DNA of 64,000 nucleotides from Rhizobium sp. 32-5/1. Its GTDB lineage: Bacteria > Pseudomonadota > Alphaproteobacteria > Rhizobiales > Rhizobiaceae. Location: contig NZ_CP120639.1 in assembly GCF_029537235.1 (NCBI RefSeq), forward strand, positions 434,001 through 498,000. Direction: 5' to 3'. Under the pieces are notes generated by a model. It made no database searches and was not told the DNA's origin. It was given only the letters and a program-made list of their open reading frames with translations. Below, piece by piece: positions 1 to 64,000 of the stretch (positions are counted from its first letter, which is position 1; each line of letters starts with the position of its first letter). The position numbers were made by a program, and so were the translations under genes.

Positions 1-105
1 GGTCGTCTCAGCTGGTTCACGGCTGGCGCAGTCGTGCTTGGCATTGGCCTGGTATTTGGAGCACCCGCGATTGTTGACCAGTTGATGTCGACCGTTGGGA
101 ACTGA
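1..105 (+). CDS. virB2: VirB2 major pilin, C-terminal part (cut by window start)
   Basis: The frame is open from the first base and encodes the last 34 residues of a small membrane protein ending in LMSTVGN. It has one hydrophobic helix (AVVLGIGLVFGAPAIV) after a short polar turn, which fits the second membrane segment of VirB2/TrbC T-pilins. The stop lies 3 bases before the virB3 start. Its place just ahead of virB3 and virB4 in a full VirB operon is the main reason for the name. The signal sequence and first helix lie outside the window. Confidence 0.8.
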   Translation, partial: GRLSWFTAGAVVLGIGLVFGAPAIVDQLMSTVGN

Positions 106-108
106 CCG

Positions 109-407
109 ATGGCAGAGTTTGAAGACGACAAGCCGGTCCTCACCCCCTGATCATCGGTTTGACCCGGTCGCCGACGCTTTGGGGCGTCCCGTATATGGCC
201 GTCGTCATCGTCATCGGCCTGACAATCATTGCCTGGCTCGCCACGAACACGGTTTGGGCGCTGCTGACGGCACCTGTCTCGTACGTGATCCTTTTCACAC
301 TATGCACTTGGGACAGCAGGATCCTAGACGTGCTGCAAGTCGCAACACGTCTGACGCCCAAGACCCCGAACAGATCATTCTGGGGTGCCAACTCTTACGG
401 ACCGTGA
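109..407 (+). CDS. virB3: VirB3 inner-membrane T4SS protein, frame-disrupted
   Basis: Starts MAEFEDDKPVLTP and then hits TGA at 148-150. One base added to the C run at 143-147 continues the protein as LIIGLTRSPTLWGVPYMAVV and on to SFWGANSYGP, giving about 99 residues, the usual VirB3 length. The conserved VirB3 start (pattern LTRPxxxxGVP) and two hydrophobic stretches are present. VirB3 works with VirB4 in pilus assembly at the inner membrane. The stop at 405-407 overlaps the possible virB4 GTG start at 404. The missing base is probably a homopolymer sequencing error, because the protein is otherwise intact. Confidence 0.85.
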
Positions 408-412
408 CGATC

Positions 413-2826
413 ATGCTGAAGCTCATTCGAGAAGAACTGGGGTTTGGAAGCAAACTCAACGGCGAAAAGCCAATGGCGAAGCATATCCCCTACCTGAGGC
501 ATGTCGCCGACACGGTCGTCAAGCTGGAGAGTGGCGCATTGCTTTCGATCATTCGCCTCAATGGGCTGTTTTTTCAGACTGAGGATCAGGCCGAACTCAA
601 TATGCGATCCGTTGTGCAAAACACGATGATCAGGGCGCTCGGGTCCAGCCGTTTTTCTCTTTGGTCGACCGTGATCCGGCGTCAGGTCGAGAGCGACCTC
701 GACGGCGATTTCACTGACCCATTCTGTGACCTGCTCAATCGACGCTACATGGCGCAATTGAGCGAAAAGCGCATGTTCACCAACGAACTTTATTTAACCG
801 TCATACGGTCCGGAATGCGCGGTGCTCTGGCAGTCGGGGACAAGACGCGACGTCTTTTCGACAAGGCAGGGTCGCGCGATGCGGCGAACGACCAGCTGCG
901 AGAAGAGGTCAGTGAGCTCGAAGAACTTGTTGGAAACATCTGCAAGGATCTCCAGAAATACGCTGCCCGGCCGCTCAGTATCGTGCATCGCAATGACGAA
1001 CCCTATTCTGAGCCGTGCGAGTTCTTCCAGACGATCCTGAGCTGCGGCATTCCCCGCCGCATGCGCTTGCCCCGGATGAGCATTTCCAACTACGTCGGGA
1101 GCTCGCGCCTGCATTTCTCTCGGCGGACCATGCAGGCGCAGGGACCGGTGAAAGAGGATGATCGTTTCGGGGCGATGCTGTCGATCAAGGAGTACCCTCC
1201 CTTCACCGGCCCCGGCATGCTGGACGGTTTGTTGCAGGTGAATCACGAATTCGTCCTGACCCAGTCCTTCACCATCACCGACAAGCCAATCGCCCAGGAG
1301 CGTATTTCGCGTCTGAAGCGGCAGATTGCGGCCTCAGATGAGGCCGGCAGCGATGTCGAAAACGATATCGACTTTGCACTGAACAGCCTGTTGAACCAGG
1401 AGGCTGTGTTTGGTCTCCACCACATGACCCTGTTGTGCCTGTCGCGCGATCTCGATGGGATCAACAAATCCGTATCCGACCTCGGCGCCTGCCTGACCGA
1501 CATGAATATGAACTGGTTACGGGAGGATCTCAATCTGGAGGCCGGCTTCTGGGCGCAGCTTCCCGGCAACCATAGTTACATCGCCCGGAAGTCCCTGCTT
1601 TCCAGCGCCAATTATGCCGGTCTGTCTTCGATGCATAACTTTGCCAGCGGACAGACGGAAGGCACGCATTGGAATACGCCGATCACCATTCTGGAGACGA
1701 CCAGCCAGACACCCTACTGGTTCAATTTTCACCGTAGGGATATAGGCCATTTCCTGGTGACGGGTCCGACGGGCTCCGGCAAGACCGTCGTCTTGACGTT
1801 TCTGCTGGCGCAGGCATTTCGTGTTCGACCCGCCCCGAAAGCCGTTTTCTTCGACAAGGACCGGGGCGGCGAGATTTTCGTGCGCGCCATGAACGGTGCT
1901 TATGAGGTGCTAACACCTGGCACCTCGTCCGGGTTCAATCCACTACAGCTGGAAAACAATGGCCCCAACCGCGAATTCCTGCTTCGCTTACTCAAGGCCA
2001 TGCTTCATCACGGTGACGGCAACGCCTTCGACCAGGAGGAGGAAGACATTCTCGAAAGGGCGCTGTTGCGGCTGATGCAGGAGCCGGCAGCGCAACGAAA
2101 TCTTGCAAACCTCTCCGGTCTATTGATCGGCCGCGCCCGCGCCGGGTCTAATGACCTGAGCGCTAGGCTGAGACCTTGGATCGACGGCGAGAAAGCTTGG
2201 CTGTTCAACGCCCAGCACGATGTCCTTACCTTCTCCGAGCGACAGGTGTTCGGGTTCGACATGACCAGCATCCTCGACAACGAGGAGCTCAGGACGCCGG
2301 CCCTCATGTATATTTTCCACCGACTGGACGAGCTTCTCGACGGCAGACCGGTGATGATCTTCATGGACGAAGGCTGGCGCCTTTTGCGGGATACGACGTT
2401 CAGCGACTTTATCGTCGACAAGATGAAGACGATCCGCAAGCTGAACGGCATCGTCGGCTTCGGTACCCAGTCGGCAGCTGACATTGCCCGGGCGCCCGCA
2501 TCGCACACGTTGATCGAGCAGTCGTCGACCAATATCCACTTTCCCAATCCGCGTGCGGACGAAGAAAGTTACATCAGGCGCTTCGGCCTGACGGTGAAGG
2601 AGTTCAACTTCATCCGAACGACACCCCGGAAAAGCGGACTTTCCTGATCAAGCACGGCAATGACAGCGTCATTGCAAGGCTTGCTCTCGACGGGATGCCG
2701 GACATGGTGAAGGTCTTGTCCGGCCGCAAGGAAAGTGTCGAGGAATGCGCGCGCCTTAGAGATGCGCTGGGTGATGATCCTCTCGCCTGGCTTCCTCCAT
2801 TCTGCGGATGGGAGGTATGGCCATGA
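413..2826 (+). CDS. virB4: VirB4 T4SS ATPase, frame-disrupted near the C-terminus
   Basis: Large AAA+ ATPase that energises pilus biogenesis and substrate transfer at the inner membrane. Walker A GPTGSGKT lies near residue 450 and Walker B VMIFMDEGW near residue 646. The CagE/TrbE/VirB N-terminal region precedes them. The ATG at 413 starts MLKLIREELGF; a GTG at 404 overlapping the virB3 stop is an alternative. The frame breaks at the C4 run 2624-2627. With one more C it continues as EKRTFLIKHGNDSVIARLAL to a stop at 2824-2826, giving about 804 residues, normal for VirB4. This stop overlaps the next start (ATGA), indicating translational coupling. Confidence 0.93.
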
Positions 2827-3905
2827 AGCGTTTTGCCCTTCCCATGTTGGCTGTCGCGGTGTTCGAGGTTCCGGGTCTTGCCTGGGCCGACGTCCCTGTT
2901 ATCGACGATACAATTCTGCAGGAAGACACCGCGCGCGACGAGACGACGCGCAAAATCGAAACGACCGACATGGACCGTCACACCATCAACACCTCGGTCA
3001 CCTGCTCCATGTACCGGCCATCCCGGCGGAACGATCCGGTTGGTGCGGCGCAGCAGAACTCAGAAATCTCCGGGCTCGTCCGCCGTGTCGCACGAGAAGA
3101 GGGCGTCAACGAAAACGAGTTTCTGGCGTTGGTTTATCAGGAGAGCCGGTTCAACCCTTGCGCCAAATCCGGCATGGGCGCCACCGGCCTGGCGCAATTG
3201 ATGCCTGGGACTGCGACCGAACTCGGTGTGAACGAGAACAATATCGAGGAGAACCTGCGTGGTGGTGCCCGATACTACAAGCGGCAGCTGCGCCGCTATA
3301 GTGGCAACGTGGCCCTAGCCCTTGCCGCCTATAATTCCGGCGCAGGCAACGTCAACAAATATGGCGGGATTCCTCCCTTCAAGGAAACACAGGGATACGT
3401 GCGCGGCATCACGCAGGACTGGCTTCCGGCCTTCGGCGGATCCGACAAATCGGGCATTCCACTGAATTTTGGTGGTGGCGAGACCGCTTATACCGGCATG
3501 CGAAACTCCACGCTCAACGCCATGGGCACCACCACAGCCACCGGCGAAAGCCTCTCGAACGTGGGGAGCTGGTACCAGCAGCTGGCGGGCCTCCAGACCG
3601 GAACCATTCAAGATAGCTGGGACCACAATTCCACGGTGCGTAACGCCAACCTGGAAATGATGAACAACGCCCTCAAGCTCTCAACCGCCATGGCCGACCT
3701 CATCAACGCGCGAAACGCTGTCACGACGTCAAACCTGTCGAGCTCCTCGCAATCGGCATCAAACGACAAGGACGAAGACAAGCCCAAGGACACCACTGGT
3801 CTCTGCGATCCAAAACTGAACCTCATCTGGGATCCCGAGCAACGAGTCTGCATCGAAAAACGCGAAGCCGCCTCCAACGTGCGGCTGTTGCTGCAACCAC
3901 AATAG
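2823..3905 (+). CDS. virB1: VirB1-like lytic transglycosylase
   Basis: Periplasmic peptidoglycan-cleaving enzyme that opens the wall for T4SS assembly. It has a signal peptide (MKRFALPMLAVAVF..LAWA) and then a goose-type SLT domain at about residues 75-190: QESRFNP with the catalytic Glu near residue 106, GATGLAQLMPGTA, and AAYNSGAGNV. About 150 extra residues follow, ending in a cysteine pair (CDPKLNL..RVC) and unlike the SLT fold. The start at 2823 is chosen because GGGAGG lies about 8 bases upstream and it overlaps the virB4 stop; in-frame ATGs at 2808 and 2817 are possible. In the Ti virB operon virB1 comes first; here it sits between virB4 and virB5. Confidence 0.88.
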   Translation: MKRFALPMLAVAVFEVPGLAWADVPVIDDTILQEDTARDETTRKIETTDMDRHTINTSVTCSMYRPSRRNDPVGAAQQNSEISGLVRRVAREEGVNENEFLALVYQESRFNPCAKSGMGATGLAQLMPGTATELGVNENNIEENLRGGARYYKRQLRRYSGNVALALAAYNSGAGNVNKYGGIPPFKETQGYVRGITQDWLPAFGGSDKSGIPLNFGGGETAYTGMRNSTLNAMGTTTATGESLSNVGSWYQQLAGLQTGTIQDSWDHNSTVRNANLEMMNNALKLSTAMADLINARNAVTTSNLSSSSQSASNDKDEDKPKDTTGLCDPKLNLIWDPEQRVCIEKREAASNVRLLLQPQ

Positions 3906-3915
3906 GAGCAAAACC

Positions 3916-4617
3916 ATGAAACTATTGAAAGTGACTGCTGCGCTCTCCCTTTTGCCGCTTGGCGTCGCCCATGCCGATGTGCCGGTGATCGACAAGAAAA
4001 ACTACGAGATCGCCAAAGAAACAGCGGCCACGACCACAAAGATCCTCGAGACCAATTCAAACATTTTGAAAACTGTCGAGGACACCCTGAAGGCCGTGAC
4101 CGGTGACAGAGGCAGCACATCTCAACCGCTGCAGAACCTCGCCATCGGCCAGGGTTTCAGTGTTGCTTCGATGCCTTCCCTCGACAGCCTCATCAAGGAC
4201 GGCGTTCCCGACTTCGGCAATGTGAGTGGCGACATTTCCAAAGTAGTGACGACGTTCATCAATGGCCTGCAGTTGGTGAAGTCCCTGTCCGGTGAGGAAA
4301 ACAGCGATTTCTCCGGCGACAAATCCTACGAGCACCTGGTCAACACCGTGTTTGGCGTTTCCGCGCTAATCAACGGATCGCAAAAGGCCACCCAAACGCG
4401 ACGCAGTGCTCTCGAGGCGGCCGGGCAGAAGATCGGCACGGCCGAGGACATCAAGGGATCTATCGACCAGAATACACAGTTGCAGGTCCAATCCGGCCTG
4501 ACCCTCAACGAGATGATTGGCGTCATGAACGGGGCGGTCTCATCCCTTCAGGCGGATAATCAACGGCGCCTGACCGACATCTCCAACACCAAGAAAGCGC
4601 TCGCCTATGGCGATTGA
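3916..4617 (+). CDS. virB5: VirB5 minor pilin / pilus-tip adhesin
   Basis: 233-residue secreted protein with a clear signal peptide cleaved after residue 20 (PLGVAHA). The rest is mostly helical and rich in Thr, Asn, Asp and Leu, as in the TraC/VirB5 family, which forms the pilus tip. It lies 10 bases after the virB1-like gene, and its last bases overlap the next small lipoprotein gene. The mature protein starts ADVPVID, the same heptapeptide that follows the signal peptide of the neighbouring VirB1-like protein. VirB5 proteins are poorly conserved, so position in the operon contributes to the call. Confidence 0.82.
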   Translation: MKLLKVTAALSLLPLGVAHADVPVIDKKNYEIAKETAATTTKILETNSNILKTVEDTLKAVTGDRGSTSQPLQNLAIGQGFSVASMPSLDSLIKDGVPDFGNVSGDISKVVTTFINGLQLVKSLSGEENSDFSGDKSYEHLVNTVFGVSALINGSQKATQTRRSALEAAGQKIGTAEDIKGSIDQNTQLQVQSGLTLNEMIGVMNGAVSSLQADNQRRLTDISNTKKALAYGD

Positions 4618-4819
4618 TCGCACGACCAGCCGTCTGCCCTTTGGTGTCCTGTTTGCAACGGTTCTGCTCACCAGCTGCGGAACCGTCAAGGAAAAGACCG
4701 CCCCATGCAAGCGACCGGCGGAACTGAGGTCCTTTGCAGAAGATCGCCGGCAAGACTGTGGGCCGATGCGCAGCGTGAACGACCCAGCCGCCGCCTTTGC
4801 TGCGATCGGGTTTAGATAG
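4607..4819 (+). CDS. small lipoprotein, VirB7-like or entry-exclusion type
   Basis: 70 residues with a lipoprotein signal (LLTSC, acylated Cys at position 24) and two further cysteines in the mature part (APCKRPAELRS and RQDCGPM). It overlaps the virB5 3' end by 11 bases and precedes virB6. In related T4SS operons this place holds either the VirB7/TrwH core-complex lipoprotein, which pairs with VirB9, or an Eex entry-exclusion lipoprotein. No other VirB7 candidate exists in the operon, which favours VirB7. The short sequence cannot decide between them. Confidence 0.7.
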   Translation: MAIDRTTSRLPFGVLFATVLLTSCGTVKEKTAPCKRPAELRSFAEDRRQDCGPMRSVNDPAAAFAAIGFR

Positions 4820-4826
4820 GGGCGCT

Positions 4827-5852
4827 ATGGAAGATTTTCTGGGCGACCTGCTTCAGCGAATTGAGGATTCGGGAACGACGTTTTCCGAGCAAGCCTACAC
4901 TGTCGTCGGACAGGAGGTCTTGCCCCTCCTACAGCTTATGCTCGTCGCCTATGTGTCCTACTACGGCTTGCAGCTCTTTCTTGGAACAGCGCGTATCGGC
5001 GTTTCGGAGATTGTCGGCCGCATCGTCCGCATGATGATCATTCTCGCACTCGTCAGTTCTTGGGCGAACTTCAACAATCTGCTTTATCAATGGATCAACG
5101 ATACGCCCGAGGATGTTGGACGAGCGATCCTGGCTGCCTCCGGCACGGGCATCACCGAACCCACCAACGGACTTTCACAGATCTGGCGCACAGCCAACCA
5201 GGCGGCGTCCGCATTTGCAGAGCAATCGGGGTATTTCTCGATCCTTCCCAGCATGATCGGCGTGCTGATCATGGTTGGCGCGGGAGTTTTCATCGCCGTC
5301 GCGTTGGCGATCCTGATCCTGGCCAAGGTCATGCTGTGGGTGCTGATCGGAACCGCGCCGATTTTCATCGCCTGCATGCTGTTTGAGAGAACTCGCGGCT
5401 ATGGCGTCGGCTGGTTCAACCAGGTTCTCACCTACGCGCTGATCCCGCTGTTTATCTATGTCGTAGCATCTTTCCTGATCGCCGCGATGAATCCCGAGTT
5501 GGCAAAGATTGATTCCGCCAGCGGTTCCAGAGTCCTCACGCTCGCCGATATTGCCGGCTTCCTGCTCCTCTGCGCCGCCGGTGCCTTCGTCATGCTTTAC
5601 GTGCAGTCGATTGGCCAGGGCATCGCCGGCGGTGTTTCATCTGGCGTTGGATCATTCGGGATCGGAATGGCCAAGAGGTTCGGCATCACCGCTCCGTGGG
5701 CAACCGCTCGCGGAGCAGGTGCGGTTGGTCGCTCGGCGTACCGCGGCGGTCGAGCCCTTCGCGCGCGGTACAAATCCGGTGGTGACGATGACAGTTCCGG
5801 TACCAAGACCGCCATGCAGACGAAGATCACGCAAAACAGTAGGCCGGCATAA
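4827..5852 (+). CDS. virB6: VirB6 polytopic channel protein
   Basis: 341-residue TrbL/VirB6-family inner-membrane protein of the T4SS channel. At least five hydrophobic segments are visible, for example LPLLQLMLVAYVSYYGLQLF, MIGVLIMVGAGVFIAVALAI, VMLWVLIGTAPIFIACMLF and FLLLCAAGAFVMLYV. The tail is basic and glycine-rich. The ATG at 4827 has AGGGG upstream at 4818-4822; upstream in-frame codons run into the lipoprotein gene and are rejected. Confidence 0.9.
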   Translation: MEDFLGDLLQRIEDSGTTFSEQAYTVVGQEVLPLLQLMLVAYVSYYGLQLFLGTARIGVSEIVGRIVRMMIILALVSSWANFNNLLYQWINDTPEDVGRAILAASGTGITEPTNGLSQIWRTANQAASAFAEQSGYFSILPSMIGVLIMVGAGVFIAVALAILILAKVMLWVLIGTAPIFIACMLFERTRGYGVGWFNQVLTYALIPLFIYVVASFLIAAMNPELAKIDSASGSRVLTLADIAGFLLLCAAGAFVMLYVQSIGQGIAGGVSSGVGSFGIGMAKRFGITAPWATARGAGAVGRSAYRGGRALRARYKSGGDDDSSGTKTAMQTKITQNSRPA

Positions 5853-5886
5853 GCTGGTGCCACAAATTCAAAGGGCATGACGGGCT

Positions 5887-6579
5887 ATGGCAGAGACAAT
5901 TGATGAACGCCTACGAACCTATTACCAGAGCGGCGACATCTGGGAACAGGAAGTCGTCAAGAAGGCCAAACGATCACAAGCGCTCGCATGGTTTGTCACC
6001 ACAATCTTCGGTGCGATCACGCTCGTAAGCCTTGCGACGCTCGCCATGCTCGTGCCTTTGAAGAGTTTCGAACCTTATATTGTCGAGGTTGACAAGAACA
6101 CTGGCTATGTTGAGGTCAAGACCGGGCTTACCAGGCCGACCAACCTGACTGAGCAGCAGGCCATCACCCAGGCCAATATCGTTCGCTACATCCGGTCGCG
6201 AGAAGGTTACGACCCCTTTGCGATCGAGCAGAATTTCGCCATTGCGGCCCTTCTGTCAACGGGCAACGCGGCCCGCCAGCTGCAGGACCTTTACAGTGCC
6301 GCCAATCAACAAAACCCGGCAAGAGTCTACGGGCGCAACAAGCGCATAACGACGGAAATCGCTTCGGTCACCTTTCCCAATACGAGCACAAGTATCGTTC
6401 GATTCACCACTGTCGAGCAATCTGAAACGGAATCCATCCCACGTCACTGGATCGCCGTCGTCCGCTATCGCTATACCGACACTCCGGCAACCAACGAATG
6501 GCGTTTTGAGAATCCACTTGGCTTCCAGGTCTACGACTATCGCCGCGATCAGGAGACTGTGACCGAGGGCCGCCCCTGA
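5887..6579 (+). CDS. virB8: VirB8 inner-membrane scaffold protein
   Basis: 230 residues with a short cytoplasmic N-terminus, one membrane helix at about residues 31-58, and a periplasmic NTF2-like domain as in VirB8. Conserved-looking stretches include SFEPYIVEVDKNTG, YIRSREGYD and the NPLGFQVYDYR end (family NPxGFxVxxYR). VirB8 nucleates assembly and contacts VirB9 and VirB10. The stop overlaps the virB9 ATG by one base. Confidence 0.94.
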   Translation: MAETIDERLRTYYQSGDIWEQEVVKKAKRSQALAWFVTTIFGAITLVSLATLAMLVPLKSFEPYIVEVDKNTGYVEVKTGLTRPTNLTEQQAITQANIVRYIRSREGYDPFAIEQNFAIAALLSTGNAARQLQDLYSAANQQNPARVYGRNKRITTEIASVTFPNTSTSIVRFTTVEQSETESIPRHWIAVVRYRYTDTPATNEWRFENPLGFQVYDYRRDQETVTEGRP

Positions 6580-7391
6580 TGATTGTTCGCATTGTGCTCG
6601 CTGCCGCCCTGATAGCAATCAGATCTTTGGGAACTGCTTCTGCTGCGCAGACGCCAGCCTCGGGCCGGCTTGATCCAAGGGTCACCAGTGTCGTCTATCA
6701 GCCGAACAACGTTGTGCGCGTTTTCGCGACCTATGGCATCTCGACGATGATCACTTTCGACGAGGACGAAAAGTTCGAGACTGTCGCCCTCGGCGATACC
6801 GAAAGCTGGGATGTCGTACCGACCGACAGGGGCAACATCCTGTTCGTTAAACCGAAAGCCAAGAACGTCACCACCAATATGAATGTCGTCACGACAAAGC
6901 GGACCTATTATCTCGAACTCAACGACTATGCGCCTGAGGACGGCAGACAAGTCTTCGGTATCCGTTTCGTATATCCTGAGAAGAATCTCAACGCCTCGCT
7001 CCGTAAAGAGGCTGAGGCGCGCGCCGCCAATCCAAACATGGCTGGCATCGACAAGGCTAACGTCAACATTGACTATTCATTTTCCGGCGGCGGGAAGTTG
7101 AAGCCTGCGATGGTTTTCGACGACGGCAAGAAGACATTTTTCAAGTTCGGCGCGACCGTGCCGGCAGTCTTTGCAGTCAATGCTGATTTCTCTGAGACGC
7201 TGCGGAACTTCCGACGTGAGGGTGAATACATCGTCGTTGACGGCACCGCGACCCAATACACGTTGCGGGACGGCAACCAATGGACTTGCATCTTCAATTT
7301 GAAGAAGCCGGACTTCGGGGCACCTGACCCAGACATCATGGCACCGAGCTTTGAAGAGAAGGCTAAAACACGACGAAGGAGCGGAAACTGA
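6579..7391 (+). CDS. virB9: VirB9 outer-membrane core complex protein
   Basis: 270 residues with a signal peptide ending near ASA (about residue 22), then the VirB9/CagX/TrbG beta-rich domains. Recognisable elements are LDPRVTSVVYQPNNV near the mature N-terminus, the middle FGIRFVYPE, and the C-terminal domain beginning DYSFSGGGKLKPAMVFDDG with FKFG after it. Together with VirB7 and VirB10 it forms the outer-membrane ring. It overlaps virB8 and virB10 by single bases, so these genes are one translationally coupled unit. Confidence 0.94.
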   Translation: MIVRIVLAAALIAIRSLGTASAAQTPASGRLDPRVTSVVYQPNNVVRVFATYGISTMITFDEDEKFETVALGDTESWDVVPTDRGNILFVKPKAKNVTTNMNVVTTKRTYYLELNDYAPEDGRQVFGIRFVYPEKNLNASLRKEAEARAANPNMAGIDKANVNIDYSFSGGGKLKPAMVFDDGKKTFFKFGATVPAVFAVNADFSETLRNFRREGEYIVVDGTATQYTLRDGNQWTCIFNLKKPDFGAPDPDIMAPSFEEKAKTRRRSGN

Positions 7392-8643
7392 TGCAGCGCT
7401 CTCCAGAGCTCGAAGCAATGTTGGCGGGTGACGAGGTCGACGTCAGAGACAAGCGCATACGACGCAAGCAGTTGCTTGGGGGCGGCGCCCTGCTGTTCGG
7501 CGGAGCAGCGCTGGCCTATGTCGTGGTGTTTGCGCCCGAACAGCGCAGGCCGGAGAGCGTCAGAGGCGACGAAGAGTTCACTACAACCACGTTCCGTCCG
7601 CCATCGTTTCTGCGCGAAGGTGAGAAGCAGCCGGAAAAGGATCCTGAGCCAATCATCAAGCTGCCTGATCCCCCAGTCGAGGACAAAGAGGAGGAGCCCT
7701 CGGAGACGACGAAGTTCGATGTCCCTCCTCCGCCAGGCATCGTCGAAACCATTGATGAACCAGTCGTTCAGCCTGAAAAGGTGGAGGAGTTTCCGAAACG
7801 TTTCCTGTCAAAGCAGATGGTAGTTGACTCGACCAAGGCCGACGGGCGCGACACTTTAAATGCTGGTAGCACCGAGAGCGGATTAACGGTTGCGGGGGAA
7901 GATCGCAATAGCAAGTTTCTGGCGTCCGCCACTGCGATCGGCGACCGGTCTGCCAAGGCCCGTCAGATCGAACGCATCGATGCGATGATCCCCGAGGGAA
8001 CCTTGATCTCCGGCATTCTGGAGACAGCGATCAACAGCGACTTGCCCGGCCAGATCCGCGCGATCACTTCACAGGATGTTTACTCATTTGACGGCCGCCG
8101 CATCCTGATCCCGACCGGAACAAGGCTCATCGGAGAATATCAGTCAGAGGTCACGCGGGGGCAGAAGCGCATTTTTGTCATCTGGACGCGCTTGCTGCGA
8201 GACGACGGCGTGACGGTTCGGCTCAACAGCATCGGCGCCGACAGCCTGGGACGATCCGGCCTGACAGGACTTATCGACAACAAATGGCGGGAGCGTTTCG
8301 GATCGGCAATCCTGCTTTCGATTGTCGGTGCAGGCTCCTCTTACCTGACAGGCTATAGCCGCAACCAATATGGTTCCGGCAGCAGCAACGATGGATCTTC
8401 GGATTCTGACCGCGCTGCAGAACTCGCCCGCGAGACAATTGCACAGACCTTCTCCGACATGGCCAACCAGGCACTGGCGGAGAACCTGAAAATTCCCCGA
8501 CGATCAGCGTTCATCAGGGCGAGCGCATCTTCGTCTATGTCCGCCAGGACCTCGATTTCTCCGCCATGTATCCGGACCCGGTCGACGAAGCGCTGAAGGA
8601 AATCAAGCATGAGCGAGGCATTCGCCAAAATCAAAGCCGCTGA
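7391..8643 (+). CDS. virB10: VirB10 envelope-spanning core protein, frame-disrupted at the C-terminus
   Basis: TrbI/VirB10 protein with a short cytoplasmic part, one membrane helix (GGALLFGGAALAYVVVF, about residues 31-47), a Pro/Glu-rich periplasmic linker, and the C-terminal beta-barrel domain (IPEGTLISGILETAINSDLP, RILIPTGTRLIGEYQS). It senses ATP use by VirB11/VirD4 and gates the outer-membrane pore. The frame breaks at the C4 run 8495-8498. With one more C the natural end reads TISVHQGERIFVYVRQDLDF and stops at 8641-8643, overlapping virB11. As written, the frame ends at 8596 with an unrelated tail. Confidence 0.92.
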
Positions 8644-9634
8644 TCATAGTCCTTACTATTTCCTGCGGCGATCACTCGACCCCGTTTCCAACTTTCTGTC
8701 CGATCCGACAGTGGTGGAAATCTCGGTCAATCGGCCAGGGCAGGTCTATATTGAACGGCTCGGCGCCGATGTGATGGAGCATCATGAAATTCCGTCGCTG
8801 ACGGCGGCGGAGATCGAAAACATTGGTGAACGGGTCGCTGGCGCCACACATCAATTCATCAGCCGGGCAAACCCTATTCTATCAGCAGCCTTGCCGACGG
8901 GGAGCGAATCCAGATCGTCCTGCCGCCGGCGGCTGCCGACGGTGGCGCCATCTCGATCCGCAAGCAGGTGACGAGTGACTTCACCCTCGAAGAATACCGG
9001 GACAATGGCTCGCTGGAAAAAGTGTCGGTTGCCGTTGGTGGTCTTACCGATGTCGAACAGGCTCTGATCGAACATCTGAGAGCGGAGCGCATCTACGAAT
9101 TCATCAGGTCTGCCATTCGAAATCGGATCTCGATCCTGATCAGCGGCGGGACGTCGACGGGGAAAACGACCTTTCTCAATGCCTGTCTCCGGTCGATCGA
9201 CCCGTTCGAGCGCATTCTTACCCTGGAGGATACACGCGAACTGTTTCCGCCACAAAAGAACGCCGTCCATCTCCTGGCCTCGCGGGGAGATCAGGGCACG
9301 GCGCGGGTTACCATCCAGTCGCTGCTCGAGGCGTCGCTGCGGATGCGTCCAGATCGCTTGTTCGTCGGTGAAATAAGGGGTTCGAGGCTTTTGCCTTTTT
9401 GCGCGCCATCAATACCGGTCACCCAGGCAGCATGTCGACCGTTCATGCGGACACGCCCCTCGGAGCCTACGAACAGCTTGCGATGATGGTACAGCAAGGC
9501 GGAATGTCGGCAGGCTACTCCAAGCAGGATCTTATGTCCTACATCCAGATGGTCATCCCCATTGTCATCCAGTTGCGCCGCGAGGAGGCCGCAGGGGCGT
9601 CTCCGAGATCTACTACGCAAGGCACACGGCATGA
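8609..9634 (+). CDS. virB11: VirB11 hexameric ATPase, three frame breaks
   Basis: Secretion-type traffic ATPase that switches the machine between pilus assembly and DNA transfer. The corrected protein is about 342 residues. The N-terminal domain begins MSEAFAKIK; Walker A is SGGTSTGKTTF, followed by the Asp box LTLEDTREL, and His-box/Walker B elements RMRPDRLFVGEIRG and NTGHPGSMSTVHAD. The frame is lost at three sites, each needing one G: near 8899-8902, 9383 and 9584-9587. The restored end GRRGVSEIYYARHTA stops at 9632-9634, overlapping the virD4 ATG. No motif is missing, so the gene may well be intact in the organism. Confidence 0.88.
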
Positions 9635-11723
9635 GCAGGACATACCTTGCCGCATATCTGTTGTTATGCAGTCTCATCGCTGTTGCGGTCTGGATCATCG
9701 GCTATTCTTTGATCCTGCAGCTCGTCTACAAGGATAGTCGTATCCTTCAACTGACAGTCGCAGCCAACCCGTTTGCGCCGCTGCAGCAATTCTGGCTCTA
9801 TTCAGGAAATCGTGCGCTCCAGATCGCCGCTGTAGGGGCGCTCCTTCCTGCACTTGTGGTGGCCACGGCAGCCGGAATGTTCGGCTTGCGCCGCCCATCC
9901 AACCCACTGGGAGACGCAGCGTTTCAGAATATTGCCGCAATCCGGAGCGGAAGGTGGTTTCGCAAGGACGGACACGTCTTCGGCAAAATGGGTCGAAATG
10001 TCCTCAGGCGGCTCGATGATCGGCATCATCTCGTCATTGGCCCGACCCGATCAGGAAAAGGGGTGGGATACGTCATCCCGAACACTTTGATGTTTCCGGG
10101 GTCGATGATCGTTACCGATCTGAAAGGTGAGATTTTCCAGCGAACCGCAGGCTACCGAAAGGCAAACGGACACCAAGTCTTCCTGTTTTCGCCGGGTGCC
10201 TCAAAGACCCATCGGTGGAATCCGATGGATTTCGTTCGGCAGGATCGCGGCAGCCGTACGATCGACATCCAGAACATGGCGAGCATTCTCATTCCTGAAA
10301 CGCTCGGCTCCGACAATGCTATCTGGCAGGGAACTGCTCAGCAGGTCATTGCCGGGGTCATCAGTTATGTCCTGGAAAGCACCTACTACCGGAACCGTCG
10401 TAACCTTGGTGAGGTCAACAGCATCTTTAACTCAGGCGTTGACCTCCAGGTTCTGATGAAACTAATCAAGGAGAAGGAGCAGGATCTTTCAAGGTTCACG
10501 ACCGACAGCTTCAACGCGTACATTTCCCTCAATGAACGGGCGGCCCGCTCTGCGCTGCTCGATATTCAGAAGGCGATGCAGCCGTTTCGCAATGAACGCG
10601 TGATTGCGGCCACCAATGTGACCGACATCGACCTTGCTTCGATGCGCCGGCGGCCAGTATCGATCTACCTGGCGCCAAATATCAGCGATGTGACCATTCT
10701 ACGCCCCTCCTTACCTTGTTCGTGCAGCAAAGCATGGATCTCCTGACCCGCGATTTCGATCCAGGCGCCCTGCCTGCTTATTTTCTGCTGGATGAGTTTC
10801 GGCAGCTAAAGAGGATGGATGAGATCATGAACAAGCTCCCGTATGTAGCTGGTTATAATATCAAGATGGCCTTCATCATTCACGACCTCAAAAGCCTGGA
10901 TGAAATCTATGGCGAGACGTCTCGCCATTCCCTTCTCGGCAACTGCGGTCTGCAACTCATTCTCGGTGCCAATGACCAGGCCACGGCCGAGTATGCCTCT
11001 CGCGCGCTTGGCAAGAAGACCATCCGCTATCAGTCGGAGTCTCGAACTTTGGAATTGATGGGGCTGCCCCGGCGGACGAAAGTTGAACAGATTCGCGAAC
11101 GCGACCTGATGATGCCACAGGAGGTTCGTCAGATGCCGGAGGACCGAATGCTCCTGCTCGTGGAAGGGCAGAGGGCTATATTTGGACAAAAGCTCCGATT
11201 TCATGAAGAAGCTGGGTTCAGGACCGCAGCACAATACGCGGCTGAAAACCAGCCTACCGTCCCCGACGCGGAACTTGTTTCCCTGTTGCAGGTTCCGGCA
11301 GTTGCTGAGACCTATGGGGGTGTTTCGCCGCCATCAGACGGAGATCACGCGCAAGCTCCCGGCGAGGCGGCTGTTACCGAAATCCCAGTTGTCGTCGCCA
11401 AGGCATTGCAGTTGGCGCCGGACAGGAAGGGTCGAAACAATCCGGATTCAGGCTTCACTCAAGGACCTGCGGCCAGCCAGAATGACGAAGCCGCCGAAAA
11501 GATTGAGGCACGGCTAAAGCCTACTGCTGCACAGCTGCGCGCGACGATCGATGCAAAGCTAACGCAGGCAAATGGCGCCTCGGCGAGAAGCAGACAAAGC
11601 ATCGTGGAGATCTTAAAGCAGACAGTTCCTGATCCAGCAGAAGCTTCCGCTGTCTCCTCCAGCAGATTGGATCGGAACAGCGCGATCATTTCCGGCGTAC
11701 CGTCGACACCGGTAACGGCGTGA
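9631..11723 (+). CDS. virD4: VirD4-type coupling protein, frame-disrupted
   Basis: T4SS coupling protein that brings the relaxase-DNA complex to the channel. It has N-terminal membrane helices, Walker A GPTRSGKGVG near residue 137, and Walker B YFLLDEFRQL near residue 385. The corrected length is about 697 residues. The last ~150 residues are a polar, Ala/Pro-rich tail of low complexity. The frame breaks in the C4 run 10704-10707; one more C joins the two halves (ILRPLLTLFVQQSMDLL). Starting at 9631 overlaps the virB11 end. Being last in the virB operon is typical of many conjugative VirB systems, unlike the Ti plasmid where virD4 is separate. Confidence 0.9.
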
Positions 11724-12182
11724 CCACTGGCAACGAGATAACTGGCGATCGGAATACCTGATCCACATCAAATATCGAGGGCCCTCGCCCCGGGCTGGAG
11801 CAGGTTTAGGAGCCGGTCGATCCATGCGCGTCCGACAGTACGGTGCCTCGCGCAGTTGTCCAGGCGACGGCATGATGACGATAGAGCTCTATGACGCGGG
11901 TAGCTGGGTGGGCCACGCTCTCCAAGGTCGCCTAACCATCTTTTACGGTGTGACCGACCATACTCACATTCATCTCAGTTGAACCAAGATGCGAGGTAAG
12001 CGGTGTTTTCCTCGCACATTGACCAAGCTCGATTGGGCTTTCCGAAAAATGCCGCTACGACATTGATGGCAAGAATGCGCCACAAGCGGTCATCGGATAG
12101 CTTCGCGTTGACGGATGTTGGCTCGGCTCTAAAAGCGCCGAGTTTGGAGCTGCTCGCTGTAGTCGTCATCACAATACCTGTT
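11724..12182. other. gene-poor spacer after virD4
   Basis: 459 bases with no convincing gene. It holds one copy of the left half of a dispersed repeat (12001-12082, listed separately). A 53-codon plus-strand frame at 11824-11982 (MRVRQYGASRSC...) has no recognisable features. The spacer separates the T4SS operon from the converging hydrolase operon. Confidence 0.6.
12001..12082. repeat. dispersed repeat, left half, copy A
   Basis: These 82 bases match 28602-28683 at roughly nine positions in ten (CGGTGTTTTCC..GCACATTGACCA, AAAAATGCCG.TACGAC, TTGATGGCAAGAATGCGCCA). On the minus strand both copies read WRILAINVV.AFF...NR.WSMC.ENT, which hints at the remains of one coding element. The right half found at 28678-28738 is absent here. 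Confidence 0.75.
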
Positions 12183-12945
12183 CTAATCGGCAGCGCCTGC
12201 GTTCAAAATTACTTCAGCCACCCTTTCAGGCTGCGATAACATCACCACATGGCTCGCCGATAGCTCTGTGGTCGTCGCCTTGATCGCCTTTGCCATGGCC
12301 TCTTGGGCGGCGGGAGCAATCATACCGTCCTGTGTCGCCACCACGTACCAACTCGGCTTCGTTTCGTAGGCGGCTAGTCTTCTCGTCGAAGATGCCGGAG
12401 AAGGCAGGTCCCTGGGTCGCCGCGGTGATGCGAATTTCCGCGGGTGAAAGGTCCTGCGCAAAATACTTCGCAACTGCCTCGTCGCTCAGGCGAAGGTAAC
12501 CTGCGCTGTCCGGTTGGAGTTGAGCAAGCCACGGCGCTGGAGGCTGCCCGTTGCCGAGGTCGTTGATCGACACGCCTTTGGGCGGCGCGAACGCGGCGAC
12601 ATAGACCAGCGCTTTCACTTTGTCGTCGACGCCTGCCTGAGTGATGACCACGCCCGCCCAGGAGTGGCCTACGAGAATGACCGAACCCGGCTGGGCATCG
12701 ATGACCCTTTTCGTTGCATCGACATCGCCTGCCAGCGAATTGAGCGGGTTCTGGACCGCAACTACGCGCAAGCCCTTGGCTTCGAGAAGCGGAATGACTT
12801 TGCGCCAACTCGAGCCGTCGGCGAACGCTCCGTGCACGAGAACGACAGTTGTCGGATTCGGCATCGAAGCAGCCTGGGCGTCGGAGTGGCCGAGCGTTGC
12901 GGCGAGCATGGTCGCGGCGGCACCGATTAGAGAGGATTTGGACAT
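12183..12945 (-). CDS. alpha/beta hydrolase with signal peptide, frame-disrupted
   Basis: Begins MSKSSLIGAAATMLAATLG with an apparent signal peptide. The family features are the oxyanion-side motif VLVHGAFADGSSW and the nucleophile elbow GHSWAG (Ser). The catalytic His is probably in ASHVVMLSQPERVA near the C-terminus, reached only in the second frame. The frame changes near 12378-12384 (between FDEKT and AAYETKPSWYVVATQDG) by a net +1 or -2 bases. This is the salicylate-esterase-like or HNL-like group of hydrolases; the substrate cannot be told. It is the last gene of a four-gene minus-strand operon, 42 bases after the dehydrogenase. Confidence 0.78.
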
Positions 12946-12987
12946 AGCAGCTTCCTTGGGGGTAGTTGGAGCAAAATGACAAAGGGC

Positions 12988-13779
12988 TCAGAGGGTATCG
13001 ATAACGCCGCCGTCTACGCGAACGGCCGCTCCTGTCGTGGCGGACGCGAGCGGCGACGCTAGATAGGTCACGAGGTTGGCGACCTCGTCGACGCTGGCGG
13101 CGCGCTGTATGATGGAGGTGCTGCGGTGTTGTCTCACGAAGCTGGCAGCGACCTGCTCGATCGGCAGACCCGTCTTTGCTTGCTCGTCTGCGAGCATGGA
13201 TTCGACGCCCTTGGAGAGCGTGGGGCCGGGAAGGACCGAGTTCACGGTGACTCCCGTTCCCGCCATTCGCTTGGCGAGCCCTCTGGCAACGGCGACATCT
13301 GCGGTCTTCGTAACTCCATAATGGATCATGTCGACCGGGATGTTGAAGGCGGATTCAGATGCCAGGAAGATCACTCTGCCCCAGTCCCGTCGCCGCATTC
13401 CCGGAAGATAAGCCCGGGAAAGCCTTACGCCCGACATCACGTTAACCTGCCAATGTCTATCCCACACGTCATCTCCGGCGTCGAAGAAGTCGATTGGTTG
13501 GAAGATCCCTGCATTGTTGATCAGAATATCGAGGTGAGGAACCTCGGCGACGAGTGCCGCGCACCCCTCCGCGGTCGAAACATCCGCGGCGACGGTCTTA
13601 ATGGTACTGACCGAAAGCTCGGCCGTGAGGCGTTTGGCCGCAGACGCGGTCTTGTCTTCCGAGCGGCCGTTGACCACGACCTGAGCGCCAGCTTTCGCAA
13701 GCTGGCGCGCGATCGCGTAGCCGATGCCCTCAGTTGAGCCGGTCACCAGGGCCGTTTTGCCTGTGAGATCGATTTGCAT
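12988..13779 (-). CDS. short-chain dehydrogenase/reductase (SDR)
   Basis: 263 residues of a classical SDR, probably NAD(P)-dependent and cytoplasmic. It shows the cofactor motif TGSTEGIG near residue 14, the NNAG motif (ILINNAGIF), a serine in FLASESAF, and YxxxK as HYGVTK. The end GAAVRVDGGVIDTL is typical of the family. The Arg in NGRSED at the end of beta-2 suggests a preference for NADPH (inference). It lies 12 bases downstream of the cysteine hydrolase gene in the same operon. The substrate is not known. Confidence 0.9.
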   Translation of the reverse strand: MQIDLTGKTALVTGSTEGIGYAIARQLAKAGAQVVVNGRSEDKTASAAKRLTAELSVSTIKTVAADVSTAEGCAALVAEVPHLDILINNAGIFQPIDFFDAGDDVWDRHWQVNVMSGVRLSRAYLPGMRRRDWGRVIFLASESAFNIPVDMIHYGVTKTADVAVARGLAKRMAGTGVTVNSVLPGPTLSKGVESMLADEQAKTGLPIEQVAASFVRQHRSTSIIQRAASVDEVANLVTYLASPLASATTGAAVRVDGGVIDTL

Positions 13780-13791
13780 GATATGGCTCCC

Positions 13792-14403
13792 TCAATGGCC
13801 TTCGATTGCGAACAGGATTTCGGCGAAGCTTGGAACCGTCTTCTCCCGGTTCCAGTCGCGTTGGAGCTCGCAAATAAGCTGAACCCACGAGACGGGTTTC
13901 GCACCCGCTTGGATCAAGCGTTCGACGCCGAGATCATGCGCCTCGTGCGAGGTGCCGCCGACGCAGTCGATGACGGGATAGACCTCAAACCCTTCATTGA
14001 TCGCATCGAGCGCCGGATGCACCAGGCAGACTTCAGTCCAAAGCGCAGCCATGATGAGCTTCGTGCGTTCGGTGGCCTTCACAGCCTTATTGAAGTCTTC
14101 GTCCTCCCACGCATTGATCGACGTGCGATCGATCGGGGCGACCCCTGTCAGAACATCGGTGATCTGATGGATGGTCGGTTGGTTCCGTCCGGTTGCCACA
14201 TTCACTGTCGAAAGAACGACGGGCATTTCGTAGAGCTTGGCGATCCGCGCCAGCGCTGTGATGTTGGCGACCAGCTCGCGCTTCGGGCGTGAGGCGATCG
14301 ACGACACTTGTACCGGCTGGAAGTCGATAATAACGATGGCTGCGTTATTGGGCGTGAGAAGATGGTCCTCGCACGGGTCGCGCGGTTTGGCGAAAGAAGT
14401 CAT
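13792..14403 (-). CDS. isochorismatase-like cysteine hydrolase (YcaC type)
   Basis: 203 residues of the isochorismatase-like hydrolase superfamily. The catalytic Asp is in VIIDFQP near residue 27, and the nucleophilic Cys is in LWTEVCLVHPA. The SINAWEDEDF segment resembles the YcaC subgroup, whose substrate is unknown, rather than true isochorismatases or nicotinamidases. No signal peptide is present. It sits 9 bases after the hydrolase-cupin gene in the operon and probably acts on the same compound. Confidence 0.87.
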   Translation of the reverse strand: MTSFAKPRDPCEDHLLTPNNAAIVIIDFQPVQVSSIASRPKRELVANITALARIAKLYEMPVVLSTVNVATGRNQPTIHQITDVLTGVAPIDRTSINAWEDEDFNKAVKATERTKLIMAALWTEVCLVHPALDAINEGFEVYPVIDCVGGTSHEAHDLGVERLIQAGAKPVSWVQLICELQRDWNREKTVPSFAEILFAIEGH

Positions 14404-14412
14404 GTTCCCCTC

Positions 14413-15753
14413 CTATTGATTTTCGGACGGCGCATCGGCGGCGTCGACATAGTGGGTGTCGGATGGTCCAAGCCCCGTTATGAAGACCACGGCAGGTTTG
14501 TCCTTCGTGAACGCGAAATGCTCGACGTTTGCTGGCTCGGTATAGAAGCCGCCTGGCCCGAGGACAGACGCGGCCTTATCGCTCGCTTTCGGTCCGTAGC
14601 CGAAGTGCCATTCGCCGGAAACCACCAGCGCGGTCCTGTTGTCGCGATGAGTGTGGGACGCGATCTTAGTGTTCGCTGGCACATGGAGCTCGATGGCGTA
14701 AGGTCCGGCTTCTTTCGGGTCACCTGATAGTACGATCATCTCCACTCCCTTGAGCTTAGACGTGCCTGCTCCCGCCTCGTCGCGGCCAAGCACGGCCACC
14801 TCGTCGGCGGTAAGGCGAACCTGTGGCAGTTCACCGGGGGCCGTGCTCGCCAGGAAGGCGCGGATGGTGGCAACCGTTGCTTTGGGCTGTTCTTCCATGA
14901 GCCAATGTCCAGAGTCGGCGATGACGGCTTGGCGCACGTTGTCAGCGGCAAACCGCATCACAAATGCCATCGTCGGCCCGAATGAGTGATCTCCACCGAC
15001 AGCTAGGACCGGCATCTGTAAACGCCCGGACTCGAGTGCGGCTCGGTTGTCGACCGCGTCTTGATCGAATGCCGCGAACTGCTGGAACCCGGCATGCATT
15101 CGTCCCGGCTTCGAGTACAGCTCGGCATAGTGCGCGCGCGCAGCTTCGGTAAAGCGGGAGGGCTTCGCCGAGAACTCGTTCCAGAACCTATCGAGATAGA
15201 CGCGCTCCCTTCCTTCCACGAGGCGCTCCATGTCGCGCCCGCCGAAGCGGAAATGCCAGAGCAGCGGGTTCTTCAGAACCTCTTCCCATGGTCCGATGCC
15301 AGGGACAGGAGCATCCATCACAACGAGACTTTTCGTGCGGTCGGGATGGGCCTTTGCAAATGCGTAGGCGACCATATTTCCAATATCGTGGCCGACGACA
15401 TCAGCTTCACCTACTTTAAGCGCATCAAGGATGCCCGCGAGGTCTTCCGCCTGGTTGACCTTGGCGAAGCCCTCCGTCTCCACCGCCGATAATCCCATCC
15501 CGCGCAGATCAGGCGCGATCACGGTATGGTCTGCCATCAGCTCTTCGGCCAGCGGAGCCCACATGTCCCCGGTGTCGCCGTAGCCGTGCACCATGAGGAC
15601 CGCCGGGCCTTTGCCGCCGATTCTCACGTGGATTGTTGTGCCGTTCGTTCTGATCGCTTCCGTCCTGAAGGATTTGGGAAAGACGAACGACTCCGCCAGT
15701 GCGTCGCCGCTCATGACGACGCAGGCAACCATTGCAAGAAGTATCTGCTTCAT
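14413..15753 (-). CDS. exported epoxide hydrolase-like alpha/beta hydrolase fused to a cupin
   Basis: 446 residues. A signal peptide (MKQILLAMVACVVMSGDALA) is followed by an alpha/beta hydrolase of about 280 residues. Its VHGYGDTGDMW, nucleophile VVGHDIGN (Asp in place of Ser) and ADSGHWLMEEQP (His) place it with epoxide hydrolases and haloalkane or haloacetate dehalogenases. After about residue 320 comes a cupin domain: ELHVPANTKIASHTHRDN, with VVSGEWHFGYG and VEHFAF, supplying possible metal-binding His residues. This hydrolase-cupin fusion is unusual. It is the first gene of the operon, divergent from the AraC genes across about 240 bases. Confidence 0.85.
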   Translation of the reverse strand: MKQILLAMVACVVMSGDALAESFVFPKSFRTEAIRTNGTTIHVRIGGKGPAVLMVHGYGDTGDMWAPLAEELMADHTVIAPDLRGMGLSAVETEGFAKVNQAEDLAGILDALKVGEADVVGHDIGNMVAYAFAKAHPDRTKSLVVMDAPVPGIGPWEEVLKNPLLWHFRFGGRDMERLVEGRERVYLDRFWNEFSAKPSRFTEAARAHYAELYSKPGRMHAGFQQFAAFDQDAVDNRAALESGRLQMPVLAVGGDHSFGPTMAFVMRFAADNVRQAVIADSGHWLMEEQPKATVATIRAFLASTAPGELPQVRLTADEVAVLGRDEAGAGTSKLKGVEMIVLSGDPKEAGPYAIELHVPANTKIASHTHRDNRTALVVSGEWHFGYGPKASDKAASVLGPGGFYTEPANVEHFAFTKDKPAVVFITGLGPSDTHYVDAADAPSENQ

Positions 15754-15991
15754 TTGGAACTACCCTCCGTTTGCAGGCGGGAATTGACGCAGAACGGCGG
15801 GGGAAAATATTGACGATTGTTGTCTTCCTTAGTCCAAAATGCGCGTCATCGAAGTGACAACGGTCCTGGCATCGAGCAATCGCTTTCATAGGTTCAATAT
15901 CCGACAAAAAGGACAAGATTGTTCAAGACGGAGGTGACTGACCGATGTAATCATGTGGCTGACGACCCTGTATTTTTCGAAGAGGGAAAGC
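15754..15991. promoter_or_regulatory. divergent promoter region between hydrolase operon and AraC array
   Basis: 238 bases between the start of the hydrolase-cupin gene (minus) and the first AraC gene (plus). The divergent layout is typical of an AraC activator facing its target operon. No exact operator repeat could be identified by eye, so binding sites remain unassigned. Confidence 0.5.
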
Positions 15992-16903
15992 GTGCGATCC
16001 GATCTTGCGATAAGTCCGGACTTCGTAAGCCATTTCAAAACGGCTTCGGTTTCGAGTTTGCTCGCCGCCGGGCCCAAGAAATCACGCTTGTTCGTCTCTC
16101 GTGTGCGCAGGGACACTCCCGGTTATGGTCTCGCGCCGCCCCAGGGACATCAGTTCGGCGCGGTCTTCGCCGTCCTCCTGCAGCTAAAGGAACAGACCAA
16201 CCGCGAACTTTTCATTGACGGCAAATGCGTCCATCGCGGGTCCTACGCTGCCCGCACGACCAGCATCGTCAACTTCCTCGAAAAGCCGGTCGCAAATCTG
16301 CTCAGTCCTTTCGACAACCTCATCTTCATTGTTCCGCAGGCGGCGCTTGACGAGATCGCAGAAGAAACAGGAGTGCGTCGGATAGACCAACTCAGGTGCG
16401 AGCGCGGCGGCGTCTTTGATGAGACGGTCTGGCACCTCGGCAACGCGCTTCTCCCCGCGCTGGAGCGTCCACACGAAATCGGCCCGCGTTACGCCGACCA
16501 GATGATGCTAGCCATCAACACGTATTTCGCCCAGACCTTCGGCGACATGCGGGCTGGTAAGTCCACCACCGGAAGATTGGCCGACTGGCAATTGCGGCGC
16601 GCCAAGGAGGCGATGACTTCCATCGCCGAGGAAGACCTGTCGTTGGCCGAACTGGCGAGGCATTGCGGGCTGTCGGTGAGCTACTTTGTTCGCGCCTTCA
16701 AGATGACGACGGGTGATCCTCCCCATCGATGGATGTTGCGCGAACGTGTGGAGCGTTCGAAGGGATTCCTGGCGCATGCAGACGCAAGCCTGGCCGAGAT
16801 CGCGGTGGGTTGCGGCTTCGCAGATCAAAGCCATTTCACCCGGATGTTCAAGTCATTCGTCGGCGTCACCCCGGCGGCTTGGCGGCGGGCGATGAAATCT
16901 TGA
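15992..16903 (+). CDS. AraC-family transcriptional regulator 1
   Basis: 303 residues from a GTG start at 15992 preceded by GAGGGAAAG. This start is preferred to the ATG at 15953 because it gives the same length and alignment as the second regulator (VRSDLA..FVSHFK against VNADPA..FVSPFK). The N-terminal effector domain covers about 200 residues. The C-terminus has two helix-turn-helix motifs: LSLAELARHCGLSVSYFVRAFK and IAVGCGFADQSHFTRMFK, ending TPAAWRR. It probably controls the divergent hydrolase operon (inference from position). Confidence 0.9.
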   Translation: MRSDLAISPDFVSHFKTASVSSLLAAGPKKSRLFVSRVRRDTPGYGLAPPQGHQFGAVFAVLLQLKEQTNRELFIDGKCVHRGSYAARTTSIVNFLEKPVANLLSPFDNLIFIVPQAALDEIAEETGVRRIDQLRCERGGVFDETVWHLGNALLPALERPHEIGPRYADQMMLAINTYFAQTFGDMRAGKSTTGRLADWQLRRAKEAMTSIAEEDLSLAELARHCGLSVSYFVRAFKMTTGDPPHRWMLRERVERSKGFLAHADASLAEIAVGCGFADQSHFTRMFKSFVGVTPAAWRRAMKS

Positions 16904-17042
16904 GGTGCGAGCCGCGATGTGGTTCGTTTCCAACAAAGCTAACGATGTTCAAGTTGGGAGACTTGCATCGCGTTAGTTTCGAAACGGGGGCGAAACTCGA
17001 TCCCATGATCGAGGGCTGGCCAAAGAAAAACGGAGGCGTTGC

Positions 17043-17954
17043 GTGAATGCCGATCCAGCCTACGGTCAGAACTTCGTAAGCCCGTTCAAAGCGGATTCTG
17101 TTTCGCAATTGGTCGTCTCCGGCCCGCGGAAGTCGCGGTTGCTGGTCTCACGTTTGCGGAGGGACACGCCGGGGCATGGGTTGGTGGCTGCTCCGCAACA
17201 TGAAGGGGGCCGCGTATTCTCCGTCCTCCTACAGTTGCGGGAGCAGACCAATAGAGAGCTTTTCCTCGATGAGAAATGTGTGCATCGGGGATCGTATGCG
17301 GCCCGGACGACAAGTATCGTCAACCACATCGAGAAGCCTCTCGCGAACCTGTTGAGCCCGTTCGACAACCTCATGTTCACGGTGCCCCAAACGGCCCTCG
17401 ACGAAATAGCCGACGAACGGGGCGTCACCCGGATCAATCAGCTCCACTGTCCACCCGGCGGCGTATTCGACGAGACCATCTGGCACTTGGGCAATGCATT
17501 ACTTCCGGCTCTGGAGAGGCCTCATGAAGTCGGCTCTCTTTACGCCCAGCAAGTGATGCTCGCCATCAACACGTATTTCGCGCACACTTTCGGTGGCTTG
17601 CGGCCCATCAGAGACGCGAACGGCATGCTGGCACCGTGGCAGTTCCGTAGAGCCACGCAGATGATGACCTCGCTTTCCGACGACGATCTGTCGCTCAAGG
17701 AACTGGCATCTCAGTGTGGATTGTCCGCGAGCTACTTCGTTCGCGCGTTCAAGGCTACTACGGGAGACTCCCCGCACAGGTGGATTCTGCGTCACAGGAT
17801 CGAGTGTTCCAAGGCAATGCTTGCCCACGGAGAGGCGTCCTTGGTGGACATTGCCGCGAGCTGCGGATTCGCGGACCAGAGCCACTTCACACGCATGTTC
17901 AAATCGTTTGTCGGCATTACCCCCGCCGCGTGGCGACGGTCTGTCAAAGCATGA
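17043..17954 (+). CDS. AraC-family transcriptional regulator 2
   Basis: 303 residues, a close paralogue of regulator 1 and of exactly equal length. It shares blocks such as HRGSYAARTTSIVN, NLLSPFDNL, GGVFDETIWHLGNALLPAL and the HTH pair SLKELASQCGLSASYFVRAF with AASCGFADQSHFTRMFK. The GTG start at 17043 has GGAGG about 6 bases upstream. Its last codons overlap the start of regulator 3 (ATGA at 17951-17954). Tandem duplication is the simplest origin. It may respond to a related effector. Confidence 0.9.
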   Translation: MNADPAYGQNFVSPFKADSVSQLVVSGPRKSRLLVSRLRRDTPGHGLVAAPQHEGGRVFSVLLQLREQTNRELFLDEKCVHRGSYAARTTSIVNHIEKPLANLLSPFDNLMFTVPQTALDEIADERGVTRINQLHCPPGGVFDETIWHLGNALLPALERPHEVGSLYAQQVMLAINTYFAHTFGGLRPIRDANGMLAPWQFRRATQMMTSLSDDDLSLKELASQCGLSASYFVRAFKATTGDSPHRWILRHRIECSKAMLAHGEASLVDIAASCGFADQSHFTRMFKSFVGITPAAWRRSVKA

Positions 17955-18891
17955 TTGCTACAATCGAGAAACAACAGGAGCAGAAATTGGAATCCGACCA
18001 CCAATATGCACAGAGGCAAGTTCGGCAGTTCAAGACAGACGCCCTTTCGCAGATCGTGGCGTCCGGTCTCGGGAATTCGAAACTGCTTGTCTCTCGGGTG
18101 CGGCGTGACGCGCCTGATCATGGCTTCGCCACGCCGACGCGGCCGGATTCCGTCTACTCGATCCTCGTCCAGCTCAGAACGCAGGAACGCAGGGAACTTT
18201 ACCTCAATGATAGACTCGCCCACCAAGGTGCGTTTCCAGAGCGGACCGTTTCGGTCGTCGACCACTGGCAAAGACCAAAGGCCAATCTTCTAAGTGCGTT
18301 TGACACCATCATATTTACCGTGCCCCAATCGGCACTCAACGAGGTGGCGGAGGACCAAGGAGTGCGGCCGCCCGAAACGCTCGCCTGCGAGGTCCAAGGG
18401 AGATTTGACGACACGCTCTGGAGCCTTGCGCAGTCTCTCTTGCCTGCGCTTGAGCGACCCGAAGAAGCCGGATTGATGTATGCGGAGCGGGTGCTGCTCG
18501 CCAGCACGACCTACTTCGCCCACGCTTTTGGCGGAATGCGCCCTCCGGCAGATGCGGGACACCGACTGTCTGCAAAGCAGGTCGACTCGGCGCTTGACCT
18601 TATGCATGACCATTTTGGCACCGATCTTTCTCTGTCGGTCCTGGCGGCGGAGATGAACCTCACCGCAAGCCAATTCGCGCGGGCGTTCCGACGAACGACT
18701 GGAAAAACGCCGGATGGATGGATGCGGCTTCATCGTATCGAGCAAGCCAAGACCATGATGCGCCACAGCTCGACGCCGATCGAGCACATCGCCCTGCTGT
18801 GCGGCTTCGCGACCTCGGGACATTTTACACGGATTTTTCGGACGTTGTCGGCTCCACGCCTGAGGCTTGGCGCAGGCAGGTCCTGAACTAA
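17951..18891 (+). CDS. AraC-family transcriptional regulator 3, frame-disrupted at the end
   Basis: About 312 residues and more diverged than the first two regulators, but with the same plan: the N-terminal domain contains LLVSRVRRDAPDHG, NLLSAFDTIIFTVPQ and DTLWSLAQSLLPALERP. The HTH motifs are LSVLAAEMNLTASQFARAF and IALLCGFATSGHFTRIFR. Near 18846-18848 one G appears to be missing: the expected end is VGSTPEAWRRQVLN, stopping at 18889-18891, while the written frame ends at 18886. It is translationally coupled to regulator 2 by a 4-base overlap. Confidence 0.85.
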
Positions 18892-19327
18892 AATCGTGGC
18901 GGGTGCGGGACGGCAGCTTTGGGCCAACTCGGGCCATGGCCATACGTCTCCCTCGCGCCAATAGGAGACATGGACTGCTTCGATGTTGGAGGCTGGAATG
19001 GGGCCGGAGGCGGACGGTCTTGTTATAAACCCAGCATTTAGCGAAACGGACATTCGCGCTTGGTAGGCGCATAGTCACTTGCGGCCCATTGCAGACCTCC
19101 ATCACCCGACCAAATACTGCACCGCACCTGCCGCATTCCCGACATTCGTCAGTCACGCAGCATTTTTGATGGATGAATGTCGGCACGACGGGCGGAGCGG
19201 CCTACTCCAATTTTTTGCTGGAGTATCCCCGCTCGAAGTTGCCATATATATATATCGGCAGGCAATCCCACGTCTGGAAGTATCAGGACGCGGTCGGTCA
19301 CTCATCACAGCATTGGCTGCGAAGAGA
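18892..19327. other. gene-poor spacer with repeat remnant
   Basis: 436 bases between the third AraC gene and the convergent PAS-protein gene. No supported gene is present. It carries the right half of the dispersed repeat (18954-19014). A simple TA run (ATATATATAT) lies near 19245-19254. Confidence 0.6.
18954..19014. repeat. dispersed repeat, right half, copy C
   Basis: About 61 bases, nearly identical to 28678-28738 (GCGCCAATAG.AGACATGGAC, TGGAGGCTGGAATGGGGCCG). The left half present at 12001 and 28602 is missing. On the minus strand it reads SASGPIPASNIEAVHV.YWR, as in copy B. Confidence 0.78.
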
Positions 19328-20589
19328 TCAGGCGGCCAATGCTCTTGTCCCTCTTGTCTCGGCCGCATGGGCCTCCAGAAGATCGCCGGAGCGTTTCGAC
19401 AGATCGAAGTTGAGGGCCTGGATTTCGGTCAGGCCTTCACTCAGAATCTGCTGGAACGAATCAAGGTCGATGATCAGGTCGTTCAAAACGCTGCTGCTCA
19501 ATCGCCCGGCTTCGATCTTGCCCATGATACGAACGGCGGCAAGACCGGAGGTCAAACGCTTTATCTCATCCATTCCCTCGGCAAACGCTCCAAGTTCCTG
19601 TTGAATGCTCACCAGGTTCTCCAAGTTTGTCAGAGCTTTGGCAGAATAGAGCGCGCGCTGTCGATTCAGGTGCTCCATTTCGTTGGCATGATCGATCTCC
19701 GAGGCTTTGCCTTCCTTGGCGAAGGCGTTGGCAATTTCTTCCTGCATATGGGATGTCGCAAACAGGAAAGCACCCTCGCGAATCGTATCTGCGACCTGCC
19801 TTGCGGCGTCTAAGAAACCGCCAAGCGCCAACCGTATTTCCTCCGCCAGCAGGCTGTAATTGTTCGAGATCCTGCCAATCGCTGCGCCATCTTTTCCGAG
19901 TTGCCCGGCCTGGATGATGAGATTGAGAGGAACAAAGCGGAAGTCGTGATATGTTCCGGCGACAGCAGCGGCAGTCTCCAGCAGTTTTTCGGACGCAAGC
20001 ACGAGATCCTGAAACAGGCTGATTGTGCGCTGAGGCTCAATCTCAAGCACTTTGTCACGGGCAAGCATCTCGGAAATGAGGGCCTTTGTCATAAAGATCT
20101 CATAGCCTCTAAATCCGAGTTCGTTCAACCGCTTCAGCAGCACTTCGGCGCTTCTTGCGGGAGTCAATTCCTCGTCTTTTTCGGCTTGGAGCAGGGTGCG
20201 GTATTCCTGCTGAACCCCGGCAAACAGCGCGCTGCTGGGCTTAAGCCGCACCGAGAGGTAGCCATCTTCGATCGGCGTTACAATGGCGAAGACCCAGTAA
20301 TAGCGGCCATCCTTGGACCGATTCTTGACATAGGCGCCTACCGGTAATCCCTTGCGGATCCGATCCCAAAGCAGCCAGAAGACGGCTCTCGGCATATCCG
20401 GATGACGAATGATGTTGTGCGGCTTTTCGAGGAGCTCATCCCACTCAAACTGACTGACGCGCTGAAAGACGGTGTTGCCCGATGTGATTTTTCCACGGCT
20501 GTCGGTGCGGGAAAAAACAATTCGTCAAATCCGAAAGGCGACTCATGCTCAGTGGATTTTTGCGGAGCTTTCGAAATCTTGGTAACCAT
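19328..20589 (-). CDS. Aer-like PAS-domain signalling protein, frame-disrupted
   Basis: About 420 residues. The N-terminal PAS domain has the Aer-type signature: FFSRTDSRGKI, then EKPHNIIRHPDMPRAVFWLLWD and RSKDGRYYWVFAIVTPI. The rest (residues about 140-420) is helical and probably dimeric, but I see no canonical methyl-accepting chemotaxis hairpin. The frame breaks in the T6 run at 20507-20512 (read AAAAAA on the plus strand); one more T joins the PAS halves. Such PAS domains often bind FAD or heme and sense oxygen or redox state. It may act in aerotaxis or energy sensing next to the hybrid kinase upstream. Confidence 0.8.
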
Positions 20590-21054
20590 CAGAACACCTG
20601 CCTTTTCATTACCGAATTGAACCGCAAAAGGACCCCTTCGGCCTGATCCAGTTAGATATGCAAGCTCTTGCAGATAATAATATCCATCCTCTTAACCGAG
20701 ATCCCCCAGATGGGTTTTTCGTAGCGCTGTGACCACTTGGCAAATAGTATGACCAGACGCGTCCAATCCGACGCCCTCAATGGATACCGTTTACCGCCCG
20801 ACGTAATTGACTTTATTGCCACCATCCTATCCCAACGCGAAGGCGCGATTTTGCCTCTTTGCGATCAAAGTCCATCGCGTATCGCGATTATCAAATTCCG
20901 CTTGTCGAAAGTTGGAGGAATGCTTCTTCTGTTGGGCGGCGAATGTCTGATCCGGGGAAACTGCGGTCACGGCTTCGCAACCGCGGCAAATGGCGGCTTT
21001 CCGCCCTGTCAGGACTTTGGTGATCTTGCGGTGCGAGGAAGCCAGCGATCGCGG
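20590..21054. other. intergenic region between PAS protein and hybrid kinase
   Basis: 465 bases that must hold the promoter of the PAS gene (minus) and the 3' end of the kinase transcript. A plus-strand frame at 20737-21168 runs into the kinase gene in antisense and shows no protein features, so no gene is called. Confidence 0.55.
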
Positions 21055-23011
21055 TCATGCTGCGGGCTGCGATCCTCTCCGCTGGCTACGATCGATCATC
21101 TCCGAGAGCTGGTGCTGGGAAAACGGTTTCGGTATCAGAGGCAGCGCAGGGTTGGCACCGAATGGTAGCTTCGGGTACCCGGTTGCAAGGATGATTGGGA
21201 GCGAAGGACGGATGTCCCAGGCAATGTCAGCAAGTTCCGACCCGTTCATGAGCGGCATGGCATAGTCAGTCAGAACCAGATCAATTTGGGGATCATCCCC
21301 GATGAGATAGAGCGCCTCTTCTCCAGACGTTACGGTCATCACGGTATGGCCGAGGGCCTTCAGCATCAGCACGGTGTTGCGGAGGACCAGTTCATCATCA
21401 TCTATGGCGAGAATGCGATATCCTCGCGCGCCTGCTGCAAGCCCCATATTCTGTTTCGCCTCCAGCGGAGCCTCGAGTTCCATTGCGGCAACTGGAAGCC
21501 AGAGTTCTACGACGGTTCCCGCTCCGGTCGCGGAACGCAGCACGAGCTTGCCGCCGGAATGCTCGAGAAGCGTTGCCACCATGGCGAGACCGAGACCGGT
21601 TCCCTTCCCGGCTGGTTTCGTGGTGAAGAAGGGTTGGGTGGCGCACGCCAACGTCTCGGCGCTCATGCCCGCTCCGGAGTCACAAACGCTTAGACACACG
21701 TAATTGCCCACCGGGAGACTCGGCCGCTCACCCTCTCGGACCTTATGTTCTTCCGCCTCGATAATGAGGGAACCGCCATTTGGCATTGCATCGCGTGCAT
21801 TGACAGCCAGGTTGAGAAGCGCGCTCGATAACTGGTTCGTGTCACTTCGCACTTGCGGCAGGTCCGTTGGTACCTTGATTTCCAGCCTGATCATAGGTCC
21901 GATCGATCTGGCCATCAGGTCCGCCATGCCGTTGACGAGAAGACCAGCGTCAAGCGCTTGAAGGTGTGTCTGCTCCTGGCGAGAAAATGCGAGCATTCGC
22001 TCGATGAGAGCGGTCCCGCGCTTTCCGCTCTGAATTGCGTTGTCCAGCAGTTGCGTCACCTCGGGCGACGGTGGTATGCGGTTCTGCAGCATCTCCAGGC
22101 TGCCAAGCATGACCATCAGCAAATTGTTGAAGTCATGCGCGAAGCCTCCGGTCAGCTGACCAACGATCTCCACCTTCTGAGATTGGAAGAGTTCATTCTG
22201 TTTAACGTCGAGAGCTGTCTGAGCCGCCATCTTCTCGGTGATGTCGCGTGTTGCCTTAGCGAAGCCAACGAGTGTGCCAGTATCTTCGCGCATGGCGTCG
22301 ATGATCACATTCGCCCAATATCTCGTTCCGTTTTTGCGGACCTGCCAGCCTTCCTTTTCGAAGCGGCCGTCTCTGGTCGCTGTCGCAAGGACTTCCAAAT
22401 GCACTCCGGCGGCGATGTTCTCAGCCGTGAAAAACCTTGCGAAATTCTCGCCAATGATCTCTTCCGCGGTGTAACCGCTGATCTGTTCCGCGCCTGCGTT
22501 CCAAGTGGTGACGTATCCATGGGGATCGAGAACATAAATCGCATAGTCCGTGACACTTTGAATGATTAACCTGAATTGAGCCTCGCTTGTAGCCAGTTCG
22601 GCTTCAGCAAGTTTTCGTTCGGTAAGGTCCCTGGCCACCTTTGCAAAGCCGATGAGTTCGAGTTGTTCGTTGAAGACCGGGTCGATGACGACATGCGCCC
22701 AGAACCTAGTTTGATCCTTGCGAAGCCGCCATCCCTCGGATTCGAACCTGCCCGCGATCGCCGCTGTCTGTAACGCGATTTCGGGCAATCCAGCTGCTCT
22801 GTCTTCCTCGCTGTGGAAAATAGAGTAATGTTCACCTAAAATCTCCTCTTCCGTATAGCCGTTGCAGCGCTCTGCTCCGGTGTTCCAGGACATCACATAT
22901 CCGCCGGAATCGAATGTAGATGGCATAATCGGTGATCGCGTCTACGAGCATGCGGTAGCGTGCCTCGATCATCGTGCTTTGACGATCGTGGAGGTGTACG
23001 GTTTCATTCAT
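21055..23011 (-). CDS. hybrid sensor histidine kinase PAS-PAS-HK-REC (copy 1), N-terminus frame-disrupted
   Basis: About 652 residues. Two PAS domains (TDYAIY..GYTEEEILGEHY and TDYAIYVLDPHGYVTTWNAGAE, each followed by a W.RKDQTRFWAHV-type strand) are followed by a dimerisation/H-box (FAHDFNNLLMVMLGSLEML, phospho-acceptor His), N-box LNLAVNARDAMPNGG, the G boxes, and a C-terminal receiver (AIDDDE, LTDYAMP with the phospho-Asp, Lys in IPKPF). It is a close paralogue of the kinase at 52757-54715. Comparison with that copy puts the true start at 23011 (MNETVHLHDRQSTM) and shows a two-base loss near 22928. It is probably soluble, as no membrane helix is seen. Confidence 0.88.
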
Positions 23012-23442
23012 ATGAAGCCACCTTGCAGGCTTGACCTTGGATGCCGTCCCGCTGCGCACTAGACTGCGCAATAAGAGACGTGGACCCCGGATGCTTGCCG
23101 TATCACTATACACGTTTTAGGGGAACGTTGTGGAAGTATGAGCGCCTGACGGCATCAACCCGGATGACGCATCGAAAAGCTGACGCAGCCGCGGCCCGCC
23201 GATGGCCCTCCATCTTCCATGCCCAACCGTCGAGAACGTATCTGACGCGCGTCCCATCCGACATCTGTTCTTAAAAAACCTATGCTGCGAAACCTAATGC
23301 CAAGCTGATTGCAGCCTTTGTATTCGGGTCCGATCTCCGGCTATCAGGACCGCCGGTTTATCCCCTGTGGAGCGATATCGTTTGGTCGACACGGAACATT
23401 ACCGAATCCCCGGTGTTCTATCCCCGCAAGTAGGCGGTGGCA
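23012..23442. promoter_or_regulatory. divergent upstream region: kinase copy 1 and stress genes
   Basis: 431 bases without a convincing gene. The first ~110 bases (23012-23125) are nearly the same as the region upstream of kinase copy 2 (54716-54830), including GGATGCCGTCCCGCTGCGCA and ATCACTATACACG. The duplication therefore included the promoter. The EcfG-like promoter of the DUF2382 genes lies at the right end. Confidence 0.65.
23393..23417 (+). promoter_or_regulatory. EcfG/RpoE2-like general stress promoter
   Basis: GGAAC at 23393-23397, 16 bases, then TGTT at 23414-23417. This resembles the alphaproteobacterial EcfG sigma-factor promoter (GGAAC, 16-17 bases, cGTT). It lies about 26 bases before the first DUF2382 start. 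DUF2382 genes are often in the general stress regulon, which supports the call. Confidence 0.6.
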
Positions 23443-23817
23443 ATGTCAGACCAGAACGACAACAGAATAGAGCTCATCGAAGAAAGCGTCAGCGTCGAGA
23501 AGGAATGCGTCTTGACCGGACGTGTCCGCGTTTCGACATCCAGTACCGCGGTCGAAGAGCTGGTGCAGGCGACATTGGCAGGAACACGCGTCGAAGTCAC
23601 CCGGGAGCGCATCGACCGCGAGATCACCGCGGTACCAGAACCCAGAGTGGAAGGTAACACGACTATCATCCCCGTCGTCGAAGAAATCGTGATCATCGAA
23701 AAGAAGCTTGTCCTCGTTGAGGAGATACGTGTCCGGCAGATCGCGACGTCGGAAGACATCGCACTGCCCGTCACGTTGAGAAAACAGACCGCCATCGTCG
23801 AGCGTATTGACGAATAA
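23443..23817 (+). CDS. DUF2382 (YsnF/AvaK-type) stress protein, short form
   Basis: 124 residues from ATG 23443 (GTG 23437 is possible). It is almost entirely one highly charged DUF2382 domain: EESVSVEKECVLTGRVRVST, VEVTRERIDREI, TTIIPVVEEIVIIEKKLVLV and IRVRQIA. Such proteins accumulate under stress and desiccation in soil bacteria; the biochemical role is unknown. It precedes a second DUF2382 gene by 17 bases and probably shares its EcfG-like promoter and terminator. Confidence 0.85.
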   Translation: MSDQNDNRIELIEESVSVEKECVLTGRVRVSTSSTAVEELVQATLAGTRVEVTRERIDREITAVPEPRVEGNTTIIPVVEEIVIIEKKLVLVEEIRVRQIATSEDIALPVTLRKQTAIVERIDE

Positions 23818-23834
23818 CCGCAGGAGAAAACACC

Positions 23835-24707
23835 ATGTCCTATGCAGAACAGAACACCGTGCCGTCCCACTCGAACACCATCACGGCATTCTACGACGAC
23901 CGGGCCGAAGCAGATCGTGCGATCGAGAGACTCGCGGAGGCTGGCATTCCCCGCTCAGCTATCCAGATCATCGCCGACAACAGCGGCGATACGACCGCCA
24001 CCGCGCACGAGAGCAAAGGCTTCTGGGCCGCCCTTGGTGAGTTTTTCATGGCGGACGACGACCGTAACACCTACGGAGAGGGCATCCGTCGCGGCGGCTA
24101 CCTTGTGACGGTTTCTGGCTATCCCTTGGACCTGCATGATCGCGCGCTCGATATTCTCGACGACGAAGGGAGCATCGACATTGACGAACGCTCCAAGGCT
24201 TGGGAATCCGAAGGCTGGTCGCGTTCGGGCTCTAACGAGTCGTTCGCGTCGTCTTCTTACGACAGAACCAGCGGTACCGCACGCTCGTCCACGCTTGAAG
24301 GCGACAACGAGGAAGTCATCCCTGTCGTCGAAGAAGAACTACGGGTCGGCAAGCGCGACGTGAACAATGGACGCGTCCGTGTTCGTTCCTACGTCACCGA
24401 GACCCCGGTTAGCGAAAGCGTCTCCCTGCGTGACGAAGACGTGGAAGTTACTCGCCGCACGGTCGACCGCCCGCTGACGGGCGCCGATAACGCATTCGTC
24501 GATCGCACGATCGAGGCGGAAGAGCACCGCGAAGAAGCTATCGTGTCGAAGGACGTGCGCGTCGTCGAAGAGATCGCCCTCAAGAAGACGGCGGAGCAGC
24601 GTCAGGAGACGGTTTCCGATTCGGTTCGCAAGACCGAGGTTGAAGTGGAAGATGATCGCACGGGTGGGGTGAGGAATATTGGTTCGAGCGGCATCCCCCG
24701 CGACTAA
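23835..24707 (+). CDS. DUF2382 protein with N-terminal general-stress 17M-like domain
   Basis: 290 residues. The N-terminal ~95 residues (ITAFYDDRAEADRAIERLAEAGI, then GGYLVTVSGYPLDLHDRALDIL) resemble the YflT/GSP17M fold. A Ser-rich linker (residues about 115-155) leads to the DUF2382 domain (EEVIPVVEEELRVGKRDV, GRVRVRSYVTETPV, EDVEVTRRTVDRPL). It is very acidic and has no membrane segment. It is the second gene of a two-gene unit ended by a strong terminator. Confidence 0.88.
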   Translation: MSYAEQNTVPSHSNTITAFYDDRAEADRAIERLAEAGIPRSAIQIIADNSGDTTATAHESKGFWAALGEFFMADDDRNTYGEGIRRGGYLVTVSGYPLDLHDRALDILDDEGSIDIDERSKAWESEGWSRSGSNESFASSSYDRTSGTARSSTLEGDNEEVIPVVEEELRVGKRDVNNGRVRVRSYVTETPVSESVSLRDEDVEVTRRTVDRPLTGADNAFVDRTIEAEEHREEAIVSKDVRVVEEIALKKTAEQRQETVSDSVRKTEVEVEDDRTGGVRNIGSSGIPRD

Positions 24708-24735
24708 ATCTCGCCGTCTAGGCAACATATAAGAG

Positions 24736-24762
24736 CCGCCGGGATTTCCCGGCGGTTTTTTT
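24736..24762 (+). terminator. Rho-independent terminator of the DUF2382 unit
   Basis: A GC-rich hairpin (CCGCCGGGA paired with TCCCGGCGG, minimal loop) is followed directly by seven T. It begins 29 bases after the stop codon of the second DUF2382 gene. Confidence 0.9.
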
Positions 24763-24839
24763 ATAGATGATTTCTTGCCAATTACGGTTAACGCGATCTT
24801 TACGCACGCGAGCAATTCTTGTCCTCGAAGGAGAATGAG

Positions 24840-25112
24840 ATGCGCAATATTGAAATTCTCGATGATGTGCGGCTCCGCTTTCCGGGTCGCGATGCCGAGT
24901 TCGATCTCGGATTCGAGGTCGGTGCGGTTAGCGTACTTATGGCTCAAGGCCAAGCGCTGATCGAGCGCGAGTTGTCCGACGGCGCGGTAGAGCAATTGCG
25001 GCCCATCTCTGACAGGTTCGGTTACGCGCTCGTTGCAACGGAAACCGTTACCGGTATGTCCTGCGTCTCGCTTTCTCCCAAATCCCGTCGCCCGCTTCTC
25101 CGAATTGTCTGA
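24840..25112 (+). CDS. small protein of unknown function
   Basis: 90 residues (MRNIEILDDVRLRFPGRDAE...). The ATG at 24840 has AAGGAG upstream at 24828-24833. The N-terminal two thirds are acidic and amphipathic; the C-terminus is basic (SPKSRRPLLRIV). No known domain was recognised. It stands alone after the DUF2382 terminator. Confidence 0.55.
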   Translation: MRNIEILDDVRLRFPGRDAEFDLGFEVGAVSVLMAQGQALIERELSDGAVEQLRPISDRFGYALVATETVTGMSCVSLSPKSRRPLLRIV

Positions 25113-25283
25113 AGCATACCAGCGTCGTTCAGCCGAACCTGGGCAGTTATCCGCTTTCTGCCGAAACAAATGCGTCGTTGACGGCTTTTGAAGAAGTTTT
25201 ATGGACTTGACCCATCCTCGGGCAATTTTGCCTCCGGCACGCCTTGTTCAAAGACCTAATGGATGCCTCTTTCGAATCTTGAT

Positions 25284-25546
25284 CTATGAAGTTGAAGACT
25301 GATCAGTCGGCGCCGCAGGCCAATCATTGGCTGGCTCTTCCACGACGGCGACATCCAGTTCTCGTTCCTCTTCCAGTACCGACAGGCGCGCATTCGCGGC
25401 ATCCATCACAGCCGTGAGAACTCGACGCGCTGCCACCCCACTGTGTGGGCCTCCTCGACAAGAAGCTGCACCGTAAAATCCACGGCCTGATCGAGTTCTG
25501 TTTTCCGTTCGGGATGTTCGGGCGGCTGGGTCGGAGGATCGATCAT
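25284..25546 (-). CDS. small acidic protein of unknown function, frame-disrupted
   Basis: Reads MIDPPTQPPEHPERKTELDQ, AVDFTVQLLVEEAHTVGW in one frame, then VLTAVMDAANARLSVLEEER, ELDVAVVEEPANDWPAAP in another, with a slip around 25420-25450. The joined protein would be about 88 residues, acidic and helical. The start has GGAG upstream (CAGGAGCACAGCCG). No domain is recognised. A longer frame covering the first part in the wrong frame is a shadow. Confidence 0.55.
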
Positions 25547-25779
25547 CGGCTGTGCTCCTGGTAGGGGACGAGGTCGCGGCGGACGGGTTGGGCGCTCGCC
25601 TGGCGTTTCGTTGCCCGCATCGAGAAATCGGAAAAACCGATGCGTTCGCCGTCTCTGTCATGTCCGATTGACACGCCGCGACCTCGGCTTGGAAACCAAG
25701 GATGAGCGCAATGGTTCCTTCGACGCCGTTGATAGTCGCGCGGTGCGGTCTATCTTGCTTGGCAGAACGGGAGGCAGGC

Positions 25780-26487
25780 ATGTGCAATCTGTACAATTTG
25801 ACGAGCAATCAGCAGGCCATCCGTGATTTCATCGACATCACCCGGTACCGAGAAGGCAACCTTCCGCCGTCGGTGAATGTCCACCCCGACCGCCTCGGAC
25901 CGATAATCCGCGTCGACAGTGACGGGGAACGAGAGATGACGATGTCTACCTGGGGCATGCCGACCCCCGAGGAACATCTCGACGGCAAACCCGACAAGGG
26001 AGTGACCAACGTCCGCAAGACGTTTATTCCGCATTGGCAACAGTGGCTCGGTGTGGAACACCGTTGCCTGGTCCCGGCGACAGCCTTCAGCGAATACGAA
26101 CAGGTAGCCGACCCGGAGACTGGCAAGAAGCCTCTTCGATGGTTCGTCGTCAACGAGGAGCAGCCTCTGTTCATGCTGGCGGGCATCCATACGATGTGGA
26201 CCGGTGCGCGCGGACCGATCAAAGCGCCGCGACTGGGCGATCACGACATCTATGCGTTCCTTACAACGAACCCCAACGAGATCGTGAAACCGATCCATCC
26301 GAAGGCCATGCCTGTTCTACTGACGACGCGGGAGGAGTGCGAACTCTGGATGACAGCGCCGTGGAAAGAGGCGAAAGCGCTTCAGCGTCCCCTCCCAGTT
26401 GATATGATGTTGGTCCTGCCACGTTACACGGCCGTTGGTGGCTTGGGCGGCCATCCGACCCAAGCGGCTGATTTGTTCTCGGAATAG
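25780..26487 (+). CDS. SRAP-domain protein (YedK/HMCES family)
   Basis: 235 residues. The family links covalently to abasic sites in single-stranded DNA through Cys2 after Met removal. Here the protein starts MCNLYNLTSNQ, so the start at 25780 is certain. Other active-site features are the N in PPSVNV, the E in ATAFSEYEQV, and the His-containing IHPKAMPVLL. The overall length and order fit SRAP. It protects abasic single-stranded DNA, a role useful on a plasmid entering as single strand (inference). The next gene begins 5 bases after its stop. Confidence 0.92.
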   Translation: MCNLYNLTSNQQAIRDFIDITRYREGNLPPSVNVHPDRLGPIIRVDSDGEREMTMSTWGMPTPEEHLDGKPDKGVTNVRKTFIPHWQQWLGVEHRCLVPATAFSEYEQVADPETGKKPLRWFVVNEEQPLFMLAGIHTMWTGARGPIKAPRLGDHDIYAFLTTNPNEIVKPIHPKAMPVLLTTREECELWMTAPWKEAKALQRPLPVDMMLVLPRYTAVGGLGGHPTQAADLFSE

Positions 26488-26491
26488 CTCC

Positions 26492-26811
26492 GTGACGACG
26501 AAGGACAAGGCATACCCCGACACGCCCGACGGCCGTTACTTCGTCGTCCGCCGGAGGCTATGGCGGCGAAGCAATCCGGCGCTCGACGAAGAAACCCGTG
26601 AAAGTCTGGTCAAAGACCTGATGTCCGCCCGGCGTGCTGTCCGCGATGCCAAAGGCGAAAAAGTTGCGACGGGGAAGCCCGGAGCCGGGTCGACCAAGCG
26701 AATGTCGCTCTCGGCGAGCGTGGCCCCGTGTGGTGGGATGACGGGGAACCCGACTACAACAGACACCTCGCCAAGAATACACCGTATGCGGCCTGGTTCG
26801 CGGCACTTTAG
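26492..26811 (+). CDS. small conserved protein downstream of SRAP gene, frame-disrupted
   Basis: Starts at GTG 26492 (VTTKDKAYPDTPDGRYFVVR, RRLWRRSNPALDEETRESLV). One base is missing near 26650-26660, after which the other frame gives SRVDQANVALGERGPVWWDD and NRHLAKNTPYAAWFAAL to a stop at 26809-26811, about 106 residues. The RYFVVRRRLWRRSNP...PYAAWF layout is one I associate with short rhizobial proteins often found beside DNA-repair genes, but I know no function. It is probably co-transcribed with the SRAP gene. Confidence 0.65.
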
Positions 26812-26906
26812 ACGCCTGCCCGCGCAGTAGCGATGGATGTCCCGATCGTTCCGCGTAGCTCCAGTCGCGCGTTGACTTGCAAGGTGTGCGAACCCATCTT
26901 TGCATC

Positions 26907-27125
26907 ATGCCAAAGCGCGACAGACAAGACGTTGAACTCCTGAAAACCTGGACCCTGCCTTCGAAAGCCACTCTCGGATCGGCCGTGCGCGCCCACGGTA
27001 TTTTCCTCGAGATGCGGGCCAGGCTCCCGCAATCATCGAAGAAGCTGATAGTTCTCGAAGCGGGAGAACTCGTTCCCGTCACTTGGCGCAATGATAAGCC
27101 CTCCGCATTAGCGCCGGCCAACTAA
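26907..27125 (+). CDS. small protein of unknown function
   Basis: 72 residues from ATG 26907 (MPKRDRQDVELLKTWTLPSK...), with a mixed alpha/beta pattern and VLEAGELVPVTWR near the end. A TTG start at 26877 is an alternative. No homologous family was recognised. It lies between the SRAP pair and the convergent glutaminase gene. Confidence 0.4.
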   Translation: MPKRDRQDVELLKTWTLPSKATLGSAVRAHGIFLEMRARLPQSSKKLIVLEAGELVPVTWRNDKPSALAPAN

Positions 27126-27239
27126 CTGGCAGAGCGGACGGAAAAGCTGCACTGGTCGTTCCTATCCCGGCGCTGCGGTGGAATACGAAAACCCATTTTT
27201 CACCCCTCTGCCTCGGCGACTTCGATTGAGGCCAAGGGC

Positions 27240-28205
27240 TTAGACCTCGCGACGCGCTTTTCCGAATACGGACCAGTCTGTCTTTAAGCTGATCAGTTCC
27301 AAACCGAGCGTCCCCAACCAGCTGTTTCCCATTGGGTCCAACGCCGGTGACCAGACAGCGACGGATGCCAGATGCGGCACGATGGCCAAAATGCCGCCTC
27401 CTACTCCTGACTTGGCGGGAAGACCGACACGATAGGCGAAATCGCCCGACCCGTCATACTGTCCGCATAGCATCATGACCGAGAGGATGCGGCGCGCCCT
27501 GCGCGCTGCGGATAGCGTCCCTTTCTTGTCCTGCTCCGGATCGTCAAGCAGCAAGAAACGTCCAGCCTTGGCAAGGCCTCGACAATCTAGTGTGATGGCG
27601 CATTGATGGATATACGCATCCATCACCTCCTCCACCGGGTGTTTCAGGTTGCCATGGTGCTTCGCCATGAACATCAAGGAACGGTTCAAATTACCTCCCG
27701 TGCGGTCGCTCTCCATGACGCTAGGATCGAGGATAAGTGTTTCATCGTCGAGCATTCGTTCAATAAGTTCGACCACATGCCTGTTGGGTCCGTCTTTTCC
27801 GCCAAGACCGACCAGTATATCGCAGATGACAAGTGCCCCTGAATTGATGAATGGATTTCTTGGGATACCCTTGCCTCGCTCAAGGTCAATGATTGAGTTG
27901 AATGGATCGCCTGAAGGGTCTCTCCCGATCCGTTTCCACAGGGTTTCGCCGATCGCCTCAAGCGCGACTTCCAATGCAAACACTTTAGAGATCGACTGGA
28001 TCGGAAAACCGATCCCGGCATTGCCGGCGTACTCGAGGGAGCCGCCTTTCGTGAAAACCGCTACGCCAAACTTCTCGAAGTCCGCTTTGCGCGGAGCGGG
28101 GCTACTGGATTTTTCTGCCTCAGCCACCGCCTCGTCGTAAATTGCTGGCGCCCGCTTCTTAACCTGGGCAACCACGTCGTTCAAAATAGCCTTCAGTTCA
28201 GACAT
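27240..28205 (-). CDS. glsA: glutaminase A
   Basis: 321 residues of the serine-dependent beta-lactamase-fold glutaminase family, which hydrolyses glutamine to glutamate and ammonia. The catalytic SxxK is QSISKVF near residue 70. Also visible are RNPFINSGALVICD, SRTGGNL-like SDRTGGNLN, and PAKSGVGGGILAIVP. The ATG at 28205 (MSELKAILNDVV) gives the family's usual length; the frame upstream lacks features. It is monocistronic as far as can be seen. Confidence 0.95.
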   Translation of the reverse strand: MSELKAILNDVVAQVKKRAPAIYDEAVAEAEKSSSPAPRKADFEKFGVAVFTKGGSLEYAGNAGIGFPIQSISKVFALEVALEAIGETLWKRIGRDPSGDPFNSIIDLERGKGIPRNPFINSGALVICDILVGLGGKDGPNRHVVELIERMLDDETLILDPSVMESDRTGGNLNRSLMFMAKHHGNLKHPVEEVMDAYIHQCAITLDCRGLAKAGRFLLLDDPEQDKKGTLSAARRARRILSVMMLCGQYDGSGDFAYRVGLPAKSGVGGGILAIVPHLASVAVWSPALDPMGNSWLGTLGLELISLKTDWSVFGKARREV

Positions 28206-28940
28206 TTCAGCGCTCCCAAGTAAAGACAAAGAGATAGCGCTTGCGGGGCCATCGGCCAGTCGACAAGTCGTACGAGATGAAGCCAAGCGCCGTGAGCCAG
28301 CGACTAGGCTGTCGGGAACAACGATCTGGGGCTGTCTGTGTGCTCTCCCCTCTGAGCGAACCGCCAACACGGGCGCTCCAGACCGGTGACCGAGATCGCC
28401 CCGAAGCGGTCATTTATGCCGTCCGGCTAAAACGCTATGACCGCCAGAAACTAAATCGCCACCGCCAGTATGAAAACGAGGGAGCAGGACGAACAATGCC
28501 GCGACAGTGCCGGTGCTCACCATATCTCGGGCACTCCGTCGAAACCTGCCCGGCGTTGCGCCCAGGACCTCTTGGAACGACCTGATTAGCTGGATCGTAA
28601 CCGGTGTTTTCCCCGCACATTGACCAAACTCGATTGGCTATTCGGAAAAATGCCGTTACGACGTTGATGGCAAGAATGCGCCAATAGAAGACATGGACTG
28701 CTTCGATGTTGGAGGCTGGAATGGGGCCGGAAGCGGAAAGTCGGCTGTCCGGCACCATTAGCATGACAGCGGACATGTGTGCTTCACGTAGGAAGGTCCG
28801 CAACTGGGCCCAAATCGGACTGCCACGACCGATGGGTCGTGTCTAAGTCTTCGCCGGTTTCCGCGCGGGCATCTCTGCATTTGCTTTACGTCGACGGTTC
28901 GGCCAACCTCCTCGTACTCAAAACTGCACGTCGTGGGTGT
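28206..28940. other. gene-poor region with full copy of dispersed repeat
   Basis: 735 bases between glsA and the oxidase cluster. No convincing gene; short frames on both strands lack features. It contains the only copy that has both halves of the dispersed repeat (28602-28738). The region may mark the left border of the imported oxidase block. Confidence 0.55.
28602..28738. repeat. dispersed repeat, complete copy B
   Basis: 137 bases. The left part matches 12001-12082, and the right part matches 18954-19014. The minus strand reads continuously SASGPIPASNIEAVHVFYWR, ILAINVVTAFFRIANRVWSM, CGENT across both halves, suggesting a worn coding segment of a mobile or multi-copy element. Confidence 0.8.
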
Positions 28941-29243
28941 CTAAAGGCAGACCGAGGCGGCAATTACCGGCATTATGGTCCAAACCGCCGCGACAAGGGC
29001 GGTCGCGGCAAGTGCTGTGGCCGTCGTCTGCACAAAACGGGCCGGGGACGGTGCGTAGAGGACTGCCATCAGCGCGATAAGTTGAAGGACAATCGCAACA
29101 GCCCCGGCGGCAAGCAAAACCAGGCGGGCGTCGAGGTCCGCGGGCCAATGGCGCGAACACGACAGCCCCTGTAGCGCGTAGATTGCGCTAAAGCCGGTAA
29201 GCCAAACTGTAATCGGCAGCGACAGGCGCAGGATTTCGATCAT
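28941..29243 (-). CDS. small membrane protein of the oxidase cluster
   Basis: 100 residues with about three hydrophobic segments (LSLPITVWLTGFSAIYAL, LVLLAAGAVAIVLQLIALMA, TALAATALVAAVWTIMPVIA). The ATG overlaps the stop of the subunit I+III gene, so it is coupled to it. Function unknown; it may be a small accessory subunit of the oxidase. Confidence 0.72.
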   Translation of the reverse strand: MIEILRLSLPITVWLTGFSAIYALQGLSCSRHWPADLDARLVLLAAGAVAIVLQLIALMAVLYAPSPARFVQTTATALAATALVAAVWTIMPVIAASVCL

Positions 29244-31760
29244 GAAAACGCTCCTGGCAACCACGCCGCCGCCAGCGCTACAAGCCCGGTGGCGACGGTG
29301 AAATCCGCCCAGAGCCTCACGATCCCCGCCTCGCCAATGCGAGCGGGCGAGGCATACCCCGCTGCCACCCTCGCAGCCAGATAGCACAGCATGATCAAGG
29401 ACAGGAATGTGTGCAGCCCGACATGGCCCGCCAGCAACCACAGCGTGGCGTCATAGGCATGGCTGGCAGGGTCCGGCCGATCCAGCATCACGCTCGCCGC
29501 AGCGATGGCCAGTGCCAAGGCGCCGACAATTCCAAGGGCGATCGTGGGCCAAGCAGCGCCGCCTTTGGCAATCGCACGCACCGCAAGGCGCGGCCCCGCG
29601 GTCAGCGCCAACGCACCAGTCAGTGCTAGCATGACGGCCCATGGCTGCGGCTGAAGATAGGATTGTGGCGGCCAGTTCGGAGCAACGGTCCACAGGAACG
29701 CATAGCCGAACAGCAGTGATCCGAAATGCACGCCGTCCGCAAGCAACAGGAACACCGATCCCCACCACCCCGGCGGGTCGGGACTTTCGGATGCCAGCGG
29801 CAGCATCGCGCCATGTCCCGCGTCAACGTGCCCTTCGTCCACGCGCGCGCCCAGACCCCATGCCCAGACAAGCGCAAGCGCAACCACGCCCACAAGCGCA
29901 AGACCCGCAACGATATAGGCCTCAAACAGGGGGCCAGAAAGGATGTGCTGGTAACCACGGCCAGCAGGAAGGGCAGCACGGAATTGCCCGGCAGCACCAC
30001 AACTTGCGATGGCTCGCCGCGCGCGGTTGACACGATCAGCGTCTCGCGCCGGTTGCGGGATGCGTCGCCAAGATAGCCCTCGCCCCGCGCGATGTGCTGT
30101 GCGAGGGCCGGGTTGTCGTGCAGCGGGTAGCGGCCTTGTACGATGGGAATTGACGCAAAGCCGTAAGCAGGCGACGGGATTGCTGCCGCCCATTCCAGGG
30201 TTCCCGCCCGCCACGGGTTGCGCCGCCCCCGCACGCTGACAAACGCGTTCACCGCCACATCAAGGATGATCAGCGCAAAGCCGATGGCCATCACGAAGGA
30301 TGCGATGGAGGCGACGAGGTTCAATGCCGTCCATCCCTGATCCGCGTCATAGGTCCAGGTCCGCCTGCGTTGACCCAGCAACCCCGCCATGTGAACCGAA
30401 AGAAACGTGATGTGGAACGACGGCACCACCAACCAGAACGCCACCTCGCCCAGTTTGAAAAACCGCGTCCGCCCGGTGAGCAGCGGCATGAAGAAATAGA
30501 TCGCCGCGACCATCGGAAAGACATAGCCGCCGATCAGCACGTAATGCAGATGCGCCACCACGAAATGTGTGTCGTGGACCTGCCAGTTGAACGGCACCAC
30601 AGCCAGCATCACCCCTGTCAGCCCGCCTATCACGAAGGTTGCAAAGAACCCCGTGATCCACAGCATCGGCAATTCCATCCGGGCGCGGCCTTTCCACAAG
30701 GTGCCAATCCACGAAAAAATCATGACCGAAGTCGGCACCGCCACGAGGGTGGACGCCGCTGAGAAGAACGCGAGGCCCATATGCGGAATACCGGTCGTGA
30801 ACATGTGGTGGACCCAGAGGCCGAAGCTGAGCACGGCCAGCGACACGGCCGCCGCCACAACCCAGCCGTAGCCCAGCAAATTGGTGCGCGCCATCACCGG
30901 CAGGATGGTGGCGATCATACCCGCGGCGGGCAGGAAGATGATGTAGACTTCGGGGTGACCGAACAGCCAGAACAGGTGCTGCCACAGCAGGGGTCGCCGC
31001 CGTTTTCGACCTGAAAGAACGGCCAGTTCAGCGCGCGTTCCACCTCCAGCAGCAGCGAGCCAAGGATCATCGGCGGAAACGCCGTCAGGATCATCACCGA
31101 CACGACCAGAATATACCATGCAAAGATCGGCATTCGCGCCAGGCTCATCCCCGCCGCGCGGTAGCGCAGCACGGTCACGATCACCTCGATCGCCGTCGCG
31201 ATAGCCGAGACCTCGATCGATGTGATACCCAGCAACCAGACATCTGCCCCGATCCCCGGCGAAAACGCTGCCGAGGACAGCGGCGGATACATGAACCAGC
31301 CACCATCGGGCGCAAGGCCCATCAGCATGGCGATGATGACCGCACTGCCGCCGAAGATATAGACCCAAAGTCCGTAAGCTCCGAGACGCGGGAAGGCCAG
31401 ATCGCGCGTGCCCAGCATGCCCGGCAGCAGCAGCATCGACATGGCCTCGAAAAACGGGATCGCGAACAGGAACATCATCACGGTGCCGTGCATCGTGAAA
31501 ATCTGGTTGTAGACCTGCGGCTCCATGAAGGCCGAGTCTGGTGACGCAAGCTGTGCGCGGATCAACATGGCAAGGATGCCGCCAATGACAAAGAACGACG
31601 TGGCGACGATCAGGAACACGGTGCCGATGTCATTGTTGTTGCTGGTGGTGAACCAGCCACGAAAACGCTGATCGGACCCCCATATGCGCGCAAGGCCCCG
31701 GTGTAGCCTTAGCGCCGTGGCACGCGGTTGCGAGACGGGTGAAGGAGGGGCATCGGTCAT
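29240..31760 (-). CDS. heme-copper oxidase subunits I+III fusion, two frame breaks
   Basis: About 840 residues after correction. Subunit I carries all heme and copper ligands: FTMHGTVMMF (low-spin heme His), FGHPEVYI (CuB His-Tyr pair), WVHHMFTTG (CuB His pair), and HFVVAHLHYVLIG (high-spin and low-spin heme His). The last ~240 residues form a subunit III domain (WWGSVFLLLADGVHFGSLLF). The frame slips at the G4 run near 30988-30995 (one base short) and again near 29945-29960. The enzyme reduces oxygen to water while pumping protons. The ATG overlaps the subunit II stop. Confidence 0.88.
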
Positions 31761-32458
31761 TGTGTGCCTTCCGCCAGGAATGTGGCCCAGGACGCAGCAT
31801 CATGCGCCTCGACCGTAAATACATGCTCACGGTAACCGCGCCCGCTGAACTCGGAACTTTGACCGTCATATGTGCCCGGACGCGCGGCTTCGATACGCAG
31901 CACGTTCACATGGCCGGGTATCGCATCGAGCTTGCCCGCCAGACGTGGCACCCAGAACGAATGGATCACATCGGTGCTGGTGATCTCGACATTGACGGGG
32001 CGACCCGCGGGAATGTGCAGAACGCCTTCGGTCGCATTGACTCGGCTCTCGCCATAGCGAAATGTCCACGCCCATTGCCGCGCGTCGGCCTGAACGGTCA
32101 CCAAATCGTGCGCCGCGTGTGGCACCAACCGCTCACCGATGAAAAGACCATATAATGTCAGCGCGGCCAGCGTTACCACCGGAAAGCCAAGCCCAAGACC
32201 CCACATCCAGAAATTGGTTCCGCTCTCGTCCCTGTCTTGAACTGAAGGATTGGCGGGGCGATAAAGGGCGGCAAACAACAACGCCATAACGAAAAGAAAG
32301 ATTGCCAACCCGCAAGCCAGCATGACCCACCACAATTCTGAAATTGCATGCGCTGCCGGTCCCGCAGGATGCAGCATAGAAAGCCTTTCCTGGCAACCAG
32401 TTGCGATCGCAAGCGTTGTCACGAATGCAACACCGCGAAGGAGTCTCGGGTGCCACAA
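31757..32458 (-). CDS. heme-copper oxidase subunit II, quinol-oxidase type (no CuA)
   Basis: About 233 residues. A lipoprotein-like leader (LAIATGC) precedes two membrane helices and a cupredoxin domain (ADARQWAWTFRYG, TSTDVIHSFWVPRLAGKLDA). The CuA ligand loop is lost: where cytochrome c oxidases have Cys-x3-Cys, it reads GQSSEFSGRGYREHVF. This points to a quinol oxidase rather than a cytochrome c oxidase. The start is uncertain: TTG 32458 keeps the leader, and internal ATGs would remove it. It would overlap the divergent DUF2231 start by 9 bases. The upstream extension of the frame is antisense to DUF2231 and is rejected. Confidence 0.85.
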   Translation of the reverse strand: MWHPRLLRGVAFVTTLAIATGCQERLSMLHPAGPAAHAISELWWVMLACGLAIFLFVMALLFAALYRPANPSVQDRDESGTNFWMWGLGLGFPVVTLAALTLYGLFIGERLVPHAAHDLVTVQADARQWAWTFRYGESRVNATEGVLHIPAGRPVNVEITSTDVIHSFWVPRLAGKLDAIPGHVNVLRIEAARPGTYDGQSSEFSGRGYREHVFTVEAHDAASWATFLAEGTQ

Positions 32459-32971
32459 AGGATGACGCAATCGGCGGAAGATATTGCCCCGCTGGAAGAC
32501 CCGGTCGCCAACGATCCCTCTTTTCGGCAAACCGAAAGCCGCGTCGCGATCTGGGGCCATCCGTTGCATGCCATGACCGTGGCTTTCCCCGTGGCGCTGA
32601 CGTTTTGTGCCTTTGGGGCCGACTTGCTTTACTGGTGGTCGGGGCAGGAACGTTGGGCCTGGGCGGCGCTCTGGGCCACCGGGACCGCTTTTCTGTTCGG
32701 CCTGCTGGCAGGGGCCAGCGGCACGATGGAATTGCTGATGGTCCCTGGCATCCGAATCCGCGCTGCAGCCTGGACGCATTTCGTCATCGCGGTCATGCTG
32801 CTGTCCCTGCTGGGGCTGAACTGGGGGTGGCGCCTGACAGGCTACGAGTCCGCCATTCTGCCCTGGGGCATACTCATGTCCGGCTTTGCGGTCATTGTCG
32901 TGGCAGCTACGGGTTGGCATGGCGGCAAGCTCGTTTTCGATTATGGTTTGGGTGTATCAAAGGGCAACTGA
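32450..32971 (+). CDS. DUF2231-like membrane protein
   Basis: 173 residues from GTG 32450, chosen for AAGGAG at 32438-32443; ATG 32462 is the alternative. It has four hydrophobic segments, beginning IWGHPLHAMTVAFPVALTFC, the DUF2231 signature (GHPxHxxxVxFP), which carries histidines possibly binding heme. It lies on the opposite strand inside the oxidase cluster. Its 3' end overlaps that of the convergent membrane-protein gene by 31 bases. Confidence 0.85.
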   Translation: MPQRMTQSAEDIAPLEDPVANDPSFRQTESRVAIWGHPLHAMTVAFPVALTFCAFGADLLYWWSGQERWAWAALWATGTAFLFGLLAGASGTMELLMVPGIRIRAAAWTHFVIAVMLLSLLGLNWGWRLTGYESAILPWGILMSGFAVIVVAATGWHGGKLVFDYGLGVSKGN

Positions 32972-33450
32972 CGACCCAAAGGTTGCAAAAGCCACGACGG
33001 CATCGGCATGTCGCCCAAATTGGGCTTGGCCAGAACAAGAAACAGAACGCCGATCACCAGACCGAAAATAAGGACCGTTGGAACCAGAGGTTCTGGCGGT
33101 TCGTGCTCGCCTTCCGTTTCGGCCACGGCGATGATCGTATGCCCGACCCATGCGTGCATCGCGACAAGCCCTGTGACGAGGACGAGCTTCCCAAAAATCC
33201 ACACGGTAAAAACCTCACGAATGAAGATCAGGGTTGATCCGGTGAAAATTGCCAGAACCGCCACTGGCGTGATGACCCAGATATAGCCGAAATGCGTGGC
33301 GCGTCGGATCTGCGCGAATTCAGCCTGCAAGTCCGCGCGGTCGTGGCGGGCCAGCATGCGGGGCAAGGCGATCAGCCCGGCAACCCAGACAGCGACGAAA
33401 CTCAGGTGCAGCGCCTTGAGATGAGGGACCATGCCTTCAATCCAGATCAC
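32941..33450 (-). CDS. CopD/HemJ-like four-helix membrane protein
   Basis: About 169 residues from GTG 33450 (VIWIEGMVPHLKALHLSFVA). It has four membrane helices with histidines near their ends (HLKALHLSFV, FGYIWVITPVAVLAIFTGS, LVLVTGLVAMHAWVGHTIIA), in the manner of CopD or HemJ proteins. As written it is joined in frame to CtaG (a 400-residue frame), but restoring two bases in the G run near 33492-33496 ends CtaG at 33447 and makes this a separate gene whose start overlaps the CtaG stop. It is probably an assembly or heme-handling factor for the oxidase. Confidence 0.72.
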   Translation of the reverse strand: MIWIEGMVPHLKALHLSFVAVWVAGLIALPRMLARHDRADLQAEFAQIRRATHFGYIWVITPVAVLAIFTGSTLIFIREVFTVWIFGKLVLVTGLVAMHAWVGHTIIAVAETEGEHEPPEPLVPTVLIFGLVIGVLFLVLAKPNLGDMPMPSWLLQPLGRQLPFDTPKP

Positions 33451-34178
33451 TGGAGTTCTCCCATCTCGCGCCACGCCCGTCGTGCCAGCATTCCCCCACA
33501 CGACAAACGGCAGGCCCGCTGGCATCCACATCATCAGCCCGCCAAGCTGCTGGTCAGACAGCGGCGACATCCCCCAAAGCATCGGTGATGCCGCGTGGGT
33601 TGCATAGACTGCATTCGGCGCAAGGGTCAGGATCGCGCCCAACAGCCCCATCGCAAGATATGCCAGAAACACCCACCCCGCGCCCGATCCTGCGGGTTGC
33701 GAAAACACTGCACGCCAGAAGAGGTATGCAGACCCGAATAGAGTGGCCTGCATGGCCCAGTAAACAGCCATATGCCCCAGCGCCGCGTCATAGGCCACAG
33801 GCGCATGCCACAGCCACAGCGCGACCGTGGCCTGAAGAAGCGGCAGAGCCACGCCCGTCGTCGCCCGTGCGGGGCGCGAGAGTGCAAAAAGTGGGGCTGC
33901 CACCGCGACCAGAAGAACATGATGCACCACCCGCGCTGAAAACAGCGCCGATGACAGAGCGCAAAGCGGTGACAGGAACGCAAATGCCAACACGATTATG
34001 CCAGCAGCGCCGGGGCGGGTCCGCCCTGCCCAAAGTGCCAGCGCGACCAGGATTGCAAGGGCCCAAGGATCGAAATTCCAGCGTGACAAAAGATCCGCCG
34101 GAGTCGGCGCGGGGCCACAATAGCTGCCCTGCCAACTGTTCACGTCGAGGCCGAAAAAGCAGGTGTTGCGACACTCAT
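33447..34178 (-). CDS. ctaG: CtaG-type oxidase assembly factor (caa3_CtaG), two frame breaks
   Basis: About 244 residues with seven hydrophobic stretches. Family features are RWNFDPWALAILVALAL, a conserved-looking SSALFSARVVHHVLLVAVAAP and the end GGLMMWMPAGLPFVVW. The natural start is ATG 34178 (MSVATPAFFGLDVNSWQGSY) with AGGAG upstream, reached by adding one T in the run at 34154-34158. The natural end MLARRAWREMGELQ needs two bases in the G run near 33492. The protein is needed for copper insertion or assembly of heme-copper oxidases. Confidence 0.82.
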
Positions 34179-34269
34179 TTCTTCACTCCTGTGCGGGAAG
34201 GCTGTCCGCAGCCATCTCATTGTCTACCTGCGGCTTTAGGATCGAATTTACCTCCAACGCCCCACACTA

Positions 34270-34620
34270 CTACAAATGTCGGTGCGGGGATCGACCGCCG
34301 CACCGCCCCAATTGTTGCCTCTGCGGTCGCGCACCACAGGAACCTACCTTGAACAGACGGCGGGGTATAGAGCCAAAGGGAAGTGCGTCGCCCAGCGTCC
34401 AAAGCTCGGGCAGCGTCGTGTGATTGATGGTCGCCACAAGCACATCGGCGAAGGGCTGCGCTTGCGACAGTAGCTTGCCCTCCGCCTCGCTAGCCGGCAC
34501 GGCGGGCTCCTCAACGAGGAACAGTGGTTGCCCGGTGCGGCGATCCAGGACGAAGATGACCCTTGCTTCGTCGTCTGCACCAGCGCGGGACACTCACGCC
34601 GTTGCGCATGATGGGGCCGT
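34270..34620 (-). pseudogene. fragment of a PQQ-dependent dehydrogenase
   Basis: Two frames together read QTTKQG then VIFVLDRRTGQPLFLVEEPA, VPASEAEGKLLSQAQPF, which is the hallmark of membrane-bound PQQ-dependent (glucose or quinate type) dehydrogenases. A slip of one G near 34556-34562 joins them. Only about 60 recognisable residues remain of a protein normally over 600 long, and the rest of the frame is unrelated. It is a decayed remnant between the oxidase cluster and the IS66 fragment. Confidence 0.7.
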
Positions 34621-34816
34621 CATTGCTCGCCGAGAAAAGGCCTTCGACCAGCGTATGTCCATGACATGGTCAAGCGCATTCCGGACCGGGCTCCGCTATT
34701 GTAGCAGACAGACCGCTTTAAGAAAATTTCGCCTCCGTGCGAACGACCGAAATGGAGGCGCGAAGTTGCCCCTTTCCGTCCAGCCAGCGATGACCGCAAT
34801 GGGCCGACAGCAGACT
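34594..34816. other. rearranged spacer
   Basis: No gene is seen. CGCCTCC (34732-34738) and GGAGGCG (34754-34760) form a small inverted repeat around GTGCGAACGACCGAAAT. This may be an IS end or a terminator remnant. Confidence 0.35.
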
Positions 34817-35002
34817 TCAGCCGTTTGTCCGTCCCGAATAATTCCACGGCAAAAGCTCATCGATGGAACTCTGCCTGTGACCGTTGACGATGGCGGCGAG
34901 CGTCGCAGTCAAATAGGCCAGCGGATCGACGGCATTGAATTTGCAGGTTTCGATCAGAGGCGATTGTCGCCCAGTTCTCTGCTCCCGCGTCATGGCCTGC
35001 AA
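34817..35002 (-). pseudogene. IS66-family transposase (TnpC), C-terminal remnant
   Basis: The frame reads SPLIETCKFNAVDPLAYLTA, TLAAIVNGHRQSSIDELLPW NY, matching the conserved C-terminus of IS66 transposases (SLIETCKLNxVDPxxxL...IDELLPWN). The catalytic DDE part is absent, so the element is dead. It abuts the 3' end of the relaxase region, suggesting an insertion or deletion there. Confidence 0.82.
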
Positions 35003-35011
35003 AGAGCGCGT

Positions 35012-35293
35012 TCAGCCTGCGTCTCTCGGATCTTCTTGAATTCGGGCATCGCGATCGTCGGGCCGGGCCTGCGTTAGCTCTCCATGCGGTGTGCCGCGAT
35101 TTGCATCGGCGGCATCATGGGACTGGGTTTGTGAGGTGGACTTTTCATTCTCACGCTTTTGACGATCGGGCTCGAGAGATTGCAGTGCAGCTTTCAGTTC
35201 GTCATCAATTTCCGAAACCTCGCGAATGATGCCGTTGCCGGTCGCGCCTATTTCCGCCGCTTTGGTGATGTGTGCGGCCAGCTCTTTCTTCAA
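35012..35293 (-). CDS. relaxase C-terminal extension or separate small helical protein
   Basis: A 93-codon frame (LKKELAAHITKAAEIGATGN...) in the same frame as the relaxase and separated from it by one TAA at 35339-35341. The bridging codons also read as protein (AIERTAAGRHDDLPN). It is helical and charged, with a Gln/Ser-rich end. Either the relaxase normally continues into it and a nonsense change has split it, or it is an independent gene with a TTG start. The end is close to the IS66 remnant and may be truncated. Confidence 0.5.
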   Translation of the reverse strand: MKKELAAHITKAAEIGATGNGIIREVSEIDDELKAALQSLEPDRQKRENEKSTSQTQSHDAADANRGTPHGELTQARPDDRDARIQEDPRDAG

Positions 35294-35338
35294 GTTCGGT
35301 AGGTCGTCATGCCTTCCAGCTGCAGTTCGCTCGATCGC

Positions 35339-37257
35339 TTATCGTGTTCTCTCGATATCGACAAGCACCTTATTCGCTGCATCGGCCGCGGCAAATCCAT
35401 GTCTCTCGACCGCGTCGCTCCACCGTCGTTTGTCATCCTGTCGGCCATCGGCCCCTCGTTCTTGAGACGATTGATCGGAAATTCTGGACGGGCCACGGCC
35501 CTCAAGAAGTTCAACGATCTCACGGCGAACATTGACATGTTCGCGCGCCGCCTGCGCAATCTCCTCGAAATCCTTGCGCTCCTCAAGCGCCATGGCTTTC
35601 TCTGCCTGGAAGAGCGCGGTCTCGACCCGCTTTTCATATGCTTCGAACTCCGGTCGCGTCACGTGGCGCATATCGTCACCTTCAGAAACAAGCTCTGCCA
35701 ACTTTACCAAATGTGTTCGAAACTGCGAGCCAGAATTTCCACTTTCTTGATGAACAGTCTTGCTGGTTCCTGCCGTGGTTCTGACTTCCTCCAGCCGAAC
35801 GATCTGCGAGCGAACGAAGTTCTGTTGCGCGCCAAGCTCCCGAGACTGCAGGATTTCCCGCCACTCTCCCTGTGCCTTCTGCATATAGGCCTGGCTGCGG
35901 GCCGTTCCCGACCGGTCGGATCTATCGTCTCGTTTGGCATGGTAACGCCGCGCAGCCGCAGCACTGGTCCCCTCATGCTCAGTACATCCAATTGTGTTCA
36001 TTGGACGCACCTGGTTCTTCGAATAGGCAGGCGCACTTGCCCGATCTCGCCGATCGGTCATCTCCATGTTGATGCCATGGGAGCGCGCCTTCTTGGCCAT
36101 CGCTAGTCGCCACTGCCGAAAAGCGGCAATGGTTGTTTCGACCCGCTCGCCGGCATCCGATCGCATCGCGACGATGGCGTGGACATGAACGTGGGGACGC
36201 TTGCCCCCGTCCGCCTCCGCCTTCGGATCGCTGCCTGCATCGTGCAGTGAGAAGACGTAGCGATGGCCTGCGAACTGCTGGCCTAGAAAATCGCGCGCGG
36301 CACTTTGAAACGCTTCCGTGTCCGTACCGGCGCGGGCCGAGAGGATCAGGTGCATGACATCACGGGGTTTTCGACTGTAGAGTTGGTCCCGCCATTCGAG
36401 CTGAACGAGATCGCCAGCTTGCTTCGCATCGGCGATCACGCGTCCCCGTTCGTCCTGCACCTCGCCCTTGTGTGATGCCACCAGCGAGCGCACCTGGCTC
36501 GTGCCATAGTCAGTGCCGTTGCCGTAGCCAGTAAACCGAAAGGTCGCGTCCGCCCCGGCTCCCTCCAGACGCGTCTGCACGATCGCCGCGGCCTTGTCGT
36601 CCGCCGTCAGTCGCTCACCGCCGGTACTCCTAAGCACCGTCACGCCGTCAACGTCAAACCCGCTTCCATCCGCGCGTGCTGTGACCGCAAACGCGAAGGC
36701 GCGGTCCCCCAAGCCGTGTTTCACAATCTCACGAGCTCGGTCAAAGAGGTAATCGTCAGCGCGGCCGTCATCGGCGACCGAGATGTTGAAGGAGCCAATA
36801 TCCCGGCTCTCGGACCGGTTCTTCATCAGGTGATTCCATTCATCAGCGACGGCGGAGAGCTGGTCACGGCCACGAAGCCGATCGCCACGTTCGTTCTCGA
36901 CGGCAACGACGCCATTACGGGAGACATAATTGATCATCGCACCCAGTCTCGACCCGCCGCCAAACGATGCCATTTTGACAACGGCCGGCTGACTGCCAGA
37001 GGCAAGGCCGGCAAAGCGTGCCCGCATGGGCCGATCGGCGCGCCGCTTCACGCTGTCCGCACGCCCGTCCCCTCCGCTGCGAAATCGAAAGCCAAATGCC
37101 TTTGACGTTCCGGTTGACCCCGCCGGCGCGACACCCCTCCCCGGCGGCGGCGCTCTTCCTCCTCAAGCAAACTGCGGCGCCCGAGTGTCAGGTCGTGGAG
37201 AAAGGCCGCCTTGCGTTGCTCCCATTCAGCCGTGAATGCACCGAGGAAAATCTCCAT
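35339..37257 (-). CDS. conjugative relaxase (VirD2/MOBP-like), frame-disrupted near the N-terminus
   Basis: About 640 residues. It nicks oriT and pilots the strand through the T4SS. Motif I lies around MINYVSRNG (candidate catalytic Tyr), and motif III is KRPHVHVHAIVAM (HxHxH metal triad). An accessory N-terminus (MEIFLGAFTAEWEQRKAAFL..GRRSLLEEEERRRR) joins the main frame through one missing T at 37090-37092 (FDFRSGGDG). A 31-codon frame (VIEDVQRAVAIVLFELQAFA) at 37257-37352 links it to mobC and may belong to it by another slip. Such relaxases occur on rhizobial plasmids that pair them with a VirB/VirD4 system. The order relaxase-mobC-oriT is seen here. Confidence 0.87.
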
Positions 37258-37348
37258 CACACGCTGCCGACGCGTCTACGAGCGCCCCGCGCGGCAAAAG
37301 CCTGCAGTTCAAACAGCACGATCGCGACGGCGCGTTGAACATCTTCGA

Positions 37349-37653
37349 TCACCTTTTTTCCTCCTGCGACCGACCCGTTTCACCCCTGTTGCGTGCTCGC
37401 GCCAGTTGGTTGAGATTGACGCCGACGGCTTTGACGTCGGCCAGAAGCAGGGAAAGGACTGCCCTGTCCGCGTCAGTGAAGAAGGGATGAAGCCCTGCAC
37501 CCTCCAGGGTGAGAGAGCGCAAAAACCCGAGACCGTCATCCCGGCAGCGTCAGCAGCCTGCTCGATCCGCTCGATTTCGGTCGCGCTGAAACGCGCATGG
37601 ACAACCTTGTTTCTGCGCTCCTGCCTAATATCATCGCTCGCAAACGAACCCAT
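37349..37653 (-). CDS. mobC: MobC-like relaxosome accessory protein, frame-disrupted
   Basis: About 101 residues: MGSFASDDIRQERRNKVVHA, RFSATEIERIEQAADAAGMT form a ribbon-helix-helix-type DNA-binding start. In the second frame the tail reads FLRSLTLEGAGLHPFFTDAD, then AVGVNLNQLARARNRGETG, the typical MobC C-terminus (NLNQLAR). One T is missing in the run near 37525-37529. ATG 37653 has AAGGAAGG upstream. MobC binds oriT and helps the relaxase melt the nick region. The oriT lies about 60 bases upstream of this gene. Confidence 0.82.
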
Positions 37654-37710
37654 CAGACCTTCCTTGAAGCCAGCCGCAGGCCTCATCGACGGCCCGTCCG
37701 TCGATCGTTA

Positions 37711-37743
37711 GCAAATTTGTATCACAAATTTGCGTATCCTGCC
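37711..37743. other. origin of transfer (oriT) with T-DNA border-like nick site
   Basis: A perfect 9-base inverted repeat GCAAATTTG/CAAATTTGC (37711-37719 and 37725-37733, 5-base loop) is followed at once by G and TATCCTGCC (37735-37743). This matches the nick consensus of MOBP relaxases and VirD2 (TATCCTG, cut, C), and the Ti-plasmid border core read on its complementary strand. It lies in the mobC-parA intergenic space. The nick would fall between 37741 and 37742. Confidence 0.8.
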
Positions 37744-37987
37744 AAAACTAAGATTACCTCATCGGTAACATATTTTCAAGCATCCGACCACGACAAAACG
37801 CGGCGCCTCGACCCGAAGCGCTTCCCCTTCTGTCGCGGATCGACGACGGCGAACCTCGCGGTGCCAATGACTGCGACAACGACCTGCACCACAAATGTAT
37901 GATTTAATCGCGTTGTATCAATGCGTTGTGTGACTATACATCCGCTCGCTACATTGCAGCAATTCAAGCCTACGACAGATGTATGGA

Positions 37988-38007
37988 GTGTGGAATATAT
38001 TCCACAC
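37988..38007. promoter_or_regulatory. 20-bp perfect palindrome upstream of the ParA-like gene
   Basis: GTGTGGAATATATTCCACAC is a perfect 20-base palindrome, 131 bases before the ParA-like start. A second, weaker inverted repeat (AATGAA...TTCATT) lies at about 38051-38071. Likely operators for autoregulation by the RHH protein, or a partition-type site (inference). Confidence 0.6.
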
Positions 38008-38137
38008 TGTAGCATGCGGATGTTGCGCCGAGGTGTATATCAGTTTTGGAATGAACATATTGTATTCATTTTTGCTTGCGCCCAAGCGCGTCTTCGAAGC
38101 ACAATACCCATTCAGAAGATTGGATACGGGACGACAG

Positions 38138-38848
38138 ATGACGCGAACCTATGCGGCAGTGAGCAATAAAGGCGGGGCCGGGAAGACGACGCTGGTGACG
38201 TTGGTCGGAGGGGAATACGCGTTGCGCGGCGAGCGCGTTCTGCTGATCGATGCCGACAACAGGCAGAACCTGTCCGGCTGGTGGCGACTTTGTGCCGAGA
38301 AGAACAACGTACCTGACAATCTCGAAGTGACCGTTGCATCAACGCAGCGATCGATCGAACAGGCCATCAACAATCTGGGGCGGGCGTTCGATCTCGTTAT
38401 CATCGACGCTCCAGGCGTCGACAGCACCTTGCAGACCACTATCATCCGCTCGGCCGAACTGGTGATATCGCCGATTCAGCCGGCGATAAAGGAACTTGAA
38501 GCAGCCGGACAGGCGGTCGCCACGGTGAACGAGATCAACGACCGCTTCGGCCTGTCTATCGACCATATCAACGTGCGCACCCGCATCTCCGTTCCGGGTC
38601 GGAACATGGAGGCGTATCGCTATATCCGGCCCTTCGTCGCCGGCCTTATCGCTGGCGACTATCGAACGCGATTGCTCGATACAGAGCTGTTCGAGCGCAA
38701 TATTTACCGTGAGATCCAAAACGGACTTGGGACATTGCAGATGCAGGAGCTGACCGATCCGGTGCGAAAAGCGAGACTTGAGGTTCAGGCACTCGTCGAC
38801 GAGATCGAGCAACACAGAATGTCGGAAGGCATTGAGGGCGCAGCATGA
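38138..38848 (+). CDS. ParA/MinD-family ATPase, VirC1-like
   Basis: 236 residues. The deviant Walker A is SNKGGAGKTTLVTLVG near residue 9, followed by VLLIDADNRQNLSGW and LVIIDAPGVDST. Length and position fit VirC1 of the Ti plasmid, which binds near the T-DNA border and helps assemble relaxosomes at the pole. A partition ParA is the alternative, but no ParB follows. The ATG at 38138 begins exactly at the conserved strand (MTRTYAAVSNKGG). The stop overlaps the next gene by 4 bases. Confidence 0.85.
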   Translation: MTRTYAAVSNKGGAGKTTLVTLVGGEYALRGERVLLIDADNRQNLSGWWRLCAEKNNVPDNLEVTVASTQRSIEQAINNLGRAFDLVIIDAPGVDSTLQTTIIRSAELVISPIQPAIKELEAAGQAVATVNEINDRFGLSIDHINVRTRISVPGRNMEAYRYIRPFVAGLIAGDYRTRLLDTELFERNIYREIQNGLGTLQMQELTDPVRKARLEVQALVDEIEQHRMSEGIEGAA

Positions 38849-39222
38849 GCAAGGGTGGACTTGGATTGTCGGATCTATCGATTGCGCCCCGTAAATCGGA
38901 ACGTCCTTCGGGACCGGTCGCCAGCGTCACCACGCTCGTGCCGGCACCCAACGAGACGGTCGCACCTTCAATATTGCCAAAGCCGAGTGAGAAGCAACGC
39001 CGCGAAACGGCGGAGACGCGGGCCATAGTGCAGGAGGATGCGCGCTATAGCCTCAAAAACTTGAAACGGTCCAAACAGCGCAATGTCAAATTCTTCGTCA
39101 ATATTGCTCTCGACTACGAGCTGAAGGCGCGGCTTCAGCGGGCAGCCACAGAGAACGATCTCAAAATGACTGCGGTGGTCAAGGCGGCACTCGATTATTA
39201 TCTGAAGGAGAATGACTATTGA
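38845..39222 (+). CDS. ribbon-helix-helix protein, VirC2-like partner of the ParA ATPase
   Basis: 125 residues with a disordered, Pro/Ser-rich N-terminal half and a C-terminal RHH-type segment (RNVKFFVNIALDYELKARLQ..AATENDLKMTAVVKAALDYY). VirC2 of Agrobacterium has an RHH fold and works with VirC1 at overdrive. Here the pair directly follows an oriT with a border-like nick, so a relaxosome role is proposed. A plasmid-partition adaptor is the alternative. It overlaps the upstream gene (ATGA). Confidence 0.78.
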   Translation: MSKGGLGLSDLSIAPRKSERPSGPVASVTTLVPAPNETVAPSILPKPSEKQRRETAETRAIVQEDARYSLKNLKRSKQRNVKFFVNIALDYELKARLQRAATENDLKMTAVVKAALDYYLKENDY

Positions 39223-39290
39223 GGACGGCAGACGATACCGGCGCCGGTCGATCCGGCGGCGGGATCGCATCCACCGCGAAAATCTGGCCC

Positions 39291-39434
39291 CTAGTCGGGG
39301 ACCATGTTTTCGAGCAGGGCGTCGCGTTCCTTGACTGCGGCGGCCAGCTCCGCCTCGATCTGGCGGCGTTCCTCGCGGTCGACTGCGTTGCGAAGCTCGG
39401 CGCGCAGTTCCTCAACGTGTTGTTCGATCGTCAT
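39291..39434 (-). CDS. small coiled-coil protein
   Basis: 47 residues (MTIEQHVEELRAELRNAVDR...) that are almost entirely charged heptad-like helix. The ATG at 39434 has AAGGAG 6 bases upstream. No family is known to me. It faces the VirC2-like gene convergently. Confidence 0.6.
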   Translation of the reverse strand: MTIEQHVEELRAELRNAVDREERRQIEAELAAAVKERDALLENMVPD

Positions 39435-39705
39435 CTTCGTCTCCTTGACGTTTGTGAAAGATGGAACAGAGGCGGTGGAAGGGCGATGACGGGTCAAGGT
39501 TCGCGCAGCGACCGGCGGAGCCGGCGTGCGGAGGAACCGATTTTGTCGGAGCAAGGCGTAGGCAAAATTGGAGGGGCCGCGCGACCTTGAGGCGGCATTG
39601 TCCTTCCACCACACTCGCAGATTTCAGCAGACAGGGGTGTTGTCTCGTGTGGCACCATGAAGGAGCGCTGCGGCAGACGAGCGATCGGTTGGAGGCATAG
39701 ACGCT

Positions 39706-40906
39706 GTGAGCAGACGCTACCGAATAGGCCAGACCATTGTGGCAGAGGACGATCCGGCCTTCGGCCCGATCCTTGCGCAAGCCTATCAGACGAGGCAAAG
39801 ACCCATCTGCCTTTGCTGCGACCGGGGGCGGCGATGTATATCGCCCGCATTGGTGAGCAGTTTTGCGCCAAGCGCATGCCACTATCGGGTTCCGACCACG
39901 ACCCACAATGCCAGTCCTATGAACCGCCCTATGAGCTCTCGGGGCTTGGGTCATTGATCGGCGGGGCGATCCAGCTCGATCCAGCCAAGGGATTGGCCGC
40001 GCTCAAACTGGATTTTCTCTCTCCAAGCGCGGCGCGCGGATGATGGCGGGAGGACCGACGCTGAGCGAAGGACCGGTCAAGAATGAGGTCAAGAAACTCT
40101 CGCTGCGTGCGCTGCTGCATTATCTCTGGCACCAGGGTGGCTTGACCGAGTGGACGGCGCACTGGGCTGGCAAGCGTCATTGGTTTCAGGTCCGCAGCCA
40201 TCTGATGGAAGCCGCAGCGACGATGACGGTCAAAGGTGCGCCGCTTTGCGAGCGCATGCTCATCCCGGAAAACTTCCGACTGGAAGACAAGGCGGCCATC
40301 GAACAGAGGCGGGCCGTTGCGCTTGCAGATATTCGGGCGCCTGCGTCTGGACCGAGAAAACTAATCTTGCTTGTTGGCGAGGTGAAGGAGTTTGCGCCGG
40401 CGCGCAGCGGCCAGAAGATCGTTATCAAGCATATGCCAGGGTTCCCGCTGGTGGTTGAGGACTGCACCTGGCGCCGGCTGCAGTCGCGCTATGCCGCAGA
40501 GCTTGAACTCTGGCAAGCGAATAACGGGTTTCATCTTGTTGTGATCGCAACGTTCGGCATGATGCCGTCTGGACTTGCCAGTATCGATGAGATCGCCCTG
40601 ATGTCGGCAACTGAGCAATGGTTGCCGATCGAGAATGCCTACGAGCAACGACTTGTCGACGCTTTGTCACGGCTCAGTCTGAAAAGCGTAAAGGGCCTGC
40701 GGTTCAACCTGTCATCGACGCAGCCGATTGCGGCGGCCACTCTTCCCCATCGCCGGCCCTCGCCCGCAGCGCTCTATATCGTGCCGCCGGACGCCGACGA
40801 TGAATTCGAGATGGCGCTTTCGGAGATGATCGCGGCGCGGCCCGATGTCGATCCGTGGATCTGGCGTGTGGCTGAAGGTGAGATGCCGTCCTTTCCAATC
40901 CGGTAA
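39706..40906 (+). CDS. DUF1173 family plasmid protein, two frame breaks
   Basis: About 400 residues after correction. Family landmarks are RYRIGQTIVAEDDPAFGPIL, QRPICLCC, MYIARIGEQFCAKRMPLSGS, CQSYEPPYELSGLG, VKKLSLRALLHYLWHQGGLT, PRKLILLVGEVKEFAPARSG and ALYIVPPDADDEFE. Breaks: near 39823-39827 (one G short) and near 40014-40018 (one T short in TTTT). DUF1173 proteins occur on conjugative plasmids and integrated elements of alphaproteobacteria; no biochemical role is known. GTG 39706 is the start. Confidence 0.87.
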
Positions 40907-41002
40907 GCGACCGTTTTTTCTATCAATGCAATGAATCGATCATGAGGGACCGATTCAAAACTCTGATTGGACGCAGATTCCCGAACGGGCGATTCTGCAG
41001 CC

Positions 41003-41296
41003 ATGATTACCCAACCTTATCATGTCTATATCGAGCGGGTCGATGCCACGAAGAACATGGCGCGCTTTTATGCGCTTTCGATCCAGTCGACCTTGTTCGG
41101 CGAAGCATCCCTTTTGCGCTGCTGGGGTCGTATCGGATGTCGGGGCCAACAGAAGATCCACATGTTCGAGCACGAAGATCAGGCGGTCGATCTATTCCTC
41201 GAACTGCTCTCCAAAAAGCGGAAGAGAGGTTATCGGCCCCGCACAAACTGTGGAAATCCTGACCATTCTGCTCCGCTTGCCGTGGCGGGAGAATGA
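41003..41296 (+). CDS. WGR-domain protein
   Basis: 97 residues, nearly all a WGR domain (YHVYIERVDATKNMARFYAL, then LLRCWGRIGCRGQQKIHMFE, AVDLFLELLSKKRKRGY). WGR domains bind nucleic acid ends, as in PARPs and some bacterial repair proteins. ATG 41003 starts just before the domain. It lies between DUF1173 and an HU gene in the plasmid backbone. Confidence 0.88.
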   Translation: MITQPYHVYIERVDATKNMARFYALSIQSTLFGEASLLRCWGRIGCRGQQKIHMFEHEDQAVDLFLELLSKKRKRGYRPRTNCGNPDHSAPLAVAGE

Positions 41297-41353
41297 CATC
41301 GTCCGCATTGACTGTCAGTGATTCCGACATCGATAACGATGCGGAGAATTGAC

Positions 41354-41632
41354 ATGACGACAACCAATGAGATTGCCGACAAGCTAGCCACCGACCATGG
41401 CCTGACCAAGGTTCAGGGAAAGGCCGTGGTTGAGGCAGTGATTGCAGCCATCACTGAGGCAGCGATTGCCGGCAACGAAACGAGCCTCCCCGGCTTCGGA
41501 AAGTTCAAAATCAAGGACACCCCGGAGCGCGACGCGCGCAATCCAGCAACCGGCGCGACCGTCAAGGTCCCCGCCGCTAGGAAGCTGGCGTTCACGCCGG
41601 CCAAGGCGTTGAAGGACGCGCTCAATAAGTGA
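41354..41632 (+). CDS. HU-family nucleoid protein
   Basis: 92 residues of an HU/IHF histone-like protein: MTTTNEIADKLATDHGLTKV, then GFGKFKIKDTPERDARNPAT and the end KLAFTPAKALKDALNK. The DNA-contact arm carries the RNPATG signature. It bends and coats DNA and may be used on incoming plasmid DNA. A strong terminator follows 7 bases after the stop. Confidence 0.95.
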   Translation: MTTTNEIADKLATDHGLTKVQGKAVVEAVIAAITEAAIAGNETSLPGFGKFKIKDTPERDARNPATGATVKVPAARKLAFTPAKALKDALNK

Positions 41633-41639
41633 CATGACG

Positions 41640-41668
41640 AAAGCCCCGCTCGGATCGAGCGGGGCTTT
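41640..41668. terminator. bidirectional hairpin terminator between HU and DUF736 genes
   Basis: A 13-base perfect stem AAAGCCCCGCTCG/CGAGCGGGGCTTT with loop GAT. The A- and T-ends let it act on both convergent genes (HU on plus, DUF736 on minus). Confidence 0.88.
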
Positions 41669-41677
41669 CGTGCTTGT

Positions 41678-41989
41678 TCAGCGCCGGGTGTTGCGCGACC
41701 AGATGAGCTGCAGACCTTCCTGGCCCTGCACTTCGGTAAGCGTCGCGTAGATCGGGGCCGGAAAGCTCGGATCGTCGAGCTTGACGGAGATGTAGTCGCG
41801 ATCGGTTTCGCGGGCCTGTTTCTGCCATCCTGCGCCGAACTCGACATTGCCGGCCAGGACCCGGAAGTCGGGAGCGTCTTCCGAGCTGCGCTCGACCCGG
41901 ACGATCTTTGCCTTGACGTTGAGGTTGAGGGTCTTGATGGTGCCGGAAAAGCCGTTTTCCGAAGCGGTGAAAGAGCCGATGGTTGCCAT
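41678..41989 (-). CDS. DUF736 family protein
   Basis: 103 residues ([34 protein letters not shown], then [10 protein letters not shown]-like [20 protein letters not shown], and [19 protein letters not shown]). This is the whole DUF736 family protein, common on alphaproteobacterial plasmids and integrative elements. Function unknown; the beta-rich sequence suggests an OB-like or jelly-roll fold (inference). ATG 41989 matches the family start. Confidence 0.93.
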
Positions 41990-42359
41990 TGTCGTGATCC
42001 TTTTCAGTTGCTCGGGCCGCGCCCATCGCGGCCTCGATGGCTGTCGATCAGACCGGGGGCGATCGGCCCGCACCTGAAAGGGCCGAAACGAAGTGAAGGA
42101 CGGCCATGGGCCGAGGCTTTCTTGCCTCGCGAGGAATGGCGGCGCAGCCGTCAGGGAAGAAAACGAGCCGGCCGTTGCGGATGCCGATCGAGCCGAGCAG
42201 CGTGAGGCGGTCTTCGGTCAGACATGCCCCATCGAGACCGCAGTGGGTGTGCCTTGCGCGTGATGAAGGAAAGGCAATGGCGGATAAAGGTGTGACACCA
42301 GCAGCGACAATACTACCCCCGCATTGATCCCCGCCCGCCTTGAGGCAAGGCGATCGCCA
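41990..42359. other. intergenic region upstream of DUF736
   Basis: 370 bases without a supported gene. GGGCCGAAACGAAGTG.AGGA with following CGGC at about 42079-42103 recurs upstream of ArdC at about 44909-44933. Confidence 0.5.
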
Positions 42360-42753
42360 TCACAAGCGCGCGACACCTGCGAGTTTTCGAGCCGCAGCCG
42401 CCTGTTTGACGGTGCTGGCGACAGTCTTGAGAAAGGCAGGGCTGAAAGTACCAATCGGCGTGGTCGTCTCGAAGTCGAATGCCTTGTCGAGCTCTACCCG
42501 ATTATACTCGTCGAGAATGATCCAGCAGGGAAATCCAATCCGGCGCGCCGGCACTCCATCTGGCTGATGACAAGGGACAGCCGGTCAGTTCCGGGCAATC
42601 GCGACGTGATAGGAAAGAGAAACACAACACCCGGCGCCGTGGCGGTGCGAACGACGACACAGGTGGGCCTTGCCTGCGACCCGACTCTTCTTCAGCTGCC
42701 GCCTCGCGGCTCCACAGATAGAAGAACCGGACGATCTGCCCAGGCTCAAGCAT
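42360..42753 (-). CDS. PemK/MazF-like toxin, two frame breaks
   Basis: The combined frames read MLEPGQIVRFFYLWSREAAA, ESGRKARPTCVVVRTATAPG, VVFLFPIT, GLDFPCWIILDEYNRVELDK, and TPIGTFSPAFLKTVASTVKQ, about 132 residues. The opening P-G-x-I-x-R-F, the RP..VV.....V strand and a late W-I-I-L-D-E-Y-N are typical of the PemK/MazF-like endoribonuclease toxins of rhizobial plasmids. Slips lie near 42685 and in the C run near 42527-42529. It overlaps the antitoxin stop (ATGCTTGA), as in type II modules. Confidence 0.65.
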
Positions 42754-42991
42754 TGTCTGTCCCGATGATATCGTCCAAGCCGGTCATCAATTCCTGATGA
42801 ATGTCTTCCGGTGCGTCGAGCAATCCGTAGGTCTGCGTGTGCGAACGACCTATAAGCTTTCGGTATTTGCTCGGCTGTCAGGATGACAAGCTTGTCTTTG
42901 CCCCGTTTTGTCAAGCTCACCGGTTCGACAAGGGCTGCCTCGAGGATTTCCCCGAAGCGCGGTTCATGTCTGAAAAGGTAAACTGCTTCAT
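42746..42991 (-). CDS. Phd/YefM-like antitoxin, two frame breaks
   Basis: The combined frames give MKQFTFSDMNRASGEILEAA, LVEPVSLTKRGKDKLVILTA, EQYRKLIGRSHTQTYGLLDA, PEDIHQELMTGLDDIIGTDN, about 82 residues, with the Phd/YefM opening (xxAxxxxxxLLxAAxxEPVxLTKRGKxxxVLLxxE). Slips: one G short near 42946-42949, and one extra A near 42865-42868. The antitoxin would bind its own promoter through its N-terminal domain. ATG 42991 has GGAG upstream; ATG 42997 is possible. Confidence 0.7.
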
Positions 42992-43017
42992 CTCCATGTC
43001 TCCGTCGTGAATTACCT

Positions 43018-43046
43018 ATAATACGTATTGTATGCAATTCATGCAA
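43018..43046 (-). promoter_or_regulatory. promoter and palindromic operator of the Phd/PemK module
   Basis: On the minus strand TTGCAT (43041-43046), 17 bases, then TATTAT (43018-43023) form a sigma-70-like promoter. The palindrome AATACGTATT (43020-43029) covers the -10 box, and a tandem ATGCAATT lies at 43033-43048. This is the expected arrangement for antitoxin autorepression. Confidence 0.55.
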
Positions 43047-43123
43047 TTGAAATCGGCGGTGATGTTTCGTTCGCCGAGCGCACGGAGGATCATCACACAC
43101 CTCCCTGGGAGGGCTGATTTATG

Positions 43124-43642
43124 TCAGCCGAGGCAGATCTGCGTGTCCTGGATCGGATGCAGCAGACGCGGTTCCGCGCCAATAAGTCGACGGGCATGGA
43201 TAGCAATGCCGGTCTCCCGCACAATACCGGCATAAGGGGCGCGAGGGAACCAAGTTCCTCATTGGTCAACGCAACCAGCTCGGGGCAGTCGACGTGGACA
43301 TCCGTGTCATCGACTGCCACCGCGCTGATCCAGCGACCCCATCGAGGCGGTATTCGTGTGTGCCGTAGTCGATGTCGATCTCATCCAGAAGGTTGATTGT
43401 GACCCGCCCGAAGATCTCGATCTCGCCGTCCAGTTGGAAAGCGGCAATTCGTCACCGGCGAGACGTTGCCGCTCCAAGTCCATAATGATCCGAACCCGAT
43501 CGATGGCTGCGTCCAGCCCCTCAATCAGACGCTCATGAAGCCTCTGGCAAAATGCGCTGTCACAACTGAGACTGTTAGCAAGGACGATGAGCTGGAAGCC
43601 GGCAAGTTCGACATATAACGACAGGCTATGGATTGATATCAT
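43124..43642 (-). CDS. plasmid protein of unknown function, several frame breaks
   Basis: Starts MISIHSLSLYVELAGFQLIV (ATG 43642, AAGGAG upstream), continuing RLHERLIEGLDAAIDRVRII and MDLERQRLAGDELP. After a slip the next frame reads EIFGRVTINLLDEIDIDYGT and HEYRLDGVAGS, and a third reads AVDDTDVHVDCPELVALTNE and RRLIGAEPRLLHPIQD. The joined protein would be about 170 residues and acidic. I do not recognise a family. The reconstruction after residue 75 is my inference from coding-like composition. Confidence 0.5.
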
Positions 43643-43856
43643 GATTTGATCTCCTTCAACTGGATGAAGGAGATCGACCACTCCTTCGCAAAGAGGGGTC
43701 AAGGACTGCGGACGCGGCTTGCAAGCGGGGGAGACCGCGCCGTCCTTGACGCCGGATTTGCTGGAGTAGAAACAGGGCGTCAGAGAGAAGAGCCCCGCGG
43801 CTCCAAAAGGGGACGCGACTGTTTCCAACGGAGTCGGCATGCGTCTGGAACGAGCA

Positions 43857-44789
43857 CTAGGCTGCATGGCGTTGTGACTCTGACTTCAGATCGTGAAGAA
43901 AAGCGACGGATCGCTGCGCTTGGGCCGCGGCCTGGACGATGAAGCGCCTGTCATTCTTCAACACCGAGAGCCACGACGCGAGATAGCTGGCGTGGTCGGG
44001 GCGGGGTTCCATTTCCGGTACGATGCCGAGATCGGCGGCGAGAAAGACGGCGCCGAGTTCGGCGATCAGTTCTTCGCGCGCTCGCTCGGTGCGGTCTTTC
44101 GCGTATCGCGACAGATCACGATTGAGCCGCTGAGTGGCACCGGCCCAATGCACGCTTTCATGCGCGAGCGTTGCATAGTAACTCTCAATGTCGCGGAACG
44201 TCTCGATCGGCGGCATCTGGATGATATCCGACCCCGGCGCGTAAAAGGCCTTGTCGCCGCCGTGACGTATGACGGCACCTGTGGCCGCGAAGAATGCGTC
44301 CGCATGCGCGATCCTGTCGATCGGTCGAGCGGTTCCACCATCGGGCGCATCCGCGTATCGGTCCCCGAGACCGTCGATCTGTTCGACGTTGAAAACCGTG
44401 TAACCTTTCAGGAAGGGGATATCGCGCTCGATCTCGTTTCCCGCGCCGTCGGTCTCGGTCTTGCTGATCCGGTTGGCATAAACCACCATCGACCCGGTCT
44501 CACCCTTTCTGACACATGCGCCAATCTCCTGCGCCTGCCGAAACGTCATCCAGGTCGACGAGACGTAGCCGCGAACCATAGCTTCAGCCCAGAGAAGCAA
44601 CACATTGATGCCCGAATAGGGTTCGCCGTTGTGGCGTAATGGCCGGGACACGCCACAAACAGGGTGTTTGCTGTTCCAGGGCTGGACCCACGGCCGCACG
44701 CCCTCGTCCAACGCCGCAATCATCCTGTCGGTGATGCGCGTATAGACATCCACCCGCTGCTCGCCCGTCCTCTTATCGTTTTTCATCAT
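43857..44789 (-). CDS. ardC: ArdC-type antirestriction protein
   Basis: 310 residues. The N-terminal ssDNA-binding domain (VDVYTRITDRMIAALDEGVR..PWVQPWNSK, PYSGINVLLLW) is followed by a zincin metalloprotease domain with HESVHWAG (HExxH) near residue 223 and a downstream Glu in REELIAELGAVFLAADLGI. This is the full ArdC architecture. It shields incoming single-stranded plasmid DNA from restriction, which fits its place in the block next to oriT. The promoter should lie in 44790-44950. Confidence 0.93.
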   Translation of the reverse strand: MMKNDKRTGEQRVDVYTRITDRMIAALDEGVRPWVQPWNSKHPVCGVSRPLRHNGEPYSGINVLLLWAEAMVRGYVSSTWMTFRQAQEIGACVRKGETGSMVVYANRISKTETDGAGNEIERDIPFLKGYTVFNVEQIDGLGDRYADAPDGGTARPIDRIAHADAFFAATGAVIRHGGDKAFYAPGSDIIQMPPIETFRDIESYYATLAHESVHWAGATQRLNRDLSRYAKDRTERAREELIAELGAVFLAADLGIVPEMEPRPDHASYLASWLSVLKNDRRFIVQAAAQAQRSVAFLHDLKSESQRHAA

Positions 44790-45022
44790 CCTGACCTCGC
44801 TTTTGCAAACCGCGCCAATCGCGGATCGTCACGGCGGTCGAAGCAGCGGCGCCCGGAGGAGGCGCACCCGATGAGAGACAGTGTTGACCGTTGGAACCTT
44901 GGCGGATGGGCCGAAACGAAGTGGAGGACGGCTTGGCCGTTGCGACCCTCCCTCTCCGGCGACGCTAGACCGCTCACCGGGACGAGCCTTGATCGGCGCG
45001 GCGCCTGGCTGTCGACACAACA

Positions 45023-45051
45023 AAAGCCGGCGCGTTTTGCGCGCCGGCTTT
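45023..45051. terminator. GC-rich hairpin, probable terminator
   Basis: A 12-base perfect stem AAAGCCGGCGCG/CGCGCCGGCTTT with loop TTTTG, downstream of the minus-strand gene at 45091-45675. Confidence 0.75.
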
Positions 45052-45064
45052 CGCCGCAATGAAG

Positions 45065-45084
45065 GAAGGGGCCTTCGCCCCTTC
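45065..45084 (-). terminator. second hairpin after the 45091-45675 gene
   Basis: GAAGGGGC/GCCCCTTC stem of 8 bases with a CTTC tetraloop, 6 bases past the stop codon of the minus-strand gene. A CTTC or GAAG loop closes stably. Confidence 0.6.
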
Positions 45085-45090
45085 TTCGGT

Positions 45091-45675
45091 TCAGTCAAAT
45101 GCCGACATCTGAAGCGATGCGGCCTTCTGATCGATAAGCTGGGCTGCGACCGACGAACCTGAGCGCTCGTAGGGCTTCCAAGTCTCGCCAGTGATCTCCT
45201 CGTAGGCCGATGCCGCGCCTTCGGCCGCCATGCGCAGGACGTGGGCCTGCAGTCCTGTGTCGGCTGCGAAGTCGCGCTTCCGCTGCGCTCGGCTGTCGAA
45301 GCCTACCGGGCCGTCCAGGTCCTCGTCTCTGGTGCCGTTGGAAAGTTTGCTAGTGAGATCGCGGGCCTCTGTGACCGCGCGGCTGTAGAACTGTCCGGCG
45401 CCGTAAGCCGAACCGACAAAGGATCCGACGATGCGCTGCATGTGGATTTGCATCGCCTTTTCGGCAAGGACCTCCTTTAAGGCATCGGCACTTTGGATCA
45501 ATTGGCTGCGGTGGAGGTCGCGGATCCCGTCGCTGTCGATGAGGGTAAGGCCGAAGCTTTCGGAGATGCACAGGGCCTGGGCCGCGTCGGGGCAGGCGTG
45601 CCTGACCATTTCGAGTGTGGTGGCGCGCTGGAATTTTGCGGGACGGTTCTTCTGGGTGGAGTTGAGCGGTGCCAT
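45091..45675 (-). CDS. conserved plasmid protein of unknown function
   Basis: 194 residues (MAPLNSTQKNRPAKFQRATT...). It is soluble and mostly helical, with a single early block CPDAAQALCISESFG and a middle FVGSAYGAGQFYSRAVTEAR. No domain known to me. Position beside ArdC and DUF736 puts it in the conjugative-plasmid backbone. The frame is clean over its whole length, unlike many neighbours. Confidence 0.8.
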   Translation of the reverse strand: MAPLNSTQKNRPAKFQRATTLEMVRHACPDAAQALCISESFGLTLIDSDGIRDLHRSQLIQSADALKEVLAEKAMQIHMQRIVGSFVGSAYGAGQFYSRAVTEARDLTSKLSNGTRDEDLDGPVGFDSRAQRKRDFAADTGLQAHVLRMAAEGAASAYEEITGETWKPYERSGSSVAAQLIDQKAASLQMSAFD

Positions 45676-46208
45676 GATCGGATCCTTTTGAGCGATGTTT
45701 CAGCAAAGCCCGGGGTGCCGGTTGTCGTCCGGCTCAGCCACTCGGGTGCGGGCAGAAGGACATGGGCGTCAGCGGCCCGGCCCAAGGTCAGGACATTGTC
45801 AGGAGGAGCGGGGAAGGTTTGCGGATGGTGCTGCCCGCACTTGCGGGCTGCGACAGACGCGGGCCTGCCTTGCGACGCGGCGATGATCCTGCCGCAACGC
45901 GGCGCGCCAGCGGCCTTTGACTGGGACGCGCCCATGTCAGACCACAGCAAAACCGAGGTGCTGTCCCGGCCGACGATCTGATTCACGACAGCATGATGCC
46001 CTCGCCACGTGATCGACCTTGGCACCGCCGCCTCACCCACACAGGGGCACTGAAAAATCTTGGTCCCACTACACTCAGTGCAAGCCGCCTTGTGGGTATC
46101 GAACCATCGGCCCGGAGATTGTCCGGCGCCCAACTTGGCAAAGTGCGGGGGTGGCCCTGTATACCAAGATATTTTCAGCTAATTTACCGGGATACCCAGG
46201 AGGACACA
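45676..46208. other. intergenic region before the VapBC module
   Basis: 533 bases with several overlapping open frames on both strands but none with convincing protein features. The right end carries the vapBC promoter area (AT-rich 46165-46190) and AGGAGG at 46198-46203. Confidence 0.5.
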
Positions 46209-46509
46209 ATGTCCAGCTCTCAGACCCGCGCAATTCAGAACTACAGAGCCCGCTTGAGTGATCGTGGGCTCGCTCGTTTCGAGGTACTCGGCCGTGACGC
46301 CGATCGTGACCTCAATCAGGTTGTTAGCACGCCGTCTGGCAGAAAATGGCACAGAGTCCGTAAGATTGCGCGCGGCCGTGAACGATACGATCAAGGGTGA
46401 ACCGCCCAAGAAGGGTGGGATTCTCGCGGCACTTGGCCGTTCGCCGCTCGTTGGCGCTGAGATCGAAATCGCCCGTCGCCGCGAAGAAGGTCGTGAGACC
46501 GATCTTTAA
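46209..46509 (+). CDS. VapB/Phd-like antitoxin, frame-disrupted
   Basis: Begins MSSSQTRAIQNYRARLSDRG, LARFEVLGRDADRDL. After an extra base near 46313-46316 (CAAT for CAT) the second frame continues IRLLARRLAENGTESVRLRA and ends EIEIARRREEGRETDL, about 99 residues. The RHH-like start and acidic end suit an antitoxin partner of a PIN toxin. RBS AGGAGG lies 6 bases upstream. The stop TAA overlaps the vapC ATG by one base. Confidence 0.75.
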
Positions 46510-46940
46510 TGCGCTACCTTCTAGATACCAGTGTTCAAAGTAACATTACCAAGCCAGAGCCATCCTTCGAATTGATGACATGGATGGCCGATCAGACTGA
46601 TGAAGATCTTTTTATCGCTTCCCTCACAGTGGCTGAAATCCATAAAGGCATCCTGGAGAAGCCCGCCGGTAAGAAGCGAACCTCCTTCGAGAGGTGGTTT
46701 GTAGGTAATGATGGGCCGCAGCGTCTTTTTGCCGATCGTATCCTGCCCTTCGATGAAACGGCGGCTCTAATTTGGGCGCAGTTGATGGCTGAAGGAAAAG
46801 CAAGTGGGCGACCACGTAGCGGCCTTGATACTATCATCGCTGCCACTGCCCGGGCGAACGGTTGCATTGTCGTGACCGACAATGAGAAAGACTTTTACGG
46901 CATTGAATTGATCAATCCGCTTCGCACCAGCGTTAACTGA
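46509..46940 (+). CDS. VapC/FitB-type PIN-domain toxin
   Basis: 143 residues of a PIN-domain ribonuclease. The acidic metal ligands are all present: Asp6 in YLLDTSV, Glu in LTVAEIHKGI, Asp in SGLDTIIAATA and Asp in VVTDNEKDF. It cleaves RNA unless bound by the upstream antitoxin. The one-base overlap with the antitoxin gene is typical of these modules. The FitB-like features (EIHKGI) are clear. Confidence 0.92.
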   Translation: MRYLLDTSVQSNITKPEPSFELMTWMADQTDEDLFIASLTVAEIHKGILEKPAGKKRTSFERWFVGNDGPQRLFADRILPFDETAALIWAQLMAEGKASGRPRSGLDTIIAATARANGCIVVTDNEKDFYGIELINPLRTSVN

Positions 46941-47661
46941 GGCCCCATTGCTGATAGATTGGGCTTTGTGGCGTAACGCCGATTTATGGAACTTTAGCGC
47001 GCTACCGGTTACCCTTTGCCGTTCGACTATTCCGCATTTTGGCAGCTTACCTTGAAAGGCCCGCTAGGGCGCGGCGCGGTCGTTTCGTGCCAACCTAGCT
47101 GTTTCTCGCTGGCCCGCACCTTAGACTACGTATCCGGGATGACGGGGTGAAGTGATTTTGGAGACGGTGCTTTGCTGTGATTGCTCCAAGTCGCTTCTAG
47201 ATTCCAACTGTAAATCACCGTCGGCGAAAATGGCTGCGACAAGGACCACGTCCGGAATGCCCCTCGCATTATCCAACGGCAAATAATTCCGAGTTATGTG
47301 AACTTCGATACCCGCAATGGTTATCTCAATTGCTACAAATTGCAATCATCCGCCTCGCCTACTCAATGAAAATAGCTCGTTCAAAATCAGGCTCATTGTT
47401 CCCTCATCCCGGGGCGACACCTGATCGGCTATGAAGCCGAACCGTCGACCCGTTGTCCAAACCAAATGAAAACTCAAAGATCCGGTAAAATAACAGAAGC
47501 TTAGTAGGCAGTGCACTGGGAGCGACTGGCGATGACCTGAGATCATGAACGGAGAAGGCTGTTCATTCCCAGAAAATGCGAACATTCGGCGATCGCGCTG
47601 ATCGACCTCCTCTGCCTGGGCTTTCTGGCGAGGCAGCCGAAGACCACCTCGCCAAGACTTG
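46941..47661. other. long gene-poor region between vapC and htpG
   Basis: 721 bases. A minus-strand frame at 47121-47345 (LQFVAIEITIAGIEVHITRN...) is in phase with a preceding one ending SLSRRGG and may be a worn gene, but neither has a known match. GTGGCGTAACGCCGATTTAT at about 46968 resembles a sequence at about 49851. Confidence 0.45.
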
Positions 47662-49553
47662 TTACTTGCCGTGCCCGATCGCAAGCGCAAACAGCCTGGC
47701 CTGCCGGTCAGCAAACGCGCGCGGGTTGGCGGGCTTGTCCCCATCAAGAATGCGTGCTTCGTCAAGCAAAAGCCAAGCCGCATCCTCGCGAAACGCCTGA
47801 TCGTCCATCGATGCGATGCTTTTAACACGCTCGCTCTGCGCGTTGATCTCCAGGATCGGTTTCGATGCTGTCTGCAACCGCCCTGCCCCTTGGAGGAGTT
47901 TTTCGAGTTGGCGATCGGGGCCATGTTCCGACGCGACAAGGCAGATCGCGCTTTCGGTCAACCGGTTGGAAACACGCACGTCAGCGACCTCCTCACCGAG
48001 TGCGCTTCGCGCGAAATCGATGAACGCTGTAACTTCGGGGAAGCTTGCCCACCACCCTCATCGGTGTCTCCATGGCCGGCCACAGCGTTCAGATCGGCAA
48101 GACCCTGGGTAACCGATTTAAAAGGCTTGCCCTCGAAATCTGCGGCGTTGGTCGGCCAGAAATTGTCTACGCCGTCGGTAAGCAGAAGGACTTCGATACC
48201 CTTGGCCCGAAAACCCTCGAGTTGTGGCGACGATTTCAGCTGGTCCAGACTGGAGCCGCTGATGTAATAGATCGCGGACTGCCCCTGCTTCATTCCGGCC
48301 AGATAGTCGGCCAAGCTCCGAGTTGCCTCGCCGGACACGGTAGTACGGAAGCGCGCCAGCTTCAGCAACTGCGCGCGCCGCTCAAAGTCGTCGTAAATAC
48401 CCTCCTTGAGAATGGCGCCGAACAGATCCCAGGCCTTGGAAAAAGTCTCGGCTTCGCCTTCGGCCATCTTCTCTAGGGCGGAAAGGATCCGGCTCGTCAC
48501 GCCCTTCTTGATGGCGGCAAGCACGGAACTTTCTTGGATCATCTCGCGGGAGATGTTGAGCGGCAGATCCGAGGTGTCGACGATGCCGCGGACGAACCGC
48601 AGGTAACGCGGCAGCAACTCGGCTTCGTCGGTTATGAAGACGCGCTTCACGTAGAGCTTCATCCGACCCTGTCGGTCTGGATCGAACAGGTCGAAAGGTT
48701 GAGAGCCGGGGATGAAGGCAAGCGTCGTATATTCGTGGCGTCCCTCAGCGCGAAAATGAACGTTAGCCAACGGCTCGTCGTACTGGCCTGAGATACTACG
48801 ATAGAAATCGTCGTAATCGTGCTTGGATATATCGCTCTTCTGCTTGATCCAGAGCGCTGCACCATCGGAGACCTGTGACGGCTCCGCGCCGTCTTTGTCA
48901 ACGAGACGGATAGGAACAGGTACGTGTCCTGATTGATCACGAATGATCTTTTCGACCGCCCATTTGCTGGTATATTTCTTCGCATCGTCCATGAGATGTA
49001 GCACGACGCGCGTACCGCGTGCTGGTGCTTGACCGACATCGACGGCGACAACCTCATACCTTCCCTTGCCGTCGGATGACCATTTCCAGGCCTCTCCATC
49101 GCCGGCGCGGCGGGAGATCACATCGACCCGATCGGCTACCATGAACGAGGAATAGAAGCCGACACCGAATTGGCCAATCAGCTCCGCTTTCTCTCCAGCT
49201 TTGGCCGCCTCAAGCCGCTCCATGAACGCTTTTGTCCCCGAGCGCGCGATCGTGCCAAGCGCGTCGATCATCTCGTCGCGGTTCATGCCAATGCCGGTGT
49301 CCTCGATAACGAGTGTCTTCGCCTCCTCATTGAGCGTCACGAGAATTTCCGGCTGGGTTCCATCGGACGAGAGCTGCGGCTTGGAAATCGACTCATATCG
49401 CAGCTTTTCGCAGGCATCCGCCGCGTTCGAGATCAATTCCCGGAGGAACACGTCTTTGTCCGAGTAAACCGAATGCACCATCATATGCAGGAGTCGGCTG
49501 ACATCGGCTTCAAATACGTGTTGCTCGGGCTGTTGTTCTTCTACTGTCGTCAT
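47662..49553 (-). CDS. htpG: HtpG (Hsp90) chaperone, frame-disrupted
   Basis: About 630 residues, the normal HtpG length. The N-terminal ATPase has FLRELISNAADACEKLRYES, VIEDTGIGMNRDEMI and IGQFGVGFYSSFMVAD. The middle domain has LYVKRVFITDEAELLPRYLR and LPLNISREMIQES. The frame breaks in the C4 run at about 48039-48042 (GGGG on plus) and resumes as EVTAFIDFARSALGEEVADV, RVSNRLTESAICLVASEHG to the stop at 47662. ATG 49553 (MTTVEEQQPEQHVFEADVSR) has GGAG upstream. This may be a plasmid-borne second Hsp90. Confidence 0.93.
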
Positions 49554-49942
49554 TGATAACTCCATCGCACAGAAATCGCCGATCAAATGGTTTTTTTGGG
49601 ATTAGAATTCAAGCGCAGTCTGTCGCGTGGCAAGCGTCGGAGTAACACTTTGGACAGATTTTATCGTCCTCTCCTCAAATTCTGATCGGCAACTCTCCAC
49701 AGCCTCCCCAAGAGCCTCTGCCGAAACGCTCCGGGTCCTCGTACTGTGGAAGACGATTTGGCAGGCTGAATGACCTATCCCACGCCTTGATAGGAGTCGA
49801 ACCGGCGACAGGTTGGTCAGATAGCTTAAGTGTCTGAAAAGACATACTTCGTGGGATAACGCCTATTTATGGAACTGTTGAGTTCGCCGAGATTCGCTTT
49901 ACTCTTCTTGGCACGCTGATTGACCAGAGTGATCAAGCTGGC
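49554..49942. other. intergenic region upstream of htpG
   Basis: 389 bases with the htpG promoter at its left edge. No gene is seen. GTGGGATAACGCCTATTTAT at about 49851 is a relative of the sequence at 46968. Confidence 0.5.
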
Positions 49943-50296
49943 TCATTCCTCGGTGAACGCCCGGTTGAACGAGTCTAGGATTGGACGTGACAGATATTCG
50001 AGGAAGGTCTTCTCGCCGGTATCGATGAAGACCTCGATCGGCAAGAGCCTGATTTTCACAGCTTGACCTTGAACAGGCAAGTCTTGCAGACGGCGGTGGT
50101 GCCAGCTGTGCCGATGCTGACTCCGCGCTCCACAATCCGGACAGATGCCGACCGGTTTCGCAGCAGCGGAGATAACCCAGTTTCCTTCATCTTGGAGGGT
50201 GATACCCAGAACTTTGACCCCTGGGCCGGGTGACCATTTCAATTGCGCTCGCATTCTCGCAGATAGCAGTCGAGGCGCTAACATCCTGTGAACCAC
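49943..50296 (-). pseudogene. chimera of ISL3 transposase N-terminus and HlyD-family C-terminus
   Basis: The first ~80 residues are an ISL3-family transposase start with its zinc-finger (VLGITLQDEG, then GICPDCGARSQHRHSWHHRR, LQDLPVQGQAVKIRL). The sequence then changes abruptly to PIEVFIDTGEKTFLEYLSRP, ILDSFNRAFTEE, which is the C-terminal signature of HlyD-type membrane-fusion proteins of type I secretion (P-x-EVFI-x-TGE-R-T..Y...P). Neither gene is complete. The join suggests an IS-mediated deletion that left two remnants in one open frame. Confidence 0.8.
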
Positions 50297-50346
50297 GGAA
50301 ATTGAGGAAGACCCCGTTTAAGTGCCAAACGAGACGTGAGCCCTAG

Positions 50347-50733
50347 CTAAGATGGCGTTGAACCACGCGCTAAGTCCACCTTTGTAAACGCGATCCTCAA
50401 GGCATTTCCCAGCTGTTCTTGTTGATACGGTTTTGCCAGTACCTGAGCCTCGCGCAAATGGCCTGTTAACCCGGCAGCCCCGTAGCCTGTCGAAAATACG
50501 ACTGGAATGTTGCGCCTCAGCAGGATTTCACCGATTGGATAACTCAGTTCCCCCGCGAGATTAACATCGAGCACAGCTGCATCGATTTCTATAGTACGCG
50601 CTTGTTCCAAACCTTCAGGCAGTCGAGACGCGGTGCCCGCGACGACGCATCCCATATTTTCCAACCACCGCTCCACCATCATCGCCACCATGGCTTCGTC
50701 CTCCACGACAAATATGCGTTTTCCAGTCAGCAT
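50347..50733 (-). CDS. single-domain response regulator
   Basis: 128 residues, a lone receiver domain: FVVEDEAMVAMM (acidic pocket), AAVLDVNLAGE (phospho-Asp), PVVFSTGYG (Thr/Ser) and LAKPYQQEQL (Lys). No output domain is present. The ATG overlaps the stop of the HWE kinase by one base, so the two form a cognate pair. HWE kinases often pair with such receivers. Confidence 0.92.
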   Translation of the reverse strand: MLTGKRIFVVEDEAMVAMMVERWLENMGCVVAGTASRLPEGLEQARTIEIDAAVLDVNLAGELSYPIGEILLRRNIPVVFSTGYGAAGLTGHLREAQVLAKPYQQEQLGNALRIAFTKVDLARGSTPS

Positions 50734-52760
50734 CAAACCTTGCTCCTTGTCACGCCGCCCACGGGCGGAAATTCGATTGCCCTTGCGACGACATCGCAGA
50801 TTGGGGCATCAATTTGGCAATGAAGTCCTTTCGGGTCATTGAATGCCAGATGGACTGACCCTCCCAGGTCCTGTGCGAGAATCCGCTCTAACAGTTTCGT
50901 TCCAAAGCCGCGGCGCGTTGGCACCACAACTGCTGGCCCTCCATTTTCAATCCAGCAAAACCTAAAGCGAGCATCGTCGTCACCCAACGTTTCCCATCGG
51001 ACTTCAACACGGCCTGGGCTTGTGGAGAGCGCGCCGTATTTCACCGCGTTCGTTGCGAGCTCGTGCAAGCCCAGAGAAAGTGCCAGTGCCGCCCGTGGCC
51101 ACAGACGCAGCGGTGGTCCGGAAATTGCAAAGGGATTGCTTTCGCTGCTCACGAACGGCCTGAGGGCATTTGCCACGACGTCCGCTATCGAAGCGCTCTC
51201 CCAGCTTTCGCGCGTGAGCACGTCATGTGCCGTCGATAAAGCCAGCAGACGCCCCTCAAGCGCATCGCGGATGGCTGGATCGGCGCTCCGCAATGTCTGA
51301 GTGATGATGGCCTGAACGGTGGCTAAGGTGTTCTTAACGCGATGGTTCAGTTCGTTGACCATCAGACGCAGTCGGTCCTCGACCTTCCTTCGTTCCGTGA
51401 TGTCGATGGAGATGCCGACGATGCCGGCTACCCGGCCAGTTGCGTCCCGCATCGGCGTCTTCGTCGTAAGCCAGACAGGCTGGTCAGAGCCGCTTTGACC
51501 TATAGTTCCCTCAATGACCTGCGTCTCTCCCGTGTCGATGATGCGGCGGTCAGCTTTCGCGACGGCTTCCGCCTGCTTAGCATTATCGAAATACTCGTGA
51601 ACCGTCCGTCCTTCCAGATCCGACCATGAGCGCCCCAGATGCCGCAGCAGTGGGCCATTGGCCATGAGAATGCGGCCTTCATTGTCTTTGGCGTAGACGA
51701 GGCTCGTTCCGGTTTCGATGATGATGCGAAGCAACCTATCAGCTTCCAGCAAGGTCGCGCCCGTGGCGCGGGCTTTGTCTTCGGCTCGTCCGCGCCGCGT
51801 TGACTCGCGCCAGAGGATTATGCCGAGACCCATCCCAAGCAGAGCCATCAGGATGATTACCGTTCCGATCAGCCACATCGTTCGGTTCCATGGAGCGTAT
51901 ATAGTCCGTTCCGACAGGCCGACTACGACTATGAATGGAAGCGTGCCGAGCTGACGGTATGCATAGAGGCGATAGACTCCGTCGATCAGGCTGGTGGACT
52001 CGTAGGTGCCAACCTTTGCCTGACCAATCAGCTCGAACACTCGCGCGCTTTTCACGTCTCGCCCTAAATCAACAGGATTGAACGGCGTCCGCGCAACGAT
52101 CAAACCATCGGTGGTCAAGAGGCTGACAATACTCTCGTCATCCAGTTTAAGCGCACTGAAGAGATGTTGGAAGAAGTCGGTGGGAATGCCGATGCCGACA
52201 ACACCGGCGAAATCGCCTTTTGCGTCATTGACGCGCCTGCTCAGAAAAATGTTCCCAATCTTAGACACTTTTCCCACCAACGGCGGGCCGACATACAGCC
52301 CAAAATCCGCCTTGTCTCTTTGTGCGGTGAACCATGCGCGATCGCTGTAGTTCGTCCTGCCATAGTCCTTATTATCAGACGACATGACCGGGTTGCCTTT
52401 CCTGTCCATGATGGCGAGGCCATTCAACGAACCTAGCGCAACGCTGTCGAATAGGGCGGCGCGCTTCACTTCAACGGACAGCTTGGCAAAGCCCGGAAGC
52501 GCCAGAGCGTGTGCCGCGCCTTGCAGCGATTGAGCATAACTGGAGATGACACGCTCCATGTCCCGCTCGAGGCCGATGGACAGGTTCTGTGCGGTCTGTT
52601 CCGCTGCAAGATGTTGGCTTTTCCGCATATCCTGACGAAGCCAAACACCACCCGACACTAGAATCAGGACGATCAACCCAACGGTCACAATCACGCGTTT
52701 CGAAATTGTCGCTCTATACATCTGGCTCGCAGGTGCCAGAAACCCAATGATCGCCGTCAT
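50733..52760 (-). CDS. membrane HWE-family histidine kinase with dCACHE and PAS domains
   Basis: 675 residues. A membrane helix (VIVTVGLIVLILVSGGVWL, about 22-40), a periplasmic dCACHE sensor (about 45-285, with YSDRAWFTAQRDKADFGLYV), a second helix (LIGTVIILMALLGMGLGIIL), a PAS domain (about 340-450) and an HWE kinase core follow. The H-box is LNHRVKNTLATVQAI, then LGLHELATNAVKYGALS and GFGTKLLERILAQDLGG. Its start overlaps the end of the upstream hybrid kinase and its stop overlaps the receiver gene. It probably detects small molecules in the periplasm. Confidence 0.93.
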   Translation of the reverse strand: MTAIIGFLAPASQMYRATISKRVIVTVGLIVLILVSGGVWLRQDMRKSQHLAAEQTAQNLSIGLERDMERVISSYAQSLQGAAHALALPGFAKLSVEVKRAALFDSVALGSLNGLAIMDRKGNPVMSSDNKDYGRTNYSDRAWFTAQRDKADFGLYVGPPLVGKVSKIGNIFLSRRVNDAKGDFAGVVGIGIPTDFFQHLFSALKLDDESIVSLLTTDGLIVARTPFNPVDLGRDVKSARVFELIGQAKVGTYESTSLIDGVYRLYAYRQLGTLPFIVVVGLSERTIYAPWNRTMWLIGTVIILMALLGMGLGIILWRESTRRGRAEDKARATGATLLEADRLLRIIIETGTSLVYAKDNEGRILMANGPLLRHLGRSWSDLEGRTVHEYFDNAKQAEAVAKADRRIIDTGETQVIEGTIGQSGSDQPVWLTTKTPMRDATGRVAGIVGISIDITERRKVEDRLRLMVNELNHRVKNTLATVQAIITQTLRSADPAIRDALEGRLLALSTAHDVLTRESWESASIADVVANALRPFVSSESNPFAISGPPLRLWPRAALALSLGLHELATNAVKYGALSTSPGRVEVRWETLGDDDARFRFCWIENGGPAVVVPTRRGFGTKLLERILAQDLGGSVHLAFNDPKGLHCQIDAPICDVVARAIEFPPVGGVTRSKV

Positions 52761-54715
52761 GCTACGGGCTGCGATTCTTTCCGCTGGCTACGGTCAATCA
52801 CTTCCGAGAGTTGCTGTTGAGAAAATGGCTTCGGTATTAGAGGGAGTGCGGGGTTCGCTCCGAACGGAAGTTTCGAATATCCCGTTGCCAAGACGATCGG
52901 CAAAGAAGGACGGATGTTCCATGCAATGTCAGCGAACTCGGAACCGTTCATGAGCGGCATCGCATAGTCGGTCAGAACCAGATCGATGTGGGAATCATTC
53001 CCGACGAGATAGAGTGCCTCTTCTCCTGACGTTGCCGTCATGACGATATGGCCGAGGGCCTTGAGCATAAGCACGGTGTTGCGGAGAACCAGCTCGTCAT
53101 CGTCTACCGCGAGGATGCGGTATCCTCGCAAACTTGCGTCAGATTCGCAATTCTCTATCGCCGCCGACGGAGCCTCCACCTCGGGTTCCGCAACCGGAAG
53201 CCAGAGTTCGACCACGGTTCCAGCTCCTGTCGCGGAACGCAGCACGAGCTTGCCGCCCGAATGCTCAAGGAGCGTGGCCACCATTGCCAGACCAAGCCCG
53301 GTTCCCTTGCCGGCTAATTTGGTCGTGAAGAACGGCTGTGTTGCGGACGCCAGCGTCTCGGCGCTCATTCCGGATCCAGAGTCACAGACGCTCAGACAAA
53401 CATAGTTTCCCTCCGGCAGACCCGGCTGTTCCCCTTCGCGGACCTGATGTTCGTCCGCCGCAATAATGAGGGAGCCGCCGTTGGGCATAGCGTCGCGTGC
53501 GTTGACAGCCAGATTGAGAAGCGCGCTCGACAACTGGTTTGTGTCGCTGCGCACGTTTGGTAGATCGGTCGGGAATTTGATTTCCAATCGGATCATCGGC
53601 CCGATCGATCTGGCCATGAGATCCGCCATGCCATTGACGAGGGTGATAGCGTCAATCGCCTCGAGGTGTGTCTGCTCCTGGCGCGAGAACGCAAGCATCC
53701 GTTCGATGAGGGCGGTCCCGCGTTTCCCACTTTGGATGGCATTGTCCAACAGTTGCGTCACCTCTGGCGACGGCGGGATACGGTTCTCCAGCATCTCCAG
53801 GCTGCCTAGCATCACCATGAGCAGATTGTTGAAATCATGCGCGAAGCCACCTGTCAGCTGGCCAACGATCTCCAGCTTTTGAGACTGGAAAAGCTCATTC
53901 TGTTTGACGTCGAGAGCTGTCTGGGCCGCGATTTTCTCGGTGATATCGCGTGTCACCTTGGCAAAGCCTACGAGGGTTCCAGTATCTTCGTGCATGGCGT
54001 CGATGATGACATTGGCCCAATAGCGTGTGCCGTTTTTTCTGACCTGCCAGCCTTCCTTTTCGAAGCGGCCATCCCTTGTCGCAGTCGCAAGAGCATGCGT
54101 GTTCTCCCCTGAGGCAAGATCATCGGCCGTAAAGAAACGCGAGAAATTCTCGCCGATGATTTCATCCGAGGTGTAACCATTGATCCGTTCCGCTCCTGCG
54201 TTCCAGGTGGTGACGTATCCATGGGGATTAAGTACATAGATGGCGTAGTCGGTGACACTTTGAACGATAAGCTGAAACTGCGCCTCGCTCGAGGCCAGTT
54301 CGGCTTCCGCGAGCTTGCGCTCGGTCAGGTCCCTGGCGACCTTGGCAAAGCCGATAAGTTCGTGTTGATCGTTGAAGATCGGGTCAACGAGAACATGGGC
54401 CCAGAACTTCGTTCGATCCTTGCGAAGCCGCCATCCCTCCGCTTCGAACCGTCCGGCAATAGCTGCAGTCTGCAACGCGATTTCGGGCAACCCCGCCGCT
54501 CTGTCTTCCTCGCAGTAGAAAACGGAGTAATGTTCGCCAAGAATCTCGTCTTCAGTGTAGCCTTTGCAGCGTTGCGCTCCGGTATTCCAGGACGTGATGT
54601 ATCCTCCGGGATCGAGCATGTAGATGGCGTAATCCGTAATCGCATCGACGAGCATACGGTAGCGTGCCTCGATCATCGTGCTCTGACGACCGTGGAGGCG
54701 TACGATATCATTCAT
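52757..54715 (-). CDS. hybrid sensor histidine kinase PAS-PAS-HK-REC (copy 2)
   Basis: 652 residues, intact. Two PAS domains (YMLDPGGYITSWNTGAQRC and YVLNPHGYVTTWNAGAERIN), H-box FAHDFNNLLMVMLGSLEML, N-box LNLAVNARDAMPNGG, GTGLGLAMV and the receiver (AVDDDE, LTDYAMP with phospho-Asp, IPKPFSQQQL). It is a paralogue of 21055-23011. It is first in an operon with the HWE kinase and single-domain receiver (4-base overlap with the HWE gene), a layout that suggests a shared phosphorelay or antagonistic control. No membrane segment; probably a cytoplasmic sensor. Confidence 0.94.
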   Translation of the reverse strand: MNDIVRLHGRQSTMIEARYRMLVDAITDYAIYMLDPGGYITSWNTGAQRCKGYTEDEILGEHYSVFYCEEDRAAGLPEIALQTAAIAGRFEAEGWRLRKDRTKFWAHVLVDPIFNDQHELIGFAKVARDLTERKLAEAELASSEAQFQLIVQSVTDYAIYVLNPHGYVTTWNAGAERINGYTSDEIIGENFSRFFTADDLASGENTHALATATRDGRFEKEGWQVRKNGTRYWANVIIDAMHEDTGTLVGFAKVTRDITEKIAAQTALDVKQNELFQSQKLEIVGQLTGGFAHDFNNLLMVMLGSLEMLENRIPPSPEVTQLLDNAIQSGKRGTALIERMLAFSRQEQTHLEAIDAITLVNGMADLMARSIGPMIRLEIKFPTDLPNVRSDTNQLSSALLNLAVNARDAMPNGGSLIIAADEHQVREGEQPGLPEGNYVCLSVCDSGSGMSAETLASATQPFFTTKLAGKGTGLGLAMVATLLEHSGGKLVLRSATGAGTVVELWLPVAEPEVEAPSAAIENCESDASLRGYRILAVDDDELVLRNTVLMLKALGHIVMTATSGEEALYLVGNDSHIDLVLTDYAMPLMNGSEFADIAWNIRPSLPIVLATGYSKLPFGANPALPLIPKPFSQQQLSEVIDRSQRKESQPVA

Positions 54716-54830
54716 ATGAACCGCCCTGCAGGCTTATACCTTGGATGCCGTCCCGCTGCGCATTAGCCTGCGCATTAAGAGAAGTGGACCCGGATGCCTG
54801 CCGAATCACTATACACGGGTTAGGAGAAGG

Positions 54831-54971
54831 ATGTTCAATTATGACTACCTGGAGGACCAGCTGGATGCTGTGTCAAACGTTCGGGTGCGATTTGGCTTTG
54901 ATCGGACGATACGCCCTGGCAGCCGTCCTACCAGAATGAAGCTGCGTGGCCACCGCAACTATGTTGGATAA
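54831..54971 (+). CDS. small protein of unknown function, divergent from kinase copy 2
   Basis: 46 codons (MFNYDYLEDQLDAVSNVRVR...) with GGAGAAGG just upstream of ATG 54831. It is rich in Arg in the second half. No family is recognised, and the equivalent place next to kinase copy 1 does not preserve it, so it could be chance. Confidence 0.3.
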   Translation: MFNYDYLEDQLDAVSNVRVRFGFDRTIRPGSRPTRMKLRGHRNYVG

Positions 54972-54983
54972 CCAAGCCGCGAT

Positions 54984-55751
54984 TTAGGCGGCTTTGGCAA
55001 ACAGCGCCTGCGCCGATACCGGAACGGCCAATTGTTCAAAGCTGGGTTTTGCCAAGAGATAGCCCTGAATGAGGGAGACGCCAAGATCGGTTAAGGCCTG
55101 CAACTCTCCTACAGTCTCAACGCCTTCACACAGCGGCGCAATCTCAAGCTCTTCGAGCATTTGCAAAGTATGCTTAACGACCGTGCGCCGGATGGGATCG
55201 GTGTCGATTCCTCTGATTAAGTCCATGTCGAGTTTGACGATGTCTGGCTGAAAATGGGCAAGAAGTCCTAAACCGGAATGGCCCGCTCCAAAGTCATCGA
55301 TGGCGGTCTTGAATCCCATATCCCGATAGGTTCGAAGGATGTTTAGAACATGTTTTGTGTCCAGCTGTTCGTTTTCGGTAAACTCGAAGATGATGCGGTC
55401 GAGCGGAAACCCGGTTTTCATGGCCGTTGCGAGCGTTAATCGGATACAAGCGCGCGGCTCATAAACGGCATTGGGCATAAAGTTGATCGATAGCCTCGCG
55501 TCGCCCTCAAGATCGTAGAGCTTGGCCGCGAGTTCGATCGCCTTGACCCGACATTGTTGATCAAATGCGTAACGATTATGGGTCTGGACCTGAGATAGGA
55601 CAGACACGGCTCCTTCGCCGTTTGGACCACGCACCAACGCTTCGTGGGCAAAGATCTTATTCGTGCGAATGTCGACGATAGGTTGGAACGCCATCGAGAA
55701 GGGTAGTTCAAACGCCGCACCGTCGCGGCAACCGTTGCATTGGGTCGACAT
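54984..55751 (-). CDS. EAL-domain protein (c-di-GMP phosphodiesterase)
   Basis: 255 residues, a stand-alone EAL domain. It has AFQPIVDI, HEALVRGPNG (EAL box, EALVRG), LSINFMPNA, FEFTENEQLD, AIDDFGAGHSGL, VKLDMDLIRG, CEGVETVGEL and IQGYLLAKP. The main catalytic Glu, Asn, Asp-Asp and Lys positions are present, so it is probably active or c-di-GMP binding. ATG 55751 (MSTQCNGCRDGAAF) matches the domain start. Its partner is unknown; it faces an inhibitor I78-like gene. Confidence 0.93.
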   Translation of the reverse strand: MSTQCNGCRDGAAFELPFSMAFQPIVDIRTNKIFAHEALVRGPNGEGAVSVLSQVQTHNRYAFDQQCRVKAIELAAKLYDLEGDARLSINFMPNAVYEPRACIRLTLATAMKTGFPLDRIIFEFTENEQLDTKHVLNILRTYRDMGFKTAIDDFGAGHSGLGLLAHFQPDIVKLDMDLIRGIDTDPIRRTVVKHTLQMLEELEIAPLCEGVETVGELQALTDLGVSLIQGYLLAKPSFEQLAVPVSAQALFAKAA

Positions 55752-55862
55752 CGTTGCCCGCTCTCCTTTGTTCGGAGAACCTACGGGCAAGCCGTTAAAC
55801 TTCCCTTGCTTCTCTGCGCAATTAGAGAAACGATGTGTCGACGGTCAAAAAGGCAAAGGTCA

Positions 55863-56156
55863 ATGAAATCTGCTCTGCGTGTAATGAGTGTTTTGCTCGC
55901 CTTCAGCGCCATTCCGGCCTTGGTCGCTTGCTCCGCACGCTCTGAAGTTCCCAGTGGCAGGTGCGATCCCCTAGCAGCACGGGCACTTATTGAGCAGCTA
56001 AAGCCGACCGATGAGGAAGCCAAGCACCGAACTGGAGCGACCATTGTGCGGCAGATCACGCCCGGCCAGCCCGTCACCCATGATTTCCGAGATTACAGGG
56101 TGACCTTAGAGATCAATCCGACCTCAGGCCGTGTGGTGGCGGCGACCTGCGGGTAA
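55863..56156 (+). CDS. peptidase inhibitor I78-family lipoprotein
   Basis: 97 residues. A lipoprotein leader (MKSALRVMSVLLAFSAIPAL, VAC) is followed by a short I78-like domain: CDPLAARALIEQL, TGATIVRQITPGQPVTHDFR, YRVTLEINPTSGRVVAATCG. The pattern R-x-I-x-PG-x-x-V-x-x-D-R-L-x-x-x-x-x-x-x-G-x-I..CG is characteristic. The family inhibits subtilisin-like proteases in the periplasm or outside the cell. It stands alone, divergent from the EAL gene. Confidence 0.85.
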   Translation: MKSALRVMSVLLAFSAIPALVACSARSEVPSGRCDPLAARALIEQLKPTDEEAKHRTGATIVRQITPGQPVTHDFRDYRVTLEINPTSGRVVAATCG

Positions 56157-56215
56157 GCAGGCATCGAAACATTTTTGAATGCAAAGAGACGAATTCTTAC
56201 GCAAGACATAGGACA

Positions 56216-56530
56216 TGACTAAAGCGGTTCGCGCGGATTGTCGACCTTGGCGCATTCCCGAGACCTCATCCGCGACCACCTGGCGGCCAAAGGCGTTGCC
56301 GCCGTCATCGCGACCGGCGCAACCGCAAGGTCGTGCCAGGCATCGACGGCCACATTTCTGTCCGGGGAAACGCCTTCGAGCGCTGTTTGCTAAGCTCAAG
56401 CAGAACCGTCGGTACTGGCGACCGCCTTGACAAGACGGCCGACAGCTTCTTCGGCTTCGTCCTAGTGGCCTCACGCCGCTTAGGGATCAGGCATTTTAGC
56501 CACATCACCTGGCGGGCGGGCCTGGTCATT
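56216..56530 (+). pseudogene. IS5-family (IS427-like) transposase remnant
   Basis: Several frames read fragments of a transposase end: AKGVAAVIA, a FERC.AKLKQNRR segment, DKTADSFFGFVLVASRRLGI and RHFSHIT. The NxxERxFxxLKxxRRxATRYDKxAxxFLGFVLxAS ending is typical of the IS5/IS427 group. It has neither a continuous frame nor the N-terminal DDE part. Confidence 0.65.
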
Positions 56531-56628
56531 TTGGATCTGGCTCGACACATCTACCGGCGGCGGGTTAACCCAGCCGAGGTGGCCTTGTGAGGCAGCCTTC
56601 TCACTTTACGTCCGCTCTTTCTCGTGGT

Positions 56629-57003
56629 TCAGCCCGAAGATCGCGGCAGGAGGCCTGTCAACGCGGACGTCAACTGGTCGAAGCTGAACGGCTTGCGCAG
56701 GACGTCCCGTTCGCAGAAGCCGTCCCTCGTCTCTCGGTAGCAGTTCCCCGTCGAGTATATGAAGGGCACTCCATGGCTGGCCAGCGAGTCCGCGACGGGG
56801 CAGCTATCGATGCCATGCAGGTTCATGTCGAGCATCGCGCCGTCAAAGGTTCGCGTCTCGATCTCGAGCAGCGCCTTCTCGACCGTGCCTGCGGACGTCA
56901 CGTTGCGACATCCGAGTTCGTCAAGCATCTCCTCGATCATCAACAGGATCATCGTCTCGTCCTCGACCACTAGGATCCGGCGGTCTGCGAGGAGGCTATT
57001 CAT
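56629..57003 (-). CDS. single-domain response regulator (second set)
   Basis: 124 residues of a lone receiver: LVVEDETMILLMIEEM (acidic pair), GAMLDMNLHGIDS (phospho-Asp), PFIYSTGN (Thr/Ser) and VLRKPFSFDQL (Lys). It overlaps the end of the upstream HWE kinase by 8 bases, so they are a cognate pair. It resembles, but is not the same as, the receiver at 50347-50733. Confidence 0.92.
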   Translation of the reverse strand: MNSLLADRRILVVEDETMILLMIEEMLDELGCRNVTSAGTVEKALLEIETRTFDGAMLDMNLHGIDSCPVADSLASHGVPFIYSTGNCYRETRDGFCERDVLRKPFSFDQLTSALTGLLPRSSG

Positions 57004-58048
57004 CGGATTGGACGGGAATAGGAATGTTCATGGTGCATATTACGCCTTCTGGAGGGTAGTCGAGATGCACGTCACCGCTCAGTTCGTGTCCGAGCGTTCG
57101 TTCGATGACTATAGAACCAAAACCCTTGTGCGAAGCCGGAGTGACAGTCGGCCCTCCGACTTCCTGCCAGAGAAGGCTGAGACCTGGAGCCTCCGGGGTC
57201 GCATTCACGACCCAGGAGATATGAATCGAGCCCGTGTCATTCGAGAAGGCGCCGTACTTGACGGCGTTCGTCGCTAGTTCATTGAAGGCTATGCCGAGCG
57301 CAAGGATCGACTTGGCGGGAAAGAGAATGTTGTCGCCGACGATGACGATGCGGCTGGCGCGCCCGCCGGTGACCACGAACGGCTCGAGCGCGTCCTGCAC
57401 GATGTCGAGGAGCCCGGCACTCTGCCAGGTTTTGCGGTTCAAAAGGTCGTGGGATCTCGAAAGCGCGAACAGGCGCGTCTCGACCGCCTCCCGCATCGCC
57501 TGCGGTGTGGAGTTGGCCCGGGCCGCTTGCCATACGATCGACTGCACCGTCGCGAGCGTGTTCTTCACGCGGTGGTTCAGTTCGTCGATGAGGAGCCGCG
57601 AGTGCGCCTGTTCCCTCTTGTGCACAGTAAGGTCGACAAAGGAGGCGAAATGCTGGACGACGTCGCCGTCTTCGTTCCTGACAGGGCTGATGAAGACGCC
57701 TGCCCAGAACTCGCTTCCGTCCTTGCGGTGATAGCGGACCTCCGATCCGCCCTTGGAATGACCCTCAAACGCCGCCCGGATAGTCGCCACGGCTTCCGCG
57801 TCGGCGCCGTGCGCCATCAGGAAGTTGAAGTCCTGCCCCAAGACCTCTTCCCGTGAATATCCCGTCAGCTCAAGGAATGAGTCGTTAGCGAAGATAATCG
57901 GATTTTCGGGATCGCAGGCATCGCTGAACACCATGGCCATCCGGGTCGTCTCGGCGGCTACCACGAACGGGCCGAGATCGTCGTGGAAGCTTTCGACGTC
58001 GGCTTCGGCGTCTTTCTGCTCCTCAGACTTGTCAACGATCTTCGGCAT
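56996..58048 (-). CDS. soluble HWE histidine kinase with LOV-like PAS domain
   Basis: 350 residues from ATG 58048 (AGGGG about 8 bases upstream; ATG 58087 is weaker). The PAS domain (about 25-150) has the layout of LOV domains (IIFANDSFLELTGYSREEVL then GQDFNFL, FWAGVFISPVRNEDGDVVQH), but the place of the LOV cysteine (GRNCRFL) holds Phe. The HWE core follows: LNHRVKNTLATVQSI, FNELATNAVKYGAFS, GFGSIVIERTLGHELSG. Because the cysteine is missing, a flavin adduct photocycle is not expected. Confidence 0.9.
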   Translation of the reverse strand: MPKIVDKSEEQKDAEADVESFHDDLGPFVVAAETTRMAMVFSDACDPENPIIFANDSFLELTGYSREEVLGQDFNFLMAHGADAEAVATIRAAFEGHSKGGSEVRYHRKDGSEFWAGVFISPVRNEDGDVVQHFASFVDLTVHKREQAHSRLLIDELNHRVKNTLATVQSIVWQAARANSTPQAMREAVETRLFALSRSHDLLNRKTWQSAGLLDIVQDALEPFVVTGGRASRIVIVGDNILFPAKSILALGIAFNELATNAVKYGAFSNDTGSIHISWVVNATPEAPGLSLLWQEVGGPTVTPASHKGFGSIVIERTLGHELSGDVHLDYPPEGVICTMNIPIPVQSDE

Positions 58049-58224
58049 GCGTGATCCCCTCAAGGTCAGGTTCATCCGAAACCGCACGAATCATCAGCCG
58101 ATCGGACATTGCCGTTGCGAGGACATGTTCGCACGGCCGGACTTTAACGACAAGTGCATCAAGAGGACCAATCACCAGCAAAGATTGCAATCCTGTGCGT
58201 GCAGAGTGATCTCCGGAAAGGAGA

Positions 58225-58860
58225 CTAGGCACTTGTCCACACCGTCTTGGCCAAACCGCGGCTCGGGTTTCCCATGATAACCCTGGCGGGGAGATGCCAC
58301 TGACGCAAATCGGACGGGTCAGCTTCTTGATAAAACCGGTGGTCTTGCTCAATCAGGTTGTTGAGGTATTTGACCTGCAGGATCTCGATCAGCCAGAACC
58401 ATCCCTGCAACAGCAGCAGCCAGTTGATGTTTTGCAATCCCGCCAGGTTCGCGCCACTCTTGTCGATGACGACCTTTTCAGGCCAGCCGTTGTTCTCGAT
58501 CACGCGGGCGAAGAAGGCGCTGGCCGCAGCCTCATCGCGGTGCTCAGACAGCATGAAATCAAGGGTTTTTCCGAATTTATCGACAGCGCGGTAGAAATAG
58601 GTCCACTTGCCTTTGACCTGGATATAGGTCTCGTCCATTCGCCAAGAACTGCTGGTCGCGGATTTGCGGCGCTGGGCCCGGCAGGCAATAAGCGGCGAAT
58701 ATTTCACGACCCATCTGTTCCCGTCGCGTGGTCAACGGCGACGCCGCGCTCGGCCATAATCTCTTCCAGATTACGATAGGAGACTGCATATCTGACGTAG
58801 AAAAACACCGCGTATAAAATCACCTCTTTCGGGTAGTGACTACCTTTGAAATCGACCATG
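58225..58860 (-). pseudogene. IS6-family transposase remnant
   Basis: N-terminal MVDFKGSHYPKEVILYAVFF, YVRYAVSYRNLEEIMAERGV and AVDHAT match IS6 transposases. After a small deletion near 58720 the frame continues with WRMDETYIQVKGKWTYFYRA, VDKFGKTLDFMLSEHRDEAA (first catalytic Asp), then VIDKSGANLAGLQNIN and LNNLIEQDHR (DDE region). The end is replaced or frame-shifted after HRF. It is flanked on one side by the HWE gene. Broken, so not mobile by itself. Confidence 0.82.
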
Positions 58861-59673
58861 ATCGGGGAACTTAACCTGCCTGCTCATCTTCGACCCAGAT
58901 CTATGGCATGCTCAAACTGGTTGCAAATCCGGTGAAAAGTTTGCGAGAGAACTATCCGCCGTCAATCCAGCTCACAAAAATCTGGCGAAGGGATCGCGAG
59001 AACCTTTCCACAACGTTGAGCAGAAAAACCACATAAAACACAGGTAAGAATTAAAAATACTGCCCTGTTGACAATTCATAATGCGCAAAAATCAGAATAT
59101 CATTGCTAAATTACTTTAGATTATTCGTTCTATGGATACTAATTAATAGATTATTAGGGAAATTACTCATTAATGCGATTCCGAGCGATTGGTTACAGAC
59201 CTGGTGGTGTTATGATTAACCTACGAACTTATCCGTGTCGCATCGGTCTATTGGATCCGCGATCTTGGCATTCGTTCGCGTTGCACAAGAAGGATGAAGT
59301 GCAAATCCTGCGCCATGGGCGGCCGGCGACGTCTGTGTTGTCGTGCTCGTTGTGACGGCAGGCTTTGCCCCACGCAGTTGAAGAACAGAGCAAACTTGCA
59401 AATTCGATCGTCGCCGATCGCGTCTTTCCCATGCAGCAACTGAAGACAGTCGCAAATGCCTTCCGCGGTAATACCGCGGTGAAGGGAAAAACGGAAAGAT
59501 TTTTGATCTCGCTCGGAGAAGCAGCCTCGTTTTGCTGGGACAAGTCAAGGTCGGATTTCAGACCGACATGGCGATGTGGAAACAGGCCCTTAGATTCCCG
59601 GTCACAAGTCAGGCAAGACGGACCATTCTGGCCGCAGGGTGTTCAAGACGTCGTCAAGTAGAGGAACCAAAAC
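58861..59673. other. long AT-rich gene-poor region upstream of the GGDEF-EAL gene
   Basis: 813 bases. 59035-59175 is clearly richer in A and T than its surroundings and holds a TTGACA (59067-59072). A 17-base palindrome, CCGCGGTA-A-TACCGCGG, lies at 59463-59479. Small frames at 59173-59355 and 59365-59661 lack any protein features. It may hold a long promoter region or a lost insertion. Confidence 0.5.
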
Positions 59674-61991
59674 ATGCCGCAACCAGAAACATCTCGGTTC
59701 GAAAGCCACGCGAAGACAGCGCAATTGCAAGTCGACCGGCTGCTTGCGACCGTGGCAAGGCTGGAAGCGGAATTCCGGGATCACTCGAACGCAGAACAGG
59801 CTTTGCTAGCCGAGCGCGACCTGCTGCGAGCAGTTCTTAAACAGACTCCCGACTTCCAATATGCAAAAGATCTTGAGAGCCGCTTCATTACGGTGAACCA
59901 GTCGGTTGCAACGTTCAACGGATTTTCACACCCGGACGAGATGATCGGCAAGACAGATTTTGACATAACGACCGCGGCCCAAGCCCAGGAACTATATGAT
60001 ACCGAACAGAAAATCATGCAGTCGGGGGTGCCTCTGATCGATTTCGAGGAGCTTCTGCTGGATAAATCAGGGGCGAAGACCTGGTTTGCGACGTCGAAGG
60101 CGCCTTTGCGCAATGAAAGCGGCGACATCGTCGGCCTTGCCGGAGTGACGCGCGACATCACCACGCGCAAGCAAGCTGAGCTTCTGTTAGAAGAGCAGGC
60201 CCTTGTCCTCGAATTGATTGCGCTGAATGCTCCGCTGCAAGATATCCTTGAGCGACTTGTACGCCTGATGGAAACTCAGGTGGAGGGGGTCTATGGCTCG
60301 ATCCTCCTGCTCGACGAAACCGGAACTCATCTCAGGCATGGGGCGGCACCTTCCCTCCCCGCATCGTATTCCAGAGCAATCGACGGGGTTGCTATCGGCC
60401 CGGACGTCGGCTCCTGCGGAACTGCCGCCTATCGACGCGAGGCGGTCATCGTTACCGACGTCGCCCGCGATCCCCTCTGGAAGAATTTCCGGGCGCTGGC
60501 GATGCGCCATGGATTACGCTCATGCTGGTCCACACCGATCCTGTCGCATCATGGTGCGGTTCTGGGAACGTTTGCAATGTATTCGTCCGATGTACGAGAA
60601 CCAGGAGAGACCGAGACCCGACTTACCGAGAAGACGACCCGGATCGCGGCCATCGCGATTGACCGAAAGCATTCGGAAGATCAGATCAACTTCATGGCCC
60701 ACCACGACATGCTCACGGGCCTGCCCAATCGGAGCTTGTTGAAGGATCGTCTGACACAGGCGATGCTGCAAACCCAGCGCCACAACCCGTGGGTCTCGGT
60801 GGTGTTTGTCGACCTCGACAATTTCAAGATGGTAAACGACAGACTAGGTCACGCCGCGGGCGATGCACTTCTCAAAGTGGTCGCGGAGAGAATGATCGCC
60901 TGCGTCAAAGCAACTGATACCGTGATGCGGCTTGGCGGTGACGAATTCGTTATCCTGCTTGTCGACCAGCCGGAAAACACCGACGCTGTTTCCGCTGTCT
61001 TGAACAAGATTCGGACTGCAGTCGCAAAGCCCGTACCCTTCGAGGATAAGACTTTTCAGGCCACTTGCAGTATGGGCGTGGCGACCTTTCCCCATGACGG
61101 TTCCGACGTCGATACGCTGCTGAGGAACGCCGATGCCGCAATGTACAAAGCCAAGGAATCCGGGCGGGACAGTTTTCGATTTTACACGTCCGAGATGAAT
61201 ACCAAAGCTCACGAGAGGCTCGCGCTGCAGGACGCGATGCGCAGTGGCATCGCGCGCAACGAGTTCTATCTCCTCTATCAGCCCCAAGTCGACTTGGAAT
61301 CGGGAAACGTGTTTGCGGTCGAGGCGCTTCTTCGCTGGAAGCATCCGACGCAAGGCATCGTCTCTCCGACGGAATTCATACCGCTTGCCGAGGAAACCGG
61401 CTTGATCGTACCGCTCGGCAACTGGGTTGTGCATGAGGCTTGCCGTCAGAACAAGGCGTGGCAGGATGCCGGAATTCCGCCGGTCAAGGTTTGCGTTAAT
61501 GTTTCTGCCCGCCAGTTCAGTGAAAAAATTGGATCGGTCAGGTGATCCGCGCCCTTGATGAAACGGGCCTGGATGCAAAATATTTGGAACTGGAAATGAC
61601 TGAAAGCATGCTCATGCGAGACGTCGACCAGGCGATTGCGATCATGAAGGAATTGCAAGCGTTGGGAATTCAGTTTGCTATCGATGATTTTGGCACGGGA
61701 TATTCGAGCTTGAGCGCCTTGAAGAACCTACCGGTGGCCCGGTTGAAGATCGACCAATCCTTCGTCCGAAATCTCGCGGATGACGAGAACGACAGGAGTA
61801 TCGCAGCCGCGGTGATTTCACTCGGACAAAAACTCAACATGAGGGTTATCGCCGAGGGCGTGGAGACCGATGACCAACTCGCTTTCCTGCGCGAGAGCCG
61901 GTGCGATGAGATTCAAGGCTATCATTTCAGCAAGCCAATTGAGCCAGGGGCGATAGAGGACCTGCTCAAACACCAGGCCCAACGCCGTTGA
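59674..61991 (+). CDS. PAS-GAF-GGDEF-EAL c-di-GMP signalling protein, frame-disrupted
   Basis: About 772 residues. Residues 45-165 form a PAS domain (KQTPDFQYAKDLESRF), and 175-330 a GAF domain (VYGSILLLDETGTHLRHGAA, DVGSCGTAAYRREAVIV). The GGDEF domain follows (FVDLDNFKMVNDRLGHAAGD, then RLGGDEFVILL) with its active motif intact, and the EAL domain has AVEALLRWKHP, CVNVSARQFS, EMTESMLM, AIDDFGTGYSSLSAL, LKIDQSFVR and IAEGVETDDQL. The frame breaks at the A6 run 61524-61529: one more A joins ARQFSEKNWIGQVIRALDET. Both catalytic motifs look functional. Confidence 0.93.
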
Positions 61992-62258
61992 TTTCGATCT
62001 TGGCGGTTAAGGAGTACGAACTGACCAAGTAATCTCCTATCCAGACATTAGGGTCAGCGCGTGCTGGATCAGCGGCCACTGAACACTACGGCTGCACGTT
62101 CATCACCGGTTGTTCGACAAGGGCACCAATATTGCCCGCCTTGAAGGGATCAGAACCTATGTCCCTCTGCCAGAGCCTTCTATTCTCGCAGAGTGCCCGT
62201 TCTATCGAAGACAGAAAGGGTGACGGCAAGTTTACCGTCACCCTTGATGCGAGAAAGA

Positions 62259-62519
62259 TCAGTTCTCGCGTGCGAAGTCGGTCAACAGCCGCTCGGTTTT
62301 TGCCGCCTCGATCATGTTCAGGCGTTCCTGCGACGATCTTTCATCCATACGATACTTGACGAAATTGACGAGGCTGAGGGTCAAAAGGAACACGCCCATG
62401 GCCCAGAAGCCCTTGGTGGACAGATCCACCGGCGCCATCCAGATCGATAGGCCAAGCATGAAGTAAGCGACCGCGATGCCGAGTGCATTGAAGCTGGTGT
62501 AAACATTGTTCGATTTCAT
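62259..62519 (-). CDS. YiaA/YiaB-family two-helix membrane protein
   Basis: 86 residues with two membrane helices (FNALGIAVAYFMLGLSIWMA and GFWAMGVFLLTLSLVNFV), followed by a charged cytoplasmic tail (RMDERSSQERLNMIEAAKTE). This is the YiaAB two-helix domain layout. It lies 70 bases after a PspA-like gene on the same strand, so it may help with membrane-stress sensing. Function unknown. Confidence 0.82.
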   Translation of the reverse strand: MKSNNVYTSFNALGIAVAYFMLGLSIWMAPVDLSTKGFWAMGVFLLTLSLVNFVKYRMDERSSQERLNMIEAAKTERLLTDFAREN

Positions 62520-62589
62520 AATTCTACTCCTTGGAAACGGGAATTGTCGCGTGAGGATGGTGCGAGCAGGCTTGCGGCCTGGTTCATGG

Positions 62590-63276
62590 TCAGGCGCTGG
62601 CGGTGGACATCTGAAGCCGCTTCAGCACATCGGAAGCCGACACTTTGACCGGTTGACCATAACCGGAGGCAGCCAACCTTTCGCGCATGGTCTCGTGGGT
62701 TAGGTTTTTGTCGATCGTGTCAAGCACTTCGCTCTCCTCTACCGGGTCATCTCTGGACATGACGCGGGCGATCAGTTCCTCCGCTTCGCGCAGGGGCTCG
62801 GTGCGACCAATCATCCGGTTCATCGAGGCTTGCGCCTTGCGTTCGCCATCGACCGCTCTTGCCGCCATCAGTCCCTGCTTCAGATCGACGATGCGGCGGT
62901 AGGTCTTTTCCAGCGACAGTTGCATGCGGGCGATCCGCTCTTTTAGCCGGGCGAGCGTTTCGCTACGAAGGGCCGCCTCGTTTTCAAGATCTGCGATCGC
63001 CACAGCGGCCTCGGAGGCAAGCATGTCATTGCCGTCGGCCAGCGCCAGCTTGGCACGGGTCTCGAGATCGGCCTTGCGTGCCGAGACGGCATCGTAAAGC
63101 CGGCGCTCGTTGCGCTCCCGCAGGATCAGCGATGCGAGCGTTTCCTTGGCATTGCGCAAAACGGTATCGGCCTCCCGAACCTTCTGCTCGATCAGATCAA
63201 TCGCGAAATGATCAGTCACCCTGTCTTCATGGCGGGCATTGATCCCCTTGATGAGGGTCGTCACAAGCTTGAGCAT
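62590..63276 (-). CDS. PspA/IM30-family membrane-stress protein
   Basis: 228 residues, nearly all long coiled-coil helix as in PspA/IM30 (LKLVTTLIKGINARHEDRVT, DLIEQKVREADTVLRNAKET, ERIARMQLSLEKTYRRIVDL). A short globular C-terminus (HETMRERLAASGYGQPVKV, ASDVLKRLQ) follows. These ESCRT-III-like proteins protect the inner membrane. ATG 63276 (MLKLVTTLIKG) matches the family start and has GAGGA upstream; ATG 63294 lies inside the operator. Its promoter carries two TetR-type operators. Confidence 0.88.
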   Translation of the reverse strand: MLKLVTTLIKGINARHEDRVTDHFAIDLIEQKVREADTVLRNAKETLASLILRERNERRLYDAVSARKADLETRAKLALADGNDMLASEAAVAIADLENEAALRSETLARLKERIARMQLSLEKTYRRIVDLKQGLMAARAVDGERKAQASMNRMIGRTEPLREAEELIARVMSRDDPVEESEVLDTIDKNLTHETMRERLAASGYGQPVKVSASDVLKRLQMSTASA

Positions 63277-63292
63277 ATTCTTTTCCTCATTC

Positions 63293-63307
63293 ATGAACGC
63301 TGTTCAT
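63293..63307. promoter_or_regulatory. palindromic operator 1 (TetR-type)
   Basis: ATGAACGCTGTTCAT: inverted ATGAAC/GTTCAT with a 3-base centre. It covers the leader and the upstream ATG of the PspA-like gene. Confidence 0.75.
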
Positions 63308-63313
63308 ACTTAT

Positions 63314-63342
63314 GTTATGACTGATCCTGATAAGGGCGTCAA
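63314..63342 (-). promoter_or_regulatory. promoter of the PspA-like gene
   Basis: On the minus strand TTGACG (63337-63342) and TAACAT/CATAAC (about 63312-63319) are spaced about 17-19 bases apart and lie between the two operator copies, as expected for repression. Confidence 0.5.
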
Positions 63343-63350
63343 TAGCCAAA

Positions 63351-63365
63351 ATGAACATCGTTCAT
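63351..63365. promoter_or_regulatory. palindromic operator 2 (TetR-type)
   Basis: ATGAACATCGTTCAT, the same ATGAAC-3-GTTCAT palindrome as at 63293, placed upstream of the -35 box of the PspA-like gene and 26 bases past the tetR stop. Confidence 0.75.
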
Positions 63366-63390
63366 AAAATTGCGGGAGGGCTATCTGACC

Positions 63391-63996
63391 TTATGCAGCC
63401 GCCGATTTGGCAAAGCCGCCGATCAGCAATGTGAGCATTGAGCGGATATTATCGGCCGGAACAGCGGAAAAGCGGTGCTGCAGACCAAGGGATACGACAC
63501 CATGCACGGCCGAAAACAACCCGCGCGCCGTCATAGCCCCATCCTCTGGGCTGAGATTGGGCATCAATACGGTGAGCGGCTCGAGGATATGGATGAACAG
63601 CACGGCGTGCTCATTCAAATGCCATTCGGGCACCTGCGCCCCTTCCGGCATCTGATGATCGAACAGAGCCGCCCAGGAATTGGGATTGGCAATGGCGAAA
63701 TCGAGATAGGCATGTGACAGCGCAACGAGCTGATCGGCCGGTCTCGCAACGGCCCCATCCTGCGCCGCTCTTGAAAGCTTGGCGCCGAGTGCCTGCAAGG
63801 TCAGCGAATTGACGTGCAGAACCAGATCGTCGATGTCGGCAAAGACATTGTAGAGCGCCCCCAGCGCGCAGCCGACATCGGTGGCGAGATCGCGGGCCCT
63901 CAGCTTGCCAAGACCGTCCGCGGCAATCCGCTGTACGGCCGACTGCAAGAGGTCATCCCTCAGTTTTTGGCGTTTCGCTTCCCGTTTACCCGTCAT
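63391..63996 (-). CDS. TetR/AcrR-family repressor
   Basis: 201 residues. The N-terminal HTH (LLQSAVQRIAADGLGKLRAR, DLATDVGCALGALYNVFADI) is typical of TetR, with the recognition helix followed by LYNVFADIDDLV. The C-terminal ligand domain resembles the WHG type (SHAYLDFAIANPNSWAALFD, TARGLFSAVHGVVSLGL). It lies directly upstream of the PspA-like gene on the same strand and probably binds the two ATGAACnnnGTTCAT sites between them. ATG 63996 is near the window end, and upstream sequence is limited to 4 bases. Confidence 0.92.
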   Translation of the reverse strand: MTGKREAKRQKLRDDLLQSAVQRIAADGLGKLRARDLATDVGCALGALYNVFADIDDLVLHVNSLTLQALGAKLSRAAQDGAVARPADQLVALSHAYLDFAIANPNSWAALFDHQMPEGAQVPEWHLNEHAVLFIHILEPLTVLMPNLSPEDGAMTARGLFSAVHGVVSLGLQHRFSAVPADNIRSMLTLLIGGFAKSAAA

Positions 63997-64000
63997 GGCG

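Follow-up and report, generated by a model that had tools for sequence, protein, structure and literature searches.

A ParF/ParG-like gene pair beside the conserved oriT of a rhizobial type IV (probable MOBP0) transfer region

The locus described here is the DNA transfer (Dtr) region of a conjugation system of the rhizobial type IV, probably MOBP0, whose layout has already been published, and the ParF/ParG-type gene pair that it carries beside oriT appears on balance to serve transfer, in the manner of R388 StbB or VirC1. It was analysed within a window of 64,000 nucleotides, meaning the whole stretch of DNA under study, from Rhizobium sp. 32-5/1. The genome is assembled in three contigs, and the replicon concerned is contig C2 (1,086,621 bases, about 1.09 Mb), which also encodes a repABC-type RepA split in two frames. 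A minus-strand mobC-relaxase unit and a plus-strand parA-RHH unit diverge around an oriT motif, the arrangement that characterizes rhizobial type IV Dtr regions, and the coordinates are collected in Table 1.

Table 1. Features of the Dtr region and of the associated transfer apparatus (window coordinates)
Feature	Position	Strand	Remarks
VirB4, VirB6, VirB8, VirB9, VirB10, short VirB11 match, VirD4 in two pieces	95..11723	+	VirB/D4-type transfer apparatus, same replicon as oriT
traA/mobZ MOBP relaxase	35045..37257	-	two frames with in-frame TAA
Relaxase HxHxH motif PHVHVHA	36176..36196	-
mobC, NikA/MobC RHH accessory protein	37263..37620	-	NikA/MobC match; spread over three frames in this assembly
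Conserved oriT core	37671..37743	+	GCCGCAGGC...GTCCGTCGATCGT block, inverted repeat and nick motif
Inverted repeat	37711..37733		perfect, 10 bp; GCAAATTTGT (37711-37720), loop ATC, ACAAATTTGC (37724-37733)
Nick motif TATCCTGCC	37735..37743	+	one G (37734) between repeat and motif
Palindrome AGTGTGGAATATATTCCACACT	37987..38008		perfect, 22 bp; about 150 bp upstream of parA; candidate RHH operator or centromere
parA	38138..38848	+	236-aa Walker ATPase, ParF-like predicted fold
RHH protein gene	38845..39222	+	ParG-type, 125 aa; start overlaps parA stop
DUF1173 gene	39738..40906	+	two frames here; directly after the RHH gene in pAtAB2-73c

The region shares with other rhizobial type IV Dtr regions the parA gene divergent from mobC-relaxase with oriT between them, the MOBP relaxase and the VirB/D4-type apparatus. 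PMC10410297 assigns traA, mobC and parA of the 'tumorigenes' Ti plasmids, together with avhD4/avhB, to type IV, MOBP0, citing Giusti 2012; PMC10194956 and PMC13274422 give the Dtr region of pSmeLPU88b as a parA-like gene, mobC and mobZ. R. tumorigenes plasmids were among the best DNA matches of the present region, and relatives were found in Rhizobium, Sinorhizobium, Mesorhizobium and Phyllobacterium. Giusti reportedly found in 2012 that the oriT of pSmeLPU88b works in mobilisation and maps to the space between parA and mobC, within a fragment of 278 bp. The relaxase shares about 54% identity with TraA of pAtAB2-73c and 45% with TraA of S. meliloti USDA1021, and weakly matches NCBIfam MobP1 (39.4 bits, cut-off 200). 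The minus-strand MobC and HxHxH relaxase proposed in the first-pass annotation were both recovered, through the NikA/MobC match and the histidine motif, but the open reading frame at 37309-37686 is MobC in part only.

The inverted repeat is perfect, as had been claimed, but it is 10 bp long instead of nine, and the motif TATCCTGCC, which was said to follow it directly, starts one base further on. By analogy with RP4 TraI and VirD2, we take the expected cut to fall between 37741 (G) and 37742 (C), so that the nick position would be TATCCTG/CC. The GCCGCAGGC...GTCCGTCGATCGT block upstream of the repeat is kept in the seven closest loci aligned, and a related form is present in nine loci with a short mobC-parA gap. 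Taken alone, the motif carries little weight: the window holds two copies of TATCCTGYC versus 0.44 expected, and at least two copies appeared in 6 of 100 shuffles. It is accepted as real because it is conserved across loci. A search with the RHH protein in 394 genomes of the family gave 61 places in 50 genomes, the window counted. The 60 other places, four plasmid loci, 24 loci found through ParA and the window itself make up a set of 89, in which eight of the ParA-found loci are probable duplicates, as their contigs equal those of other loci in length. In 83 of the 89 loci (75 of 81 when apparent duplicates are left aside) the exact motif precedes parA by at most 1 kb, while it turns up in only 0.5% of base-shuffled upstream stretches. 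The proposed oriT with a VirD2/MOBP-type nick signal is thereby supported. A second TATCCTGCC is present in the window at 46739-46747.

Sixty-six distinct 50-mer cores were obtained from these loci. The CG preceding the motif and the GT...ACA of the repeat are invariant in them, while the nine motif bases are invariant by construction, since the search was for the exact motif; a looser pattern found the same sites. The repeat keeps pairing as its letters vary. Across 35 distinct repeats, 81% of the cells are Watson-Crick pairs, a share that none of 1000 shuffles reached (69% in shuffles). Pair types are in excess as well, at eight versus 4.4 (0 of 1000). Pairs altered on both sides number four versus 3.6 in shuffles (651 of 1000), which is no excess. 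The exact motif is absent in six of the 89 loci. In L197 it differs by one base, L065 represents one half of a split locus, and L078 and L086 are contig ends. L194 is damaged: as judged by eye, the mobC start runs straight into the sequence that follows the motif, and there is further damage in its relaxase, parA and rhh genes. The sixth is L036, on the Aminobacter plasmid pANY103c, in which about 36 bp are cleanly missing (near position 5400) where its relatives carry repeat and motif. Just these two elements are gone from pANY103c; parA, rhh, mobC and traA are still present. Between oriT and parA, about 200 bases are near-identical in the Mesorhizobium/Aminobacter loci L192, L036, L194 and L202.

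The parA-RHH pair is tightly linked to this relaxase. At the 60 RHH places besides the window, mobC adjoins in 57, and mobC together with a relaxase match is found in 55, including L055, whose relaxase match covers 20 residues only, at a contig end. Of the five incomplete places, four are contig ends and the fifth is L065. In genome G349, L065 and L271 are apparently one locus, its parA split over two contigs as if by an insertion. The orientation is also constant, with mobC on the strand opposite parA in all 81 loci having both, ParA-based loci counted. The ParA-based scan, restricted to the best 80 of at least 423 candidates, comprised 24 close and 56 more distant ParAs. All 24 close ParAs in this best 80 are accompanied by mobC and a relaxase match, and 23 of them by the RHH gene; the relaxase match spans at least 546 residues in 22 (19 residues in L193 and 379 in L194). 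Beside the 56 more distant ParAs of the same 80, no relaxase and no RHH protein were found, and a weak MobC match once. When the search was based on the relaxase, the pair was present in 56 of 59 places: 55 on contigs of RHH places, the window included, and one in G073. The remaining places are G349, with its split parA, and two distant relaxases, G047 and G140, beside which no pair was found.

Despite this linkage, a strict need for the pair is not supported. Four plasmid loci (L269, L270, L275 and L276) were selected for having no ParA listed; each retains the oriT motif and mobC, while its parA is reduced or was not found. The relaxase is unbroken in L269 and L270, where parA matches cover 33 and 149 residues; it is broken in L275, which has parA in short pieces, and in L276, which gave no parA match. 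The RHH gene was looked for in all four and not found. As oriT motif and mobC persist without a full parA, the pair would be dispensable for persistence of the relaxase, unless it is supplied in trans. A fifth plasmid locus (L277), selected because ParA was listed there without mobC, is a remnant in which the parA match covers residues 12-227 and the relaxase gene is kept in its 3' part; mobC, the oriT motif and an RHH match were all not found.

The plus-strand genes were correctly recognized as encoding a ParA and an RHH protein. The Walker motif KGGAGKTT of the ParA is present in 21 of 22 aligned ParAs, L038 having S for A, and K11, G12, G13, G15, K16, T17 and T18 of Walker A are invariant in the 22. 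The best Pfam match is VirC1 (60 bits, cut-off 24). The protein scores below the cut-offs of both the NCBIfam VirC1 equivalog NF010423 (61.9 bits, cut-off 313) and the NCBIfam ParA_partition family NF041546 (97.8 bits, cut-off 180). Like type Ib partition ATPases, it is small, without an N-terminal HTH, and has an RHH partner. In a tree of 77 rows, the Dtr ParAs form one clade (99/95) and VirC1 a separate one (100/100). A third, L002-like group is united with these two at 94/90, and the partition ParAs lie elsewhere in the tree. One row, L178, repeats L068 under a different label, and for this reason the Dtr group as printed requires two changes. Forcing Dtr ParAs and VirC1 into one clade was not rejected (p=0.62). 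A clade of Dtr ParAs with NF041546-type partition ParAs was rejected (AU p=0.014), with long branches present in the tree and with groups that were named after it was seen. The sequence comparisons thus support a ParA that is related to VirC1 but makes up a separate clade, distinct from the main group of partition ParAs. The predicted structure (pLDDT 88.8) has TP228 ParF as its top PDB fold match (E 3.2e-13), and no VirC1 structure was among the 50 fold matches listed.

The RHH partner was compared at the levels of profile, family and fold. Its profile matched the RHH partners of NF041546-type (type Ib) ParAs with a probability of 81% (E 1.2e-5), and 11 proteins following VirC1-type ParAs with a probability of 3% (pairwise E 0.015 over 18 columns). 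The 28 members searched matched 23 Pfam families (E up to 1), of which ParG was the commonest (11), followed by 56B_RHH (9) and RHH_1 (8); VirC2 was absent from the 23. The protein of the window scored 17.3 bits against Pfam ParG, below the cut-off of 21.4. Its structural model is modest (pLDDT 72.5, pTM 0.36), with about 90 for the last 35 residues. ParG (1p94) heads its 37 fold matches at E 0.28 and probability 0.87, none reaching E 0.001, and no VirC2 was found among the 37. Homology of the RHH protein to VirC2 was rejected on these three grounds. The suggestion that the pair are counterparts of VirC1 and VirC2 therefore holds for the kinship of the ParA and fails for its partner. The comparison by structure and phylogeny that the first-pass annotation called for is likewise divided: the ParA groups with VirC1, but the folds best match ParF and, weakly, ParG.

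An N-terminal motif, (F/L)-x-x-A-x-R, is conserved in the RHH proteins, with A14 and R16 invariant in 21 sequences. The N-terminal tail of ParG stimulates the ATPase of its partner, and by analogy this motif may stimulate the ATPase of the ParA. In ParF/ParG-type partition the RHH protein is itself the ParB. For this reason the refuting observation named in the first-pass annotation, a parB partner tied to this ParA, is a flawed test. The palindrome upstream of parA recurs in three of the six closest loci (L035, L066 and, as 16 bp of it, L064) and not in the other three. As a family-wide operator it was rejected, being present in only four of 22 scanned loci, the window counted. One palindrome at most lies upstream of parA, with no repeated centromere-like array. 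In the loci with a short mobC-parA gap (L040, L041, L044, L049, L053, L092, L096, L098 and L100), a conserved stretch with TGTG/CACA words stands just before parA and is a possible RHH site.

In the explanation that we favour, the inverted repeat and TATCCTG/CC would be the site of action of MobC and the relaxase. Once nicked, the plus strand would enter the recipient with parA, rhh and DUF1173 first, a polarity taken from RP4 and VirD2. An RHH dimer would bind DNA near oriT and parA, its N-terminal motif would stimulate the ATPase, and ParA would bring the molecule that carries oriT into position at the transfer channel, a role also proposed for StbB of R388 and for VirC1. This role in transfer is favoured on the linkage to mobC and the relaxase, the invariant Walker A residues, the separate repABC-type RepA of the replicon and two precedents. 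In R388, transfer in the presence of StbA depends on StbB, which is also required for polar location (PMC3098194), and partition proteins of NAH7 also enhance transfer (PMC12421886). The main rival is that the pair forms a second, ordinary ParF/ParG-type partition module, which accompanies the mob genes and keeps the plasmid stable. The top fold matches of the two proteins are a true partition pair, the profile and Pfam results for the RHH protein point the same way, the two genes overlap, and the nearest other ParA group, the L002-like one, includes L151, a ParA-RHH pair behind a plasmid replication gene (judged by eye), which also speaks against a transfer role. However, the replicon already has a RepA of repABC type, the pair almost always adjoins mobC, its ParA falls outside the NF041546 partition clade and the upstream DNA lacks a centromere-like array. 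We regard this partition reading as rather unlikely.

Two further explanations are held to be improbable. A true VirC1/VirC2 pair would assemble the relaxosome at the border and recruit VirD4, which would agree with the best Pfam match and the tree position of the ParA, with the MOBP-type nick motif and with the VirB/D4-type apparatus on the same replicon; but the RHH protein is unlike VirC2, VirC1 forms its own clade and the ParA stays under the VirC1 equivalog cut-off. Little probability is also given to a mainly regulatory pair, in which the RHH protein, with ParA as its co-regulator, would act at the palindrome to repress its own operon and the transfer genes. The perfect palindrome and its recurrence in half of the nearest loci would fit such a control, but it is absent from the other loci examined, and an RHH repressor has no need of a conserved ATPase. 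As to the origin of the putative transfer function, a ParF/ParG partition pair may have been captured early in the Rhizobiales by a MOBP oriT and turned into a dedicated transfer motor. On this speculative reading the ParA would share an ancestor with VirC1, and VirC1 may descend from conjugative Dtr ParAs, VirC2 having later replaced the RHH partner.

The known systems each resemble the locus in part. Ti VirC1/VirC2 likewise consists of a ParA-like ATPase followed by a DNA-binding protein, with a MOBP-type nick site and related ParAs, whereas no sequence relation was found between VirC2 and the single-RHH, ParG-like protein. TP228 ParF/ParG agrees in the best fold match of both proteins (weak for ParG), in gene order and in the RHH partner. 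It differs in that the present pair adjoins oriT and a relaxase, and in the placement of the ParA outside the NF041546 partition clade. R388 StbAB also has a ParA-like ATPase and a DNA-binding protein by oriT in the leading region (PMC3098194), but the gene order is reversed and a very long distance (branch 7.9) separates StbB from the rest of the tree. In a search mostly of literature listings, no publication tying the pair to ParF/ParG or VirC1 and no experiment on the parA-RHH pair were found. A vague analogy with VirC is hereby replaced by testable statements: a widespread rhizobial plasmid type has a conserved oriT core and nick motif, a ParF/ParG-like pair is nearly always found by its oriT, and natural plasmids have lost the pair and kept the relaxase. 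The link between plasmid sorting and conjugation becomes directly testable in rhizobia. Six VirC1-like proteins under the VirC1 cut-off (L111-L116), each followed by a protein of 167-202 aa, are possibly VirC pairs outside T-DNA systems.

Compared with intact relatives, this copy has interrupted genes: mobC is spread over three frames, the relaxase and DUF1173 genes over two each, with a TAA in frame in the relaxase, and virD4 is broken into two pieces. These breaks may be pure assembly error or decay. The repA genes of C2 and C3, the two smaller contigs, and hsp90 are split too and completeness is 87%, which speaks for assembly error; rpoB and rpoC are unbroken, which speaks against it. In pAtAB2-73c (L033) a VirD4-type gene lies near traA, whereas virD4 and the relaxase are about 23 kb apart here (window 11.7-35 kb); some genes in this interval resemble cytochrome oxidase subunits, as judged by eye. 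An ArdC anti-restriction gene at 43857-44789 lies on the same side of oriT as parA; should the nick fall at the expected place, this side would be the leading one.
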